64,000 nucleotides of DNA from an uncultured Dokdonia sp. (GTDB lineage: Bacteria; Bacteroidota; Bacteroidia; Flavobacteriales; Flavobacteriaceae), in assembly GCA_947503305.1 (NCBI GenBank), contig CANNDF010000001.1:806001-870000 (forward strand), written 5' to 3'. The notes below the pieces were generated by a model. It saw nothing but the letters and a program-made list of their open reading frames with translations, was not told the DNA's origin and did no database searches. Position numbers and translations under genes: made by a program. This document shows positions 1-64,000 of the stretch, piece by piece (the first letter of the stretch is position 1; every line of letters begins with the position of its first letter).

Positions 1-1
1 T

Positions 2-1876
2 AAGCGCTACGTTCCTTTACTGGTAGAAAGTAAAACAACACGGTATACAGATAGTAATACTCCGATAGAAAGTACTACCTATAATACCTATAATACGATC
101 ACGACTTATTTACGAAGCACTAGGGTCGTAAACTCACAAGAGAGTTTTGATGATGGCGATCTTATCTCTTATTACTACCCTTATGATAGTAATTATGGTG
201 TTAGTAGTTACAGTAGAATGGCAAGTTTGGTTTTATTTAATAGAATTGATCAGCCTGTATATACACGAGTGACTAAGAATGGGTCATTGTTAAGTCATAC
301 ATTACAGACCTATGACTTTTTTGATGGTCTATTACATCCCAAGAGTGAAAGATGGCAGCGAGTAGATACAGCCTTAGATAATATACTTACTAGAGTTACT
401 TATGATGAGTATGATAGTTATGGCAATTTATTAAAAGTAACTCAGCGCGGAGGGGTTTCTAATTCTTATATATGGGGATATGAAAATATGTACCCGGTAG
501 CTATTGTTTCTAATTCGAAAGTAACCTCAAGTCAAATAGAAGATAAAATAGATAGGATGACCCTATTAGATCCTAGATCTTCAGAGGTAGAGATCAATCA
601 ACAGATTGATTTACTTCGTAACGACACTGATTTTGATGCCTCTTTGATAAGTTCTTATGGATTTAATCCTGGAGTTGGTGTTACAGCTATGAAAAGTCCA
701 AATAGTGTTGAGTCTAGTTATCAATATGATGGTAAAGAGCGATTGGTTCTTCAAAAAGATCACAATGGATTTACAACTTCTAGAACTGAGTATAATACCA
801 TCAATGAATCTCCAAACTGTGTAAATTGTGGGAGAAAGATTCAGCTTCTTACCGCTTCTTATGATGTCCTTAGAGAAGCACCTGTAACTTTTACTCGGGT
901 TCTTATTATGGGGACTAATGGAGAAACCTTTAGTGGGTACACCAATTATTTAATAGATTATGGAGATGGTACTATAGATAGTGGGGTTGGTAACCCTAGC
1001 ACTTATACCCATGCGTATCAAGAAGAAGGGTTGTATACGATACGCTTATTTATGAGTAAAGATGATGGGGCGTTTGAAAGTGGGCAAATCAATATACGTG
1101 TAGGTCCTAATGCAGATCCAGTAACCAATGTCTATTTTGATATGATTAGTCCAGATCCTTTAACGGGATCTTCAACCATGCGTTTAAACGGAACCCCTGG
1201 AGCTGTTGTTGGAGTCGAGTTAGAAGCTAATGGCGCCATCTCTAGTATGAGTGGTGAAGGTGGATTTCCTAGTGTGAGTGGTGCTACTACGACTATATCA
1301 GTTGGGAATACACATTTATTTACAGTAACAATCCCCGCAGAAGGCTATTTGAATGCATATATCCAATTTCATAAATCGGATACAGGATCTTCAAATGATT
1401 GTGGGGGAAATGCGAAGCTAACAATTATGAGTACAACTATTGGAGATGTAGGAAGCCCTTTGTTTGGAACTACTACTGCAGTAACAGATGTTGATGAGAG
1501 TTGTAATGGAATTGTGATTGACGATTCGGAATCATTAGATATTTCTATGTCTGGATTTGAAGGAGAACTTGAAAATATATCAGGCCCCCCTGGTCAACAG
1601 ACATGTACTGTCAGATATAGTCCACATGTAACTGTTAGTGGTGGCTCTGGAAGTTATACCTATTCCTGGAGTTATAAAACGACTAATTCCACTTCTTGGA
1701 TATCTGCAGGAAGCGGTTCGAGTATGACAATGAGTTATGATCCAGCCACATCAACCTTTTGCAACCCCGTAGGGCTGTCATTTAATTTTAGATGTATAGT
1801 CGATGATGGAGCAGGCGCTTCAGATACATATATAAGTAGTGATATATCCGCTATGTGTAGCTGTGATGTGAATTAG
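2..1876 (+). CDS. YD-repeat/PKD-domain surface protein, 5' end missing
   Basis: The frame is open from the left edge, so the true start lies outside the window; the first internal Met (position 218) is not a convincing start because the reading before it is coherent protein. The N-terminal part has Tyr-Asp-rich segments of YD/RHS type (for example YDEYDSYGNLLKVTQ). Around positions 870-1110 there is a PKD-like beta-sandwich, shown by DYGDGT followed by a HAYQEEGLYTIRL strand. The rest is Ser/Gly/Thr-rich, ends in CSCDVN and has several cysteines, typical of a secreted adhesive protein. It lies 73 nt upstream of a complete YD-repeat toxin in the same direction, so the two may be a partner pair. 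It lacks the RHS core with its DPLAEK-like end, so it is not a toxin carrier by itself. The family is seen in the sequence; an extracellular role is inferred. Confidence 0.75.
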   Translation, partial: KRYVPLLVESKTTRYTDSNTPIESTTYNTYNTITTYLRSTRVVNSQESFDDGDLISYYYPYDSNYGVSSYSRMASLVLFNRIDQPVYTRVTKNGSLLSHTLQTYDFFDGLLHPKSERWQRVDTALDNILTRVTYDEYDSYGNLLKVTQRGGVSNSYIWGYENMYPVAIVSNSKVTSSQIEDKIDRMTLLDPRSSEVEINQQIDLLRNDTDFDASLISSYGFNPGVGVTAMKSPNSVESSYQYDGKERLVLQKDHNGFTTSRTEYNTINESPNCVNCGRKIQLLTASYDVLREAPVTFTRVLIMGTNGETFSGYTNYLIDYGDGTIDSGVGNPSTYTHAYQEEGLYTIRLFMSKDDGAFESGQINIRVGPNADPVTNVYFDMISPDPLTGSSTMRLNGTPGAVVGVELEANGAISSMSGEGGFPSVSGATTTISVGNTHLFTVTIPAEGYLNAYIQFHKSDTGSSNDCGGNAKLTIMSTTIGDVGSPLFGTTTAVTDVDESCNGIVIDDSESLDISMSGFEGELENISGPPGQQTCTVRYSPHVTVSGGSGSYTYSWSYKTTNSTSWISAGSGSSMTMSYDPATSTFCNPVGLSFNFRCIVDDGAGASDTYISSDISAMCSCDVN

Positions 1877-1949
1877 GAATATTATAAATGAGATAGATAA
1901 AAGAGGATTTCCTCAATAACAATACAAAAGCATTAATACATAACGTAAT

Positions 1950-4900
1950 ATGAAAAAAGGGTTATTATTTTTAGTACTACTTATATTTGGGCTAAGCCAT
2001 GGTCAAACAGAGTCCGAAAATTATATAAAAACGACAAGTTATCTGGATGAAAGTGGTGAGAGTGGTGATAAGATTGAAGCCGTCAATTATTATGATGGCA
2101 TTGGTCGTATGAAACAATCTATTATCGTAGGCGCTTCTGGTAATTATGAAAATGATTTCGCGCCAGGTAGTCCTGTAACCGATTCTATAAGTTCCTTGAT
2201 AGAAGATTGGGATATGGATTGGACAGAAGGTAGTGGAGGAACTCCATTTTTTAATGCTAATGGAAGTGCATCAGAAAGTCGAAGAATTTTTGGCCTTTCC
2301 CCAACTGGAGGTAATGAATTACTTTGGGAATGTGTAAATGATGCTGCCAGTAATGGTGATGGTGGATGGAATACAGATTATTTTGATGTCAATAAGAGTT
2401 CTCGGTATGTTTTTACCGTTTGGGTAAAGAAAGGTATAAACCGTACAGACGGGAGTACCTATCTAGGGACTAAAAACGTAAATACCCTTTCAGGTACTCC
2501 TAATAGTAATCCCTATTTTTGGTCGGGAGATCTTCCTACAGCTGATGAATGGTATTTGATGGTGGGCGTAGTACACCCTTATAACTATTCAGGAAGTGAT
2601 ACTAATATTAGCGGTGTTTATGATGTACATGGAGAAAAAGTTATAGATGGGATTGAGTTTAAATGGCAAAGCACAACAACCAATGCCAATATGCGCGCCT
2701 ATCTTTATTACGCAACCGATACTACAACACGACAATACTTTTGGAATCCTACAGTTCAAAAAGAACGGAATGATGCCTTCCAATGGGAATTTGATTGGAA
2801 TGAAGGAATAGGAGGTACAGCATTTTTTAACCCTAATGGTCTAGCTACTGAAAATAAGAGGTTTTATGGCACCTCCCCTAATGGGACTACGGAGCTTTTA
2901 TGGAAATGTGATAATGATGCTGCTAGTAATGCTGATGGCGGATGGAATACGGATTATTTTGATATTGATCGAACAAAAATGTATCGTTATTCGGTATGGG
3001 TAAAACGTACAGGGGGACACGATGGAAGCACCTATCATGGAACTCAGATCGTAGATGACCTGAATGGGAAGGAACAGAGTAATCCTTATTTTTGGAGTGG
3101 CGACCTTCCTATTCTTGATGAGTGGTATTTGATGGTAGGAGTTATACACCCCTATAATTATACAGGGGCAGATACGGGAGAAAGTGGGGTTTATGACACT
3201 TCCGGAAATAAAGTAATCGATGGGAAGGAATTTAGGTGGCAAAGTGAATCGAAGCATACTCGAATGAGAAACTATTTATATTATGCAACAGATGTAAATG
3301 TGGAGCAATATTTTTGGAACCCTATATTTGAGGAGGTAACCTCACAAAACTCTAACCTTCCCAATGCCATTAGAGGGGCTATGATGCAAGGAGGCGATAT
3401 TATTACCCATTACGAGTATGATGAATTTGGAAGAACTTCAAAAAGTTTTCTTCCTTATGCTAGTGAGATGTCTTCTGGAGGTGATATCTATGTAGATCCT
3501 ATTGGAGATTTGGCAGGCTTTTATGATACTGCTAAATATGAAAATACGACTAATCCCTATTCTCAAACCATGTATCAAAGTTCACCATTAGATTTAGTAA
3601 CAACAATAGCGGCACCAGGAGAATCATGGAAGATAGAAAATGATCATACGATCAAAACGGAATATGAATCTAATAATGTAAATGATCAAGTACGTTTGTT
3701 TACTGTTTTGTATCCTAGTACTTCGGGATCTCTAGATATACCAAGTTTGAATATAGGAAATTTCTATGATCCCAATGAGCTCGGCAAAACAATTACAAAA
3801 GATGAAAATTGGACAGTGGGTGATGGACAAGATCATACGATCGAAGAGTATACTGACAAAAAAGGTAAGGTTATTTTAAAACGCACCTTTGTAAGTAATA
3901 CACCACTTGATACGTATTATGTATATGATGATTATGATTTACTAATTTATGTGATCCCTCCCAAGGCATCAGATCTTATAGTCACAGGAACTACCAGTGA
4001 GATATTAGACAGCCTTTGTTATCAATATCGATATGATCGTTTGAATAGACTTGTAGAAAAGAAGATACCTAGCAAAGGATGGGAATATATTGTTTATAAT
4101 CAGTTGGATCAACCTATCTTAACACAAGATAAGAACATGAGGACATCTAATGAATGGCTATTTACAAAATATGATGGTTTACAACGAGTTGTTTATACAG
4201 GAATCGCTACAATTAATCAAAGTCGTGATTGGTGTCAGACACAAGCAGAAAACACAAGCTTATATACCCAGTTTGAAGAAAAGCTAGATGTCTCACAACA
4301 GATTGCAGGAGAGACTGTCTATTATAGTAATACAACATTTCCTATCTCTGAAGTCTCAGAGATACAAACGATATTATATTATGATAATTATGATTTTGAC
4401 TGGAATACCCCTTCAGATGATTTTAATGGAGTACACCCCGAAAGTAGTGCAATAAATATCTACGGACAGCAAATGGCGATTTCTTCCAAATCATTACCTA
4501 CAGGAAACAAAGTAAAGGTTTTAGGAAGTAATGACTGGATCTACTCGCATATAACTTATGATTATAAAGGCAGAGTAATATATAGTGCATCTTATAGTGA
4601 AACCTTAAATATTCTTGATCAGACATTTACCAATGTAGATTTTACAGGGAAACCCATTGAAGTAAGGAAAGATCATCAAAAGCAAGGGGGTCCTCTTATT
4701 AGTATTGTAGATCGATATAGTTATGATGATCAAGGAAGGTTATTAAGAGACAAACAACAAATCAATAATCAAGAGGAAGAATCTATTGTTATTAATAATT
4801 ATGATGAATTAGGTATGCTTACGCGAAAAGATGTAGGTGGAAAAGTAACAACTGGTAATCCTTTGCAAAGTGTAGATTACTCCTATAATGTGCGAGGGTG

Positions 4901-6869
4901 GCTTACCGATATTAATGAGCTCATTGATATAACAGATCCTAGTACAGATCTATTCCATTTTTCTATTACATATGATGATATTGCAGATACAGCTACAAGT
5001 ACTCCATTATATAATGGGAATATATCTCAAACAAGTTGGAGAGGTAGTGCAAATTTAGGAACTAATAGAGGATATGAATATAGTTATGATGCACTTAATA
5101 GAATAACTGATGCGCATTATTATAGTGATTCTTTTAGCACAGCAATCGAAGAGTATAGCCTCAAAAATGTTACTTATGATAAACTTGGAAATATCAATAC
5201 CTTAGAACGGTGGGGGTTTTTTACAACATCTCCTATCTATAGTGGCCCTGATTATTACGGAATTATTGATAACTTACAATATGATTATGAAGTAAATAGT
5301 AACAAGCTTAAGGCTATCCAAGAATTAGAAGTTGTAGATAGAGGGCAAGGATTTTATGATGGAAATCTAACTAGTATTGATTATGTATATGATGATAATG
5401 GGAACCTTATAAGTGATGCTAATAAAGGGATTACATCTATTACCTACAATCAGTATAATTTGCCGACTTTAGTAACTATAAATGGAACTGATCCGTATGG
5501 GCAAGCTCAAATAGGTACTATTGAATATAAATACGATGCAAATGGAATTAAAATACAGAAAAAAGTGATTCCAAATACAGGTTCAGGAAATATAATATCC
5601 TATAGTGATGGATATGTCTATGAGGGTAATCAACTAGCTATGATAACACAACCTGAAGGCTATATAGAATACGATCCTAGCGCATCGATACCAAATTCCT
5701 ATAAGTATGTATATCAATATAAAGATCATCTTGGTAATATTCGGATGACCTATGCAGATACAGATGAAGGTGGAGATATTGATACAAGTAGTGAAATTAT
5801 TAGTGAGAAACACTATTACCCATTTGGGGGCACTCATAAAGGTTACAATAATGTTGTGAGTTCAAATGGGAATAGCATTGCACAGAACTATAAGTATAAT
5901 GGGAAGGAAGAACAAAATGAATTAGGTCTTAATTGGATTGACTATGGGGCAAGGAATTATGACAAATGGCTAGGGCGTTGGATGAATATTGATCCATTAG
6001 CTGAAAAGTATACAAATCTTTCACCATTTTCATATGTAGCTAATAATGTTATAAATGCTATTGACCCAGATGGAAGGTTAATCATATTTGTTGGAGGATT
6101 AAGGCACCCTATTAATAGTAATGATCAGCAATTTTGGAGAAGAACAGGGATTTATAATACGGAGGAAGATTTATATAGAAATCATACATATTGGACTACA
6201 GGTCGTGGAACAAACTCCTTTGGAAGGAAAGCTAATTTAATTGAAACCTTTTCTAACCTTCATAAAGATAGAAACCATTTATTTACTAGTGGTTCATCTG
6301 GTATAATGAGTAGTGCTAATGGAAGAATGAGACAAGGTAGAAGAAAAGCAAGACAATTTTATAGAAAATACCAAAAAGGGAAAGTTAATCTTGCTGATGG
6401 AGAAGCAATAAGGATAGTATCACATAGTCATGGCGGTGCACATGCAGCAGGTTTTGCAGACCAATTAAGGACATATAAAGACGCTGAAGGAAATTCAATT
6501 TTTAATATTGAGGTTATCTACTATATTACTCCACATCAAGGAAAAAATATTATAAGTCCTGAAGGAATACAATCTTTTCAGTTTAGTCATCCAAGCGATG
6601 CAATTTCTGGAGAAGGATTTGGGTGGATTAGTTTATTTAATGGCGGAAAACATTATGGAAAAATTAAAAACGTAAGTTCTTTCTCAAGTGAGGATATTAT
6701 GGGTGGAGAAGGACAACCAGAAGCAGGAGGGCCTACAGGAAATCGAGGTGGTCATAATGCAACAGATAATCAACAACATATTTTATCCGTTTTAAATGAG
6801 TTTTGTAAAAATAACCCTGGCAAATGCAAGGAAATAAATTTAAATACAGGAAATGGAAATAACAATTAG
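1950..6869 (+). CDS. DUF6443/YD-repeat polymorphic toxin with alpha/beta-hydrolase-like tip
   Basis: This 1639-residue protein starts with a signal peptide (MKKGLLFLVLLIFGLSHGQ), followed by a DUF6443-like segment (NYYDGIGRMKQSI). Two tandem domains of about 192 residues come next (about residues 87-470), then many YD repeats and the conserved RHS-type end (HYYPFGG, YNGKEEQNELGLNWIDYGAR, NIDPLAEKY, VANNVINAIDPDG, to about residue 1375). The sequence after this changes character and ends in a hydrolase-like domain with SHSHGG (Ser1493). Asp1550 (HPSDAIS) and His1602 (GGHN) are plausible triad partners. In this family the conserved shell encloses a variable C-terminal toxin, and the next gene usually encodes immunity; here it overlaps by 17 nt. 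A lipase or phospholipase activity is inferred from the motif and order only. Confidence 0.82.
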   Translation: MKKGLLFLVLLIFGLSHGQTESENYIKTTSYLDESGESGDKIEAVNYYDGIGRMKQSIIVGASGNYENDFAPGSPVTDSISSLIEDWDMDWTEGSGGTPFFNANGSASESRRIFGLSPTGGNELLWECVNDAASNGDGGWNTDYFDVNKSSRYVFTVWVKKGINRTDGSTYLGTKNVNTLSGTPNSNPYFWSGDLPTADEWYLMVGVVHPYNYSGSDTNISGVYDVHGEKVIDGIEFKWQSTTTNANMRAYLYYATDTTTRQYFWNPTVQKERNDAFQWEFDWNEGIGGTAFFNPNGLATENKRFYGTSPNGTTELLWKCDNDAASNADGGWNTDYFDIDRTKMYRYSVWVKRTGGHDGSTYHGTQIVDDLNGKEQSNPYFWSGDLPILDEWYLMVGVIHPYNYTGADTGESGVYDTSGNKVIDGKEFRWQSESKHTRMRNYLYYATDVNVEQYFWNPIFEEVTSQNSNLPNAIRGAMMQGGDIITHYEYDEFGRTSKSFLPYASEMSSGGDIYVDPIGDLAGFYDTAKYENTTNPYSQTMYQSSPLDLVTTIAAPGESWKIENDHTIKTEYESNNVNDQVRLFTVLYPSTSGSLDIPSLNIGNFYDPNELGKTITKDENWTVGDGQDHTIEEYTDKKGKVILKRTFVSNTPLDTYYVYDDYDLLIYVIPPKASDLIVTGTTSEILDSLCYQYRYDRLNRLVEKKIPSKGWEYIVYNQLDQPILTQDKNMRTSNEWLFTKYDGLQRVVYTGIATINQSRDWCQTQAENTSLYTQFEEKLDVSQQIAGETVYYSNTTFPISEVSEIQTILYYDNYDFDWNTPSDDFNGVHPESSAINIYGQQMAISSKSLPTGNKVKVLGSNDWIYSHITYDYKGRVIYSASYSETLNILDQTFTNVDFTGKPIEVRKDHQKQGGPLISIVDRYSYDDQGRLLRDKQQINNQEEESIVINNYDELGMLTRKDVGGKVTTGNPLQSVDYSYNVRGWLTDINELIDITDPSTDLFHFSITYDDIADTATSTPLYNGNISQTSWRGSANLGTNRGYEYSYDALNRITDAHYYSDSFSTAIEEYSLKNVTYDKLGNINTLERWGFFTTSPIYSGPDYYGIIDNLQYDYEVNSNKLKAIQELEVVDRGQGFYDGNLTSIDYVYDDNGNLISDANKGITSITYNQYNLPTLVTINGTDPYGQAQIGTIEYKYDANGIKIQKKVIPNTGSGNIISYSDGYVYEGNQLAMITQPEGYIEYDPSASIPNSYKYVYQYKDHLGNIRMTYADTDEGGDIDTSSEIISEKHYYPFGGTHKGYNNVVSSNGNSIAQNYKYNGKEEQNELGLNWIDYGARNYDKWLGRWMNIDPLAEKYTNLSPFSYVANNVINAIDPDGRLIIFVGGLRHPINSNDQQFWRRTGIYNTEEDLYRNHTYWTTGRGTNSFGRKANLIETFSNLHKDRNHLFTSGSSGIMSSANGRMRQGRRKARQFYRKYQKGKVNLADGEAIRIVSHSHGGAHAAGFADQLRTYKDAEGNSIFNIEVIYYITPHQGKNIISPEGIQSFQFSHPSDAISGEGFGWISLFNGGKHYGKIKNVSSFSSEDIMGGEGQPEAGGPTGNRGGHNATDNQQHILSVLNEFCKNNPGKCKEINLNTGNGNNN
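2208..3330 (+). repeat. Tandem duplication of a ~192-codon domain
   Basis: Two in-frame copies start at the Trp codons at 2208 and 2784 and end near the WNP motifs at 2742 and 3315. They share landmarks in the same order: NDAASN.DGGWNTDYFD, a DGSTY.GT motif, SNPYFWSGDLP, DEWYLMVGV, HPYNY, and a WQS..... R.YLYYATD end. The copies look like carbohydrate-binding or jelly-roll type beta domains, but I cannot assign a family. The similarity is clear but well below identity, so the duplication is not recent. Confidence 0.85.
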
Positions 6870-7482
6870 AAAAATAAAAAAGATCTATTTTCAGTTATTC
6901 ATTCTATCTTTAGTAATGATCTTTAACTCTTGTAAAGTATACAAATTAAATGCTGATGATAATTCTTGGCAACCATATAAAAAAGGAGATGTTTTAATAT
7001 TTGAGCATAGAAATGGTAGTATAGATACCATTAGCGTGATTAAGAGTTTTGTGTTCAAAAGCAAGAAAACAATACAACCTTATAATATTAATAATGGGCG
7101 TTCTGAATTAAATGTAGCAATATCTACAACAAATAGTAAGTTTACTAATAACAGTTTCTACAATTCTACTACAAATAATATTGAATTTTTTAGGATATCG
7201 AATAGCCAAGGCGGAAAGTACTTAGGTTTTGTTAAGTATAATTTTATTGGAGAAGAAGATTTTTCATTGCCAATAGATGAAATGAAAAAGTTTCACTATG
7301 TAGATAATAAGTTAGGAGATTGTTATTTAATTAATGAGATAGGACCATTTGCATATTCTGAATCAATATACATTTCAGTATTGTTTTCTAAGCAATACGG
7401 ATATTTAAACTTTAGTTTAAAGGATGGAAATTTGATTAAATTAAAAGAGTTTATACGTAATGGAGTAAATATATTACCTTAA
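6853..7482 (+). CDS. Putative immunity lipoprotein for the upstream YD-repeat toxin
   Basis: A 209-residue protein with a basic start, a hydrophobic stretch and a lipobox-like end (LVMIFNSC, Cys at about residue 27), so it is probably a lipoprotein. The start overlaps the end of the toxin gene, which implies translational coupling. The body has no family I recognise. Its position directly after a variable toxin tip, and its envelope location, fit an immunity protein that acts against a lipid- or envelope-directed hydrolase. This function is inferred from context only. Confidence 0.6.
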   Translation: MEITIRKIKKIYFQLFILSLVMIFNSCKVYKLNADDNSWQPYKKGDVLIFEHRNGSIDTISVIKSFVFKSKKTIQPYNINNGRSELNVAISTTNSKFTNNSFYNSTTNNIEFFRISNSQGGKYLGFVKYNFIGEEDFSLPIDEMKKFHYVDNKLGDCYLINEIGPFAYSESIYISVLFSKQYGYLNFSLKDGNLIKLKEFIRNGVNILP

Positions 7483-7674
7483 ATCAGGCAATATACTTTT
7501 CTTGGAGCAACGCTCCACTTAAAACTAAAAGCTAATAAAGGAGATCCTTTTGTGTTTTATCAAAATTCTTTTTATTTCACACGAGAATTGAACTTGAGAG
7601 AATACAATTATAAAGAATCAATATATTTAAGAATTAACCTCTAATTTAGTTTCGGAGTACTTGAGAAACGATAA
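7483..7674 (+). pseudogene. Possible gene remnant continuing in frame after the immunity gene
   Basis: Directly after the stop of the putative immunity gene the same frame stays open for 53 codons, meets TAA at 7642, and reads on for nine more codons to another TAA. The peptide has alternating hydrophobic and polar residues (for example ATLHLKLKANKGD and FYFTRELNLREYNY), as in outer-membrane or surface beta strands. There is no start codon. It may be the 3' end of a lost or shuffled gene. The stretch is short and chance openness cannot be excluded. The rest of the gap up to 7780 shows nothing else. Confidence 0.3.
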
Positions 7675-7780
7675 AATAGTATTAATTAGAAATTTAAAAC
7701 ATCATATTCCTATAGATTAAGTATACTCGCATCATATGTATATTATGTAATAGAGCAGAATTTTTTTAAACTATTTAATT

Positions 7781-8662
7781 ATGCAAAAAGCTACCTTTTT
7801 ATTTTTTTTCATTATAAATTTTTCACTTTTAGCTCAAAATACTTGGGTTATAGAAACTGGGCATGTTGAACAAATTGCTCCTCAGAATTTTGAATTGACA
7901 GCGTGTTCTCAATTTAATCCTGACAATGACTTTGAGATGTCTGTTGTTAATGATGCAACACAAGGTCAATTAGTTGCTAATGATTTAATTGTAGAGCCCA
8001 ATGAAGTTTTTACATTAGAACAAATTATTGCAAATTTTACTACAATAGAAGGTGTAATACAGGTGGATATAATTATATGGGACGATATCGAAGGAAAGCC
8101 TCATGAAATTATTTTTTCAGAATTAGCTTTTGTTCCTGATGAGCAAAATTTAATAGGAGTCGATAGTATAGCCAATGATAATGTATATGAAACTGTTTGT
8201 AATTTACCAAATCCAGTACCTCTTGAAGGAGGGGCTTCAGGAGCTCGTTATTGGATTCAAATAGTATGCTATCCAATTACTGGGATTGGATCAGGATGGG
8301 GTGTTTCATCTGAGTCGATTGTTGGTTTAGGCCTTGCTTCTAATAATACAGGAGAATGGGTTGTTGAAACTGGATTTGATGGTGTATATATGTTTTCAGG
8401 TGACTGTTCCTTATTGAATACTGAAGAACATATAAAAGAATTAATTTCGATTTACCCAAATCCTGTAAAAAATAGTTTGACAATTAATCCTTTTAATAGT
8501 TTAGAGATCAAAGGGATTACACTTTTTGACACATCAGGAAGAAAACATGATATTGATTTATTAAACAATCGAATTGATTTAAGTTCAATCCCTAGTGGTT
8601 TATACCTTCTTCAAATACAAACAACGTCAGGAGTATTGACTGAAAAGATTATTAAAGAATAG
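7781..8662 (+). CDS. Secreted protein with type IX secretion C-terminal sorting domain
   Basis: This 293-residue protein starts with a signal peptide (cleavage near LLAQ/N). The central region is rich in Asp, Gly, Trp and aromatic residues and has no family I recognise. The last 75 residues form a typical T9SS type-A sorting domain: ISIYPNPVKNSLTIN, a GITLFDTSGR strand, LSSIPSGLYLLQIQT, and a basic end EKIIKE. The domain directs export through the Por machinery and attachment to the surface. The gene stands alone between the toxin locus and a transposase. Confidence 0.8.
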   Translation: MQKATFLFFFIINFSLLAQNTWVIETGHVEQIAPQNFELTACSQFNPDNDFEMSVVNDATQGQLVANDLIVEPNEVFTLEQIIANFTTIEGVIQVDIIIWDDIEGKPHEIIFSELAFVPDEQNLIGVDSIANDNVYETVCNLPNPVPLEGGASGARYWIQIVCYPITGIGSGWGVSSESIVGLGLASNNTGEWVVETGFDGVYMFSGDCSLLNTEEHIKELISIYPNPVKNSLTINPFNSLEIKGITLFDTSGRKHDIDLLNNRIDLSSIPSGLYLLQIQTTSGVLTEKIIKE

Positions 8663-9002
8663 GGATTTAAACAATATCACACTAAACTTAATTAAGTGCT
8701 ATTTTCTTTTTTATTTGTGTTAGAAATTTGATCATATAGAGTTTACATTTAGAGAAATAGGCATCTTTATAACTAAATACAACAAGATAAGATGAGTACT
8801 AAAGGTAACTTTAAAAATCTCATATTTTATATAACGACCTCTTTATTAGATGGTTCGAATTTTCGAACGGATTATCTGAGAAAATAATTGTTTCTCATGT
8901 CTTAGGTTTTAATAATAATATGTAATTTTTTAATGATAATTATATTTACTAAAAGTTCATTGACATTTTGAAGCAATAAAATTCCAATTCTATACCTAGA
9001 AC
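8663..9002. other. Gene-free stretch with two short hairpins
   Basis: This AT-rich gap separates convergent genes. It has a perfect 7-bp inverted repeat GTTCGAA-tt-TTCGAAC at 8853-8868 and another, TGAGAAA/TTTCTCA, at 8877-8897. Neither has the T-tract of a clear terminator. No tRNA or other RNA and no convincing short gene is seen. It may contain the left end of the neighbouring transposable element, but I could not match terminal inverted repeats. Confidence 0.4.
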
Positions 9003-10289
9003 TTAACAGTTTTTTATGCAAGAAGTTACACTGTTAGAATTATACCTATTTTTAAATACACCATCTAATTTAGGTTTGATATTCTTTAAAGAATAATTTT
9101 TGTGAATTTCATTAGGTGTATAGATTTGATGCTCATAATGAGGTCTAACATTATTATAATCGTGTACAAAAAAATTTACTTCCTTTTCAATAGTTGAAGA
9201 TAAGATGGGTCTATCTTGGAAGTACTTACTTTTTAATATGTTATATGTCCCTTCAATAACTGAATTAGAAAATTTCACATCTTTAAGTGCTATTTTTTTA
9301 GTAATTCTTACTTGCTCATTTTTAATAAAATCATGAACGGTATGATTGTTATTCTCTTTTCCTCCATCAACAATTAAATCTAAAGAAGGTTTTTTAATAG
9401 AGACATTAAATTCATTTTTAATTGCTCTTTTTAAACTTTCTAAGCGAATTTTAGCAGATAGTTTTTGTGAAACATCTTGAGCTAAAATTTTGCGAGAGAA
9501 ATTATCTACAATTGTGTAAATATAAAACTGAACATTATCAACTGTCTTATAGTAAGTAACATCCATATGCCAAATTTCATTTACGCTTTTAGCTCTAATA
9601 GATATTCTTTTCCGTTTCTTTTTATAAGCTATTCTGGCAGCATTAAGGCCTAAATGTTTAGTATATCGATACCAAGTAGTCCTGGACATAGATGTTTTGC
9701 CTTGCTTAAAGGCTAAACCCCATACTGAAGCTATAGACCAGTGGAAGAAACGTTTATTCGTCATAAATCTCTTTAAAACGAAAATTTCTTTTTTTGAAAT
9801 CTGTTGAGGTACTTTTTTAAAACAAAGATTAATTAAAGAGAACTCACAATAATAGCTTTGATAACGTTTCCAAGTTTGAAAAGATTTTGGAGTAATTCTA
9901 AGGAATTTGCAAATTAGCTTTTGATCATTAATATTTGAAGATATCTTTTCAATAAGGTTTACTACATCATTCCTGTTCTTTCTAATAATAGCTTTAAATT
10001 CTTTTTCGCCTATAAAACCTAGTATAGTGATATATACTTTACAAAAGGCAATGAACATTTTTTTTAGTTCTGTAACTTTTTGGTCATAGATAATTTGTAA
10101 ATCATCTAAATTATTACTTACCGTTGATGCAAACTCACTTCCTATATATTTATCAGGGCTATCATTTTTCCAGTAATGTGCTGTAGATCGTTTAATTGAC
10201 GAGATAAAATCTTGAGGTAAAATGTGATTTTCAATGCCTAAGGAATAACAAATCTTAATTGAAGAATGATAAGTATTATATTTTTTCAT
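9003..10289 (-). CDS. DDE (rve-type) transposase
   Basis: A 428-residue protein. The N-terminal half is helical and basic, with HTH-like DNA-binding segments (for example LRITPKSFQTWKRYQ). The C-terminal half is a retroviral-integrase-type catalytic core: the first Asp in EIWHMDVTYYK, the second in DLIVDGGKEN and the Glu in NSVIEGTYNILK, followed by VRPHYEHQIYTPNEIH as in IS3/IS481-like transposases. It is a single intact frame, without the programmed frameshift of classical IS3 elements. It lies just downstream of a tyrosine recombinase in the same direction. I did not find convincing terminal inverted repeats, so the element boundaries are unknown. Confidence 0.85.
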   Translation of the reverse strand: MKKYNTYHSSIKICYSLGIENHILPQDFISSIKRSTAHYWKNDSPDKYIGSEFASTVSNNLDDLQIIYDQKVTELKKMFIAFCKVYITILGFIGEKEFKAIIRKNRNDVVNLIEKISSNINDQKLICKFLRITPKSFQTWKRYQSYYCEFSLINLCFKKVPQQISKKEIFVLKRFMTNKRFFHWSIASVWGLAFKQGKTSMSRTTWYRYTKHLGLNAARIAYKKKRKRISIRAKSVNEIWHMDVTYYKTVDNVQFYIYTIVDNFSRKILAQDVSQKLSAKIRLESLKRAIKNEFNVSIKKPSLDLIVDGGKENNNHTVHDFIKNEQVRITKKIALKDVKFSNSVIEGTYNILKSKYFQDRPILSSTIEKEVNFFVHDYNNVRPHYEHQIYTPNEIHKNYSLKNIKPKLDGVFKNRYNSNSVTSCIKNC

Positions 10290-10370
10290 TTAACAAATAA
10301 ACACAAAATTCTATTTTAAGTCACTAATTGTTAGTTGTTAATCATGAAATTTAGAATTCTATGACTGTAT

Positions 10371-11591
10371 TTATAATTGCATAATCCTATCTTGGTAATC
10401 ATCAATGATGGTGTTGGGAAGGGATTTAAGATAGGTCTGTGTGGTGTTGAGTTTTGAATGACCGAGCATCTGTGAGATTGCCATCACAGGCACATCTTTT
10501 AATAAGGCTTGGGTTGCAAAGCTGTGCCGTGACACGTAAGAGGTCAATGTCTGCGTAATGCCACAAAGGATTGCTAACTTTTTCAAAGCTTTGTTGTAGC
10601 GTTTTAATGCCCATTGTGCATCTTTATACTTATCTTCTAGTTTCGTGCGCTTTAAAATGGGGAAGATAAATTCTGCCTTACTCTTTTTGCCCTGATAATG
10701 ATTGAGGATTTCTATCATTGGGTCGGTCAAACGAATATCATAAAGCTTGCCTGTCTTTTTACGGCGATAGATAAGGCGACCATCTTTGATATTACTTCCC
10801 CTTAAAAAAGCCAAGTCAATAAACGAGATACCGTAGAGCATATAAGACAGGATAAAGTAATTACGTGCATTAAACAGTTGATGCGTGTTGTCTAGTTCAA
10901 GATCAATGATCTTTTTTAACCCTTCCGCATCTAAGGCACGTTTTTCTGTTGGATCTTGTTTGATCTTGTAAAGATCAAACGGATAGGCTTCACGTTCGAT
11001 TAAACCCTCTTTGATGCCTTTGTTATAGATTGCGCGAATGGTGCGCATATAGGAAGCTAGACCATTCTTCGTATTGCCTTCTTTCGAGAGATGGTATTGC
11101 TCAAACCGTTTTAAAAAATCATAATTGAGTTCATTAAAGGCAAGATCACCTCCGCCTAAAAAACTTTTTAAAATCCCCATCACGCCCTTATAAGAACGTG
11201 CATTGCCAATACGGCTTGACTGTTTAAGGTCTTGTATACATTGATTGCCGAATTCAAAGAAGGATTGATAGGTTTTATAATTAACAATACGATCTTTGAT
11301 CTGTGCAACAGATAAAAATGCCAATTCATTATTTTCAGCTAAAGCATTGATCACATCCATTGCTTTGGCTTTTTCCTTTAACAGTTGATTGTTAAAACGG
11401 CTGACCGATGATACCCCACCATAATTTTTTTTAACCAATCCCTTTTTATCATCCCAAAACTGATTACCGACAGATTTGCCTAATGAGATGGATGTGGTTT
11501 TACTATTATGGGTTAATCGCAAAATAAGTGGGTATGATCCATCCATTTTTGCGCGCCTTGTATCAAGAGAAAGCTTTATATTGGTCTTCAT
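10371..11591 (-). CDS. Tyrosine-type site-specific recombinase (integrase)
   Basis: The protein has an N-terminal arm-binding-like domain (IKLSLDTRRAKMDGSYPL), a SAM-like core-binding domain, and a C-terminal catalytic domain with SYVSRHSFATQAL (box II Arg), LGHSKLNTTQTYL (His and nucleophilic Tyr). The usual first Arg lies within RGMSF-type motifs in Bacteroidota integrases; here the segment reads MLYGISFIDLAFL, with Tyr253 in that place. I chose the ATG at 11591 over a TTG nine bases upstream because MKTNIKLSLDTRR fits the family start. On the minus strand TATCTTTG (11605-11598) matches the flavobacterial -7 box, which would give a nearly leaderless transcript. The recombinase sits about 145 bp from a tRNA-Asn fragment, its likely attachment site. 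Confidence 0.87.
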   Translation of the reverse strand: MKTNIKLSLDTRRAKMDGSYPLILRLTHNSKTTSISLGKSVGNQFWDDKKGLVKKNYGGVSSVSRFNNQLLKEKAKAMDVINALAENNELAFLSVAQIKDRIVNYKTYQSFFEFGNQCIQDLKQSSRIGNARSYKGVMGILKSFLGGGDLAFNELNYDFLKRFEQYHLSKEGNTKNGLASYMRTIRAIYNKGIKEGLIEREAYPFDLYKIKQDPTEKRALDAEGLKKIIDLELDNTHQLFNARNYFILSYMLYGISFIDLAFLRGSNIKDGRLIYRRKKTGKLYDIRLTDPMIEILNHYQGKKSKAEFIFPILKRTKLEDKYKDAQWALKRYNKALKKLAILCGITQTLTSYVSRHSFATQALLKDVPVMAISQMLGHSKLNTTQTYLKSLPNTIIDDYQDRIMQL

Positions 11592-11613
11592 AGACGACAA
11601 AGATAAAAAAATA

Positions 11614-11632
11614 TTTGCACGTAGTTTGCACG
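11614..11632. repeat. Direct repeat TTTGCACG x2 upstream of the integrase
   Basis: TTTGCACG occurs twice, 11 bp apart start to start, about one helical turn, immediately upstream of the integrase gene and close to the putative att site. Such spacing suits an arm-type integrase or excisionase site, or an autoregulatory site. This is inference from position. Confidence 0.35.
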
Positions 11633-11737
11633 CATAATATGTCTTTTATTGTTCTCTATTAATTTAAAAATACCACAATCAACTGAATAAAAGCTTTATA
11701 AAGAACACGCTTCATCATCAAAAACCAATCATCGCAC

Positions 11738-11781
11738 GACTGTTAATCAGAGGGTCCTTGGTTCGAGCCCAAGAGGGGGAG
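11738..11781 (+). other. 3' fragment of tRNA-Asn(GTT): integration scar (att site)
   Basis: The sequence runs from the anticodon loop (ctGTTaa) through an intact T arm (CTTGG-TTCGAGC-CCAAG) and the 3' acceptor strand AGGGGGA plus discriminator G. No CCA is encoded. Nothing upstream provides the 5' acceptor strand (TCCCCCT would be needed) or D arm, and the 5' side of the anticodon stem does not pair, so this is not a complete tRNA gene. A 3' tRNA end next to an integrase is the usual product of site-specific integration. The orientation implies that the complete tRNA-Asn lies to the left, outside the window, with the island in between. Confidence 0.75.
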
Positions 11782-11972
11782 CAACTCTGTCTTATTCAGA
11801 CCACCCAATATAGCTTTTTTAAAATCACATAATTTTCTATTTTTTACGTAAAACGTTACGGTTATTCTCATATATGCCCACTTATTACTTCTCTGTTTTA
11901 AAAATCAAATAGAAATTGTTCTTTTGAAGTGTAATTAATCATTGAATATTTTGATGATTGAATATACAGAGT

Positions 11973-12176
11973 TTAATTAATAACTCTAAATGGAATATTA
12001 ATAAATAAAAGTCCAGTTTGTATTTGAAAGTAACCATTTTGTGTTTTATATCTCCCAACTTTTAAAACGTCAAAGAGGATACACTTACATATATAATGTA
12101 TAGAATATAAATTATTAACCCCATTTAAGATGGATTCCGGGGGGCGTCCGAGATTATCAATCTTCACAGTAATCAT
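11973..12176 (-). CDS. Small hypothetical protein, doubtful
   Basis: A 67-residue frame, MITVKIDNLGRPPESILNG..., with a plausible N-terminus but no family I recognise. Its first 17 codons lie between the arms of a perfect 12-bp inverted repeat, one arm of which ends just before the ATG. It is the only possible gene in the 525 bp between the tRNA scar and the next clear gene; the rest of that gap shows nothing I can name. It could be a chance frame. Confidence 0.25.
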   Translation of the reverse strand: MITVKIDNLGRPPESILNGVNNLYSIHYICKCILFDVLKVGRYKTQNGYFQIQTGLLFINIPFRVIN

Positions 12177-12189
12177 TAATGGGGTTAAT
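12114..12189. repeat. 12-bp inverted repeat with 52-nt loop
   Basis: ATTAACCCCATT at 12114-12125 is matched exactly by its reverse complement AATGGGGTTAAT at 12178-12189. The loop contains a GC-rich patch (CCGGGGGGCG) that stands out in this AT-rich gap. It could be an RNA structure, a protein site or a remnant of a small mobile element; the sequence does not decide. Confidence 0.5.
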
Positions 12190-12307
12190 TAGGACTATTT
12201 ATCTTCTGCTAGGGAAGTTTTTTATTAAAACACAATCTAGATAATAAGAGATAATAAATTTAATTCTATAGGCAAAAGTGATAGTATAACTCTAAAAACA
12301 CATATTT

Positions 12308-12751
12308 ATGAAAAATAGACATCATGAAAAATGCCCGCTTTCAGAAGATCAATTACTCTACTTAAAGCTTTTTATTAGTGAATATGATGATGATAAGATT
12401 TTTGAATTTCTCAATGTTACTTCAGAAATAGGAGAAGAAATAAAATACTCTATACGCATACTTATGAAGAAAAAGTATGGCTTGACTAATTGGAATGATA
12501 TAATCAAAAAATGTTTTGAACTAGATATGCTATGCAAGTTTGAGTTTGTTGATGAATTGGTTAAAGAGCAGGCTAATATTTATGTGAATTCTATATATGA
12601 AAAACTCACTGATAAAATGACTAAAAACGCACATTATTTTGGGAGTATTGATAAAGAGATATTTAGTTTTATAAAGAGTTCACAAGTAAAGTTAAAGAAG
12701 AAGTATATGCCTAAAGAAAATCAAAAAAGCCATTATAAATTCTCTGCATAA
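12308..12751 (+). CDS. Small LuxR-like HTH protein, first of a pair
   Basis: A 147-residue protein without signal peptide or membrane segment. Residues about 10-75 resemble the C-terminal HTH region of LuxR/NarL regulators: an LSEDQLLYLKLFIS start, and IRILMKKKYGLTNWNDIIKKCFELDML in place of the recognition helix. It aligns with the next gene (I..KKY/L..NSW...I...F.LD.L), so the two are paralogues. No receiver domain is present. It may regulate neighbouring accessory genes; the target is unknown. Confidence 0.55.
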   Translation: MKNRHHEKCPLSEDQLLYLKLFISEYDDDKIFEFLNVTSEIGEEIKYSIRILMKKKYGLTNWNDIIKKCFELDMLCKFEFVDELVKEQANIYVNSIYEKLTDKMTKNAHYFGSIDKEIFSFIKSSQVKLKKKYMPKENQKSHYKFSA

Positions 12752-12777
12752 AAATTTATCAAAGGAAAGGTTTTACT

Positions 12778-13179
12778 ATGAATTTAAGTAAAAAAGAAAA
12801 AAGATATTTAGAATTAATATATAGAGGTGTAGATGACCCTATCATCATATCTGACACTCTTAAATTACAACGTAATAAAGTATCTACAACTAAAGCAAGA
12901 ATTTTTAAGAAATTAGCAGTAAACTCTTGGTTTAATGCAATAAGGAGATCGTTTACACTCGATATATTATTAAAGGAAGAATATAATATACACGGGATTT
13001 CGGATATAGTTTCAAATTGCTCTTCTAATATTCATGAAATCTATAATAATAGGGAGGAAGGAGAAACTGAGGATGAAGTTAAGTTAAAAATATATTATGC
13101 GTTGCTTAATAGTTTCAATGAGTATGAATATGATTCTTTACTTAGGTCTTTTGATGGCGGGGATAGAGATTTTAAATGA
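12778..13179 (+). CDS. Small LuxR-like HTH protein, second of a pair
   Basis: A 133-residue protein 26 bp after its paralogue, probably co-transcribed. The N-terminal 70 residues match a GerE-type HTH pattern better than the first copy does: LSKKEKRYLELIYRGVDDP, then IISDTLKLQRNKVSTTKARI and FKKLAVNSWFNAI, with the usual KL.v.n...ai ending. The C-terminal half is acidic and unassigned. DNA binding is inferred; there is no phospho-acceptor domain. Confidence 0.6.
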   Translation: MNLSKKEKRYLELIYRGVDDPIIISDTLKLQRNKVSTTKARIFKKLAVNSWFNAIRRSFTLDILLKEEYNIHGISDIVSNCSSNIHEIYNNREEGETEDEVKLKIYYALLNSFNEYEYDSLLRSFDGGDRDFK

Positions 13180-13213
13180 TATCTTTATAAGAAATAAAAC
13201 GTCAAATATTCCA

Positions 13214-14092
13214 TCATTGACTAATTAGTGTAAGTGTAGCACTTTCATTTGTATCTAGACTTGTTCGAGTTGTAATAAGGTCAGTACCATCAAGCAATTC
13301 TACCTTTACAGTATTTGGAGCAGATGCTCCGACATTAAGAGCTACTACTTTAATAGTTGTAAGCTCTTTTGTAATTGTAATAGGGATTTCTTTTTTTTCT
13401 TTTAGAATAGAGTAGTTTTCTAGAATCAATTCTCCATCGACATATAAATTAATACGGTCGTCATCTACTTTACCCGAGTCATGTATAGAGATTACTACTT
13501 TTTTGGTTTTAGTAAAGATATTAAGTGTTTCATCTTTCTTTATAACACTCATCGTAAGGGTGTCTAGTGTATTTTTAAGGTTTATTTTATCCTTAAGTTC
13601 TTTTTTTATTAAAATAGACTTCTCTATTTTTTTTTGAGTTTTAGCAATACGCTTTTCTACTTTTTGAGCATTGGACATAATAATCATTCCATCTAGACAT
13701 GAGGTATTATCTTGATATATGCCTTTAAAGTTGCCACTAAAAGCTTTGTTTTTTTTAAGGTTCCGCATATTTCCTTTAAAATTAACAAGGCAAAAGTCTA
13801 GCTCGGTAATTGGAGATTTGGTATAAACAATATTAAGTTCTTTGAAGGAGATTTGTTTTGATATTTTATTATATACTCCTTCTATATTTGACTTTGTTTC
13901 GTGAGCTCCTCCAGCATCAGTAATAGAATATCCCTTTATAATTCCGTCCAATTCTTCAAAATCAAGTTTGTATGGAATAAATGAAGTGTCATTAAGTTTA
14001 ATAACTCCAAGATATTCATAGGTATTTTGCTGAGATAAAACGTTTTGTGTAAATAATACAAGTATAAAAAAACTAAAAAGGAAGTGTTTCAT
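13214..14092 (-). CDS. Secreted protein of unknown function
   Basis: A 292-residue protein with a signal peptide (MKHFLFSFFILVLFTQNVLSQ). The N-terminal part (YEYLGVIKLNDTSFIPYKLDFEEL...IKGYSITD) looks like a beta-barrel-type domain found in bacteroidetal exported proteins. A charged helical linker around residues 145-180 follows (KRIAKTQKKIEKSI), then a C-terminal beta domain (VVISIHDSGKVDDDRINLYVDGE) typical of small extracellular modules. It is transcribed divergently from the TM2-protein gene across 48 bp. The role is unknown. Confidence 0.6.
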   Translation of the reverse strand: MKHFLFSFFILVLFTQNVLSQQNTYEYLGVIKLNDTSFIPYKLDFEELDGIIKGYSITDAGGAHETKSNIEGVYNKISKQISFKELNIVYTKSPITELDFCLVNFKGNMRNLKKNKAFSGNFKGIYQDNTSCLDGMIIMSNAQKVEKRIAKTQKKIEKSILIKKELKDKINLKNTLDTLTMSVIKKDETLNIFTKTKKVVISIHDSGKVDDDRINLYVDGELILENYSILKEKKEIPITITKELTTIKVVALNVGASAPNTVKVELLDGTDLITTRTSLDTNESATLTLISQ

Positions 14093-14140
14093 TCAAAAAA
14101 ATTACTACATTAGAAGTGTCTAATTTAATCAATTATCAAT

Positions 14141-14491
14141 ATGAAACTTAAAATTATTTTATCATTTGTACTTTTATTATCTGTAATTTCTACAAGCTAT
14201 GCAGGATTTCCAGTCACTCGTGTTGCACCTACTAATGCTACTTCTATTGACATGGTAGATTCTAACGATACTGAAGATGTTACCATCACATCTCCTGCCG
14301 CTACAGCAGCTAAAGATAAAACTACAGCATTATTATTATGGTTTTTCCTTGGAGGATTTGCTGCTCACCGTTGGTATTTAGGAAGTCCAGTAGGTTGGAA
14401 TATACTATTCATCATTACATTAGGTGGATTATTAGTATGGGCAATCATTGACTTGATTGATATTATAACAGATAAATATCCAGGGTTATAA
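14141..14491 (+). CDS. TM2-domain membrane protein
   Basis: A 116-residue protein with a cleavable signal peptide (about 21 residues), a short Thr/Ala-rich linker and a C-terminal TM2 domain: KTTALLLWFFLGGFAAHRWYLG has the conserved G-x-F-G/A-x-HRWYLG type motif, followed by a second helix (LGGLLVWAIIDLIDII). TM2 proteins are small two-helix membrane proteins of poorly known function. A good terminator follows, so the gene is probably monocistronic. Confidence 0.85.
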   Translation: MKLKIILSFVLLLSVISTSYAGFPVTRVAPTNATSIDMVDSNDTEDVTITSPAATAAKDKTTALLLWFFLGGFAAHRWYLGSPVGWNILFIITLGGLLVWAIIDLIDIITDKYPGL

Positions 14492-14510
14492 TAATTTAAA
14501 ATAGAAAAGG

Positions 14511-14544
14511 CCTCCTTGTAAATACATTTCAAGGAGGTTTTTTT
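14511..14544 (+). terminator. Rho-independent terminator after the TM2 gene
   Basis: CCTCCTTG and CAAGGAGG form an 8-bp stem with an 11-nt loop, followed by seven T residues. It also lies just beyond the end of the convergent Lrp gene. Confidence 0.85.
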
Positions 14545-14555
14545 ATGTCTCAATA

Positions 14556-15026
14556 TTAGATCTTAATCTGTCTATCGATCTGTTGTTGTAAAGAAATAAA
14601 TGTTTCTGTTCTAGATACTCCGTCAATGGCTTGTATTTTTTTATTTAAAAGATTCATGAGGTCTTCATTATTTCTACATAAAATCTTAATAAGGATAGAC
14701 CAATTTCCAGTGGTGTAATGACATTCAATTACTTCAGGTATATCCTCTAGTTGACGTACAGCACGTGCATTGTTTGCAGCGCGATCCAGATACACTCCTA
14801 TAAAAGCCATAGTACGATATCCTAATACTTTAGGGTCAATAATAAATTTTGATCCGGCAAGTAAGCCTGATTTTTCTAGTTTACGCAATCGTTGATGAAT
14901 AGCAGCACCTGAGATTCCTACCTTGCGAGCAATTTCTAGAATAGGCTTACGGGCATCTTGCATAAGTTGTCGTAAAATTATTTTATCTATTCCGTCTATG
15001 ACAAGTTCGTCGTTTTTTATTTTCAA
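14556..15026 (-). CDS. Lrp/AsnC-family transcriptional regulator
   Basis: A 156-residue protein of standard Lrp length. Residues about 10-65 form the winged HTH (IDKIILRQLMQDARKPILEIARKVGISGAAIHQRLRKLE), and the rest is the RAM ligand-binding and oligomerisation domain (GVYLDRAANNARAVRQLEDIPEVIECHYTTGNWSILIKI). It is the last gene of the carboxylase cluster, 32 bp after the carboxyltransferase gene, so it may sense an amino acid or related metabolite and regulate that pathway. Family membership is clear; ligand and targets are inferred. Confidence 0.92.
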   Translation of the reverse strand: MKIKNDELVIDGIDKIILRQLMQDARKPILEIARKVGISGAAIHQRLRKLEKSGLLAGSKFIIDPKVLGYRTMAFIGVYLDRAANNARAVRQLEDIPEVIECHYTTGNWSILIKILCRNNEDLMNLLNKKIQAIDGVSRTETFISLQQQIDRQIKI

Positions 15027-15058
15027 AAGAATGAGCTTTAAATGTTAGTATCCTTATA

Positions 15059-16600
15059 TTATAATGGAATATTACCATGTTTCTTATTAGGAAGGGTAGC
15101 TTTTTTGTTTTCCAGCATGCTATAGGCTTTAATCAATTTACGTCTAGTGTGTTGTGGGAGTATAACTTCATCTATAAATCCACGTTGAGCAGCACGATAA
15201 GGGTTTGCAAATTTATCGGCATATTCATTTTCTTTTTCTAAGAGTTTTTGAGCAGGATCTTTGGCAGCTTTGATTTCTTTTCTAAAGATAATCTCACTTG
15301 CGCCTTTTGCACCCATTACTGCAATTTCTGCACTAGGCCATGCAAAATTTAGATCGGCACCTATATGTTTAGAATTCATAACATCATATGCACCTCCATA
15401 AGCTTTTCTGGTAATTACCGTCACTCTAGGAACAGTAGCTTCACTTAAAGCGTATAATAATTTTGCTCCATGGACAATAATCCCATTCCATTCTTGATCA
15501 GTACCTGGTAGGAACCCAGGAACGTCAACGAGTACTAATAGTGGAATATTAAAACAGTCACAAAAGCGTGTAAAGCGGGCTGCTTTTGTAGAACTATTTA
15601 CATCAAGAACCCCAGCAAGATACATAGGTTGATTTGCAATAATGCCTACACTACGACCTCCAATTCTAGCAAAACCAACAATAATATTTTCTGCATAATC
15701 TTTATGAATCTCATAAAAAGAATCAACATCAATGATTCCTTTAATAACTTCATGCATATCGTAAGGTTTGTTAGCACTATCAGGGATGATTTTTGTAAGT
15801 TGATCTCGTACTTCATCCTGTAATTTATAAGGAAGTTTTTTTGGAGTTTCAGTATTGTTTTGAGGTAAATAACTTAAGAGCAATTTTAGATCTTCCAGGC
15901 ATTGTGCATCATTTGCAGAAGTGATATGTGCTACTCCTGACTTGACAGAATGTGTACTTGCACCTCCTAATTCTTCTGAAGTCACTTCTTCATTAGTCAC
16001 TGTTTTTACTACGTTAGGTCCAGTTACAAACATGTAACTAGTGTCTTCTACCATCATTGTAAAATCTGTCATTGCTGGAGAATATACAGCACCTCCCGCG
16101 CAGGGACCCATAATAGCAGAAATTTGAGGTATAACTCCAGATGCCTGTACATTTCTATAAAATATATCTGCATACCCCCCTAGAGATCGTACTCCTTCTT
16201 GAATACGTGCGCCTCCAGAATCATTAAGTCCTATTAGCGGAGCGCCTGTCTTCATAGCTAGATCCATGATCTTACATATTTTTTCGGCATGTGTCTCAGA
16301 AAGAGCACCTCCAAAAACAGTAAAGTCTTGTGCAAAAAGATAGACTAATCGACTATTTATTGTACCATATCCAGTTACTACACCATCTCCATAATAGATT
16401 TCTTTCTCCATTCCAAAATCTGTAGTACGATGTGTAACTAAGATTCCGATTTCTTCAAAAGAACCATCATCTAGCAAGTAGTGTATACGTTCTCTAGCAG
16501 TTAGTTTTTTCTTTTGGTGTTGTTTTTCTATACGATGCTCTCCACCACCTTGATATGCCAGTTGGATTTTATCGTTGAGTGCTTTTATTTTTGAATCCAT
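15059..16600 (-). CDS. pccB: Acyl-CoA (probably propionyl-CoA) carboxylase, carboxyltransferase subunit
   Basis: A 513-residue carboxyltransferase with both crotonase-fold halves. It transfers carboxyl from carboxybiotin to an acyl-CoA. Visible motifs are [19 protein letters not shown] near the start, the first oxyanion-hole region [23 protein letters not shown], and the second CoA/biotin region [20 protein letters not shown]. In the Streptomyces enzymes an Asp at the GGAYD position is associated with propionyl-CoA preference, so I favour a PccB over an AccD role. It lies four bases after the biotin carboxylase gene and shares an operon with the carrier protein. The product, methylmalonyl-CoA, would feed succinyl-CoA. 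Confidence 0.9.
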
Positions 16601-16603
16601 AAT

Positions 16604-18052
16604 TTATGTCGTTGGTAAGCGCAAGATTTGCTGCTCGTGCATATGTTGTTTTAAAGCTATAAGTGCAGCAATTCTAGCCTCTTCTTCAAATCGTTTTCGT
16701 AATGCTTCTGGGGAATAATATTTTTTTACAAAATGGGTGTCAAAATTCCCTGAACGAAATGCCTCATGTTCACAGACGAATTTACCAAAAGATAAGGTTG
16801 TCTGAACTCCTTCAATCTTATAAGCATCAATAGCTTTAGAAAGCATTTCTATAGCTTCCTCCCTTGTGTCTCCATAAACAATGAGTTTTGATAGCATAGG
16901 ATCATAATAAATAGGGATATCCATGCCTTGTTCAAAACCATTATCTACACGTACTCCTTCACCTTCGGGTAATAAATAGGTGGTTAAATTTCCTACACTA
17001 GGTAAGAAATCATTTAGTGGGTCTTCGGCATATACTCTTAACTCTAATGCATGCCCTTTTATGGTTAATTCTTGTTGTGTTATGGGTAATTTTTCACCTC
17101 TTGCGACTCGTATTTGCAGTTCTACTAGATCGGTGCCAGAAATTAATTCGGTGACAGGGTGTTCTACCTGAAGTCGAGTGTTCATCTCTAAGAAGTAGAA
17201 ATTAAGTTGGTCATCAAGAAGAAATTCTACAGTACCTGCACCTTTATAATCACATGCTTTAGCAACTTGAATTGCTGCAGTCCCCATAGCATCTCGAAGT
17301 GTCGGAGTAAGTATGGAAGAAGGAGCTTCTTCTACTACCTTTTGATGTCTACGTTGAATACTGCATTCTCTTTCAAAAAGATGTACAACATTGCCATGTG
17401 TGTCTGCCATTACTTGTATTTCAATATGTCTAGGTGATGACACATATTTTTCTATAAACACGGATCCATCTCCAAAAGCTGCTGTTGCCTCACTAATGGC
17501 TAGTTGCATTTGTGATGGGAGTTCTCCTTCATCATTTACAACTCGCATTCCTTTACCTCCTCCTCCAGCAGATGCTTTGATAAGAATTGGAAATCCAATA
17601 TCATTTGCGATTACAATGGCTTTATCAATATCGGTAATAGCTTTGTCTATACCAGGCACCATAGGGATATCATATGCTTTTACTGCTTCTTTGGCTGCAA
17701 GTTTACTTCCCATAACCTCAATGGCTTTAGGATCAGGTCCAATAAAAATGATATTGTTTTGGGTGACCGCTTTCGCGAAAGCTGCATTCTCACTCAAAAA
17801 TCCATATCCAGGGTGTATTGCATCTACATCTAAGTCTTTTGCTACAGAAATAATTTTATCTCCTAATAAATATGACTGATTTGAGGGGGCTTCGCCTATA
17901 CAAACGGCTTGATCTGCATATCGGACATGTGGGGCATTACGATCTATTGTAGAGTAGATAGCTACTGTTTTAATACCCATTTTCTTTGCAGTTTTCATCA
18001 CTCTGATAGCGATTTCGCCGCGGTTTGCTACTAGTATTTTTTTAATATCCAT
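16604..18052 (-). CDS. Biotin carboxylase subunit of acyl-CoA carboxylase
   Basis: A 482-residue ATP-grasp enzyme that carboxylates biotin on the carrier protein with bicarbonate and ATP. It starts with the standard KKILVANRGEIAIRVMKTA; the glycine-rich ATP lid is KASAGGGGKGMRVV (about residue 160), the active-site segment is ERECSIQRRHQKVVEEAPS and the metal/substrate loop is FLEMNTRLQVEHPVTE. It is slightly longer than E. coli AccC, as is common for PccA-type subunits, but has no fused carrier domain. The carrier is the gene just upstream (18 bp away). The gene contains one copy of the GCTTTCGCGAAAGC palindrome, where it encodes AFAKA. Confidence 0.93.
   Translation of the reverse strand: MDIKKILVANRGEIAIRVMKTAKKMGIKTVAIYSTIDRNAPHVRYADQAVCIGEAPSNQSYLLGDKIISVAKDLDVDAIHPGYGFLSENAAFAKAVTQNNIIFIGPDPKAIEVMGSKLAAKEAVKAYDIPMVPGIDKAITDIDKAIVIANDIGFPILIKASAGGGGKGMRVVNDEGELPSQMQLAISEATAAFGDGSVFIEKYVSSPRHIEIQVMADTHGNVVHLFERECSIQRRHQKVVEEAPSSILTPTLRDAMGTAAIQVAKACDYKGAGTVEFLLDDQLNFYFLEMNTRLQVEHPVTELISGTDLVELQIRVARGEKLPITQQELTIKGHALELRVYAEDPLNDFLPSVGNLTTYLLPEGEGVRVDNGFEQGMDIPIYYDPMLSKLIVYGDTREEAIEMLSKAIDAYKIEGVQTTLSFGKFVCEHEAFRSGNFDTHFVKKYYSPEALRKRFEEEARIAALIALKQHMHEQQILRLPTT
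17769..17782. repeat. Palindrome GCTTTCGCGAAAGC, copy 1
   Basis: A perfect 14-bp palindrome inside the biotin carboxylase gene. Four more identical copies occur in the window. In an AT-rich sequence a GC-containing 14-mer should not recur by chance. Confidence 0.8.
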
Positions 18053-18070
18053 AAGAGTACCTAACTAGAT

Positions 18071-18568
18071 TTATTCTTCAAATTCTACTAAAACTTGCCC
18101 TTTGTCTACTGCATCATTTTTTGAAACATGAACTGCTTTTATCACACCATCTTTATGTGAGACAAAGTTATTTTCCATTTTCATTGCACTTAAAATAACA
18201 AGAGTATCACCCTCTGATACTTTTTGACCAGCTGTTATATGAACATCTATAATCAATCCAGGCATAGGAGATACTAGCGTATTCTGTTGTTTTGAAGCAC
18301 CTATAGAAAACCCCAAATCTTTAATAAGCATATCGATATGATCAGAAATAATGACGTCATATTTGGCATTATTAACGAGTACTTGATACGTCTTCTTTGC
18401 AAAATTTGATGCACTTACTTTTGTTATAAAAGAAGTGTTATTATGTAAGACGTGATATGCGGTATCGCTTGTTCTTACAGCATCTAGTGTAGAGAGTGTT
18501 GAGGGGGATATGTCAAACTCAAATTCCTGATTGACGATCGCCTTATAGTTAGTATTCATAGTTGTCAT
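18071..18568 (-). CDS. Biotin carboxyl carrier protein of acyl-CoA carboxylase
   Basis: A 165-residue protein whose last 75 residues are a biotinyl domain: SPMPGLIIDVHITAGQKVSEGD, the biotinylation site SAMKMENN (Lys in AMKM), and DAVDKGQVLVEFE. The N-terminal half (residues 1-90) is a beta domain that probably docks to the biotin carboxylase or carboxyltransferase, as in PccA-type enzymes where carrier and docking domain are joined. It is the first gene of the operon running carrier, biotin carboxylase, carboxyltransferase, Lrp. I saw no clear TAnnTTTG promoter box upstream. Confidence 0.9.
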   Translation of the reverse strand: MTTMNTNYKAIVNQEFEFDISPSTLSTLDAVRTSDTAYHVLHNNTSFITKVSASNFAKKTYQVLVNNAKYDVIISDHIDMLIKDLGFSIGASKQQNTLVSPMPGLIIDVHITAGQKVSEGDTLVILSAMKMENNFVSHKDGVIKAVHVSKNDAVDKGQVLVEFEE

Positions 18569-18732
18569 TTAAAATGATGATATAAATATAACTATCCCTA
18601 TAGCAAATGTCTAGTTTTTTTGTTTTTTGTTAACGTATAGTATCGTCAAAAAAATAATCATTTCTATATGAATATTGTATTTTCTATAGCATTTTACTCT
18701 TATGATTGAAAGAATGACAATGTCAAAAGAGA

Positions 18733-19533
18733 TTATTCCTCTTCTATCGTTTGTTTTTTTAGACTATTACGCCCGAGAATATATCCAGAAATACCTCCTA
18801 TAAGCGCAGCAATTTCCTTGCCTCCTAGTACTTCTGTAATCCCAAATAAAATAATCGCAATAATAATAGAGAAGATGGTAATAAATTGTAAACCGGCATC
18901 ACCTGTAAATATAGATTTTCTAATTTGGTCATCCCTATTGGCTATTATAAAAAACCCCACAATGACAATTCCAACAAGAAAGGCAAAGGACCAACTGATT
19001 TGTTTTTTAAAGTTTTGACTTACATAAGATGTATTATTAAGCTCAGTAACTTTTGCGCCGATACTAGAGAGTTGATCGGTTTTTTTTAGAACATCCTGCA
19101 CTTTATTTTCAATAATTCTTCTGAAACCTTCTGTAACTGTCATAGATTCTAAGTCTTTTAGATTAGAGCCTTCTTTTGGTATAAGATTAGGTAAGATAAA
19201 TTGTGTTTTAATATCGTTTAAGCGAGCTATATACTGTTGTTCATGTACAGTTAAAGAATCTATGTTTATACTATTGAAATGATATTCTTTTGCATCACTT
19301 AATAGATTTTCTAAACTTTCTGATCTCTCCAATTCTGTAAAGAGACCACTTATCTCATACATCATTCCATACATATCAGAAATTAGCTTTAATCGTTCAC
19401 TTTCTAGTTTCTTGAGATCATTAGGAAGGTCAACTTCTTTTATAGACACATTATTCGGGCTAGTTTCTTGAGCACAGAGTACTGATGATAGTGATACTAA
19501 AATAAGTACGATGAGGTATATGATTTTCTTCAT
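18733..19533 (-). CDS. Exported coiled-coil protein with C-terminal membrane helices
   Basis: A 266-residue protein with a signal peptide (cleavage near SVLCAQ). A long helical, charged region follows (about residues 35-170), then two or three membrane helices: SFAFLVGIVIVGFFIIA (about 178-195), FITIFSIIIAIILFGI (about 215-230) and a weaker IAALIGGISGYILG. I recognise no family. The layout suggests a periplasmic coiled coil anchored in the inner membrane. It stands alone between the carboxylase operon and a divergent gene. Confidence 0.6.
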   Translation of the reverse strand: MKKIIYLIVLILVSLSSVLCAQETSPNNVSIKEVDLPNDLKKLESERLKLISDMYGMMYEISGLFTELERSESLENLLSDAKEYHFNSINIDSLTVHEQQYIARLNDIKTQFILPNLIPKEGSNLKDLESMTVTEGFRRIIENKVQDVLKKTDQLSSIGAKVTELNNTSYVSQNFKKQISWSFAFLVGIVIVGFFIIANRDDQIRKSIFTGDAGLQFITIFSIIIAIILFGITEVLGGKEIAALIGGISGYILGRNSLKKQTIEEE

Positions 19534-19930
19534 TCTAAACTGTGGTTAAAAGGGTGATGAGTAGTAATCTCAAGGTATCGTAAATGATATCATGATTTTA
19601 GGGGGTATTCACGTGTTTTTATAATTACTACTTTAAATATACTCATACCAGAAAGAGAGTTTATAGTATATAATTCAACTAGTCAAAACCTAAAGAGTTA
19701 ATCATAAATACTACTTTTAAGCATCTAGTTATTAATTATTTAGTATATTTAAGAAACCTAAATATACTTTTCTATTAAAACTGAGTATTGTGTTTGTTAA
19801 TGATAAATACGATACTATAAACGCGGATTATTTTTACATTAATCCTGTGATGACAAAGCATGTCCCTGCTTTAAAAGATTAATGAATACGAGTTACCCTT
19901 TATTATATAATCATTTTAAAAACGATTGAT
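19534..19930. other. Divergent intergenic region, nothing assigned
   Basis: About 400 bp of AT-rich sequence between two divergent genes. It must hold both promoters, but I see no perfect TAnnTTTG box, strong inverted repeat, RNA gene or convincing short gene. Confidence 0.4.
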
Positions 19931-21319
19931 ATGCCATTTTATCCTAAACTTAAAATCCGAAAATCGGATTCGGAAGAAAAAAAGATCAAAAAGAAAAGGA
20001 CTGCACAACGCATACAGCTTCTTAAAGAAATGCTAGAAGAACATTTTGTGTCTTCTAGAAAAAAGGAATCACAAGTAGGCTCTGTAAAAATAGCTACATG
20101 GAATATCCGAGAGTTTTGCGGAGGTAAGTATAAGGGTAGAGACTTTGAGGCATTATATTATATCGGAGAAATTATATCTCATTTTGATATTGTAGCTTTA
20201 CAGGAGACACGATCTTTACTTGATGAATTCAGAGATTTGACTAAAATATTAGGTCCTGACTGGAGCTACATTGCTACCGACGTTACTGACGGTGATGCAG
20301 GAAATGGAGAACGTATGATCTTTCTTTTTAATCGCAGGAAGGTTCAATTTAGAGACATTGTTGGAGAATTGACTTTAAAAGAAGGGGCAAAAATTAAAGC
20401 CGCTTTTGGTGAGCGTATAAAACTTGACACAGGGATGGAAGTCGTTTTGCCTAATGGATCTCCCTCTTTATCCGGGACCTATGATGCCAGATTAAAAACA
20501 AAAAATGGGGTCAAAAAACTAAGTGCCGATTTGGAAATACCTTTACCCGATGATACCGTTCTTAAACTCCCTTCGGGAAGCCATTTAGTGGTTACAAAAA
20601 ATACGGAAGTAGTGAGCCCAGGCAGAGGAAAAGCTACGGTAACTATCCCTGATCATATTACTGGAGAACGATATCGTTTGCGCTTTCCCGAAAATTCATT
20701 TGATGATTCCTTACGACAGTTTGCACGTACACCGTTTTTAATATCTTTTCAGTCTGGATGGCTTAAATTAAATCTATGTACCGTGCATATTTATTATGGA
20801 GATGCGAGTGATAAACGTAAGTTAGAACAGCGCCGAAGTGAGATAGAACTTTTGACGGAAGCCCTAGCAAACAAAGCCAAAGGAGAATTTTTGCAAGATG
20901 GAGAATCATTCTTAGGAGTATTGGGAGATTTTAATATTATCGGAGAAGGACATCCTACTATGGATGCCTTGGAGTCTAATGACTTTGAAATCCCTCAAGA
21001 ATTAAAATCTATCCCAGGATCTAATGTAGCAAGAGATAAAGCCTATGATCAAATCGCTTTCTGGAAACCTGCGCGTACAAAGAAGTATGCAAAACTTGAT
21101 ATTTTAGGGGCTAATATTTTTGATTTTTATAAATATGTTTTCACCAAAGATGATGAATCTATCTATAGAAATGAAGCCCCTAAAAATGGTCTTAAAGACT
21201 CATCGTCATTTACTACTTGGCGTACCTATAAAATGTCTGATCACCTACCTATGTGGATTGAACTACGCACTGATTTTAGTAACGAATATTTAGATAAAAT
21301 TAGTGAGTCAGATATTTGA
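19931..21319 (+). CDS. Endonuclease/exonuclease/phosphatase-family protein with inserted beta domain
   Basis: A 462-residue protein of the EEP (DNase I-like) superfamily. The conserved catalytic pieces are KIATWNIREF, DIVALQETRS (metal-binding Glu), LCTVHIYYG, LGVLGDFNIIGEGH (Asp and Asn pair) and the final MSDHLPMWIEL (Asp-His). A segment of about 115 residues (about 150-265), rich in short beta strands (KKLSADLEIPLPDDTVLKL), is inserted before the ARTPFLISFQ strand and is unusual. The N-terminus is very basic (KKIKKKRTAQRI) and there is no signal peptide. The substrate may be nucleic acid or a phosphoester; the sequence does not decide. Confidence 0.82.
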   Translation: MPFYPKLKIRKSDSEEKKIKKKRTAQRIQLLKEMLEEHFVSSRKKESQVGSVKIATWNIREFCGGKYKGRDFEALYYIGEIISHFDIVALQETRSLLDEFRDLTKILGPDWSYIATDVTDGDAGNGERMIFLFNRRKVQFRDIVGELTLKEGAKIKAAFGERIKLDTGMEVVLPNGSPSLSGTYDARLKTKNGVKKLSADLEIPLPDDTVLKLPSGSHLVVTKNTEVVSPGRGKATVTIPDHITGERYRLRFPENSFDDSLRQFARTPFLISFQSGWLKLNLCTVHIYYGDASDKRKLEQRRSEIELLTEALANKAKGEFLQDGESFLGVLGDFNIIGEGHPTMDALESNDFEIPQELKSIPGSNVARDKAYDQIAFWKPARTKKYAKLDILGANIFDFYKYVFTKDDESIYRNEAPKNGLKDSSSFTTWRTYKMSDHLPMWIELRTDFSNEYLDKISESDI

Positions 21320-21342
21320 TAAAGTAAATGAAAACTTTGAGA

Positions 21343-22080
21343 TTAATCACTGACTTGCTCAATGATTAATACCGTTTCTACAATAGTATAACTACCTCCA
21401 CATCCTAAACAAGGTCTTACTTCCATCTGTACAGTATCTGATGCAGATTTTTGAATTACGATAGTTCCTACAATTGTTCTGGTATTACTAGTTGCAGTAG
21501 CGTATGTAATATCAGTACGTTCATTTATAAACTGATCATCTATAAATATTGTAAAGTTATTTGATCCAGAATTTCCAGTAAGTGTATAGCCTATAGTAAA
21601 TGAAAAACGATAGGTGCCGTCCTCAGGAACAGTATACGTATCTGTTGTTAGATTAAACGCTCCATCGTCTACATTTAAATTATTGAAGTTGATAGCAGTA
21701 ATAGGGTCACCATCAAAGAAGGTCTGATTAACACCAGTGACTGTTGGAGCAGATACTACGTGAGGGATAAACTCACCAGATTCTACAATTGCTATTTGAT
21801 CCCAGCGACTACCATTCCATGTATAAAATCGGTTAGCAATGACATTATCGGGGCTTGTGCCTGCATTTACTGTATTATACACCATCAATCCTATTGCAGG
21901 GGAGGTGACAGGAGAAGCCATATTTGTGGCAGACAATTCAACTCTAGGAATTAAAATTCCAGTATCAGTACTTGAAATATCAAGGGCCGCACTGGCATCT
22001 GGAGATGTTGTATTAATTCCAACCTGTGGATAACATATATATCCAACTAGTGCTAAGAAAATAATAAGAGGAGCTTTCAT
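21343..22080 (-). CDS. Secreted C1q/TNF-like fibre protein
   Basis: A 245-residue protein with a short signal peptide (ending near YICYPQ). The N-terminal part has the bacteroidetal fibre stem signature: VGINTTSPDASAALDISS, TGILIPRVELSATN, GLMVYNT and FYTWNGSRWDQI. The C-terminal 140 residues look like a C1q/TNF-like jelly-roll head (VPEDGTYRFSFTIGY, NNFTIFIDDQ, VQMEVRPCLGCGGSYTI). Such proteins are usually trimeric surface or secreted fibres. It converges with the EEP gene across 23 bp; a functional link is not apparent. Confidence 0.7.
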   Translation of the reverse strand: MKAPLIIFLALVGYICYPQVGINTTSPDASAALDISSTDTGILIPRVELSATNMASPVTSPAIGLMVYNTVNAGTSPDNVIANRFYTWNGSRWDQIAIVESGEFIPHVVSAPTVTGVNQTFFDGDPITAINFNNLNVDDGAFNLTTDTYTVPEDGTYRFSFTIGYTLTGNSGSNNFTIFIDDQFINERTDITYATATSNTRTIVGTIVIQKSASDTVQMEVRPCLGCGGSYTIVETVLIIEQVSD

Positions 22081-22347
22081 ATAAATATAAGTTTTAATTT
22101 ATAAAGCCCAAATGAACAATTATGCGCAAAAGAAACCTACTGCAAAGTAATAAGTGGGGTATATATGGAATAAATGCTTGCTGTTATGTGATAACCGTAA
22201 AATTAATAAAGTGTACCATAGTCATCATTTTCCTTTTGAAGTACAATAATTTTGACTTGTAAATTATAACTCATAACAATTATAAACGCTTTATATGTAG
22301 AAGGAATGTTAGTGGTTTTTTTATGAAATTAACAATGTTAAGGTTTT

Positions 22348-22361
22348 GCTTTCGCGAAAGC
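22348..22361. repeat. Palindrome GCTTTCGCGAAAGC, copy 2
   Basis: An exact copy of the 14-bp palindrome, intergenic here, in the 400-bp gap between the divergent C1q-like and NTPase-GDPD genes. Confidence 0.8.
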
Positions 22362-22403
22362 GTATACTTTATGGAAAATGTTTCTGCCTAGATTAGATGG
22401 TTT

Positions 22404-22451
22404 TATTACGGGAAACCGTAATAGACTATAACTTTAAAATCACTAAAATTG
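22404..22451 (+). promoter_or_regulatory. Inverted-repeat operator TTACGG-N4-CCGTAA with promoter box
   Basis: TATTACGG-gaaa-CCGTAATA (22404-22423) has perfect 8-bp arms. It is followed 22 nt after the 6-bp core by TAAAATTG (22444-22451), a one-mismatch version of the flavobacterial -7 box TAnnTTTG, 30 nt before the ATG of the NTPase-GDPD gene. The repeat sits where a -33 element would be, as for an activator site. The same arrangement recurs near 29.05 and 30.01 kb. Confidence 0.6.
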
Positions 22452-22481
22452 TAGCGTCTTCAGACTAGAAGGACTTGTCCT

Positions 22482-25400
22482 ATGAAATCAAAAGCTACCC
22501 TTTTATTTATTACCGTACTATTGATTTTAATATTTGTTAGAATTCAAGTATTAGGTCAAGGGTTTATTCATGTTGCCATATGGTTGGTCAGTTTATTCCT
22601 GATTTCGTTTTTTAGAAAATATATATTCAAGAGGTCTTCCAAAGGTACTATTGATGACCTCATGCTCTCCAAGAAAAAAGAAGATTTTATTTTGGAAAGA
22701 TTAAGGAGTCAGGCTCTTGATCGCTGTACAACAACCTTAAAGGGAGCTACTAAAAATCTTCAGTATATAGAAACCCGTAATTGGCGTTTGCATAAAGAAG
22801 GGACAAAAAACGAAATACACAATGGATCCTTATCAGATGTTTTACATGCTGTCAAACTCAATCAAAAAAATAATTTTATTGTTTTTGGAGAATCAGGAGT
22901 AGGAAAGACTTTTGCTGTTTTTGATTACATCCGAAAACGGATTGATACTGATCCTAAATTTGCTCCTTTATTTATTTCTCTTTCCGACTGGAATGGAAAA
23001 AAAAGCCTTAGTCAATGGACCATCAATAAGGCTTCTAAGATATATCACTTGGATAAAAAAAAGGTAGCTCTCGGACTTAAGAGAGGGCTGTTATTTCCAA
23101 TTTATGATGGACTTGATAGAGTAAAAGAAGGAAGTACGATACCGTTATTTAAAGAGTTAATGACGTTGACATCCGATATTTCCATTGCATTAGTAATGAA
23201 AACGGAAACCTATAAAAAATTAAAAAATGAGCTCACATCTATTGATGAACAATGGGAATTACCGTATCATTTATTTGAACTTAAAGCGCTAAAACCACAA
23301 CAAGTAGAAGACGTTTTAAAAGCAAATAAAGAACATCAAAAATTGGAAATATTTCGCACCAACCCTAAATTTAAATATGTTTCTAGATATCCGCTGTTTT
23401 TAAATTTGATGATTGGGATAGATGCAAAGTTTATAAAGAATAATTTAGGAGCTGATGATTTATCACATGAGCATTTTTTTAAGCAGATATGGAAGTGGTA
23501 CGAGTTAAGGATGATCGATAATTCTGAGGAGTTATCACTCAAAAGAAAAATAAAGATTAAGGTATGGTTGCGCAAAATAGCTAAAAATACAGGAACCTTT
23601 TTTATGGAAGAACTTCAACCCTCTTTTCTTGAATTTAGAGGGTCCAAAGTCCTATATTATATGACAACTCGATTGTTGGGAGCATTACTCGTTTGTGGAG
23701 CTGCAGGTTTATTTTTGGCCGGACTTTTTGATTTTTGGGATGCAGCTATTATTGGAGGGATCGTAACCGCACTTATTGATCTCATTAAAATATATTTTAA
23801 CAAGTCATATACGTCTGTAGAATCTTTTTTGAAAACCAAAGGATATACACATATTCCTCCAGTAGTAAATATTTTGAAACGAACGATTCCTTTGATTCTC
23901 GTTTTAGGTATTTACTATGGATTTACAACACCTCGATCTCAAGAGTCTGGGGGGGAGATGTTGCTGGGAGGTCTGTTTTCAATTACCGAAGCTGTTGTAG
24001 GCATTCTGATAGGGATATTACTATCTCTATTTTTTGGAGCCAGAAGTAATTGGCAACACAATCATTTTGACATAAGACCTGTTGAACGAATGAAAGGAAG
24101 TCTTAAGAACTATTTTATTTCTGGATTTGCGGGAGGTTTACTATTGGGAGTGATCGTAGTACCTGTATTTTATGCATTTAATCTTTTCACCAATGATGAG
24201 TCCTCAATAAACAGATGGCTCGATCAACAATTATATGTTCATGATAAATATCTTTTTGCCGGATTTGCCGGATTTTTCTTAGGATATCTTTTCTTTGGAT
24301 TATTTGGCTTTTTACAAGGAGATAAAGTAATCTTAAGAAAAAACGAAAAATTAGAAGTAACAAAGCGTACTCCAATAAAAAAATCGATTTTTAATGGTCT
24401 CAAAGCATCGCTTATCTTTAGTTTAGTAACAGGAGCCCTTTTAGGTTCGTATATTGGTATTACAGAAGTAGAAATTAAAGCAGTATTTAAAGCATTGATT
24501 ACGGCTGGGGGCTTTGGAGTTCTCGCTTTTGCATGGTTTGGAGGTTTGGATGCTATTTGCCATGGGGTATTGCGCGGTATTCTTGCCTTAGAATTTGGAA
24601 ATCGATTAGTCAGTAAATCTTTTTTACACAAACTTTCAGAGATAGGATTTATACGATCGGTAGGGACAGGTTATGAATTTATACACCCTTCCTTAAGAGA
24701 CTATTATAAAAATAAAATGGGAGTACAAAAACAAAAACCACGCATGTTCATCATTCCTATTGTACTGTTAGCAGTACTACTAATTCCTGTTGGGTTAAAA
24801 TTGGCTTCAAGATTTCAAAATGAATCTCATTGGCAAAATGAGTATGGATTTAATACAAACATAAACAGTACCTATATACACCATTATAATGGTGCTAAAA
24901 ATAGATTTATAGTTAAGAATATAGAAGATAGTCTGGATAGACTAATTCGAATAAAAACAAGTGGGAAAATAAAATTGGGCTCCTTTGTAGGGCTAGCATC
25001 TTCAACAGGAACAAAGGCAGGGTTTTTAGGGATGAGTTTAGGAGATACCTGGAATAGATCGGGATTGGAACATCATAATCATGGGGCTCTGGTCTTTCGA
25101 AAAAATAATGGGCCTTGGATAGGCTTTCCGGAAAATGGGATATGGGATTATGGACAGAGTAAATCATATATGGACTTTACAATAAAAAACGGAGACATAT
25201 TTGAGGCGCTCATCAATGATAAAGAATGGGAAAATAATTCAGGAATAGTAGAGATGACTTTTGAAAATGTAAATAAAATAGGAAAACAACCCAAAATAGT
25301 GGCTCATCGGGGAGGAGCTGTAATGGCTGAAGAAAATTCTATGGAAGCTATAAAAAAGGCGATACAGCTAGAAGTAGATATGATAGAAATAGATATCCGA

Positions 25401-25979
25401 ATAACTAAGGACGGTCATCTGGTTCTAATGCATGATAAGAGTGTAAATAGAACTACTGATGGTAAAGGATATCTAAAAAAGATGACATTTGAAGATCTTA
25501 AAAAATTACAGCTAAAAAATGGGGAACCGATCCCTACTTTAGAAGACGTACTGGATTTGATTTCAAATCATTCTATAAAACTGTTAATTGAAGTAAAAAC
25601 AGGAAAAAACTACAATCCCATTCTCGAGAATTTAGTTGCTCTAATTAAGAAGAAGAGCATGGAGGAGCAAGTAGCTATATTTTCATTTAACAAGCCTTTT
25701 TGTAAAGATCTAAAAAATCGCTTTCCAGAATTTACAGTGGGGACATTTGTATTGGGCCCTTTCAATCTAAAAGAACTTCCTAATGTAGATGCCATAGGAG
25801 TACACTATCATAGTTTATCTGTATTCAAAAAGTGGCATAAAAAACTAAAAAAACAATATGGCGAAATATATGCCTGGAATGTAAATTCCAGAAAATCAAT
25901 GCAACGACTTATAAATAATGGGATAGATGCTATAATTACTGATGATCCAAAAAAGCTTCAAGACATGCTTAGTCAATAG
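22482..25979 (+). CDS. Membrane NACHT-like NTPase fused to a glycerophosphodiester phosphodiesterase domain
   Basis: A 1165-residue fusion. Two N-terminal membrane helices (about residues 6-45) precede a STAND/NACHT-like NTPase with P-loop GESGVGKT (136-143), a Walker-B-like stretch LLFPIYDGLDRV and a conserved downstream part (LKALKPQQVEDVLKAN, SRYPLFLNLMI). From about 385 to 705 there are many membrane helices (LLGALLVCGAAGLFLAGLF, IPLILVLGIYYG and others), then one more near 760. An extracytoplasmic linker leads to a complete GDPD domain (938-1165) with His942 (VAHRGG), Glu969 and Asp971 (EIDIR) and His984 (LMHDKS), the expected catalytic set. The GDPD part hydrolyses glycerophosphodiesters or related lipids in known members. 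Coupling to a sensor NTPase is unusual and suggests a regulated lipid-acting effector. Confidence 0.8.
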   Translation: MKSKATLLFITVLLILIFVRIQVLGQGFIHVAIWLVSLFLISFFRKYIFKRSSKGTIDDLMLSKKKEDFILERLRSQALDRCTTTLKGATKNLQYIETRNWRLHKEGTKNEIHNGSLSDVLHAVKLNQKNNFIVFGESGVGKTFAVFDYIRKRIDTDPKFAPLFISLSDWNGKKSLSQWTINKASKIYHLDKKKVALGLKRGLLFPIYDGLDRVKEGSTIPLFKELMTLTSDISIALVMKTETYKKLKNELTSIDEQWELPYHLFELKALKPQQVEDVLKANKEHQKLEIFRTNPKFKYVSRYPLFLNLMIGIDAKFIKNNLGADDLSHEHFFKQIWKWYELRMIDNSEELSLKRKIKIKVWLRKIAKNTGTFFMEELQPSFLEFRGSKVLYYMTTRLLGALLVCGAAGLFLAGLFDFWDAAIIGGIVTALIDLIKIYFNKSYTSVESFLKTKGYTHIPPVVNILKRTIPLILVLGIYYGFTTPRSQESGGEMLLGGLFSITEAVVGILIGILLSLFFGARSNWQHNHFDIRPVERMKGSLKNYFISGFAGGLLLGVIVVPVFYAFNLFTNDESSINRWLDQQLYVHDKYLFAGFAGFFLGYLFFGLFGFLQGDKVILRKNEKLEVTKRTPIKKSIFNGLKASLIFSLVTGALLGSYIGITEVEIKAVFKALITAGGFGVLAFAWFGGLDAICHGVLRGILALEFGNRLVSKSFLHKLSEIGFIRSVGTGYEFIHPSLRDYYKNKMGVQKQKPRMFIIPIVLLAVLLIPVGLKLASRFQNESHWQNEYGFNTNINSTYIHHYNGAKNRFIVKNIEDSLDRLIRIKTSGKIKLGSFVGLASSTGTKAGFLGMSLGDTWNRSGLEHHNHGALVFRKNNGPWIGFPENGIWDYGQSKSYMDFTIKNGDIFEALINDKEWENNSGIVEMTFENVNKIGKQPKIVAHRGGAVMAEENSMEAIKKAIQLEVDMIEIDIRITKDGHLVLMHDKSVNRTTDGKGYLKKMTFEDLKKLQLKNGEPIPTLEDVLDLISNHSIKLLIEVKTGKNYNPILENLVALIKKKSMEEQVAIFSFNKPFCKDLKNRFPEFTVGTFVLGPFNLKELPNVDAIGVHYHSLSVFKKWHKKLKKQYGEIYAWNVNSRKSMQRLINNGIDAIITDDPKKLQDMLSQ

Positions 25980-25986
25980 CTCTTTT

Positions 25987-26844
25987 TTAACTTCCTAATT
26001 CAGAAATGGACTCAAGGAGAGAGTCATCGATATCATGATTACTTACGATATCTATTCGATACGTTTCAATAGCTTGAAAAAGATCCTGTTCAAACAGGAG
26101 TTGATTATCTTCTGTATTTATAAAAAGAAGCCCCAAAATTCCGAAACGGCCGTAGGCTCTTTTAGAATCTCGAATCTTTTTATCCAATTTTAACAAGCGT
26201 TCTTCAATAAGATTTTCAAACAAAGGGATTAACTCTTTTTCCTTCCAGTCTTCGAGCATGGATCGCAATTGTCGCTGTGCTAGTTCGCCTAGGAGTTTTT
26301 CAAATTTTGGTAAATTAAAATTGGCAAGAAGATCTTCAAAATCTTCTTTTTTTATTTCCAGACGTGTTATGGGTTTTGGGATTTTCTTTTTTGAGACTGG
26401 GTATTTACCACTTCTATTGGATATATGTTGAGGGCTATGAACATATACTTCTTTTTCATAATCGCGTAGTGGTCTTGGTTTAAAATCAATTAACCAAGCA
26501 ATAAAATCTACATTGACGATTGCGGTCGTATGAGAAGGATCTTCTTGATACCGACTTATAAATTGAGAAATCCGTTTATATTTTTTATAGGCACCTATAT
26601 CTTTTACCAGTTTGTCATAATTCCTGGGGACATAGGCTATTTGTTTGGGGTTGAAGTTTAAAAAATTATTTACAATCCGAGCATCTTTTCCTAACTGGCT
26701 TTTGTCACTCAATAGATATAAAGCCAAACTCTTAACATTTTCTGGACTGGGACTGTTTAAATAAATAGAGAGGTTCTCGCCGTTACGCTTTTCGGAAAAA
26801 TCTTCCATCACAGTCTCTAAATAACTTCTATCTAAATCGCGCAT
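25987..26844 (-). CDS. Hypothetical protein
   Basis: The protein, about 285 residues, has no recognisable family. I place the start at MRDLDRSYLETVMED rather than 20 codons upstream, because the upstream extension is aromatic-rich and unlike a normal N-terminus. On the minus strand TAATTTTG lies just before this start, a TAnnTTTG box that would give an almost leaderless mRNA. The protein is charged and mostly helical, without signal peptide, with basic stretches (SGKYPVSKKKIPKP). It converges with the NTPase-GDPD gene (7-bp gap), so it is probably separately controlled. Confidence 0.55.
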   Translation of the reverse strand: MRDLDRSYLETVMEDFSEKRNGENLSIYLNSPSPENVKSLALYLLSDKSQLGKDARIVNNFLNFNPKQIAYVPRNYDKLVKDIGAYKKYKRISQFISRYQEDPSHTTAIVNVDFIAWLIDFKPRPLRDYEKEVYVHSPQHISNRSGKYPVSKKKIPKPITRLEIKKEDFEDLLANFNLPKFEKLLGELAQRQLRSMLEDWKEKELIPLFENLIEERLLKLDKKIRDSKRAYGRFGILGLLFINTEDNQLLFEQDLFQAIETYRIDIVSNHDIDDSLLESISELGS

Positions 26845-27031
26845 GGCGAAAAGTACAAAATTAATGTTGAAAAACCGGAACTCATGGAACCCATGGAACA
26901 GCACTTGATGCAGTCACCAAACAATAAGATATTTGAGTATCAATATTGAAGTAGCTACGAATTACAGGGTCGCTTAAAACTGTGGGGGCGGCCCGAAACC
27001 CACTATATGTTTAACGTATAAAAGGTAGATT

Positions 27032-27181
27032 ATGAATAAGAAATTCTTAGGATTAGTCGGATTTTTAGTTCTTCTGCTTATGGCTTCATGCGATATAAAT
27101 GGGATCGAAGAACAAGAGATCCTTCGTGCAGCAAGTAAAACAGATGGCACACAGACAAGCCCAAAAGGGGGAAAAGATTAA
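27032..27181 (+). CDS. Small lipoprotein, 49 residues
   Basis: The start is MNKKFLGLVGFLVLLLMASC: a short signal peptide with a clear lipobox (LMASC, Cys20). The mature part is only 30 residues and ends in a polar tail, TQTSPKGGKD. The gene is followed by an 11-bp hairpin, and the TPR histidine kinase starts 88 bp downstream. The context resembles loci in which a short exported peptide lies next to its sensor, so it may be a sensor ligand or accessory. This is inference; it may equally be a structural small lipoprotein. Confidence 0.65.
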   Translation: MNKKFLGLVGFLVLLLMASCDINGIEEQEILRAASKTDGTQTSPKGGKD

Positions 27182-27188
27182 ATAACCA

Positions 27189-27213
27189 GGGTTACTCTTA
27201 GCAAGAGTAACCC
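27189..27213 (+). terminator. Hairpin between small lipoprotein and kinase genes
   Basis: GGGTTACTCTT and AAGAGTAACCC form a perfect 11-bp stem with a 3-nt loop. The following TTAAATTC is only weakly T-rich, so it may terminate partly, attenuate, or protect the short upstream mRNA and make its level exceed that of the kinase. Confidence 0.7.
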
Positions 27214-27269
27214 TTAAATTCAATTATGTCTGCAATATATAGTAACTTTAAAGTCATAATCTTCTTCTA

Positions 27270-29150
27270 ATGAGTATATACAGGGCTTTAATGATCATAA
27301 TAGGGGTATTCATAGTAAGCTCTTGTGAATCAAAAAAACCAGAGGACATCTCTCAACAAAGAGACAACAAAAAAGAAATAGTTTCTCATAGGGTCCCTAA
27401 CAAAATCAGTAGTAAGGATATTGATACCCTGCTTCTTGAAAAAATTATTGAAAATTCAGAATTTTACAGCACTACAAACCAGAAAGATTCCATCTTTAAA
27501 TATGATAGTCTCTTGAAGAATCTGGCAACAAAAGCAAATTTAGTATCCTATCGTGCAAAAGGAGAATCCTATCTTGCCTATGATTTTAGAGAAGTTGAAA
27601 AATATGATAGTGCTTTTTATTACTACAATAAAGCCAAGAACACCTATAAAATACTGAAAGATAGCACTCAGGTTGGGAAAAAACTCATTGAAATGGGAAA
27701 AATCCAATACCGTCAGGCAGATTATTATGGATCCAAAGAATCGATTACAGAAGCCCTTGAGTATCTCCATTCCGAAGAAGATGCATCCTATTGGCCAGTG
27801 GCAATGAATGAACTAGGGAATAACTATTTTGCATTGAAAGATTATAAAAATGCTGAAAAGAGTTATGAAAAGGCAATTTATTATGAAGAGAATCTTCACA
27901 ATAAAATCTTATACAAAAACAATATGGCAAATGTTTATGCCGAGAATAATCAGGAAGAAAAGGCGATAGAAATATTAGAAACCGTTCTTAATGACCTCCC
28001 TTCTGATTTTGATACGATTGAATATGCACGATTGGTTCACAATTTAGCCGTTGCAAGATGGAAATGGGGTACTACCGATGTATATCAGGATTTTCAAAAA
28101 GCACTTCAAATAAGAAAGGCCCATAATGATCAGTGGGGTTTGCTGTCAAGTTATACGAGTTTGCTGTATTATTATGGCGATATAGATCCAAAATTGGCAA
28201 TACAATATGCAGATTCAGTAATACAAATTTCAAAAAAAACGCATACTCCTAATTCTGAAAAAGAAGCGCTAGCAGCCCTGTTAAAATTACAGCCTCAAAA
28301 CCAAAAAACTAAAGATCGGTATATATTCATAAGTGATAGTTTAACTGAAAACGAACTCAAGGTAAAAAATCAGTACGCCTTTTTTCGATATCAAAATCAA
28401 TTAGAAAAAGACCAAATACTTACACTTCAAGCTCAAAGTGCCAAACGGAAAGCTGAACTCGCTGAGCAAAAGAATCAAAAAATTATTTTTCTAGGAGTAA
28501 TAGGACTCCTCCTGATGATTACCATCTTTATAATTTATTACTTAAAACAAAGTAGTCACAAACAAAGAATACAAGAACGGCATAGTACAGAGAAGAGAAT
28601 AAGTCAACAACTACATGACGAACTTGCCAATGATGTTTTTGGGTTAATGATGAAAATTGAAAATAAAGAATCATCCAATAATATAGAGCACCTCAAACAA
28701 TTAGAAAATATCTATTCCAGAGTACGTAATATATCCCATGAAAATAACCCCATACATTCTAGCGACGAATTTTTAGAAGATTTAAAAAACCTTATAAATT
28801 CCTACAATAGTAATGATGTAAAGATAATTACCAAAGGACTTGAAGATATTCATTGGAATCGTCTCGAAGAAGAAAAATGTATCGTGATATACAGAACGGT
28901 AAATGAACTATTGGTCAATATGAAAAAACATAGCCAGGCTTCTTTAGTAGGGCTACAGTTTTTATATCATAAAAAAAACATCAGATTATCCTATAAGGAT
29001 AACGGGATTGGTTTTCCAGAGGATATAATTTTTGGATTTGGACTTAATAATACGGTTTCCCGTATTCACAATAACAAAGGGACCTTTAATTTTACATCAA
29101 AACAAGGGCGCGGAATTTCTGTAGAAGTTTTGGTTCCTGCTAAATTTTGA
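27270..29150 (+). CDS. TPR-containing sensor histidine kinase
   Basis: A 626-residue protein. The N-terminus has a lipoprotein-like signal (GVFIVSSC). Residues about 60-370 are TPR repeats (YYNKAKNTYKILKD, ALKDYKNAEKSYEKAIYYE, AVARWKWGTTDVYQDFQKALQ), followed by a coiled coil, a single membrane helix (IIFLGVIGLLLMITIFIIYY) and a HisKA_3-type kinase. The phospho-acceptor is His449 in QQLHDELANDVFGL; the ATPase domain has the N box (VNELLVNMKKHS), G1 (YKDNGIGF) and a FGLNN/GRG end. The layout places the TPRs outside the cytoplasm as the sensor. It is followed by its response regulator after 7 bp. The stimulus is unknown. Confidence 0.88.
   Translation: MSIYRALMIIIGVFIVSSCESKKPEDISQQRDNKKEIVSHRVPNKISSKDIDTLLLEKIIENSEFYSTTNQKDSIFKYDSLLKNLATKANLVSYRAKGESYLAYDFREVEKYDSAFYYYNKAKNTYKILKDSTQVGKKLIEMGKIQYRQADYYGSKESITEALEYLHSEEDASYWPVAMNELGNNYFALKDYKNAEKSYEKAIYYEENLHNKILYKNNMANVYAENNQEEKAIEILETVLNDLPSDFDTIEYARLVHNLAVARWKWGTTDVYQDFQKALQIRKAHNDQWGLLSSYTSLLYYYGDIDPKLAIQYADSVIQISKKTHTPNSEKEALAALLKLQPQNQKTKDRYIFISDSLTENELKVKNQYAFFRYQNQLEKDQILTLQAQSAKRKAELAEQKNQKIIFLGVIGLLLMITIFIIYYLKQSSHKQRIQERHSTEKRISQQLHDELANDVFGLMMKIENKESSNNIEHLKQLENIYSRVRNISHENNPIHSSDEFLEDLKNLINSYNSNDVKIITKGLEDIHWNRLEEEKCIVIYRTVNELLVNMKKHSQASLVGLQFLYHKKNIRLSYKDNGIGFPEDIIFGFGLNNTVSRIHNNKGTFNFTSKQGRGISVEVLVPAKF
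29049..29094 (+). promoter_or_regulatory. Inverted-repeat operator inside the kinase gene, before the response regulator
   Basis: AATACGG-tttc-CCGTATT (29049-29066) has perfect 7-bp arms and the same TACGG-N4-CCGTA core as the sites near 22.4 and 30.0 kb. TAATTTTA (29087-29094), one mismatch from TAnnTTTG, lies 21 nt downstream of the core, 63 nt before the response regulator start. It may be an internal autoregulated promoter. It lies in coding sequence, so coincidence is possible. Confidence 0.45.
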
Positions 29151-29157
29151 AATTAAA

Positions 29158-29826
29158 ATGTTTAAAAAAGTTTTAGTAGTAGAAGATTTAGATAGTATTG
29201 GGTATGGAATATCTCATATGCTCGAAAAACAATTAGGAGTTGATGAAGTAGTGCTCTCGCAATATTGTAGTGATGCCTATTTAAAATTTATACACTCAGA
29301 ACGAGAAAGTATTCCTTTTGATTTATTAATCACTGATTTGTCTTTCCATAAAGACCATAGAGATGATAAAATAGCAAATGGGAAGCACTTAATAAAACAA
29401 ATCCGGGCTCTAGGGTATAGTACTCCAATAATTGTGTGTTCCGTAGAAGAAAAATTAACAACAATTAGAAATCTGTTCAAACAAGATGGGATATCAGGGT
29501 ATATCGTAAAAGGAAGGCAAGGGTTGAGATACTTAGCCAAAGCGATAGAAACCATAAAAAAAGGGAGTACCTACCTTTCCCCTCAATTATCTGACTTGAT
29601 GCATCGCAAAGAAGTTTTTGAAATTAAGGATTATGATATAAAACTCCTATATTATTTGTCTAAAGGACAATCACAAGAAGAAATATCCCGATACCTCAAT
29701 CAGAAAGGTGTGTCACCTAACAGTTTAAGTTCTATTGAAAAACGATTGAACCGCTTAAAAGACGAACTTAAGGCAAACTCTACGATTCAATTAATAGCAA
29801 ATGCTAAAGACATAGGCTTGATTTAA
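29158..29826 (+). CDS. Response regulator with LuxR-like output domain
   Basis: A 222-residue protein. The receiver domain (1-125) has the acidic pair in VVEDLDS, phospho-acceptor Asp60 (LLITDLSF), the conserved Ser/Thr in IIVCS and Lys in YIVKGRQG. The output domain (about 150-222) follows the NarL/LuxR HTH plan (DIKLLYYLSKGQSQEEISRYL...SLSSIEKRLNRLKDEL). It is the partner of the upstream kinase. LuxR-type dimers bind inverted repeats of 16-20 bp, so the TACGG-N4-CCGTA sites at 22.4, 29.05 and 30.0 kb are candidate targets; this link is inferred. Confidence 0.88.
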   Translation: MFKKVLVVEDLDSIGYGISHMLEKQLGVDEVVLSQYCSDAYLKFIHSERESIPFDLLITDLSFHKDHRDDKIANGKHLIKQIRALGYSTPIIVCSVEEKLTTIRNLFKQDGISGYIVKGRQGLRYLAKAIETIKKGSTYLSPQLSDLMHRKEVFEIKDYDIKLLYYLSKGQSQEEISRYLNQKGVSPNSLSSIEKRLNRLKDELKANSTIQLIANAKDIGLI

Positions 29827-29848
29827 TACAACTTCATTTACTAATAAT

Positions 29849-29874
29849 CATCGTATATCAGGCAAGATACGATG
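29849..29874 (+). terminator. Hairpin after the response regulator gene
   Basis: CATCGTAT and ATACGATG form an 8-bp stem with a 10-nt loop, 22 bp after the stop codon. No T-tract follows, so termination is uncertain. Confidence 0.4.
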
Positions 29875-30009
29875 CCTATAAGTCTACTATATCAATGATA
29901 ATTTAAAATGCAAAACCCGATTGATATACAGTAAAATTCTTTTGTAAGAGATATGAAAGGATACGGTTAATTATTTCCATCACGATTCAATATACTTTCA
30001 ATTACCTAA

Positions 30010-30054
30010 TTACGGGATCCCGTAACTACTTCCTGTGTATAGTTGCTAGGTTTG
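30010..30054 (+). promoter_or_regulatory. Operator TTACGG-N4-CCGTAA and promoter of the M48-ABC operon
   Basis: TTACGG-gatc-CCGTAA (30010-30025) is a perfect 16-bp palindrome. TAGGTTTG (30047-30054), an exact TAnnTTTG -7 box, follows after 21 nt. No TTG -33 element is present; the palindrome occupies that place, which suggests activator dependence. The first gene starts about 80 nt downstream. The rest of the 29827-30132 gap holds only the preceding hairpin. Confidence 0.65.
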
Positions 30055-30132
30055 TTAGTATATAAATTTAGAGTAAAAAACTATCCATAAGCTCGATAAC
30101 TGATAGTGTTTTATACCTAACTGAAATCCTAA

Positions 30133-30945
30133 ATGGAAAAATTGATAACCATATGCTGTTATATTCTTATCACAGGCATTAGTATTTTAAATACAAATGC
30201 ACAGGAATTATTTGATACTAAGGATTCAGTTTTAAAAAATAAGGACATCATAGGTTGTGGTCATTTACTTGATGGCCCTTCCTCATATCTTAAAAAGATT
30301 GAGAACAGATCTTTAGATACGATGCTTGAGCTTACAGAAGATCAAAAGAAACGCATAGGAAAGAATAATTATGAACAAGTAGTAAAAAATAATACGATAC
30401 TTGTTGAGTATGAAAATAAGGAGAACATCATACAAACTTTTGAAAATATCAAATCAAAAGTAAATTCTGAAATAGGCTATAATCTACATATCATCGATTC
30501 TCATAATATCAATGCCTTTACCATGCTAGGAGGACATATATATCTAACAACGGGTTTATTGTCCTATGTAGAATCTCTTGATGAATTGGCTTTTATCATG
30601 GGGCACGAAATCGGGCACAATGAGGCGTATCATTTAGAAAGGAAAATAAAAAAAATAATGATTACATCTACCTATTTTGGAGCTACAGGTATCGATGAAT
30701 TCACAAAAATAGCTATTGATTTAAATCATAAGTTCTCGGCGCCATTTGACCAAATAGATGAGTATGAAGCTGACAAATATGGTTTCGAAATATCCAAAAA
30801 AGCAGGTTACGATGTAAATAAATTTGCAGATTTTTTTAAAAGGATGGAAAAGAATGAGAAAACATCCATACTTCAAAAACTAAATGCGACCCACCCTTTT
30901 TCCAGAGATAGAAGAAAATGTCTAGAAAGCTATAATAATCAATAA
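30133..30945 (+). CDS. M48-family metallopeptidase, exported
   Basis: A 270-residue zinc protease. A signal peptide (ending near LNTNAQ) is followed by a catalytic domain with AFTMLGGHIYLTTGLL, the zinc site HEIGH (His158, Glu159, His162) and the third-ligand region EYEADKYGFEISKKAGYD. It resembles BepA/LoiP-type periplasmic proteases more than HtpX, because it has no membrane helices. Such proteases act in outer-membrane quality control. It is the first gene of an operon with 6 bp to the ABC transporter gene. Confidence 0.88.
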   Translation: MEKLITICCYILITGISILNTNAQELFDTKDSVLKNKDIIGCGHLLDGPSSYLKKIENRSLDTMLELTEDQKKRIGKNNYEQVVKNNTILVEYENKENIIQTFENIKSKVNSEIGYNLHIIDSHNINAFTMLGGHIYLTTGLLSYVESLDELAFIMGHEIGHNEAYHLERKIKKIMITSTYFGATGIDEFTKIAIDLNHKFSAPFDQIDEYEADKYGFEISKKAGYDVNKFADFFKRMEKNEKTSILQKLNATHPFSRDRRKCLESYNNQ

Positions 30946-30951
30946 GGGAGT

Positions 30952-32712
30952 ATGAAGGAAAAAAATCTATCCATTCAGGCAATAGGGATCACCAAAAAGT
31001 ACCCTAAAAACAAAATTGGTCTACAACCGCTTTCACTGGATATAAAACAAAAAAGTTTTGTAGCCCTTATGGGACCTTCAGGTTGTGGAAAATCTACCTT
31101 GTTAAAGTGCCTTAACGGAGATAATCCAGCAACCTTAGGAGAAGTATATATCAATGGACTTTCCTTAATTGATAATTATGATGAGGTGAAGAAAAGTATA
31201 GGATATGTCCCTCAAGACGATATTATACATAGAGAGTTGAGCGTATATAATACACTTTTCTATGCAGCAAAACTACGATTGCCAGATGGCACATCCAATG
31301 AAGAGATAAAACAACGTATCAATAAAGTGTTGAAGAGTTTAAAACTTAATCAACATGATCAGGGAGATTCCCAGCATCAAAAAAATATCAAGCATAAAAA
31401 AATAAAGGAGCTATCTGGAGGACAAAGAAAAAGGATTTCAATCGCTGTTGAACTACTTACGGAACCTAGTATTTTATTTTTGGATGAACCTACATCTCCA
31501 TTAGACCCGGAAACTATTGATAGTTTTCTAAAAAGCCTGCAAGATCTTGCCAAAGAAGGAACTTCGATCATCATGGTTACTCATAAACCGGAAGACCTTA
31601 ATTATGTAGATGAGGTAGTATTTCTGGGGGTAAAAGGGCATCTAGTATATAAAGGAATTCCAGAAACTATTACAAGTCACTTTAATGTAGACAGTATCAT
31701 TGAAGTGTATAGTAAAATGAGTGATCTCGAAGAAGTAAAAAAAAACTATATCAAACCCAAAGAAACCTCTCATTTATTAAATACCAATCCCAAGCCTACT
31801 AAGAGCAAAGCTCATTCCAATCTACGACAGCTTTATTGGTTGTCAAAACGATATTTAAATATAAAAATCAATGATGCCAATAACCTACTATTACTTCTTT
31901 TACAGCCTATTATTATAGGAGGATTGGTAAGTTTAGTATTTACAGAATTCAGGATCGGTGTTCTATTCTTAACAGCAATCTCGGCAATTTGGTTCGGAGT
32001 AAGTAATGCCGCCAAAGAAATTGTTGGGGAATTACCCATATACAAAAGAGAGCGAATGTATAATCTTAATATAAATACATATATCGTCTCAAAAGTGATC
32101 ATATTAGCTCTTATCGCTTTGATTCAATTGATTGTATTTGTTGCCATCATTCATTTCAATTTTAAATTTAATACAATCTCAGAATTCCCAGAAACCTACC
32201 TAAGACCTTTTTGGGATGCGGTAGGATTTCTATTTATGATATCATGTTCTGCAACGCTGATAGGGTTATTTCTGTCTTCATACTTCAATACTACAGAAAA
32301 GGTAATGACAGTAGTTCCTATTACTCTTATGCCACAAATAATGTTGGCCGGAGTAATGACAAAATTGGATAGCCGTATCATTGAGATTTTGAGTTTTTTT
32401 ACCCTAGGAAGGTGGGGAACCGAAGGTTTTGCAAGGTTGCAAGATGACTATTTTAAAACCAACAACTTAGGAGCAGAAAGTATTATTATACCTGAATACA
32501 ATCCAGATGGATATCATAAAAACGATTGTAAATGCGAAGCCACAAATGCACTGGATCAATTGGCATTGCATGATGAAAGCCTCACAGATCAAGGGATCCT
32601 GATAGGAGATTTGTTTAATAGTATAACAGCAAATAGTATAGCAGTACTGGTGTTGAGTATTATCATGTATTTGCTCATTTTTATTTCCCTAAGCAAAAAA
32701 GATAGTATATGA
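30952..32712 (+). CDS. ABC transporter, fused ATPase and ABC-2 permease (ABCG-like)
   Basis: A 586-residue half-transporter with an N-terminal ATPase and a C-terminal permease. The ATPase has Walker A GPSGCGKST (41-49), signature LSGGQRKR (154-161), Walker B ILFLDEPTSPLDPE and the switch His in MVTHKPE. The permease (about 290-586) has about six helices of ABC-2/ABCG order (LLLLQPIIIGGLVSLVF, VIILALIALIQLIVFVAII, ITLMPQIMLAGVM and others), with a soluble loop before the last helix. This order is typical of ABCG-type exporters that move lipids or hydrophobic compounds. The neighbouring lipoproteins suggest envelope transport; the substrate is unknown. Confidence 0.88.
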   Translation: MKEKNLSIQAIGITKKYPKNKIGLQPLSLDIKQKSFVALMGPSGCGKSTLLKCLNGDNPATLGEVYINGLSLIDNYDEVKKSIGYVPQDDIIHRELSVYNTLFYAAKLRLPDGTSNEEIKQRINKVLKSLKLNQHDQGDSQHQKNIKHKKIKELSGGQRKRISIAVELLTEPSILFLDEPTSPLDPETIDSFLKSLQDLAKEGTSIIMVTHKPEDLNYVDEVVFLGVKGHLVYKGIPETITSHFNVDSIIEVYSKMSDLEEVKKNYIKPKETSHLLNTNPKPTKSKAHSNLRQLYWLSKRYLNIKINDANNLLLLLLQPIIIGGLVSLVFTEFRIGVLFLTAISAIWFGVSNAAKEIVGELPIYKRERMYNLNINTYIVSKVIILALIALIQLIVFVAIIHFNFKFNTISEFPETYLRPFWDAVGFLFMISCSATLIGLFLSSYFNTTEKVMTVVPITLMPQIMLAGVMTKLDSRIIEILSFFTLGRWGTEGFARLQDDYFKTNNLGAESIIIPEYNPDGYHKNDCKCEATNALDQLALHDESLTDQGILIGDLFNSITANSIAVLVLSIIMYLLIFISLSKKDSI

Positions 32713-33626
32713 AAAAGTATCTAATATATACGATTCTATGCCTATTCTTCCTTAGTTCATGCGGAGTCTCTGAGCCCGTATTTTTAGCTAGTGATAATTT
32801 GGAATTTAAGAGTGTAAAAGATTCTATTTTCAATTTCTCCATTGACACTTATATATACAATCCTGCAAGACTTACCTATCGATTAAAAGAACTGAATTTT
32901 GAGGTTCAATATGAAAAAGAAAAGATAGGTTATGGAAAACTGATACATCCAGTCAAGATAATAGCCAAAGATACTATGGTGCTTCCTATGGAATGCAGTA
33001 TGAATCTGGATCGACTCCAAGAGAAACATAAGGAGTTATTAAGAAATCAAAACGCAAATTTTATTCTAGAAGGGACCGCCGTCGCAGTTCATCCATTGAA
33101 AACAAGCAGTAAAGATATTTCACTCAATTTAGATTATGACGTCAAAAAAATTATTGCCGATAATATGTTTAATAATAGCGTGACTGTAGAACAAATCGGG
33201 ATAGAAAAACTCAATCCTTTTTCCAGAAATGGACTCACAAAGTCAGCATTACTTCTCAACATTGAATTACAAAATCGTCAGCACTTTGATTTTCAAATAG
33301 AACAGATAGAAATTTCCTTACGATCTCAAGAAACCAATAAAATAGCATTAAAAGGATTTATGAACACACCTATAAATGTCAATAGTCTAGAAAGCATTAA
33401 AATCCCTGTTGAAGTAGAATCCAATAACTTCAATGTACTTCAGGATATGGGAAGGTTTATTCTTGGGAAAGGAGCTATAAAATACATAGGCACTGGTTAC
33501 GTGACCATCAGAATTCAAGAATATCAGTTTGAAATACCCGTACAGAAGACATTTAATATAGAAGCAAAACTATTTGGGAATACGGGGTCAAAAATACGTA
33601 TTCCCCTATTACAAAATAATAAATAA
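32709..33626 (+). CDS. LEA-type/WHy-like lipoprotein
   Basis: A 305-residue lipoprotein (LFFLSSCG, Cys19) that overlaps the ABC gene by four bases (ATGA). It appears to have two LEA14/WHy-like beta domains: NFSIDTYIYNPARLTYRLKELNFEVQYEKEKIGYG and, later, LLNIELQNRQHFDFQIEQIEISL with a second IPVEVESNNF stretch. LEA14 domains are immunoglobulin-like folds in envelope stress proteins. The coupling to the transporter gene suggests a partner role. The family call is by pattern only. Confidence 0.65.
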   Translation: MKKYLIYTILCLFFLSSCGVSEPVFLASDNLEFKSVKDSIFNFSIDTYIYNPARLTYRLKELNFEVQYEKEKIGYGKLIHPVKIIAKDTMVLPMECSMNLDRLQEKHKELLRNQNANFILEGTAVAVHPLKTSSKDISLNLDYDVKKIIADNMFNNSVTVEQIGIEKLNPFSRNGLTKSALLLNIELQNRQHFDFQIEQIEISLRSQETNKIALKGFMNTPINVNSLESIKIPVEVESNNFNVLQDMGRFILGKGAIKYIGTGYVTIRIQEYQFEIPVQKTFNIEAKLFGNTGSKIRIPLLQNNK

Positions 33627-33657
33627 TACAGCGTTCAGCATTTAGGAATGATTTATA

Positions 33658-34620
33658 ATGGAAACACCACACAGAAAAAAATCTCGATCCAGAAGAAGAA
33701 AAAAACGAAGGCTTCCCCTATTGATTTTGACCGTAATGGTTGCAATGCTAGCAGCTAGTTATTTTTATTTTTCTAACCTCAATAAAATAAGAGCAATAGC
33801 TCTGGCTAGGGAAGGGACGCATTGGGGATTTATCGATAAAGAAGGAAAAAAAGTAATCCCTTTTGAATATGAGATGGCATGGAAAATATCAGAGGGGCTT
33901 GCATTAGTGAAGAAGAATGGAAAATGGGGATTTATAGATAGCAATAATACCATTGAGATCCCAATAATATACCAAAATGCATACCCTTTTTCAGATAGTC
34001 TTGCCGCCATACAAATGGATACAAATTACTGGGGGTTTATAGATCATAAGGGGATTACTGTTATAAATGCAGAGTATGAAGACGCCGGATCTTTTTCAGA
34101 AGGACTTGCTGCTGTCAAAAAAGAAGGGAAATGGGGGTATATAAATACATCAGGAAAGGTCATCATCCCTTTTGAATATTCTAGTGCTTACCTGTTTTCG
34201 GAAAGTCTAGCTCCCGCCGGGGTTAATGGACGAGAGGGATTTATTAATAAGCACAATCAGATCGTTATCCAACCGCGCTTCGATTTTGTTTTACCCTTTT
34301 CAGAAGGTCTAGCCCCAGTAAATGTTGAGGGTAAATGGGGATTTATAGCAAAAAATGGGAAAGTCATTATCGAACCCAAGTACGAACAAACCTGGGGATT
34401 TTCTGAAGATCTGGCCCCAGTCAAAATTCAAGGGAAATGGGGGTTTATCAATAGAAAGGGAGAAGAAATCATTCTACCTCAATATCAAGATGCCTACGTT
34501 TTTTTGAATGGACTGGCACCTGTAAAAGTCAATGGACGACAAGGGTTTATAAATAAAGAACAAGAAGTAACCATACAATTTACATATGACTATGTAGACG
34601 CTTTTTATGACACTAAATAA
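33658..34620 (+). CDS. WG-repeat protein with N-terminal membrane anchor
   Basis: A 320-residue protein. A very basic N-terminus (KKSRSRRRKKRRL) precedes one membrane helix (LLILTVMVAMLAASYFYF). The rest is eight WG repeats of about 34 residues, each with the pattern GKWGFI...G..IIP..Y..A..FSEGLAPV. The topology puts the basic tail in the cytoplasm and the repeats in the periplasm. WG repeats form beta-propeller-like binding surfaces. The last copy lacks the full FSEGLAPV and ends in a YDYVDAFYDTK tail. Confidence 0.85.
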   Translation: METPHRKKSRSRRRKKRRLPLLILTVMVAMLAASYFYFSNLNKIRAIALAREGTHWGFIDKEGKKVIPFEYEMAWKISEGLALVKKNGKWGFIDSNNTIEIPIIYQNAYPFSDSLAAIQMDTNYWGFIDHKGITVINAEYEDAGSFSEGLAAVKKEGKWGYINTSGKVIIPFEYSSAYLFSESLAPAGVNGREGFINKHNQIVIQPRFDFVLPFSEGLAPVNVEGKWGFIAKNGKVIIEPKYEQTWGFSEDLAPVKIQGKWGFINRKGEEIILPQYQDAYVFLNGLAPVKVNGRQGFINKEQEVTIQFTYDYVDAFYDTK

Positions 34621-34647
34621 AACACATAATTCCAAAAACAAACGAAC

Positions 34648-35487
34648 ATGAAAATTAAAAACATCTTTATCATTTTAACAGTATTTGTAGGAGTACTGGC
34701 CTATGGACAAGAAAAACCTACAATTGGTTTACAATCTATTAAAGCATTAAATCCATCAAAAGATTATATAGAAGCTGAGTTAACCTTTCAGAAAATAAAA
34801 AAGTTACTAGTCGATTCCAGAAGCTTTAGTGTTTTGGATAGAGAAAGTCTGGGTATAGTGCTCACGGAACAAGAAATACAGACTCAAATCAGCTCTATAA
34901 ATGCTCAGGTAATAGATCAGGGCCGAGTAGCAGGAGCCGAGAATGTCGTCGGAGGAAAACTTATTAATGTCGAATATCAGAAACTACTTGGATCTAAGTC
35001 ATTACGACGGGCAGCAGTAACTTTTTCATTGGATATTATTGATGCAGAAACCTCAGAAACATTGGAGACAGAAACCTTCAAGATAGGACTGCTTAATCTT
35101 AAAAATGTAGGAGGAGTCACAAATCAGGAAGCCTATAGCACGTCATTAAAACTAATGACAAAAAAAATACAAAATTTCCTCAATAAGTTTATCTCTAAAT
35201 CAATAGCCATACTATCCATAGAAGAACAAAAAAATGGAGTGGCTAAAATGATTTTAGTAAATACTGGAAAAGCAACAGGAGCAAAAAAGAACAATAAAAT
35301 AAGTATTTACGAACTGTCGACCATGAATATAGGAGAAAAAACAACCCAACGTGAAAAGTGGGTGGCAGATGTAAAAATAGAGGTAGTAGAAGGAGATGAA
35401 TTGTCTATTGCCAAAGTAACTAAAGGTGGCAAAGAACTTTTAGAAAAATTCAATGCGCAAGCAAAACTCATTTGTAAGTCTAAATAA
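34648..35487 (+). CDS. CsgG-like exported protein
   Basis: A 279-residue protein with a signal peptide (MKIKNIFIILTVFVGVLAYGQ). Residues about 40-165 resemble the periplasmic domain of CsgG-type outer-membrane factors: LLVDSRSFSVLDRESLGIVLTEQE, the GRVAGAENVVGGKL motif, and LRRAAVTFSLDIIDAETSE. No lipobox Cys is present and the membrane-spanning hairpins of true CsgG are not obvious, so I use 'like'. The C-terminal part is a beta-rich module (VAKMILVNTGKATGAKKNNKISIYEL). It starts a run of four exported proteins. Confidence 0.65.
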   Translation: MKIKNIFIILTVFVGVLAYGQEKPTIGLQSIKALNPSKDYIEAELTFQKIKKLLVDSRSFSVLDRESLGIVLTEQEIQTQISSINAQVIDQGRVAGAENVVGGKLINVEYQKLLGSKSLRRAAVTFSLDIIDAETSETLETETFKIGLLNLKNVGGVTNQEAYSTSLKLMTKKIQNFLNKFISKSIAILSIEEQKNGVAKMILVNTGKATGAKKNNKISIYELSTMNIGEKTTQREKWVADVKIEVVEGDELSIAKVTKGGKELLEKFNAQAKLICKSK

Positions 35488-35494
35488 TATGATT

Positions 35495-35950
35495 ATGAAA
35501 AAAAGTATTGCACTCATACTAATAGTTTTACTTGCTTCATGTGGTAGTACTAGCTATGGTAATTTTGATTCGGCTATGGTCAATTACGTGTCAAATAATG
35601 GACAACAATCCCTCACTGTAAGTAGTTCGCAGGTTGGAGGAAATCAAGATGAAGCCATTTTTTTTGCAAAAAGACTGGCATTTCAAAACCTGTTTTTCAG
35701 AGGAATTTCAAACTCTCCATTCCACAAACCTTTAATAGGAATCAATGAGCAAGAAGAAAGTAGAAAACACAAAGACTATTTAACCACTTTTTATAACCAA
35801 CGTATGGGGACATTCATTACCTATTCCAGCGAGTCGGTATCAAAAGTAAAAGGCGGAGGCAAATTAGCGAGGGTAGATATGACGATTAATATGCTGGCTC
35901 TAAAGAAGGATTTAGAAGAACATCAGATCATTAGAAAATTTGGATTATGA
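35495..35950 (+). CDS. Small lipoprotein of the CsgG-like cluster
   Basis: A 151-residue protein. I use the Met of MKKSIALILIVLLASC because it yields a clean lipoprotein signal; the longer frame starts inside the previous gene. The mature part (SSQVGGNQDEAIFFAKRLAFQNLFFRGI...) resembles small partners found next to CsgG-like genes, but I do not assign a family. It ends with an ATGA overlap with the next gene. Its location is probably the outer membrane. Confidence 0.6.
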   Translation: MKKSIALILIVLLASCGSTSYGNFDSAMVNYVSNNGQQSLTVSSSQVGGNQDEAIFFAKRLAFQNLFFRGISNSPFHKPLIGINEQEESRKHKDYLTTFYNQRMGTFITYSSESVSKVKGGGKLARVDMTINMLALKKDLEEHQIIRKFGL

Positions 35951-36879
35951 AAAATATAAAGTTAGCAGTAGCGATCATCCTTTTTGTCCTCCTACAGACA
36001 GTGGGTTCCAGAAAAGGATTAGCACAAAAAGATTGCAATCAAGGCAATAATCTTCAACCCAGTGTCATGGTCTTACCAAGAACTGTGCAAGGAGAAGATC
36101 TACGATCTATCATGGACGAACAACCCGAAGTGCGCTATGCCGTTTCCAAAATAAAACAAGCCTTCGATGATCGAGAATTCACAACCATGGATTTTGAAAC
36201 AACCCTGACGTCTATTACTAGGGATGAAACAGTAACCAAAGATTCACAAACAGAATTTAAGAATCGCCTATTTCGAAATATCCCTTCAGATATCATAGTA
36301 GAGATAGACGTAATTATGAACAATTCAGGAAAATTAAATCGAGCTACAGTCGTGCTGGAGGCAAATGTCACAGACAATGGAAATTCGATGGCAAGCGTGT
36401 CACTGGCTGGAAATTACTTTCAAACAGAAGATAAAATACTCTTGATAGGATCTGCCTTAAGAAAGGTAAACAAGGACTCCGAGAATAGTGAGCTGTTGAT
36501 TGATGAATTTTTAAGGAAGATTTATGAAAAATGGGGAGAAATGCACAATACCGGAAAATCGGTAAAAATGGAGTTCAGTCTTTCTCAAGACGCAACGATT
36601 ACAATGAATGATGAGGTGGCCTCCAGGGGAGAAAAGCTAAAATATGTAATCGAAGATTGGTTGGAAGAAACAGCTCTGGATAATTACTATGTGGTCACCT
36701 CAGTAACAGAAACGAAGTTGATCGTATCAGACTATAGATATCCCATACGTGATCCTAAAAATTGTACCAATATGACGGCACGAAAAATCGAACGGAAACT
36801 GGATCGGTTTTTTGATAAAATAAACCTCCCTGTAAAGTTTAATAATAGCCGAGGTTCCCTTTATATCAACATTTTATAG
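35947..36879 (+). CDS. Exported protein, DUF6175-like
   Basis: A 310-residue protein with an N-terminal signal peptide (MKNIKLAVAIILFVLLQTVGSRKGLAQ). Residues 35-45 (PSVMVLPRTVQ) and the alternating beta/helix body (FKNRLFRNIPSDIIVEIDVIMN) suggest a DUF6175-type protein. I am not certain of the family. It overlaps the upstream gene by four bases, so it is translationally coupled. Its periplasmic role is unknown. Confidence 0.5.
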   Translation: MKNIKLAVAIILFVLLQTVGSRKGLAQKDCNQGNNLQPSVMVLPRTVQGEDLRSIMDEQPEVRYAVSKIKQAFDDREFTTMDFETTLTSITRDETVTKDSQTEFKNRLFRNIPSDIIVEIDVIMNNSGKLNRATVVLEANVTDNGNSMASVSLAGNYFQTEDKILLIGSALRKVNKDSENSELLIDEFLRKIYEKWGEMHNTGKSVKMEFSLSQDATITMNDEVASRGEKLKYVIEDWLEETALDNYYVVTSVTETKLIVSDYRYPIRDPKNCTNMTARKIERKLDRFFDKINLPVKFNNSRGSLYINIL

Positions 36880-36889
36880 CATACGTATC

Positions 36890-37963
36890 ATGAAAAACAA
36901 AATAATCATAACGGTAGTTTTTCTTCTGATTACTATTTGGGGGATAAACGCTCAAAAGACGGAAGAAAATGAAGACAATCTCAACATATCTGTCGTTATC
37001 CCCGCACAAATAGACGGATTAACCTATGGGCAACTTTCAAAATTACAGTCAAAGATGTTGAGAATGGTCAGTAATTACGGAGTTGCAGGAGAAGGGTATA
37101 CCGATAAGTTTATCATATATCCAAAATTTGAAATATACGATCATAAAATCGTTGAAGGGATGAAAAATGTACATGTCCTGGATGTTGAACTCAATCTTAT
37201 TATTAAGGAAGTAAAGACAGGAAGTGTATACAGTGTGTTTAGTCAGGAAATAACAGGCGATGGATACTCCAAAAAAGAAGCTATAAATCAAAGTATCTCG
37301 CAAATAAAAACAAGAGGTGATAATATCAAGACCTTTTTACAAACAGCCAAAACAAAAATCTTAGACTATTATCGTGCTAATTGTGATCGATTATATGATG
37401 AAGCAAACACAATGGTCCGTCAAAAAAGATATAGCGAAGCCATTGCCTTACTCTATCCGGTACCAAAACAAGTAGGAGGAGACTGTTATCAAAAAATTCA
37501 GAGAAAACTGGACGAAGCCTATGACGGATACTTAAATAAGACCTGTGAAAAAAATCTGGTAAGAGCCAAAGCAGAAATTTCTAAAAACAATAAAGGAACC
37601 GCCTTGGAGATATTAGGATCTATAGAAGTAGAATCCAATTGTCATGAATCCGCACAAGAACTAAAATCAGAAATAGCAAAGAAAGAAGAGCAAAAAGGAA
37701 AACAAAAAGAAGATGTAGCTATAGTAAGTCCGCCAAATTCAGAACAGCGTGAAGAAAAGAAAGAAGTTGAAGCAACAACAGCATCCGCTACCAAAATAGC
37801 AGAAACCGATAAAGATAAACCACAAACGACAACACCTACCTCCGATAAAAAAGAGGGAACACGAAAAACAAAAAGAAGAGAACGAATGAAAGAAATTGCT
37901 CAAGTAGAGTTTAAACGTACACGACACCAAGGAGAAATAGATAGGGTCATCCGAGAAGGGTGA
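36890..37963 (+). CDS. Exported TPR-like protein, last gene of the operon
   Basis: A 357-residue protein with a signal peptide (ending near TIWGINAQ). Its first third (ISVVIPAQIDGLTYGQLSKLQSK) recalls the style of the preceding protein. A helical-repeat part (DRLYDEANTMVRQKRYSEAIALLYPVPKQVGGDCYQ...) with paired cysteines follows, and a Lys/Glu/Thr-rich disordered tail (KEEQKGKQKED...TPTSDKKEG) ends the protein with a strongly basic end (KTKRRERMKEIAQVEFKR). The gene ends the 30-38 kb operon, and a terminator follows 66 bp later. Confidence 0.55.
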   Translation: MKNKIIITVVFLLITIWGINAQKTEENEDNLNISVVIPAQIDGLTYGQLSKLQSKMLRMVSNYGVAGEGYTDKFIIYPKFEIYDHKIVEGMKNVHVLDVELNLIIKEVKTGSVYSVFSQEITGDGYSKKEAINQSISQIKTRGDNIKTFLQTAKTKILDYYRANCDRLYDEANTMVRQKRYSEAIALLYPVPKQVGGDCYQKIQRKLDEAYDGYLNKTCEKNLVRAKAEISKNNKGTALEILGSIEVESNCHESAQELKSEIAKKEEQKGKQKEDVAIVSPPNSEQREEKKEVEATTASATKIAETDKDKPQTTTPTSDKKEGTRKTKRRERMKEIAQVEFKRTRHQGEIDRVIREG

Positions 37964-38029
37964 TAGGGGGATTTTTAACATTCAGTAAGAGGGCCCTATG
38001 GTTATTAAATACACTTTCGTGAAAAAGAA

Positions 38030-38060
38030 AAAAGAGGCGCCACACAGTGATGCCTCTTTT
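38030..38060 (+). terminator. Terminator of the M48-ABC-CsgG operon
   Basis: AAAAGAGGC and GCCTCTTTT form a 9-bp stem with a 13-nt loop. The A- and T-rich flanks make it bidirectional. Confidence 0.75.
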
Positions 38061-38091
38061 ACCAGTAGGACTACAAAAGTTATACTTTATT

Positions 38092-38165
38092 CCCAATAAC
38101 GACAATTCATTACATACCACTTCAGTAATGTATCGTTTGTGCCTGTCTTGATCTTCCCAAGAACT
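38092..38165 (-). pseudogene. Remnant of the 3' end of an ssb gene
   Basis: The minus strand reads SWEDQDRHKRYITEVVCNEL, against SWEDQDGQKRYITEVVCNEL in the intact ssb 1,060 bp to the right. Over 74 bp there are no gaps and about a dozen mismatches, by my count near 84% identity. There is no start, no upstream SSB fold, and the stop codon at the original position is lost. The two copies are in the same orientation and bracket one gene. Confidence 0.8.
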
Positions 38166-38272
38166 CAGATTTTTAATAGTAGGTCCAAATTAAAATCACT
38201 CCATATATATTAAGAAAACCTTATCATGTTTTAACCTTTCCTTCAAGTTTTGATCATTGGTTATGGTCTATA

Positions 38273-39046
38273 TTGATTCTTCTAATCAACTCAATAAGAT
38301 CATTGTATAAATTACACATTTCTTTTTTCTTGTTTTTTATATTCCAATGTATCGTGGCACAAAGCATTACAGGAACTGTATATGATGATAAGTCAGTCAT
38401 CGCAGGAGTTTTGATTAAAAACCTAAGAACTGGAATAACTACTATTTCGGATTATGAAGGACGTTTTATAGTAGATGCAAAAGCATACGACTCTATTTCT
38501 TTTTATGTCTTTAACTATCAAGAAAAAACAATCATTATAAAGGAAGGGGTAGATTATAAAAATTTTGTAATTGAGCTTACGCATAAAGTAAACCAGCTGG
38601 ATGAAGTTTTTATAGAAAAGGAAATTTCATTTAAAGAAGATGCCTTTAATGAAGGGTATGAAAGTGCTTTAGCAAGACATATAAGATTATATCCAGAGCA
38701 ATATGAATTCAACTCAAACCCTAATAACAACTTAAACTTTGTCAATATTGGAAAACGACTATGGAGACTTATTAAGAAGAAAAAACCCCAACCCCCTCCT
38801 TTTATCCCTATAAGTTTAGAAGAATATATAGGTGTTTTTAGAGAAGATACTATTATAAATGACAGGTTCTTAATAGAGACTGTAAAAATCCCCCTTGAAT
38901 TTAAACCTTTGTTTATTGATTTTTGCCTTTCAAAAAATGTAGATTCAAAACTTCTCAAAGAAAAGAATAAACTTATATTGATACAGACATTTATTGACCT
39001 TGGAGAAGAGTTCTTAGAACTATTACAAACGAAAGTAGATGATTAA
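38273..39046 (+). CDS. Exported protein with carboxypeptidase-regulatory-like domain
   Basis: A 257-residue protein with a signal peptide (ending near FQCIVAQ). Residues 30-100 are a CarboxypepD_reg-like beta-sandwich (SITGTVYDDKSVIAGVLIKNLRTGITTISDYEGRFIVDA), as in the N-terminal part of many bacteroidetal SusC-like proteins. The remainder is charged, with a KKKKPQPPPF stretch, and has no known family. It lies between the ssb remnant and the intact ssb gene, so it may have been captured in that duplication. Confidence 0.7.
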   Translation: MILLINSIRSLYKLHISFFLFFIFQCIVAQSITGTVYDDKSVIAGVLIKNLRTGITTISDYEGRFIVDAKAYDSISFYVFNYQEKTIIIKEGVDYKNFVIELTHKVNQLDEVFIEKEISFKEDAFNEGYESALARHIRLYPEQYEFNSNPNNNLNFVNIGKRLWRLIKKKKPQPPPFIPISLEEYIGVFREDTIINDRFLIETVKIPLEFKPLFIDFCLSKNVDSKLLKEKNKLILIQTFIDLGEEFLELLQTKVDD

Positions 39047-39087
39047 CTTTCAGTATATATTTTTGTCTTGAGCGCATTAAAATTAAT

Positions 39088-39117
39088 AAAAGAGACATCT
39101 TATAAGACATCTCTTTT
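39088..39117. terminator. Bidirectional terminator between convergent genes
   Basis: AAAAGAGA pairs with TCTCTTTT, and the inner TCTTATAAGA is self-complementary; two CA/CA mismatches interrupt the stem. It separates the 38.3-kb gene and ssb, which end toward each other. Confidence 0.6.
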
Positions 39118-39138
39118 ATGTATTCTAAAAATTGTATG

Positions 39139-39477
39139 CTATGACTTATTACCCAATAACAATAACTCATTACAAACAACCTCAGTAATATATCTTTTTT
39201 GTCCGTCCTGATCTTCCCAAGAACGATTGGTCAGCTTTCCTTCGATAGCAATTTCTTGCCCTTTTTGGACATAGTTTTCTACAATAGTTACAAGGCCACC
39301 TCGTACAACAACATTATGCCAGTATGCTCGTTCTACTTTTACACCATCTTTGTCTTTATAACTATCATCAGTAGCCATAGAAAATTTTGCCATTTTGTTA
39401 CCATCTTCAAAAGTGATGATTTCTGGTTCTTGTCCTAAACGTCCAATTAATTGTACTTTGTTTCTAAGTGCATTCAT
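39139..39477 (-). CDS. ssb: Single-stranded DNA-binding protein
   Basis: A 112-residue OB-fold protein: MNALRNKVQLIGRLGQEPEI, KMAKFSMATDDSYKD, ERAYWHNVVVRGGLVTIVENYVQKGQEIAIEGKL and SWEDQDGQKRYITEVVCNEL. I use the third Met (MNALRNKVQ) because Bacteroidota SSBs normally start there; two in-frame Mets lie 1-2 codons upstream. It lacks the acidic C-terminal tip of housekeeping SSB (ends LLLLGNKS), so it is the short form, often used in recombination or mobile-element contexts. Two palindromes in its upstream region suggest regulation. Confidence 0.92.
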   Translation of the reverse strand: MNALRNKVQLIGRLGQEPEIITFEDGNKMAKFSMATDDSYKDKDGVKVERAYWHNVVVRGGLVTIVENYVQKGQEIAIEGKLTNRSWEDQDGQKRYITEVVCNELLLLGNKS

Positions 39478-39495
39478 AATCATGTGTTTTTGTCT

Positions 39496-39553
39496 TTCTG
39501 GAGTATGTCCAGAAAATTAGTTATTGTTTTTACATCTTCAGGTTCGTCCTGAA
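39496..39553 (-). promoter_or_regulatory. Two palindromes upstream of ssb
   Basis: TTCTGGA-N5-TCCAGAA (39496-39514) and TTCAGG-N5-CCTGAA (39537-39553) are similar inverted repeats with the same 5-nt spacer, centred 40 bp apart, about four helical turns. They sit just before the ssb start. Both look like half-sites for one dimeric regulator, possibly a DNA-damage repressor. This is inference. Confidence 0.5.
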
Positions 39554-39653
39554 AAGCTCCGTCCATATCATATATAAATAGATGTTGATACTTGAACAAT
39601 GCAAACTTACCCAGAAGCAATATCAGGATTCGGTTACTAAATAATTACTTTCG

Positions 39654-39681
39654 TTTACAAATGTTTGTAGTCGTTTGTAAA
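39654..39681. repeat. Inverted repeat TTTACAAA/TTTGTAAA
   Basis: 8-bp arms with a 12-nt spacer lie in the divergent gap between ssb and the eCIS cluster; the spacer contains an additional half-site-like TTTGTAG. The rest of the 470-bp gap is AT-rich and shows no perfect promoter box or RNA gene. The repeat could be an operator for either direction. Confidence 0.35.
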
Positions 39682-39952
39682 TGATTAAAAAAGCAAATTT
39701 TAAATAGCATAAAAATAATAATCGAGTTAATATCTCTCTTTTTAAAAAGAAGTATAAATACGTCTTTGATTGTACAAATTCAGGTATAAGTACGTGATTT
39801 TAAATACAGATTTATTTTTAAACTTGTCTCCCTAGAATATATTTCTTAATTATGTAAATTATGTAAGACATTTCTTACTTTATATAGCCTATAAGCTTAT
39901 ATGTAAGTATGACCCTTATAATTAGCTTTTAGAGCGATTAAAAAAATCTATA

Positions 39953-41800
39953 ATGCATAAGTCCAAAATTATAGTTTTACTATTGTACGTGGTACTGACA
40001 TTATGTTGGGATGGTCATCTTGGAACACCACTATATGCACAAGACTCTACTGCTACAGAGAAAGAAGACCCCAAAAAAGATCTAAAATTTATAGAGAAAC
40101 TATTATCATTTAAAAATTTTTTTCATCATAGTGATTCTACAAAACTTGCCAAAAGATATATTCGTTGGCATCAAAAACTAACAAGAGGAAAAAAAAACTA
40201 CCGTTATAAAATCCCTCGCGATAGCCTCAAAAACTTACTACCTTATTTACGCTATAATGATAATGAACTCACTCATGAAGTTTTAGGATGGTATCCTTCG
40301 TGGGAAAAAGACTTACACAAAACCTTAAACTATTCACTCTTATCGACAGTTGCCTATTTTTCATACGAGGTAAACCCAAAAACTGGAGAAGCAGATAGTA
40401 TCGGGGATTGGTCTACAACGCCAGTGATAGATTCTCTTCATAAATATGATAAAAAAATACTGCTCACAGTTACAAATTTTGGGAATAAAAAAAATAGAGA
40501 GTTTTTAAAAAATCCAGCAGCGGGAGATACTCTTATTAAAAGAGCCATACAGTTATTAAAAGAGCGTAATGCACATGGAGTGTGTATAGATTTTGAAGGA
40601 GTTACAAAATCACAAAGGAAGAACTTTAATAGTTTTATTGCTTTTTTTAGTCAAGAACTTAAAAAAGCAAATCAAGACTATTTGGTTTATCTCACTGTTC
40701 CAGCAGTAGACTGGAATAAGTATCTGGATTTTGAAGTTCTAATTCCTGTAGTAGATCAATTTGCAATCATGGGATATGATTATTATGGATCTACAAGCAA
40801 AGTAGCAGGACCTGCAGCTCCTTTAAACAGCGGAAAAATTTGGGATCCATTTAATTTGACCACCTCTGTAGATTATTATCTGGCTAATCATGTCCCTCCA
40901 TCACAACTTATTCTCGCATTACCTTTCTATGGAAACATATGGAATACTAAGACTGGCCAACTAGGCTCTAGAGCAGACTCATATGTAGGAGCACGTAGCT
41001 ATGATTATATCAAATATGAAATGGATAAAGTGCCAGAGATAAAGGAACAATATGATTCTATAAGTCAAAGCTCATGGTATAGTTATGTAATAAAAGGCGA
41101 TTCTAAGAAAGGAAAAAGACAATTTAGACAGCTTTGGTTTGATAGTGATACCACGATGGCGACCAAGTTAGATTTTATCAAAGAGCGAAATCTTAACGGC
41201 CTTGGAATTTGGGCATTGGGATACAATAAAAAATACCAGAATTATTGGAAGGTTATTGAAAAATCATTCAGCAAACCCGATATAGATAGCAGTTCATTAC
41301 GTCCTTATGTATTAAAATATCCAGACTCTATTGTGGTCGTTGTAGTAGATACAACAAAAGCACAAATTGAATCAGAAAAGAAACCAGAAGAAGAAAAAAA
41401 GGATGAAGGGGAAGAAGAGGCTGAGGAAGAAGAAGTATCTCCTTTTTGGGAAGGGCTTTCAGATTTTTGGGATACCCTTACCGATATCAATGGAATGCTT
41501 AAAAAAGTATCAGACAACAGGTCACTCCTTCTATTTGCTTTAGGTTTTGTTGTGTTTTTTGGAGGAGTAGGTTTTGTCATTGCCATGTTTAAACCAGATA
41601 CCCGTAAGTTTTTCTTTAATAGCAGAGCATATACGTTTTATTATGTGTTTATCATATTAGGAATTCTAATCATATGCTTGCGATATATACACTCTATCGA
41701 AGACCCTTCCATGATTTTATTGTTTGGATTTATTGCAGGAGCTGTAGTGATATATGTGGTGAGTAGGTATGTACAAAAAGCAAAACGAGACTTGCCATGA
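39953..41800 (+). CDS. Membrane-anchored GH18-like protein at the head of the eCIS cluster
   Basis: A 615-residue protein with a signal peptide (ending near LYAQ). Residues 110-440 form a glycoside hydrolase 18-like barrel: HEVLGWYPSWEKD, KKILLTVTNFG, the catalytic strand HGVCIDFEG (Asp213, Glu215), DQFAIMGYDYYG, LILALPFYGNIW and LNGLGIWALGYNK. The first Asp of the family's DGxDxDxE is replaced by His, but the catalytic Glu is kept. An acidic linker (KKPEEEKKDEGEEEAEEEE) leads to three membrane helices (LLLFALGFVVFFGGVGFVIAM and two more). Known eCIS particles leave cells by lysis; a membrane-linked wall- or glycan-acting protein may help release or anchoring. This role is inferred from position. 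Confidence 0.8.
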   Translation: MHKSKIIVLLLYVVLTLCWDGHLGTPLYAQDSTATEKEDPKKDLKFIEKLLSFKNFFHHSDSTKLAKRYIRWHQKLTRGKKNYRYKIPRDSLKNLLPYLRYNDNELTHEVLGWYPSWEKDLHKTLNYSLLSTVAYFSYEVNPKTGEADSIGDWSTTPVIDSLHKYDKKILLTVTNFGNKKNREFLKNPAAGDTLIKRAIQLLKERNAHGVCIDFEGVTKSQRKNFNSFIAFFSQELKKANQDYLVYLTVPAVDWNKYLDFEVLIPVVDQFAIMGYDYYGSTSKVAGPAAPLNSGKIWDPFNLTTSVDYYLANHVPPSQLILALPFYGNIWNTKTGQLGSRADSYVGARSYDYIKYEMDKVPEIKEQYDSISQSSWYSYVIKGDSKKGKRQFRQLWFDSDTTMATKLDFIKERNLNGLGIWALGYNKKYQNYWKVIEKSFSKPDIDSSSLRPYVLKYPDSIVVVVVDTTKAQIESEKKPEEEKKDEGEEEAEEEEVSPFWEGLSDFWDTLTDINGMLKKVSDNRSLLLFALGFVVFFGGVGFVIAMFKPDTRKFFFNSRAYTFYYVFIILGILIICLRYIHSIEDPSMILLFGFIAGAVVIYVVSRYVQKAKRDLP

Positions 41801-42111
41801 CAAAAGCAAGTTTAAAAGATATAAAAGAAGAAGAAGGGAAGTTAAAAAAACTCCTTAAAGCAATCAAAAAGATCATTGCTGGAGAGTTTTTATGGCTATT
41901 ATTTATAGCCATTATAAGTATCCCGATAGCACTAGCCATTCGTTATCTCTTTCTTAAATATGCCACAGAAGCTATGATAGAAACAATAGTTTACATACTC
42001 GAAGGGAATTCCATATTGGTAGGAAGTTATGCATTAAGTGTAGTAGGAATTTATTTTTCAAGAGCAATTGTAGGCGCTATAAAAACAGTAGTAGAAAAAT
42101 CAGAATCATAA
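41797..42111 (+). CDS. Small membrane protein of the eCIS cluster
   Basis: A 104-residue protein with a basic N-terminal helix (LKDIKEEEGKLKKLLKAIKK) and two predicted membrane helices (EFLWLLFIAIISIPIALAIRYLF and ILVGSYALSVVGIYFSRAIVGAI). It overlaps the GH18-like gene by four bases (ATGA), so the two are coupled. I know no family. The small size, two helices and coupling recall holin-type or accessory membrane proteins, but no such assignment is justified. Confidence 0.6.
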   Translation: MTKASLKDIKEEEGKLKKLLKAIKKIIAGEFLWLLFIAIISIPIALAIRYLFLKYATEAMIETIVYILEGNSILVGSYALSVVGIYFSRAIVGAIKTVVEKSES

Positions 42112-42114
42112 AGT

Positions 42115-42693
42115 ATGATCGCAAAAACTCTCACATTCATTACACAAATTCTTAATCAAGAATTGAAGATGTCCTATGGAATAAATGACCTTGTTGTAGC
42201 GAGTAGTCTTGTTAATCCAGATGGGAGTAGTCCTGATACTGCAGAAAATAAGATTGTGGTTTCTATCATAAATATAGAACGGGAAACAAGCATGCCTACG
42301 ACCACTTACATTAAAGATGGGAATAAGAATTATGGAAGCGTAGCCCCATCACTTCATTTGAACCTTTATTTACTAGTATCTGCCAATTATAATTCTAGTA
42401 ATTATTTAGAAGCAAATAAAATGCTTTCTACAGTCATCGGTATCCTTCAGGCAAATCCACTCTTTACAAAACAAAACTATCCAAATATGCAAGAACCATT
42501 AGAGAAACTCACCTTTGAGATCTTTAATGTTCCTATCAATGAATTGAGTCATATCTGGAGTGGGATAGGAGCAAAATATGTGCCATCAATTATATATAAA
42601 ACACGAATGGTAACTATCCAAAATGCGATCATTAAGAAAGCGGTTCCAGGTATCACAGGTCTTGGAAACGAAGGAAAACCTAAAAAGAAATAA
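42115..42693 (+). CDS. eCIS cap/tail terminator protein, DUF4255 (Pvc16-like)
   Basis: A 192-residue protein with the Pvc16/DUF4255 pattern: MIAKTLTFITQILNQELK at the start, KIVVSIINIERETSMPT, PSLHLNLYLLVSANYNSSNYLEANKMLSTVIGILQANPLF, LSHIWSGIGAKYVPSIIYKTRMV. In the Photorhabdus and Serratia particles this protein caps the distal end of sheath and tube. It starts three bases after the small membrane protein, which ties the membrane genes and the particle genes into one transcript. Confidence 0.87.
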   Translation: MIAKTLTFITQILNQELKMSYGINDLVVASSLVNPDGSSPDTAENKIVVSIINIERETSMPTTTYIKDGNKNYGSVAPSLHLNLYLLVSANYNSSNYLEANKMLSTVIGILQANPLFTKQNYPNMQEPLEKLTFEIFNVPINELSHIWSGIGAKYVPSIIYKTRMVTIQNAIIKKAVPGITGLGNEGKPKKK

Positions 42694-42694
42694 G

Positions 42695-43717
42695 ATGAAT
42701 ATACAGTATAACAAATGGCTCGATATAGTATTCTCTCATACTTATTTTAAGGATGGGAAAAGTAACATATTTGAGCTTATTCCTTTACAAGACACTTCTC
42801 GGATATTACGTAATTATAATATCCTAATGGATAAGAGAGTCAATGTGTTTTCTTTTTTCCTGGGCTTACAAAGTGGAGAAAATCTTAATGAACAGTTACA
42901 GAGTATCAATGATTTGTACTTCCAAATGACAATTAGTGATTTTCAGTTTTTTAATTATACAGAATTAGAACCAAATAGTGGGAGTAAACTGTTTTACTTA
43001 TCCAATGCTATTACAGATGAGAATACACATCAACTTCAAAAATCAGCAAATGTAAGTACGCAAGATCTTATAGAAATAAAACCTAAAAGATTTACGGTTA
43101 AGGTGCCTTCTGGCGAAACAACCATAGATATAAAAAATGCATCCGGGATATCCATATTTCAAAAGAGCGTGTCTGTCCTTAATGAAGTAGATTATTCTAT
43201 AGATATAAGCAATCAGGATGATGGTAAGTACGAGCTATGGATCAATAATGCATTAGAAGAGCTATTCTTTGCAAGCTCTCAAGAACTACTCCCCAACTGT
43301 TTTGGAATTGTCCATCTCAACATCGCAACATTGCTTAAAAATAATCAAGAGGATATGGGATATCGTATAGATTTTAAGTCACGTGAAGTCTATAGAAAGT
43401 ATCAAATCATAATACCAGATTCTCGGAATATAGATGTGACCAGTATACAGATTAAAAGTCCTCAAGGAGATCTTTATGAAGGCCCTTTAGAAAATGAAAT
43501 TATAGGAGGGCAAACAGCTCAAGTATTTAAAAGTAAAAATAAAATAGCATTTCAACAAGAGCCCGATGCATCCCCAGAATTAACAGTATCATACACTAGC
43601 AGAGTATCACATACAGCAAGTACCCTGGATATAAAATTACCCAATCCAGATGTAGGAAGTATTTCAAAAGAAGAGAATGAAGAATCATTCTTTTCATCAA
43701 CTATAGTTTATGTCTAA
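42695..43717 (+). CDS. eCIS-associated hypothetical protein, possibly a second cap-region protein
   Basis: A 340-residue protein without signal peptide. I use the Met two bases after the previous stop rather than a longer frame that lies within the DUF4255 gene. It is beta-rich (PKRFTVKVPSGETTIDIKNASGISIFQKSVS, NQDDGKYELWINNALEELFFASSQE). I recognise no family. In the Algoriphagus eCIS two cap-region genes lie at the same place, so it may be a cap adaptor or terminator; this is inference by position. Confidence 0.6.
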   Translation: MNIQYNKWLDIVFSHTYFKDGKSNIFELIPLQDTSRILRNYNILMDKRVNVFSFFLGLQSGENLNEQLQSINDLYFQMTISDFQFFNYTELEPNSGSKLFYLSNAITDENTHQLQKSANVSTQDLIEIKPKRFTVKVPSGETTIDIKNASGISIFQKSVSVLNEVDYSIDISNQDDGKYELWINNALEELFFASSQELLPNCFGIVHLNIATLLKNNQEDMGYRIDFKSREVYRKYQIIIPDSRNIDVTSIQIKSPQGDLYEGPLENEIIGGQTAQVFKSKNKIAFQQEPDASPELTVSYTSRVSHTASTLDIKLPNPDVGSISKEENEESFFSSTIVYV

Positions 43718-43733
43718 TTTAAATTAATTTTTT

Positions 43734-45605
43734 ATGTCAACAACAATGAAAACCCCAGGGGTTTACATCCAGGAACTGGATGCATTTGGAAACTCTGTGG
43801 TCCCCGTGCCAACGGCTATTCCGGCCTTTATTGGGTACACAGGTCAGACCTCCTATAATGGGAAAAGTCTTTTAAACAAAGCCGTTAAAGTTACTTCTCT
43901 AGCAGAGTTCTTATCCATTTTTGGGAGCAATGCCCCAGAGGTTAAGTACACCTTATCATCTGCATTATTACCAGAAAGACTTGTCGAACTGGAAGCAGAA
44001 GTAAAAGGAACAGCACAAACACTTGCCGATGCAAATGCTGTCGTTAAAAACGCAGGAAAAAATGTAACTGCTGATGAAACAGCGGCAGCAGCTAGTGCAA
44101 AAGAGGAAAATACGGAAGCAGTCAATAACTTGGCAGAAGCAAAAAAGAATCCAAGTATTGCTGCATTATTAGCAGCAAAAGACGCAGTTGCCAAGGCAGG
44201 AGCCAAAGCGACAGAAGATCAACTTAAAGCAGTATCAGATGCCGAAGAAGGATTTGCCAAAGAAATAAATAGAGCAGATTTTGTAGATCATGGATATGCT
44301 TATTTCGTTACACAAAAGAGTATTAATTACCGCTTGTATAGCGCTATTAAATTCTTTTATGAAAATGGAGGTGCCGCTTGTTATGTAATGAGTATAGGAA
44401 CCTATGATTACACGCAAGCAGCGATTAAGGATACAACAGCATTTACAAATGCGATTACATTACTTGAAAAAGAAATGGAACCTACCATGCTTGTCATTCC
44501 AGATGCTGTAGAAGTATTTGACGTAACAGTAACAGATACAACAGCAAAAACCTATTTACAGGATCGCTATGCAAATGCATACTCACTTCAAAATGCGATG
44601 ATTAATCACTGTGGGAGCATGATGGATAGAGTTGCCGTTTTAGATATTCCTGGAGGTTTTTCAGAACCGGCAGTAGGGACAAAAAGTTTTGAGCAATTTA
44701 GAACAAGTGTAGAGCCCGAAAATCCAAAATTCAATAGTTATGCTGCGGTATATTATCCTTGGTTACATACTACCGTATATCAAGCTACAGAAATTTCATA
44801 TAAGAACATAGATCAAAGTTCTTATGGTCAAATCCAGCAATTATTACAAAATGAATATACGGATCCTAAAACAGGAGTTGTATTAAAAGATATGCAAGAA
44901 TATATAGCTGCATTTAATACAGACGCTACTAAGGTTATTCCAGGTGATGTAAAAAAATCTGATAAGATATTACAAAATCTAAGTAAGTCATATCAATTCT
45001 TAATGAAAGGCGTATTAAATCACATGAATCTTATGGCACCTAGTGCAGGGATGGCAGGTATTTATACATCTGTAGATAATAATGATGGCGTATGGAAAGC
45101 CCCTGCAAATGTAGGAATGCAAAGTACAATTGCTCCAGCAATTAGTATTGATCATGCACAACAAGAAGAATTAAATGTACCAATAAATGGTAAATCTGTT
45201 TGTGCAATTCGTGCTTTTGTAGGTCGTGGTAATTTAGTATGGGGAGCCAGAACACTAGACGGTAATTCTAATGACTGGAGATACATCAATGTAAGAAGAA
45301 CGCTCATCTTCCTTGAACAATCTGTAAAAGATGCTGCAAAAGCATACGTATTTGCACCTAATGATGCCAATACATGGGTCAATGTAAAAAGTATGATCAG
45401 TAATTTCTTAACAGGAATTTGGAAACAAGGAGGACTTGTAGGACCTAAACCAAGCGCTGCATTTTCTGTAAGCGTAGGGCTAGGAAGTACAATGTCTAAC
45501 GATGATATTCAAAATGGAATCATGCGTGTGTCTGTTAAAGTCGCCGTATCACATCCAGCAGAATTTATTGAAATCACATTCCAGCAACAGATGCAGGAAG
45601 CATAA
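43734..45605 (+). CDS. eCIS contractile sheath protein
   Basis: A 623-residue sheath protein. The N-terminus is standard: MKTPGVYIQELDAFGNSVVPVPTAIPAFIGYTGQT. The C-terminal domain has VCAIRAFVGRGNLVWGARTLDG, WRYINVRRTLIFLEQSVKDAAKAYVFAPND and a final AEFIEITFQQQM. An insertion of about 100 residues (about 80-178), rich in Ala, Lys and Glu with coiled-coil character (ERLVELEAEVKGTAQTLAD, TADETAAAASAKEE), is not part of the core fold. Only one sheath gene is present, whereas Pvc/Afp clusters have up to three. It should assemble a helical sheath around the tube and contract on firing. Confidence 0.94.
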   Translation: MSTTMKTPGVYIQELDAFGNSVVPVPTAIPAFIGYTGQTSYNGKSLLNKAVKVTSLAEFLSIFGSNAPEVKYTLSSALLPERLVELEAEVKGTAQTLADANAVVKNAGKNVTADETAAAASAKEENTEAVNNLAEAKKNPSIAALLAAKDAVAKAGAKATEDQLKAVSDAEEGFAKEINRADFVDHGYAYFVTQKSINYRLYSAIKFFYENGGAACYVMSIGTYDYTQAAIKDTTAFTNAITLLEKEMEPTMLVIPDAVEVFDVTVTDTTAKTYLQDRYANAYSLQNAMINHCGSMMDRVAVLDIPGGFSEPAVGTKSFEQFRTSVEPENPKFNSYAAVYYPWLHTTVYQATEISYKNIDQSSYGQIQQLLQNEYTDPKTGVVLKDMQEYIAAFNTDATKVIPGDVKKSDKILQNLSKSYQFLMKGVLNHMNLMAPSAGMAGIYTSVDNNDGVWKAPANVGMQSTIAPAISIDHAQQEELNVPINGKSVCAIRAFVGRGNLVWGARTLDGNSNDWRYINVRRTLIFLEQSVKDAAKAYVFAPNDANTWVNVKSMISNFLTGIWKQGGLVGPKPSAAFSVSVGLGSTMSNDDIQNGIMRVSVKVAVSHPAEFIEITFQQQMQEA

Positions 45606-45647
45606 ACACACAAAAAACAAATAATTAACTTTTAAAAAATAAATATT

Positions 45648-46106
45648 ATGGCAGGAGAAGCTCAAGATGCTGTTTGGCCTTTACCAAAATTTCACTTTAC
45701 AGTAAGTTTAGGATCACAAGATAGCACCGTTTCATTTCAAGAAGTATCAGGACTTGATACAGAAACACAGCCTATAGAATACAGACATGGGGATAGTCCT
45801 CAGTTTTCAACAATTAAGATGCCAGGGATAGCAAAATCGGGTAACGTAACATTGAAAAAAGGAATCTTTGTAAACGATAATAATTTCTGGAAATGGTACG
45901 ATGCGATTAAAATGAATACCATCAAAAGAGAGACGGTAACCATTCAATTATTAGATGAAGCTGCAAAACCTACAATGACGTGGACACTTAGTAATGCATG
46001 GCCTACCAAAATTACAGGGACAGATATGAAATCTGACGCAAACGAAGTAGCCGTTGAAACCATTGAGTTGGCCCATGAAGGCTTAACCATAGCTAATGGA
46101 GGGTAA
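45648..46106 (+). CDS. eCIS inner tube protein (gp19/Hcp-like)
   Basis: A 152-residue tube protein of the T4 gp19 family: PKFHFTVSLGSQDSTVSFQEVSGLDTETQPIEYRHG, KSGNVTLKKGIF and WTLSNAWPTKITGTDMKSDANEVAVETIELAHEG. It stacks as hexameric rings to form the tube. The preceding 42-bp gap contains an A-rich leader (AAAAAATAAATATTATGG) as expected for a very strong start in Bacteroidota. Confidence 0.94.
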   Translation: MAGEAQDAVWPLPKFHFTVSLGSQDSTVSFQEVSGLDTETQPIEYRHGDSPQFSTIKMPGIAKSGNVTLKKGIFVNDNNFWKWYDAIKMNTIKRETVTIQLLDEAAKPTMTWTLSNAWPTKITGTDMKSDANEVAVETIELAHEGLTIANGG

Positions 46107-46108
46107 TT

Positions 46109-46552
46109 ATGGATGAATTTTATCCACCAGTAGCTTTTTATTTTAAACTATCCATTGAAGGCGCATCAGGAGATGCGTCGTTTAAGGAAGTTTCTGGAAT
46201 TTCTATGGAAATGGATACAGAGGAGATTGCAGAAGGTGGGAACTCATATAAACATCGTGTTCCTACCTCTGTAAAATTCTCAAACCTAGTATTAAAAAGA
46301 GGATTAGTACCTAAAGATTCGGAAGTGGTACAATGGTGTTTAGACACCTTTGGTTCTGGACTCTCATCAGGTATTCAACCCAAGACGATTACAGTAAGTC
46401 TTTTAGATGAAGAGGCAAACCCATTAAATACGTGGAGCTTTTCTAATGCGTGGCCGGTAAAATGGTCGGTATCAGATCTCAATTCTATGAATAATGAGAT
46501 TGTTATAGAGACATTAGAGTTTGCCTATAGTTATTTTGAAAAGGTGAGCTGA
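46109..46552 (+). CDS. Second eCIS tube protein, tube initiator (Pvc5-like)
   Basis: A 147-residue paralogue of the preceding protein with the same plan (YPPVAFYFKLSIEGASGDASFKEVSGISMEMDTEEI, SNLVLKRGLVPKDSEVVQWC, WSFSNAWPVKWSVSDLNSMNNEIVIETLEFAY). In Pvc/Afp the second tube protein joins the tube to the hub and spike. Starts two bases after the major tube gene. Confidence 0.9.
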   Translation: MDEFYPPVAFYFKLSIEGASGDASFKEVSGISMEMDTEEIAEGGNSYKHRVPTSVKFSNLVLKRGLVPKDSEVVQWCLDTFGSGLSSGIQPKTITVSLLDEEANPLNTWSFSNAWPVKWSVSDLNSMNNEIVIETLEFAYSYFEKVS

Positions 46553-46589
46553 TATTTTATGAATGATAGAGGGTGCGTGTGTTGTTTCC

Positions 46590-46603
46590 GCTTTCGCGAA
46601 AGC
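46590..46603. repeat. Palindrome GCTTTCGCGAAAGC, copy 3
   Basis: An exact copy in the 128-bp gap between the second tube gene and the DUF5908 gene, one of only two larger gaps inside the eCIS cluster. Confidence 0.8.
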
Positions 46604-46680
46604 GAAATATGAACCCTTACCATTTTATAAGAATACAATTACATACTGAAATCATATTAAAATTACAGATCCAAAATACG

Positions 46681-46839
46681 ATGGCCATTGAAATAAGAGA
46701 ACTACGCATTAAAGTAAAAATAGAAGAAGCGCATACCTCATCTAGGGATGATTATGATATGGACCAAATGCGACAATTTCTTCTGAAAGAATGTAAAAAA
46801 GAGATCAATAAACAAATAAACAAATATAAAGAAAGATAG
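46681..46839 (+). CDS. DUF5908 small eCIS protein (Pvc6-like)
   Basis: A 52-residue protein: MAIEIRELRIKVKIEE, then a charged helical C-terminus (DMDQMRQFLLKECKKEINKQ). I use this Met because it is the family start; a longer frame from 46573 crosses the palindrome. DUF5908 proteins occur in most eCIS clusters at this position and are thought to contribute to hub assembly. Ends one base before the next gene. Confidence 0.85.
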   Translation: MAIEIRELRIKVKIEEAHTSSRDDYDMDQMRQFLLKECKKEINKQINKYKER

Positions 46840-46840
46840 T

Positions 46841-47497
46841 ATGTCACTTGATAAAATGACCATTGTAGCATATGCAGATGATCAATACTCGGGAAGTGGA
46901 GATCAGACATGCACGGTTAAAATTAACCCTGCATCCTATACACATAATCATCAAGTAAAGTACGATAATTCTACAGCCCAAGGATCGCCGGGAACAACAT
47001 TAAAGTTTAAAGGAATCCCTCCAGAAACCATATCATTTGATATTTATTTTGATGCTACAGGAGCTATAGAAAACGCAACAGAAGATGTAAAAACACAATT
47101 AGATACTTTTAAAGAAGTGTGTTTTGATTATAATGGAACAATTCACGAGCCTAATTACCTCATCCTATCATGGGGAAGCCTGGTTTTTAAATGTAAATTA
47201 ACGTCCCTGGATATAAGCTATACATTATTCAAGTCTGATGGGACACCTTTACGAGCAAAAGCTAGTGTAAAATTTGAAGAAGCAATAGATTCTAGTATGA
47301 TCGCTGCAGAAGCAGCACCAGAATCGCCAGACCTTACACATCTGGTTATTATAAAACAAGGAGATACCCTACCGTTATTATGTAAAAAAGCATACGGTGA
47401 TGCGAGTTATTATCTAGAAGTAGCCAAACATAATAAATTGGTCAATTTTAGAAACTTAGTTCCTGGGACAGAATTGTATTTACCACCCATAAAATAA
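46841..47497 (+). CDS. eCIS LysM-containing hub/baseplate protein (Pvc7-like, gp53-like)
   Basis: A 218-residue protein. Residues 1-155 form the hub-associated domain (KINPASYTHNHQVKYDNS, LKFKGIPPETISFDIYFDATG). The C-terminal 50 residues are LysM-type: VIIKQGDTLPLLCKKAYGDASYYLEVAKHNKL, NFRNLVPGTELYLPPI. In Pvc and Afp this protein joins the spike hub to the sheath initiator. Confidence 0.9.
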   Translation: MSLDKMTIVAYADDQYSGSGDQTCTVKINPASYTHNHQVKYDNSTAQGSPGTTLKFKGIPPETISFDIYFDATGAIENATEDVKTQLDTFKEVCFDYNGTIHEPNYLILSWGSLVFKCKLTSLDISYTLFKSDGTPLRAKASVKFEEAIDSSMIAAEAAPESPDLTHLVIIKQGDTLPLLCKKAYGDASYYLEVAKHNKLVNFRNLVPGTELYLPPIK

Positions 47498-47504
47498 ATA
47501 AGAT

Positions 47505-49286
47505 ATGCCTAGTTCACCGATACTCCCAGACACTAATATCGTATCCTTTAGTATTCTTTCTGAAGGAAATGAAATTCCAACGACATATGAAGTAAGATCT
47601 ATACGAATAGAACAATTTATAAATAGAATTTCTGAAGCAGAAATTGTACTTAGAGATGGAGATGCTGCCGATCAGGAATTTAGTGTAACAGATGCCGACA
47701 CATTTAAACCCGGAGCAAATATTGAGATCCAATTAGGATATCAGAATAGTAATACATCTATTTTTAAAGGAATTGTTGTAAAACAAGCATTAAAGATTGA
47801 TGATCATGATGGGTCAAAACTCCAAGTATTATGTAAGGATGCCAGTCTTAAATTAACAACATCTCGCAAAAACACCATTTTTACCAAAAGTAAAGACAGT
47901 GATGCTATTAATACACTTGCTGGCAATGTAGGATTAAGTACCGATATTACAGCAACAACTATAACCCATGATGAGATCGTTCAGTACTATACAACAGACT
48001 GGGATTTTATTGTTAGCAGAGCCGAAATTAATGGGATGATCGTTGTGACAGACAATGGAAAATTAGTTGTTGTAAAACCAGATGTATCTGCAACTCCAGA
48101 ATTAAAAGTGCAATATGGATATGATATTCTTGAGTTTGATGGAGAAATAGATGCTACCTATCAATATTCCAGCACAGAAGGGAATACATGGGATATGGCT
48201 ACTCAGGCAGTTATTAATGCTTCTGGAAGTGAACCCACTATAAATGAACAAGGAAACATATCTGGAGCGACGCTCGCAGATGTCTTAGGAGCAGACGCAG
48301 CATTAAATACTTCGGCTACAATTACTCAAGAAGATATTCAAACATGGGCAGATGCAACACTTCTAAAATCGAGACTATCCATGTTTAAAGGGAGTGTTAC
48401 TTTTCATGGATCTGATAAGGCAAAAGTAAACTCAACCATTGCAATAGAAGGAGTAAGTGCTCGTTTGAGTGGCAATGCATTTATATCGGGTGTTATTCAT
48501 ACCGTTGAAGAAGGACGTTGGACAACCGAAACAAAAATAGGACTCTCTCCAGAATGGTTTGTAGAAAAACATAATGTAAGTGCACCTACAGCATCAGGAT
48601 TAATTCCCGGAGTTAAAGGCCTTCAAACAGGAATTGTAAAAAAAATTGATTCAGATCCTAATAATGAATTTAGAGTACAAGTAGAGATTCCCATGCTTGG
48701 AGAAAATGACGATGCAGTATGGGCACGCTTATCTACTTTTTATAATGGTAATGGTATAGGAGCATTTTTTATGCCCGAAATAAATGATGAGGTTATTCTA
48801 GGTTTTATGAATGATGACCCTCGTTTCCCGATCATATTAGGGAGTGTATACAGTAGTTCTATTCCAACTCCAGAAGTTCCCGATGAAAACAACACCATCA
48901 AAACAATTATTACACAAAGTAAGCTTCAGTTAAAATTTGATGATGAGAATAAGGTAATCACTTTGGTAACACCTGGGGAAAATACAATTGTCATTAGCGA
49001 TGAGGATAAGGGAATTAGTATTAAAGATCAAAATGGAAATACTATTGAAATGAATGATAGTGGTATCACAGTAGATAGTGCTTCTAGTTTAACCTTAAAA
49101 GCAGCAGATGATGTTACGATCCAGGGATCTTCTGTTTCTATTTCTGGAACGGAGTCTATAAGTGCTAGCGGAGGTTCTGTATCTATATCGGGAGATCAAA
49201 GTACTTCCATAAGCGGTAGCGCTCAATGTGATGTCTCCAGTGATGGTCAAATGAGTGTTAAAGGAACTATAGTAATGATAAATTAA
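47505..49286 (+). CDS. VgrG-like eCIS spike protein (Pvc8-like)
   Basis: A 593-residue spike. The N-terminal gp27-like hub (YEVRSIRIEQFINRISEAEIVLRDGD, KSKDSDAINTLAGNVGLS, WDFIVSRAEINGMIV) is followed by the gp5 OB-fold (GIVKKIDSDPNNEFRVQVEIPML, VWARLSTFYNGNGIGAFFMPEINDEVILGFMNDDPRFPIILGSVY). The C-terminus is a beta-helical needle with short Ser/Ile/Gly repeats (SVSISGTESISASGGSVSISG), capped by the PAAR protein encoded at the far end of the cluster. No extra toxin domain is present, so cargo must be carried elsewhere. Confidence 0.94.
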   Translation: MPSSPILPDTNIVSFSILSEGNEIPTTYEVRSIRIEQFINRISEAEIVLRDGDAADQEFSVTDADTFKPGANIEIQLGYQNSNTSIFKGIVVKQALKIDDHDGSKLQVLCKDASLKLTTSRKNTIFTKSKDSDAINTLAGNVGLSTDITATTITHDEIVQYYTTDWDFIVSRAEINGMIVVTDNGKLVVVKPDVSATPELKVQYGYDILEFDGEIDATYQYSSTEGNTWDMATQAVINASGSEPTINEQGNISGATLADVLGADAALNTSATITQEDIQTWADATLLKSRLSMFKGSVTFHGSDKAKVNSTIAIEGVSARLSGNAFISGVIHTVEEGRWTTETKIGLSPEWFVEKHNVSAPTASGLIPGVKGLQTGIVKKIDSDPNNEFRVQVEIPMLGENDDAVWARLSTFYNGNGIGAFFMPEINDEVILGFMNDDPRFPIILGSVYSSSIPTPEVPDENNTIKTIITQSKLQLKFDDENKVITLVTPGENTIVISDEDKGISIKDQNGNTIEMNDSGITVDSASSLTLKAADDVTIQGSSVSISGTESISASGGSVSISGDQSTSISGSAQCDVSSDGQMSVKGTIVMIN

Positions 49287-49759
49287 TGGATAATTCATAT
49301 AAAAAAAATAAGTCGTTTCTAGGGACAGGGTGGAAGTTTCCTCCCACATTCAATGAAAATCCATTGATAGGGGTAGAAATGGTAAAAAATGAAGAAGATA
49401 TAAAAGAGTCTTTAGAAATTTTATTGAATACCAATCCAGGAGAACGGATCATGTTACCAGATTTTGGAAGTGAGCTTCAGAGGTATGTATTTGATATTAT
49501 CTCAAACTCTAAGCTCCATTATCTTAAAAACATTATACGAACAGCTATTGTAAAATATGAGCCCAGAATTATTGTAAATGATATCATGATTGATCAAAAA
49601 GAGCATCAGGACGGGATCATTAAGATCCTAGTGAGATATACGATAAAATCTAATAATACTCGATTTAACCTTGTCTTTCCTTACTATAAAGTAGAGGGTA
49701 CAGATATACCCGTTCTTTTTCATAAACATGTAAAACAGAGTCAAGATCATACACGCTAA
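49286..49759 (+). CDS. eCIS gp25-like baseplate protein (Pvc9-like)
   Basis: A 157-residue gp25/TssE-family protein: FLGTGWKFPPTF near the start, EEDIKESLEILLNTNPGERIMLPDFGSELQRYVFD in the core and YTIKSNNTRFNLVFPYYK at the end. It links sheath and wedge. The start shares one base with the VgrG stop (TAATG), and its stop overlaps the next start in the same way. Confidence 0.93.
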   Translation: MDNSYKKNKSFLGTGWKFPPTFNENPLIGVEMVKNEEDIKESLEILLNTNPGERIMLPDFGSELQRYVFDIISNSKLHYLKNIIRTAIVKYEPRIIVNDIMIDQKEHQDGIIKILVRYTIKSNNTRFNLVFPYYKVEGTDIPVLFHKHVKQSQDHTR

Positions 49760-52700
49760 TGAAGAGAGAAGGGGCACATAAAACGAAGATTGAAAAAAGG
49801 AATGGAACCATTCAGACCAAAAGACTGGATTCTAATTTATTGAATACTCCATTTCAAATAGATGGTCGTTCGTCCTGGGACATCTTAGCGTATATAGCAA
49901 ACTATTTAGAAAAAATAAATTATTACACTCTTGAAAATAGAGTAGACGGGAACTGGAAAAAGTTTGCAGAAAAAGACACCCTCATTTTTATCGCATCTAT
50001 AATTAATTATCCTACAGACGGAATAGATAATTTAATTAAGACGTATGATAAAAAAAAGGTGGAGGAAGATCCATTTAAACGAAGAGAGGTTATCGTAACG
50101 CTTGGACAGTGGTGGCGTAGGGTAAATCAATGGTCCGCCAACTTGGAAGCTCTTAATGAAAAAAACCTAGCAGAAAAAATAAATAATAGCTTGGTAAATG
50201 GGGTGACATTTAATCGAGATTATATCCAGATAAGAGAAGGTAAAATAGATATAGCAAATCTTTTGGAAGCTGCTCAAAAAGCAAAAGATATTGGAGATAT
50301 TTTAGATGAAATACTTCATGATTTTCAAAAAGCAATAGCACATATCAAAGAAACAGCAAAGCATTATTTTGAAAGAAATGTATTATCAAGTAATCAGCAC
50401 TTACCTCATAATGCAATGTATATTGCATTTACACTTTTGTATCAAAAAATACAGGAAAAATTAAATGGATTGTCTAAAAGACATCTTGATTTTTATTATA
50501 AAGATGTGCTACATTTAGGATATCAAGAAGGAGAACCTACAAGAGCCATTGTTAATTTTGATTTGCAACCTATGGTTTCGGGAGCTATCATTCCTAAAGG
50601 AACCCGGCTTTCTGCAGGTAAAATATTAGGAAGTGCTACCGATATCCTTTTTAAAACTACAAAAAACCTAAGAGCATATCAATGTGAACTGGTAAACATT
50701 CAAACACTATTTATTAATTCAAATAAATATATAAAAGTAGGTACAGATGCTCCTATTATCTCTTCTATTAATTATACACGACTTTTACGATATAGTGAAG
50801 AACAACTTCCCAGAGACAAATGGTATGTTTTTGGAGCAAATAAAAAGACAGTACTTGATAGTAAAGTAAATGAACAACAAATCGGGAAACTAGGATGTAT
50901 TATAGGGAGTCCAGTACTTTTTTTAAGTGAAGGGAAACGAGAGATAGATCTTCGGTTTAATCTGGAAGAAAAAACATCACAAACTACATTTTGGAAACTA
51001 TTGAATGAAATAAAATGCCATAAAAATATTTCATTACGATCTGTAGTGGCTATGGTATTTAATGAAGGATTTACTATTTCATATACGAATAAAAAAGGAT
51101 GGATTACATGTGAATCTTATCTTATAGAAGTAGATCAAATTGAAAATCAATTTACGATAAAAATCGTATTAGATATGACACATCCATCTTTAGAAGTAGG
51201 AGTGGACATAAAAGAAGAACTCACCTGGCCTTCCATAAAATTAGAACTTAATGAATACGCACCTGTTTATGTATACTCATTCTTAAAAGAAGTAGAAGTA
51301 GACACCATTGATATTGATGTGTCTGTTCAAAAAATAAAAAATCTCTCTTTATATAATACGATAAGTAAGATGCCACTGGGGAAACCTATAGAACTTTTTG
51401 GACCAGAACCCCAAAAAGGGTCTTATGTAATGATCGGACATAGTGAGTTGTTTAAAAAACAAATCAATACGTTAGAAGTACAACTAGACTGGGATACTAT
51501 TCCATCAGATTATGGAGGGTTTGAGAAGTATTATGAAGGGTATAGCACGCCCATAGATAATGATACATTTAAAATCCAGTTTTCTACATTGTCTAATGGA
51601 TACTGGCTACCGCAAAAAAGTAATCCTGCCATTACAAAAAATCTTTTTACTATGGAGGATTGCATTACTCCAGAAGGATATAACGAGACACGATTACAAG
51701 AAACAAGTCTACTTGAATTTGATACGTTTAAAGAACTGGGAATCGCACCAGATTATACACTTCAAGACCCACTATTATATACTGTTAATTCGAGAGGAGG
51801 CTATATTAAAATGTCACTGGTAGGTTCTGACATAGGCTTTGGAAGCGAGATTTATCAAAAAGACTTTTTGAATATTGCTACGTATAACGCAAAAAACAAA
51901 AAGCAATTACCCTTCCCTAATAAACCTTATGTTCCCAAAATAAAAGGAGTTTCAATTAACTATAAGGCTTCAGATACCTTATCATTTGTAGAAAAGATTG
52001 TGACAAGTGATACTTCTAGCCTATATGAAGGAGAGTTTAAGCATATTAAACCTTATATGGTAGAAGACGTAATCGTAGATCAATTGGTAAAGAAACATAC
52101 CCTACTTCCAGATTTTAAACAAGAAGGCTATCTTATATTAGGAATAAAAGGAGCGCAAGGAGGTACAGATCTTAATATCTATTTTAATTTTTTGAGATCC
52201 AGTACTACCATTAATATTAAAGATAATAGTCTGACATGGGAATATCTAAGTTCTCCAGATTGGAAAAAATTTGAGCCCAGTGCGATTATAAGAGATAATA
52301 CAGAAGGATTTATAAAATCTGGAATTGTTCAACTTATTGTCCCTTATTTAAGTGATGAACAACGAGGGAATAATTCTTCTATTTTATGGATTAGAGCTTC
52401 TACTAGAGATGATGTCGAGAATTATCCAAAAATAAAAGGGATTTATCTCAATGCTGTAGAAGCAGTTTGCATGAATAATGATCCTACCTTAATAGGTAAA
52501 AAAATTAAAAGTAATGCCATTCATAAAATAGATGGGAAACTCCCTGATGTAAAACGAGTTCATCAAGCTGCCGAAACATTTGGAGGGAGGCCTCCAGAAG
52601 AAGAAAGTCAATATTATACCCGAATAAGTGAACGACTCAGACATAAAGGAAGGGCAGTGACTTTATGGGATTATGAAAGATTACTTTTAGAAAAATTTCC

Positions 52701-53346
52701 AGATATCCTCATTGCAAAATGCACAAGTTTTAATGAGCATTTTAATCCAGTTCCGGGGCATGTAAAGGTAGTTGTACTCAGTAAAAGATGGACAACTATA
52801 GATCCATATTATTACAGTAAGATGGCACTTAAAAGGATGAAAGATTTTTTAAATTCAATTTCGTCATCGTTTATTGATATTGAAGTTATAAATCCTAGGA
52901 TAGAACGATTACTGGTAAATTGTAAAGTACTATTTGATAGGATAGATGCTGGACGTAACTACCGTCAAAAACTAAGTGAAGATATAACGCGTTTTTTATC
53001 TCCTATTGATAATATGGGGCCCAATTATGGAGGGATAGGAGGTTCTATTATGCCTTCTACTATATCTAATTATATAGAGAATATCCCTTATGTAAAACGA
53101 TTGGAAAAATTTAATGTTGAGCATATTGTCAGTAATAAGGAAGAAGCCACTTTTTTTGAACTAGATGTCCATCAAAAGGAGAAAAAAATCACAGCAGAGA
53201 CCCCATGGTCAATTCTTGCTCCAGTGGGACAGCACCGTATCATTACTCGTGCAGATATCGATGAAATAGAGGAGGTAAAAAAATTAGAAGTAGGATTAGG
53301 ACTTTTAGGAATAGGAGTAGATTTTATTATTGGCGATGAACATTAA
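49759..53346 (+). CDS. Baseplate J/gp6-like wedge protein (Pvc11-like)
   Basis: A 1195-residue protein. The C-terminal 330 residues carry the baseplate-J part: FGGRPPEEESQYYTRISERLRHKGRAVTLWDYERLLLEKFPDILIAKC, VPGHVKVVVLSKR, and VNCKVLFDRIDAGRNYRQKLSEDITRFLSPI. The long N-terminal region is mixed helical and beta and is typical for Pvc11, although longer than phage gpJ. It is one of two large wedge proteins; with the gp25 and Pvc12-like proteins it forms the baseplate around the spike. Confidence 0.9.
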   Translation: MKREGAHKTKIEKRNGTIQTKRLDSNLLNTPFQIDGRSSWDILAYIANYLEKINYYTLENRVDGNWKKFAEKDTLIFIASIINYPTDGIDNLIKTYDKKKVEEDPFKRREVIVTLGQWWRRVNQWSANLEALNEKNLAEKINNSLVNGVTFNRDYIQIREGKIDIANLLEAAQKAKDIGDILDEILHDFQKAIAHIKETAKHYFERNVLSSNQHLPHNAMYIAFTLLYQKIQEKLNGLSKRHLDFYYKDVLHLGYQEGEPTRAIVNFDLQPMVSGAIIPKGTRLSAGKILGSATDILFKTTKNLRAYQCELVNIQTLFINSNKYIKVGTDAPIISSINYTRLLRYSEEQLPRDKWYVFGANKKTVLDSKVNEQQIGKLGCIIGSPVLFLSEGKREIDLRFNLEEKTSQTTFWKLLNEIKCHKNISLRSVVAMVFNEGFTISYTNKKGWITCESYLIEVDQIENQFTIKIVLDMTHPSLEVGVDIKEELTWPSIKLELNEYAPVYVYSFLKEVEVDTIDIDVSVQKIKNLSLYNTISKMPLGKPIELFGPEPQKGSYVMIGHSELFKKQINTLEVQLDWDTIPSDYGGFEKYYEGYSTPIDNDTFKIQFSTLSNGYWLPQKSNPAITKNLFTMEDCITPEGYNETRLQETSLLEFDTFKELGIAPDYTLQDPLLYTVNSRGGYIKMSLVGSDIGFGSEIYQKDFLNIATYNAKNKKQLPFPNKPYVPKIKGVSINYKASDTLSFVEKIVTSDTSSLYEGEFKHIKPYMVEDVIVDQLVKKHTLLPDFKQEGYLILGIKGAQGGTDLNIYFNFLRSSTTINIKDNSLTWEYLSSPDWKKFEPSAIIRDNTEGFIKSGIVQLIVPYLSDEQRGNNSSILWIRASTRDDVENYPKIKGIYLNAVEAVCMNNDPTLIGKKIKSNAIHKIDGKLPDVKRVHQAAETFGGRPPEEESQYYTRISERLRHKGRAVTLWDYERLLLEKFPDILIAKCTSFNEHFNPVPGHVKVVVLSKRWTTIDPYYYSKMALKRMKDFLNSISSSFIDIEVINPRIERLLVNCKVLFDRIDAGRNYRQKLSEDITRFLSPIDNMGPNYGGIGGSIMPSTISNYIENIPYVKRLEKFNVEHIVSNKEEATFFELDVHQKEKKITAETPWSILAPVGQHRIITRADIDEIEEVKKLEVGLGLLGIGVDFIIGDEH

Positions 53347-53406
53347 GCCATAGATTTTCAATACAAAAATTGTATTGATTTTATAGAGAGGAGTTTGCGA
53401 TAGTTT

Positions 53407-53420
53407 GCTTTCGCGAAAGC
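53407..53420. repeat. Palindrome GCTTTCGCGAAAGC, copy 4
   Basis: An exact copy in the 152-bp gap between the gpJ-like gene and the fibre-like gene, the largest gap within the particle genes. Confidence 0.8.
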
Positions 53421-53498
53421 AAAAAAACACAAGCTATTATCTACAATATGTAGATCAAAACAAATGTATTATATGTTTAAGAATAAACGTAACGACAC

Positions 53499-54290
53499 AT
53501 GAGTAAGAAAAAAACCAAACCTGACAATAGAGAGACATTAAAGAGCTACTTTAAAAATGGGAAGCGTCCTACTCAAGAGAATTTTGAAAGACTCATAGAT
53601 TCTGTAATTAATAAAGCCGATGATGGGATTTCAAAAAATCTTGACGATGGATTGATTCTTGCTCCTGAAGGTGAAAGCTCTAATAGAACATTGAGTTTTG
53701 TAGAAAAAATTGGTCAAGACCACCCTAACTGGAGTATTGATTTGGTAGATGGCGCAGATGGCACTTCTTCAGGTTTAGGTTTTCTCCAACCTCATGAAAA
53801 GGATACGCATAAAGCAAAATTATTTTTTAATAATAACGGACGCGTAGGGATACATACAAATGATCCCAAAACAGACCTGGAAGTACAAGGAACAATCGGA
53901 ATTCAAAGTCGTATAGGAACCTACAAAATGGGGACAATTGAGGCAAATGGAAGGTGGCAACCTATCCTTAAAAATCTAGATGGGTGTAATGCCTTTGAGG
54001 TGATTGCTCAAGTAGGAATAGCAAATACTGGAAAACATGCGTTATTACATGCTACAGCCGTAAGTACATTTGGACAATTTAAAAATAGAATACGTCGTAC
54101 ACAATCTTCTTATGGATGGTGGTGGTGGAATAGGCTTGCGATACGATGGAAAGGAGATCAAAAAAACTTTCGATTAGAACTTAAAACAAGATCTGATTAT
54201 GGTGCAAATGCAAAGATAAAATTTCATATCACTAGACTTTGGAGTCCGGATATGATGGACTTTTATGAAGAAGAGGATAAAACCAAATAA
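53499..54290 (+). CDS. Fibre- or spike-like eCIS accessory protein
   Basis: A 263-residue protein without signal peptide. A basic N-terminal helix (ETLKSYFKNGKRPTQENFERLIDSVINK) resembles the attachment part of bacteroidetal fibre proteins. The middle has the fibre-stem motif NGRVGIHTNDPKTDLEVQGTIGIQS. The C-terminal 130 residues (WQPILKNLDGCNAFEVIAQVG... GWWWWNRLAIRWKG) form a beta-rich head with a run of four Trp. Its place between the wedge genes fits a receptor-binding fibre, like Pvc13 in role, but there is no sequence family I can name. Confidence 0.65.
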   Translation: MSKKKTKPDNRETLKSYFKNGKRPTQENFERLIDSVINKADDGISKNLDDGLILAPEGESSNRTLSFVEKIGQDHPNWSIDLVDGADGTSSGLGFLQPHEKDTHKAKLFFNNNGRVGIHTNDPKTDLEVQGTIGIQSRIGTYKMGTIEANGRWQPILKNLDGCNAFEVIAQVGIANTGKHALLHATAVSTFGQFKNRIRRTQSSYGWWWWNRLAIRWKGDQKNFRLELKTRSDYGANAKIKFHITRLWSPDMMDFYEEEDKTK

Positions 54291-54295
54291 TAACC

Positions 54296-57103
54296 ATGTC
54301 TGAAACGCTTAAAAAAGGATACATAGAAAAAAAAGAAAAAGGATCTGGGGAATATCAGGAACTTTATTTAGAAGGGATAGAATTCCTTCAAAACCTTTCT
54401 GGAGGAAATTGGACAGATTATAATGAGCATGATCCAGGCGTTACGATTCTTGAAAATTTGGTGTATACACTTACCAATTTATCACATAAAATTGAGATGC
54501 CTATTCGTGATATCTTAACAGAATCTAAAGGCGAAGCACTTACATCTGGAGATAATGGATTTTTTATCCCCTCAGAAATACTAACTACAAACCCTGTTAT
54601 TAAAGAAGATTATAGAAAGTTACTGATAGATGGAATTAAAAATGTCAAGAATGTTTGGGTAAAAACACATAACGAACTTCAATCAGAAAGGATTAATGAT
54701 AATAGAAAACACAACATTAAAGGGCTGTATCATATATATGTAGAACTTTATGATTATAACACAGATGGAGAAAAAAGGAATGAAGAAGAAAAAAGAGTAA
54801 AAAAAGAAGTAATAGAAATCTATAATAAACATCGCAATCTATGTGAAGATTTATATGAAGTGACCATTCTTACTCCCTTTTTTCTAGATATAACCTTATC
54901 CTTAACTATAGATGTAGAAGCAGATGGAGAAGAGGTATTTGCAAAGATATATTATGCCATAAATAATTATTTGGCACATGAAGCAAAGTATGAATCTCTC
55001 TGGGAATTAAAAGAGCAAAAACTAGATTTTAATGATATTTATATAGGTCCAGCTTTAGCAAATGGATTTATAAAAGATAAAGAATTACACCCTCAAAAAA
55101 ATAATATATTCTTATCAGAGCTCACAAAAATTATATCAGTCGTTTCGGGTGTGGTAAGCATTGATTTTTTTGAAATAAAAGAGGACTCAATCTATAAACC
55201 TCCTTTTGTTGACGAAATAAAAATTCCAGATTATAACTTACCTAGGCTTCGTATCCCTGTCACAAATGATAAACTACTGTTTAGTACGGCAGATGTAGAA
55301 TTGAGACCTAATATTAGGGAGATCAAAAGGAGATATACAAGTATTGAGGCAGCGCATTATGGGAGTTTTAAAGTCACCTCAGAATCAATGAATATAGAAG
55401 ACGTCCCTCAAGGAGAATCTCTTGATCTGGCATCTTATTATTCCATTAGAGAGCAGTTTCCTGCAATTTACGGAATTGGAAAATATGGACTTCCAAGAGC
55501 CAGCTCAAAAGAGCGGAAAGCACAAGCAAAACAACTGAAAGCTTATTTACTTCCTTTTGATCAATTAATGACCAATTTCTTATCACAACTTACCCATCTT
55601 TTTACATTATATGATACTCAGGAATCTGGTTTCCAAACCTATTTTTATCAGCAATTACAGGATATGCCTGACTTAGTAGACTTGCTTAAAAGGAGCGGTG
55701 CAAATAAAAAGAAAAAGATAGATCAATGGGAAGAAACATTAAGAGAACTCAATACACAATCTGATATTCTAGCTATCCAAAGATTGAATCAAGTTGCAGA
55801 TAGTCTTCTGGCAAGATATGCAGAACAATTTCCTACCTATGTATTACAAAAAATTAATACAAGTTGTTTTGGTAAGAATTATACAGATGAAGAATTTGAT
55901 AAAAAATTATTGTCTTGGAAACGAAAGCTAATTGCAGACTATGGGTATCTGAGCTATAACAGAGCTAGATCTTTTGATTATACCAAAGACGATGAAAGTC
56001 AATCCGTAGTCTCGACTCAAACCCCTGTAATTGTTAATAAGATCTCAATTTTATTAGGGATTCAATATCCAGAAATCAGACATATATCACGATTGATAAA
56101 TGATAGTCATCTAGGATTCCAGATGTATGAAACAAGAGCGCTGGGCCATAAAGATAAGACAGAGATTAAAACGATTAAAGACATTATTCATGCGTTAAAA
56201 AATCAAATGGATCGTCTTAAAACAAATCAATCTCATTTTATGGACTTTCTTACCAAAGGAATTTTTAATGAGAATTATAAAATAACACCTCATAAGAATA
56301 TAAAAGAATCCTTTGAACTTCTATTAAAAACAAAAACAAAAACCATTAAAATATACAATACAAAGTCTTTGAAAAAAGCCGAAGAAGCAAAAGAACACGC
56401 AATTTCAATTTTTAGAAAACTAGATGCAAAAAGTGAAGGAATCCATCTAGTAGAACATCTGTTGTTAGCTCCTCCAGTAACGGGGGATTATTTTGGATTT
56501 TCGTTTATGTTATGTATAAAAAATAAAAAAATAGTATCCTTCAAACAAGAAAAATTACTATCTAATACTAACCGTAATCGCTTTGTAGCATCCATAAAAG
56601 AGAAGTATGAGAATAAAGAAGCATTTACATATAGATATAAGAACGCTCAAGGAAAGTATTGGATTGAAGTTCTTAACAGTAAAAAAAGAATAGTTGCTAG
56701 ATCTGAAAAGAATTTTGAGTATTTACATGAAGTAAAAGAGTTGGTAGAAAAACTCACATTACGTTCTGATGATTTGGTTATAGGTACGATCAATTACTAT
56801 TCATATTATGGAACAAAAAGAGTAAATGAATCATTCTTTTCATTTAAGATGAGTTTTGTTCTACCATCATGGCCCATACGTTTCCAGAAAGAAAGTTTTA
56901 GAAAACAATTTAATAATATAGTATATGAGCATTCTCCTATACATATCAGGCATAATACCCACTGGTTAAATCTTGAAGAAATAAAAGCTTTTGAAACGGC
57001 ATATTATAAATGGCGTAAAGCACTTTCTGAAAATGATAAAAAGGCAAAAATGCCACTTGCCTATGAACTTATTAAAAAGATTAATAGCTATCAAAACAAG
57101 TGA
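54296..57103 (+). CDS. eCIS second wedge protein (Pvc12-like)
   Basis: A 935-residue protein. The N-terminal part contains NLSGGNWTDYNEHDPGVTILENLVYTLTNLSHKIEMPIRDIL, a common start of Pvc12-type wedge proteins. A second conserved stretch is YSIREQFPAIYGIGKYGLPRASSKERKAQAKQLKAYLLPFDQLM, and the C-terminus has EGIHLVEHLLLAPP and VYEHSPIHIRHNTHWLNLEEIKAFE. It dimerises with the gpJ-like protein in known baseplates. The stop overlaps the GTG start of the tape-measure gene. Confidence 0.9.
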   Translation: MSETLKKGYIEKKEKGSGEYQELYLEGIEFLQNLSGGNWTDYNEHDPGVTILENLVYTLTNLSHKIEMPIRDILTESKGEALTSGDNGFFIPSEILTTNPVIKEDYRKLLIDGIKNVKNVWVKTHNELQSERINDNRKHNIKGLYHIYVELYDYNTDGEKRNEEEKRVKKEVIEIYNKHRNLCEDLYEVTILTPFFLDITLSLTIDVEADGEEVFAKIYYAINNYLAHEAKYESLWELKEQKLDFNDIYIGPALANGFIKDKELHPQKNNIFLSELTKIISVVSGVVSIDFFEIKEDSIYKPPFVDEIKIPDYNLPRLRIPVTNDKLLFSTADVELRPNIREIKRRYTSIEAAHYGSFKVTSESMNIEDVPQGESLDLASYYSIREQFPAIYGIGKYGLPRASSKERKAQAKQLKAYLLPFDQLMTNFLSQLTHLFTLYDTQESGFQTYFYQQLQDMPDLVDLLKRSGANKKKKIDQWEETLRELNTQSDILAIQRLNQVADSLLARYAEQFPTYVLQKINTSCFGKNYTDEEFDKKLLSWKRKLIADYGYLSYNRARSFDYTKDDESQSVVSTQTPVIVNKISILLGIQYPEIRHISRLINDSHLGFQMYETRALGHKDKTEIKTIKDIIHALKNQMDRLKTNQSHFMDFLTKGIFNENYKITPHKNIKESFELLLKTKTKTIKIYNTKSLKKAEEAKEHAISIFRKLDAKSEGIHLVEHLLLAPPVTGDYFGFSFMLCIKNKKIVSFKQEKLLSNTNRNRFVASIKEKYENKEAFTYRYKNAQGKYWIEVLNSKKRIVARSEKNFEYLHEVKELVEKLTLRSDDLVIGTINYYSYYGTKRVNESFFSFKMSFVLPSWPIRFQKESFRKQFNNIVYEHSPIHIRHNTHWLNLEEIKAFETAYYKWRKALSENDKKAKMPLAYELIKKINSYQNK

Positions 57104-60100
57104 TACGTACAGGGCATATCATAAAAGAACAAGAGTATGAAATTGATATAGAAAATCAAGAAGAAGCTTATGAACTACAATCACGTATAAGTATACTACA
57201 AAAATCAGAAATACAAGATGTATTAGATCGTGTATTAAACCGTTTTGATAACAGCAATTTCACCTATCAATTTGATCTAATTGAACTCAATTTAGGAGCC
57301 ATTTCAAAATCTAATTATGAGAATGAACTGGTATATCGTATTGAAGAAGAGTTAATAAAGTATTTGAGTTATACAATTCAAGAGAACGGGAATTTAAGAG
57401 AAGGAAAAAGTAGTACTCATATAAATCAAAAATTAGAAGCATTAGAACATTTTTTAGAAAAAGGATATTTTGCATGGAATACTTCCTATCATTTTTCTCC
57501 TTCAAAGTTATTTAATGAATTAGTGCAGACTCAATCTATAGCAATAACTAAATTATTACGAAGATTAGGAAAAAAGGAGAGAATCCGTAAAAGGATGATA
57601 TCTCAATACAGTGATAAAATGCTAGAGACTATTGTTATGCTAGTTGCTCAAAAAGAAAGCGATTATATCATAGCATATAAAAATAATGTCATTGAGCAAC
57701 AAGAAAAGAAACCTTTGGTAAAGACAAATCACTATGAATTTAAGACAGCAATTTGGGAAATTGTGCTGGCCTATCTTTTTTCAGAAAAAGGGTTTTATGA
57801 TAAAAAAAACTTCTTAAGATTTTTAATAAAAAAAGTAGCTCAAAAATATACAATAGCATACCATAAACTATTAATAATACTATCTAAAGCCATTCAAAAA
57901 GATAAAAGATATAGAAATAAAACCATTGAATTTAAAAATATTTTAATTGAATTAACCACAGAAGAAGTTACTCAAGAAAGCTCTCAAAAACAGATACAAA
58001 CAAAAGAAAATCTAACACTATACCTAAAACAATTTGCTCATTATGTAAACCATGGAACAGTAGGGGATTCTCCATTATTTACATCAAAGCAAACAGTAAA
58101 TAATTATCTTTTGAAGATGCTTAAAACTAGAGATGCACGTATCTTATTTTATATAGATAAGTGGTTACAAGTTCACTCGACAAAGCAACGTATTCTAGCC
58201 ATTGCTTCAAAAGAAGTTTTACTTGAGATTCTAAAAATAAGTACCCTAACTGCTATAAAAGTAAGTAAGGCGTTTATAAGTGATTTAACAGAGAGCTCTA
58301 CATTCCTCTCTAGTTCTTCAAGAACAATATTTGATACAATAAAAAACAAGCAAACGAGCGTAATCTTTAAACAGGTTTTCTTGCCTGTTATATCAGAAAA
58401 AAAACTCCTCTATGACCTACTATATGAAGTTAGGATACAAGCGAGTCATAGCCAGGAAAACTTTATACAATTTCTATTAGAAACAAAACCACAGCTCTCT
58501 AAAGAACATAAAAAAGTGGTCTCCCAGTTTTTAAATTCATTTGAACAGGAGCTAGAATATACAGTAATTAAAACGATTACTTCAGAAATTCAAAAATATA
58601 CGATGTTCAATGATCTATCGTCTTGGAGATGGTGGTTAGAACGTAAATGGCCAGTGTGGATTCAAAAAGTTGGGGTGTCTCAAGAAGAAATGCGCTCATA
58701 TATTATAAGAACTTTAAAAGAACAAAATGCCTCACAAGTACTTATAAATCACATTAAAACGACATTTAAAAACGAGCTAGCATTAACAAAGGATAATTCA
58801 GATAAAAAGGATAGTTCACGGGCTGTGCTGGATGAAGTTGTTCCTTATGTCTTAACAAATGGGAAGCTCCCCTGGTGGGTAAAAACACACTATTCTTGGG
58901 ATAGATTTAATGTAGACTTTACTGCTATCTGGACTTCGGATCAAACTAAAAAAAGACTTCTTACCATAATAATAGAAAATGCACATCGTATATCATATAC
59001 AAAAATACTGGATGATCATAATTTAAAAGATATATGGGAAGCTATAGACACCGCTACAACAAAAAACAATGCACATGTACTTCAAGAAATACTCCAGTTT
59101 GTAAAAGGAAATCTATTTGCTCTTGGAAGTATATCATTGAGTCATTATCATGATTTTAAAGCAGGAGCCTTTCAATCATTACTAGATGCAACAAAACATA
59201 AAAACCCAAATAAAGTCGTTCATTTTATAAAAAAATGGGGAGAAAGCGTAAAGATATACAGACATCCAAGTCTATTTGAAATCTATGTTTCAATCTTAAA
59301 AAAATATTTTTCGATAACAGATATCTATATAAAATTCAATCCGTCTCTCATAGTCAAAAATGAGGATCTTCTTCAAGACCCTAAGATACTAGAGGGTCAT
59401 AATTTAATACAGGTATGGCAAGCCTTAGATACTACGACATCAAAAAACAATGCATCTTTACTTCAAGAAATGTATCAGTTTGTAAAAGAAAAATTACGTG
59501 CAACAGGACATATTTCATCGAGCCATTATGACAATTTTAAAGCAGGAGCTTATCAATCTTTGCTAGATGTTACGATCGATAAAAACCCAAAAAGGGTAAT
59601 TCACTTTATAAAAAAATGGGGAGATGATGTAAAGATACATAGGGATACAGATCTTTTTAAAATCTATAAATCCATTTTAGAAAAATATACAACAAAAACG
59701 GATTTTGATATAAAATCTGATCCATGGGTTTCTGCAATCTTAAAAGATGTATCTACGACTACTGAAGCAATATCATTACAAGGGTTTATAGCTTCCGTAC
59801 AATCATCTATAAACATTAAAAATTCGAATGCATCAATAGAAGAACAACTAGAAAAACTACGTGTAGAATACCCTCAAGGATATGATAACCTATTTGCAAA
59901 GAGTAGCTTTAGAAAAACCTTGATCTCAGAAGTAAAAGAGAATAGCCTAAAAAAAATAATCCTATCAAGTATCAATACAAAGCAACAAGCATATTATAAA
60001 CAAGCGCAGTTGCATATGGAGCGATACCAATCGTACATTTCCCATCAGGAGTATAATCAGAGTATCACTAAATTTAATACCCTTCTACTCTTAAAACTAA

Positions 60101-61743
60101 GTACAAAAGACATACAGATATGGACTCAGAAAGATTGGAGCCGTGTTATTTTTCATATACTCAATCAAGTAATAGGGATCAAAAAGCATCGAAGTGTCAT
60201 TTTTGATATTCAAGAAAAACTACAAGTAGAAAAAACCTTATATAGCAAAGAAAATCAACCGTTAATCATACAATTACAAAAACTGGCAGTTAAAAATTTT
60301 GAGAACACAGCTATACAGAACAAGAAGATTATAAAAGAGGTTCTATCACAAAAAATAAACATCTTAGAAGATGTAAAAGAAAACCCCAAAGAATACCTGT
60401 TGCGTTCATATCCCTACTACAAGAAAGCAATAGAATATTTACAAAAAAACAGAAACGCCTTTTCTGTAAAAGATGTTACAAACATAGAAAAGATGTTTTT
60501 AAAGCTGCTAAGCGCTATAGATTTGATAACGCTCAATTCTTGGAAGATAAAAGAATGGAATACACTCTTGTTTTATAGTATAACCCAAACAATAGGAAAG
60601 AAAAAAAGAGATCACGTATTCACAAAAATAAAGGAACAAAGAAGTTCACAAAATAACATACAGGAATTTACAATACCATTAGAAAATTTATCCAAAGAAA
60701 GTTCGGATGATACGATTCAAAAAAGACTGGCAGCGATCGTATTAAAATCAGATCTATCAACTTCTAAGTCTTTAAATATAACAACAGTAAAAGAACTAGA
60801 CGAGCAAGTTTTACAAAAGATAACAACCTCTCAACATAAGCTTTATAAGCAGGCAACCGCTTTTTTAAAGACCTATGCATCATATATATCCATACGAGAA
60901 CATAAGATGCTTACAACCATATTCCTCAAATTTATCACCACAAAACTTACGTCAAATAGCTTGCGACTTTGGAAAATAGAAGATTGGCTAGCAGTAATAA
61001 TTTATTTGGGCAATCAAGTGCTTGGAAAAGAAAAACATGAAGAGGTAATAGTACGCTTTCGCGAAAGCATAAACAATAATAATCAAATGGCCATTGCAGT
61101 ACATCTTAACTTCTTTGAGCAGCTATATAAACTTGGCCAAAAAAAACCTAAAAATGTGATACGTAAAGATTCTGAAAAACCGAGTGAAGACAAAAAAGAA
61201 TATAAAAAGCTAGGCGAGGAGGCACCACATGAATTTATAGACCCTATGTTTATAACTAATGCAGGGCTCATTATCATAGCTCCCTATTTAGGAATGTTAT
61301 TTCAAAAATGCGGATTGATGGAAAATTCAGTATTTAAAGACGAACATAGTAAACATAAAGCAGTGCAATTATTGAGTTATGCAACCGCAGGAGATACACA
61401 TCAAGAAGAGCATGAATTGGTACTCCACAAAATACTATGCGGTTTGTATGTGAGTACACCACTAGAAGCACTAGAAGAAATATCGGATACAGAAAAAGAA
61501 ACCATAGAAGGACTCCTTAACGCTGTAATACAACATTGGACTGTACTGGGTAATACAACAATAGATGGACTTAGGGGATCATTTTTACAACGACAAGGGA
61601 AGCTGGAAGAAGAAGAAAACCGATACTATTTAAAAGTAGAAGATAAACCCTATGATATGCTATTAGATCAAATCCCATGGAATATTACAAAAATAAATTT
61701 AAGCTGGATGCATAAAATACTTCAGGTAGAATGGAGAGTATAA
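57100..61743 (+). CDS. eCIS tape-measure protein (Pvc14-like)
   Basis: A 1547-residue, almost wholly helical protein that starts with GTG overlapping the previous TGA. It begins IKEQEYEIDIENQEEAYELQSRISIL and has ELNLGAISKSNYENELVYRIEEELIKYL, typical of eCIS tape-measure proteins; the C-terminus (EFIDPMFITNAGLIIIAPYLGMLFQKCGL, YATAGDTHQEEHELVLHKILCGL, INLSWMHKILQVEWRV) is the conserved end of this family. Internal repeats occur: two 127-residue units (about 638-891) and three units spaced 141 residues (about 960-1320). Length of the tape measure sets tube length, so repeat number may alter particle length. Copy 5 of the palindrome is inside the gene, encoding RFRES. Confidence 0.92.
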   Translation: MIRTGHIIKEQEYEIDIENQEEAYELQSRISILQKSEIQDVLDRVLNRFDNSNFTYQFDLIELNLGAISKSNYENELVYRIEEELIKYLSYTIQENGNLREGKSSTHINQKLEALEHFLEKGYFAWNTSYHFSPSKLFNELVQTQSIAITKLLRRLGKKERIRKRMISQYSDKMLETIVMLVAQKESDYIIAYKNNVIEQQEKKPLVKTNHYEFKTAIWEIVLAYLFSEKGFYDKKNFLRFLIKKVAQKYTIAYHKLLIILSKAIQKDKRYRNKTIEFKNILIELTTEEVTQESSQKQIQTKENLTLYLKQFAHYVNHGTVGDSPLFTSKQTVNNYLLKMLKTRDARILFYIDKWLQVHSTKQRILAIASKEVLLEILKISTLTAIKVSKAFISDLTESSTFLSSSSRTIFDTIKNKQTSVIFKQVFLPVISEKKLLYDLLYEVRIQASHSQENFIQFLLETKPQLSKEHKKVVSQFLNSFEQELEYTVIKTITSEIQKYTMFNDLSSWRWWLERKWPVWIQKVGVSQEEMRSYIIRTLKEQNASQVLINHIKTTFKNELALTKDNSDKKDSSRAVLDEVVPYVLTNGKLPWWVKTHYSWDRFNVDFTAIWTSDQTKKRLLTIIIENAHRISYTKILDDHNLKDIWEAIDTATTKNNAHVLQEILQFVKGNLFALGSISLSHYHDFKAGAFQSLLDATKHKNPNKVVHFIKKWGESVKIYRHPSLFEIYVSILKKYFSITDIYIKFNPSLIVKNEDLLQDPKILEGHNLIQVWQALDTTTSKNNASLLQEMYQFVKEKLRATGHISSSHYDNFKAGAYQSLLDVTIDKNPKRVIHFIKKWGDDVKIHRDTDLFKIYKSILEKYTTKTDFDIKSDPWVSAILKDVSTTTEAISLQGFIASVQSSINIKNSNASIEEQLEKLRVEYPQGYDNLFAKSSFRKTLISEVKENSLKKIILSSINTKQQAYYKQAQLHMERYQSYISHQEYNQSITKFNTLLLLKLSTKDIQIWTQKDWSRVIFHILNQVIGIKKHRSVIFDIQEKLQVEKTLYSKENQPLIIQLQKLAVKNFENTAIQNKKIIKEVLSQKINILEDVKENPKEYLLRSYPYYKKAIEYLQKNRNAFSVKDVTNIEKMFLKLLSAIDLITLNSWKIKEWNTLLFYSITQTIGKKKRDHVFTKIKEQRSSQNNIQEFTIPLENLSKESSDDTIQKRLAAIVLKSDLSTSKSLNITTVKELDEQVLQKITTSQHKLYKQATAFLKTYASYISIREHKMLTTIFLKFITTKLTSNSLRLWKIEDWLAVIIYLGNQVLGKEKHEEVIVRFRESINNNNQMAIAVHLNFFEQLYKLGQKKPKNVIRKDSEKPSEDKKEYKKLGEEAPHEFIDPMFITNAGLIIIAPYLGMLFQKCGLMENSVFKDEHSKHKAVQLLSYATAGDTHQEEHELVLHKILCGLYVSTPLEALEEISDTEKETIEGLLNAVIQHWTVLGNTTIDGLRGSFLQRQGKLEEEENRYYLKVEDKPYDMLLDQIPWNITKINLSWMHKILQVEWRV
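59011..59773 (+). repeat. Two tandem 127-codon repeats in the tape-measure gene
   Basis: Both copies show HNL...W.A.DT.T.KNNA..LQE...FVK..L...G.IS.SHY..FKAGA.QSLLD.T..KNP..V.HFIKKWG..VKI.R...LF.IY.SIL.KY. The second begins at 59392. Similarity is high (more than half the positions match by eye), indicating fairly recent duplication of a helical unit. Confidence 0.9.
59982..61070 (+). repeat. Three diverged helical repeats in the tape-measure gene
   Basis: Three segments starting near 59982, 60405 and 60829 (spacing about 141 codons) share the pattern YYKQA...L......S...........K...LKL.....I..W...DW...I.....Q.IG..KH..VI..I.E. They are more diverged than the 127-codon pair. Confidence 0.75.
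61055..61068. repeat. Palindrome GCTTTCGCGAAAGC, copy 5
   Basis: An exact copy inside the tape-measure gene; the reading frame differs from that in the biotin carboxylase copy (RFRES versus AFAKA), so protein selection does not explain the repeat. Confidence 0.8.
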
Positions 61744-63071
61744 ATAAAATAGCAAAAACGATTATAAAAGAAATACAATGGTTTGAAACTGTTGTCAATA
61801 CTGCATTGAGTCTCTATTTTCAAAATGAGAGTGCGTATAGTTCGGTACGAGAGCACACCCCTCCATTGATAGAAGAGAAGGATTCGATATATGCTTCTGT
61901 AATACAGGAATACGCATTAAATTTTGAAGAACGTCTGGTACTTATTCTGTCATTACTCCCGTATGTAAAACCACAAAGCCTTGATGTATTTTTAATCAAA
62001 AATCAAAATTTGAATAGTGATTTTGCAGAATTTGGAGGGATTAAAGGGGTCAATAAATCAGGATTTATCCCTAGTTTAGAAACCGCTATTTTTATACTAA
62101 CGGGACAAGAATTAAACGCTCGATTGCAGTTTTTAAAACAATTTAATAAAGACAATATCCTATTTAAAAAAGGGATTTTAGAATTTGACGGGAATCAGAA
62201 TTTTGATCCCCATCAACGATTGACTATTTCAAACGAATATTTGGGACTATTGACTACGGGTGTTTTAAAATTACCACAATACAGTTCAAAATTTCCTGCA
62301 AAAGAAATTCAGACAGACCTGTCATGGGAGGATCTGGTAGTAGACAAAAATGTTGCAGAAGACCTTCTCGAAATAAAAGATTGGTTAGTCCACAGTGAGC
62401 GTATCCTTACCGACTGGCAATTACATAAAAACCTGAAGAGAGGCTATCGGGTATTGTTTTATGGCCCTCCAGGAACAGGAAAAACATTAGCGGCAACCCT
62501 ATTAGGAAAAGAGACGCATCGTCCTGTTTTTAGAGTAGACCTTTCGCTGGTAGTCTCTAAGTATATTGGGGAGACAGAAAAGAATTTAGGGAAGCTATTT
62601 GATGAGGCAGAACATAAAGACTGGATTTTATTCTTTGATGAAGCAGATGCCTTATTTGGTAAGAGAACGCAAACCAAAAGCTCTAATGACCGTCATGCAA
62701 ATCAGGAAGTTGCTTATTTACTACAGCGTATCGAGAATTTCTCTGGCTTAGTGATTCTAGCTACAAATTTACAGACCAATATTGACGAAGCATTTTCAAG
62801 AAGATTTCAAAGTATGATTCACTTCCCAAAACCAGACAAGGCCCAGCGTATGATGTTATGGAATAAACTTTTTGGAGCTTCCTTCGAACTGGAAGAGAGT
62901 ATTGATTTTAATGATCTGGCAGATAAGTATGAACTCACAGGGGGATCTATGATTAATGTACTACGCTATTGTGCTTTGAATGCTGCCAGAAGAGATGAAA
63001 AAAAGATAGAATTAAAAGATATATTAAAAGGGATTCAGCGAGAATACCGTAAGTCTAATAAAACACTGTAA
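61731..63071 (+). CDS. eCIS AAA+ ATPase (Pvc15-like)
   Basis: A 446-residue protein. A helical N-terminal domain (residues 1-190) is followed by an AAA+ module: Walker A GPPGTGKT (245-252), pore segment SKYIGETEKNLGKLFDEA, Walker B WILFFDEADALFG, sensor 1 LVILATNLQTN and Arg finger EAFSRRFQSMIHFPKPD. It is a single AAA+ domain, unlike ClpV of T6SS, which has two. In eCIS it is thought to act in particle assembly or cargo loading. The start overlaps the tape-measure gene by 13 bases. Confidence 0.93.
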   Translation: MESINKIAKTIIKEIQWFETVVNTALSLYFQNESAYSSVREHTPPLIEEKDSIYASVIQEYALNFEERLVLILSLLPYVKPQSLDVFLIKNQNLNSDFAEFGGIKGVNKSGFIPSLETAIFILTGQELNARLQFLKQFNKDNILFKKGILEFDGNQNFDPHQRLTISNEYLGLLTTGVLKLPQYSSKFPAKEIQTDLSWEDLVVDKNVAEDLLEIKDWLVHSERILTDWQLHKNLKRGYRVLFYGPPGTGKTLAATLLGKETHRPVFRVDLSLVVSKYIGETEKNLGKLFDEAEHKDWILFFDEADALFGKRTQTKSSNDRHANQEVAYLLQRIENFSGLVILATNLQTNIDEAFSRRFQSMIHFPKPDKAQRMMLWNKLFGASFELEESIDFNDLADKYELTGGSMINVLRYCALNAARRDEKKIELKDILKGIQREYRKSNKTL

Positions 63072-63073
63072 CT

Positions 63074-63463
63074 ATGCCACAACAAGTATGTATGGGTGCG
63101 ATGATGACCTGTTCTTTTGGAGCAGCACCATCCTCGTTAGTCGTATTACCCAAAAATAAAGTAATGACCAGCAATATGCCAGCAGCCAATATTATGGATA
63201 ATATCCCTATGGTCAATATTCTTCCATTTGCTATGTGCTCTTCCTTGGCAAACCCTACAGTAGCAGCAGCGACTACTGCTGCTCTGGGAGTATTAACACC
63301 CATGCCATGTGTCCCTGTAACAGTGGCTCCATGGGCCCCTGGAAGTGCTACAGTTATGGTTGCAAACATGCCAGCATTAAATAATACCTGTACCCTTAAT
63401 TGTATGTGGGGAGGCGTGATTACCATCTCACAACCCGGACAGACTACAGTGCAGATACCGTAA
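63074..63463 (+). CDS. PAAR-like spike tip protein, DUF4280 (Pvc10-like)
   Basis: A 129-residue protein: QVCMGAMMTCSFGAAPSSLVVLP at the start, NIPMVNILPFAMCSSLANPTVAAAT, GVLTPMPCVPVTVAPWAPG and CTLNCMWGGVITISQPGQ. The Cys and Met pattern is that of DUF4280, the eCIS form of PAAR that sharpens the VgrG spike. It is the last gene of the cluster in this window, two bases after the ATPase. Confidence 0.92.
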   Translation: MPQQVCMGAMMTCSFGAAPSSLVVLPKNKVMTSNMPAANIMDNIPMVNILPFAMCSSLANPTVAAATTAALGVLTPMPCVPVTVAPWAPGSATVMVANMPALNNTCTLNCMWGGVITISQPGQTTVQIP

Positions 63464-63574
63464 TAATATATGCCGTACAATACGTACCTAACTTTAAAAA
63501 TAGAAAGAAGTAAGTAGTAAAGGAATCTTTGGCCAGACTGAACTTCGTATTTTATTTATGAGTATTAATCAGGA

Positions 63575-64000
63575 TCATTGAGCTCTTTGATCATCTCCAC
63601 GATCTCCCCCCTGATAATGAATGCCCTCTGCACCTGTATGTGTTTGAAGCCATCTAGCTTTTAAGACATCAGCTAGAAAGTCAGGTACCACACCAGCTCC
63701 AGCAGGAAGTATATTATGAGCGACAAGACGTGCTCGGATTGGTGCCGACTGAACTGCAAGATTCAAATTTTCTGAAGCCCCCTTTATAGCATATACTGAG
63801 CTATATGCTGCCTTCCATCCAGTTCTGTTTAATTGCCCAACAGCAAGCCCATAATGAATATTCATAGGGATATAATACATATCATCTACCGCTTGGGAAG
63901 GAGTAAGTTCTGCAATTAAACGGTTGATTCTCCCAGTACGGCCATACTCTTCGAGTTCGGCTACAGAACCTACTACGACACTGCCTAGCATATTGGTATA
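63575..64000 (-). CDS. Partial hypothetical protein, possible eCIS cargo
   Basis: The frame is open to the right edge, so the N-terminus lies outside the window; the Met at 63991 need not be the start. The last 140 residues (VDDMYYIPMNIHYGLAVGQLNRTGWKAAYSSVYAIKGASENLNLAV ... HTGAEGIHYQGGDRGDDQRAQ) show a soluble, moderately aromatic domain that I cannot assign. It is convergent with the eCIS cluster and 112 bp from the PAAR gene. Cargo and toxin genes often flank such clusters, but the sequence here gives no direct evidence. Confidence 0.5.
   Translation of the reverse strand, partial: YTNMLGSVVVGSVAELEEYGRTGRINRLIAELTPSQAVDDMYYIPMNIHYGLAVGQLNRTGWKAAYSSVYAIKGASENLNLAVQSAPIRARLVAHNILPAGAGVVPDFLADVLKARWLQTHTGAEGIHYQGGDRGDDQRAQ

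Follow-up and report, generated by a model that had tools for sequence, protein, structure and literature searches.

Antiphage proteins of the bNACHT and Avs groups are bacterial relatives of NLRs that carry a central NACHT module, as described in the available excerpts of PMC12169576 and PMC10907252. The excerpted parts of PMC10907252 also describe NACHT proteins that combine membrane segments with lectin (CLec) domains at the C-terminus and are diversified by DGRs, including one DGR target whose NACHT and CLec domains are both predicted to be periplasmic. Here we describe a gene from an uncultured Dokdonia sp. in which a NACHT-type module, a membrane region, a beta-rich domain and a GDPD phosphodiesterase are joined in one chain. 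It lies in a stretch of 64,000 nucleotides of contig CANNDF010000001.1, hereafter the window, and all coordinates are those of the window.

Results

The fusion gene (22482..25979, + strand) begins with ATG and its frame is open over 1165 codons, encoding 1165 aa. Hydropathy places two N-terminal helices at about residues 5-40 (22482..22601, +). These are followed by the NACHT core at about residues 126-400 (22857..23681, +), with Walker A at 136-143 and Walker B, DGLDR, at 209-213, and then by an eight-helix membrane region at about residues 401-700 (23682..24581, +; hydropathy). The alignment of relatives marks out a segment at about residues 701-750 (24582..24731, +), GYEFIHPSLRDYY, which we take to be a winged helix and call winged-helix-like. 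One last helix at about residues 751-775 (24732..24806, +; hydropathy) leads to a beta-rich domain at about residues 776-935 (24807..25286, +) and to the GDPD domain at residues 936-1165 (25287..25976, +), both predicted to lie outside. The same architecture is found in full-length relatives at 58-64% identity (four aligned rows) and at about 33-34% (one row, L015), and thus the fusion is not a chance product. A first-pass annotation had read a P-loop NTPase, membrane helices and a GDPD in one polypeptide, and both the open frame and the relatives bear this out. Its choice of Lys142 and His942 as key residues also holds, since GESGVGKT at 136-143 places the lysine at 142 and the HRG motif begins at H942.

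For the membrane region our hydropathy scan counts 11 helices where about ten had been estimated, a count reached after merging neighbouring runs of hydropathy peaks by hand. Two of these precede the NACHT core, eight follow it, and one follows the winged-helix-like segment. The scan used a 19-residue window averaged over six aligned full-length proteins and is not a trained predictor. Inner loops carry 30 K+R against 10 D+E, and outer loops 4 K+R against 8 D+E. These charge counts fit the positive-inside rule, and from hydropathy and charge together we predict that the NACHT core and winged helix are cytoplasmic and that the beta-rich domain and GDPD are periplasmic. The architecture of a membrane-spanning NACHT switch with a periplasmic GDPD is well supported, and we consider it very probably correct. 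An AlphaFold model of the whole protein (mean pLDDT 61.7, pTM 0.37) is weak outside the NACHT and GDPD parts, and its membrane part was left unused. A resemblance of the beta-rich domain to PA-IL/LecA-type lectins, seen by eye, was dropped, as Pfam, PDB sequence and fold searches lent it no support.

The kinship of the NTPase emerges from profiles. Pfam NACHT (PF05729) finds no match in the window protein at E up to 1, and the weak Pfam matches to its P-loop region are all under cut-off and none is NACHT; among 13 aligned members, eight match Pfam NACHT (best 1.9e-12), the window protein not being one of them. A profile of six GDPD-bearing proteins (the window protein and L011-L015, residues 60-752) aligned by hhalign with a profile of seven NACHT-TM relatives (L007, L016-L019, L022 and L030) gives a probability of 100 and E 4.6e-51, over a match that spans the P-loop and membrane region up to the winged-helix-like end. 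By profile, the P-loop core is NACHT/STAND kin. The earlier description of a NACHT-like signalling NTPase is upheld by this match, which is to NACHT-TM proteins and not to a transporter or housekeeping family. The NACHT-TM relatives end shortly past the winged-helix-like segment, and the frames read show that the GDPD-bearing clade adds the last helix, the beta-rich domain and the GDPD. N-terminal partners vary within the NTPase family, as judged by reading, and no sensor domain was recognised in the fusion protein.

Walker A, GxxxxGK[ST], is kept in 13/13 aligned members. Both aspartates of Walker B are retained; the motif reads DGLDE in the NACHT-TM relatives, DGLDR in the window protein and four close homologues, and DGLDQ in L015. 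Sensor-1 is SR or CR in seven relatives, SR in L015, and KT in the window protein and the four close homologues. The NACHT/STAND features looked for here were a Walker B of the form hhhhDGLDE and a sensor-1 arginine, the latter lacking in the window protein. Given the changes from DGLDE to DGLDR and from Ser-Arg to Lys-Thr, ATP hydrolysis may be impaired in the close clade.

The C-terminal domain matches Pfam GDPD at 942-1157 (E 9.5e-38; 131.1 bits against a gathering score of 23.6) and has the GDPD fold. All eight GDPD residues checked are conserved, with H942, R943, E969, D971, H984, E1037 and K1039 identical in 6/6 full-length proteins. We take HR, E-x-D, the second H, E and K as the catalytic set, and for the residues checked this agrees with the GDPD with all catalytic residues seen by the first-pass annotation.

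The fusion gene is under strong purifying selection. Two pairs of relatives give overall dN/dS values of 0.07 and 0.12, and the NACHT part gives the same two values; dS in the first pair is 1.59, near saturation. In these two pairs there is no sign of arms-race change in dN/dS outside the first 60 residues, where the ratio reaches 0.67 in the second pair.

Searching for P-loop plus GDPD fusions, as had been suggested, recovers the full architecture in seven genomes: that of the window, G229 (loci L005/L014), G995 (L011), G994 (L035), G1045 (L013), G1001 (L012) and the 33% relative G054 (L006/L015). A first scan of genome contigs with a single protein as query found no match; a profile scan of the contigs recovered seven loci, five of them full-length and two NACHT-TM. 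The profile is matched by 8/395 genomes of a phylum sample, the window's and seven others. Matches occur in 3/345 genomes of a class sample, two of the three weakly, and in 4/299 of a family sample, where one of the four (G129) has a frame that lacks the GDPD. The window's own genome holds one full-length copy and two further matches to the GDPD region. Apart from G054, the fusion is present in 5/71 genomes of a Flagellimonas-type genus and 1/18 of the window's own genus, and because of these fractions we regard it as an accessory, patchy gene rather than a core gene of the order. An origin on mobile elements was rejected: none of 514 plasmid and 355 phage matches extends over 80% of the protein, and the 20 listed for each fall within the GDPD part. 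A profile search of IMG/VR found no relative of the fusion protein.

In six close carriers the fusion gene leads a syntenic block of kinase, regulator, M48, ABC transporter and CsgG-like genes. In the window, the block comprises ORF-X, a convergent gene for a 305-aa protein that is partly conserved in carriers (25987..26904, -); a TPR sensor-kinase-like gene, whose HATPase_c match is under its cut-off (27270..29150, +); a response regulator (29158..29826, +); an M48 peptidase (30133..30945, +); an ABC transporter with ATPase and membrane part (30952..32712, +); and LEA_2-type, WG-repeat, CsgG-like, 165-aa, DUF6175 and 357-aa genes (32709..37963, +). The block's content is one of envelope genes rather than defence genes. 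Eleven genes downstream of the fusion (25987-37963) are matched in the same order in 5/5 Flagellimonas-type carriers. The upstream window genes tested (12308-22080) have no match in these five, of which G994 and G1045 offer only about 1 kb of upstream sequence, and no block gene was found within 8 kb of the fusion in G054.

Parts of the block also occur apart from the fusion. A kinase query taken from one carrier (L012) finds some match in all 71 genomes, with the five carriers scoring highest at 559-1393 bits and the next at 485. DUF6175 shows 64-73% identity in the five carriers of the 71, 25-31% in two others and 21% in G054. A 48% copy in a genome of the window's own genus that lacks the fusion sits in a four-gene CsgG/165/DUF6175/357 module, and so this module exists alone too. 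Kinase, regulator and ORF-X are also found together without the fusion (L105).

A perfect dyad, TTACGGGAAACCGTAA (22406..22421), lies 61 bp before the ATG of the fusion gene and is a candidate operator for it. A second, TTACGGGATCCCGTAA (30010..30025), lies between the response regulator and the M48 gene. Shuffled sequence gives 0.00 exact dyads, TTACGG-N4-CCGTAA, expected by chance in the window; a near-dyad at 29050 with two mismatches was set aside as within chance (1.12 expected). In 6/6 close carriers the exact dyad or its core, TACGG-N4-CCGTA, stands ahead of the fusion gene and again ahead of the M48 gene. There are five exact copies in the window's genome and one or two in each other close carrier, and none in 5/14 genomes searched, G054 included.

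In a family sample, 141/397 genomes hold the exact dyad, at 305 sites, compared with 96 for the reversed pattern (counts transcribed by hand). We examined 72 sites, 62 from this survey, 8 from the 14-genome search and 2 in the window. Although the examined regions are 77.7% coding, 58 of the 72 are intergenic (binomial p 1.6e-25, for sites that are not independent); 17 of these 58 lack an ORF of 100 aa that begins within 250 bp. ORFs contain the other 14 sites, and a single recurring gene of about 1270 aa accounts for five of these. Outside the window, 13/70 exact sites fall within 300 bp downstream of a response-regulator homologue, and the regulator gene is present in 19/64 regions. A core site 82-100 bp ahead of the regulator gene, within the aligned kinase gene, is present at nine loci (L100, L101, L106, L174, L177, L202, L206, L213 and L217); sites within the kinase gene could partly reflect conserved codons. 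Support for regulation of the fusion gene by the adjacent two-component system is moderate, and we think it fairly probable. In the open-licence PMC literature, the one paper found to contain TTACGG together with the terms Bacteroidetes and response regulator concerns a Porphyromonas ferric uptake regulator.

The first-pass annotation had suggested a defence role, for which the support is only indirect. At E up to 0.1 the fusion protein matches none of the PADLOC families; among 13 NACHT-TM members, seven match mad8 and four PDC-S60, the window protein neither. Nine neighbours tested give no PADLOC match except a weak TPR one (E 0.048). The dyad, however, also precedes known defence genes. In the window's genome, exact dyads stand ahead of GajA (PADLOC E 6.1e-289), of a protein of 895 aa that matches an endonuclease effector (E 2.1e-13) and adjoins two frames read as tyrosine recombinases, and of an operon of two genes, one for a 245-aa protein whose N-terminus has a hydrophobic stretch and the other for a separate GDPD (E 1e-36). 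In other genomes it precedes a near copy of the window genome's GajA (L169), an OLD-like ATPase (L168), Cas9 (L212; PDB E 1e-58), a HerA-like ATPase (L131; PADLOC E 4.6e-28) and a ZorA-like protein (L187; PDB ZorA E 5.1e-11), the last followed by a frame that reads as ZorB-like. PADLOC matches three first genes to GajA/Old, which we assigned from their sequences to L127, L168 and L169, and at L127 and L169 the next frame reads as a GajB-like helicase. Altogether, at seven loci that are spread over several genomes and represent unrelated systems, the gene that directly follows the dyad is of defence type, with gaps of 50-142 bp. By reading, dyads also precede CsgG-like, TerB-like and lipoprotein-type genes.

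Enrichment of defence genes behind the dyad is not demonstrable from 44 first genes and 124 neighbouring controls, because the control genes match defence models too and the counts are of families only. At E 1e-10 PADLOC reports 109 families for the first genes and 208 for the controls, in tallies of families rather than distinct genes and with restriction-modification genes among the controls. The controls come from the same regions, more than 1.5 kb from dyads, and are shorter on average (276 vs 375 aa).

Discussion

Beyond what the first-pass annotation had seen, the locus offers a GDPD predicted to lie outside, a beta-rich domain before it, a conserved gene block and a shared operator-like dyad. 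We propose an inducible, inside-out STAND switch with periplasmic GDPD output that serves phage or envelope defence, a reading whose chances we consider evenly balanced. The sensor kinase and response regulator encoded nearby would detect envelope damage or infection and, by way of the dyad, switch on the fusion gene together with the M48/ABC/CsgG envelope operon. Some trigger in the cytoplasm might then cause the NACHT core to self-associate, which could cluster or free the periplasmic GDPD. At the outer leaflet the GDPD would cleave glycerophosphodiesters or the head groups of lysophospholipids, and its output may kill or arrest the infected cell, or remodel its envelope. A role in phage defence specifically is unproven, and we rate it slightly below an even chance; a role in envelope stress without phage defence seems to us unlikely, though a serious contender.

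That last possibility takes concrete form in a regulated enzyme of phospholipid turnover or lysophospholipid clearing that would belong to a regulon for envelope stress, use the NACHT module as an ATP-dependent gate and have no role against phage. The M48 peptidase, ABC transporter, LEA_2-type, CsgG-like and DUF6175 neighbours would suit such an enzyme, as would the dyads ahead of CsgG-like and TerB-like genes and the strong purifying selection. The gene's patchiness, the varied N-terminal partners read in its NTPase family, and dyads ahead of Gabija, cas9 and ZorA-like genes all count against it, and we hold it to be rather unlikely. We give about the same weight to the idea that the dyad serves this regulator family as a general promoter element, that defence genes stand behind it because defence islands are common, and that what the fusion does is unrelated to those genes. 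Controls more than 1.5 kb from dyads match defence models too, and the 72 sites are part of all dyads; such an element, however, sits uneasily with defence-type genes of unrelated systems standing first behind the dyad at seven loci, at gaps of 50-142 bp.

GDPDs are commonly scavenging enzymes, and the NACHT module might have lost ATP hydrolysis and merely anchor or cluster a GDPD that scavenges glycerophosphodiesters. The change of the Walker B glutamate to arginine and of sensor-1 from SR to KT in the close clade would fit, but Walker A is intact in 13/13 aligned members, the NACHT part evolves at a dN/dS of 0.07 and 0.12, and eight further helices would be superfluous for an anchor; we judge this improbable. 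Least credible by far is a fusion that assists, anchors or triggers the contractile injection system whose cluster begins about 5 kb past the block, in the window's second half. A sheath match is found in 6/80 genomes and in 0/5 Flagellimonas-type carriers, and three own-genus and two other genomes have a sheath without a full-length fusion. As the two are not co-inherited, we rejected the fusion as a component of that system.

On the proposal of an inducible STAND switch, the dyad has wider implications. We tentatively suggest, while thinking it somewhat doubtful, that a Flavobacteriaceae kinase/regulator family runs a dispersed dyad regulon of Gabija, Zorya, cas9, OLD nucleases and a new, inside-out class of NLR-like protein, in which a cytoplasmic NACHT switch would fire a periplasmic GDPD that cuts phospholipids. 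The second dyad-led operon in the window's genome, with its membrane-type protein and separate GDPD, hints that GDPD may be a recurrent defence output. The related open-licence PMC papers found do not, by their titles and the beginnings of their abstracts, describe the co-induction of several Bacteroidota antiviral systems by one two-component system, and the dyad provides a direct and cheap test of whether this occurs.

Comparison with known systems

The first-pass annotation knew of no described system with this architecture, and our search of the open-licence PMC literature found none. In the available excerpts of PMC7159879, PMC8195603 and PMC10907252 a NACHT-GDPD fusion is not described. 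No paper was found that contains the whole words NACHT and GDPD together (a search of open-licence PMC, with bioRxiv and most subscription papers outside its scope), and open-licence PMC matches to NACHT, the full GDPD enzyme name and bacteria are unrelated by title. In the same literature we did not find in print an NLR-like switch acting across a membrane on an outside lipid enzyme.

Among characterised enzymes, 2pz0, 3no3, B. subtilis GlpQ (5t9c) and the S. aureus lysophosphatidylglycerol phospholipase D (8ghh) share the GDPD fold and catalytic residues with the fusion protein but, judged by their entry titles, have no STAND NTPase. NACHT-TM proteins of other Bacteroidota, of an Anaerolineae MAG and of Baaleninema match it by profile from the P-loop to the winged-helix-like end, whereas they lack the GDPD and carry other N-terminal parts (DUF4062, kinase and CHAT, named by reading). 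Like the NACHT-CLec proteins, the fusion combines NACHT with membrane segments, though no GDPD is named for those proteins in the excerpted parts of PMC10907252. With the bNACHT and Avs proteins it shares a central NACHT P-loop module within a multidomain chain, and it differs from them in its 11 predicted helices, its predicted periplasmic phosphodiesterase and the lack of recognised sensor repeats. If the predicted topology is right, this would be an NLR-like switch whose action crosses the inner membrane to reach a lipid enzyme outside the cytoplasm.

Other genes led by the dyad

The dyad (TTACGG-N4-CCGTAA) also leads genes of other kinds. In the window's own genome, it heads an operon (L126:3619-5036) encoding a 245-aa protein with a hydrophobic stretch at its N-terminus and a stand-alone GDPD (E 1e-36), and at L125:3624-7342 it leads an 895-aa endonuclease-effector-type protein and a 345-aa partner frame. 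Two recombinase-like frames precede this pair, which may constitute an uncharacterised defence system. Loci L165 and L166 come from a single genome, with seven exact dyads there, and their dyad-led genes were named by inspection as a 1024-aa metallophosphoesterase-like protein (L165:1331-4402), which had no match in a PDB search, and a 670-aa PHP-like ATPase (L166:4575-6584), which gave an ABC-ATPase-type match.

Related fusions and neighbouring features

Among NACHT-TM relatives, L018:1462-4458 carries what reads as a protein-kinase-like N-terminal part on the NACHT-TM core, and the N-terminal parts of L007 and L010 differ from it. At L109:10578-11978, with the core dyad (TACGG-N4-CCGTA) ~110 bp upstream, an N-terminal part resembling ORF-X, the 305-aa protein convergent with the fusion gene, is joined to a membrane segment and a part read as CsgG/LPP20-like. 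Upstream of the fusion gene itself lies a perfect palindrome, GCTTTCGCGAAAGC (window 22348-22361), possibly a genome-wide repeat. Elsewhere in the window, a GH18 protein whose C-terminal part has hydrophobic stretches precedes a contractile injection system cluster (39953-63463) comprising a sheath, two tube proteins, proteins of the spike and baseplate types, a tape measure (CIS_TMP match, E 1.4e-103), an AAA ATPase and a DUF4280 PAAR-like protein.
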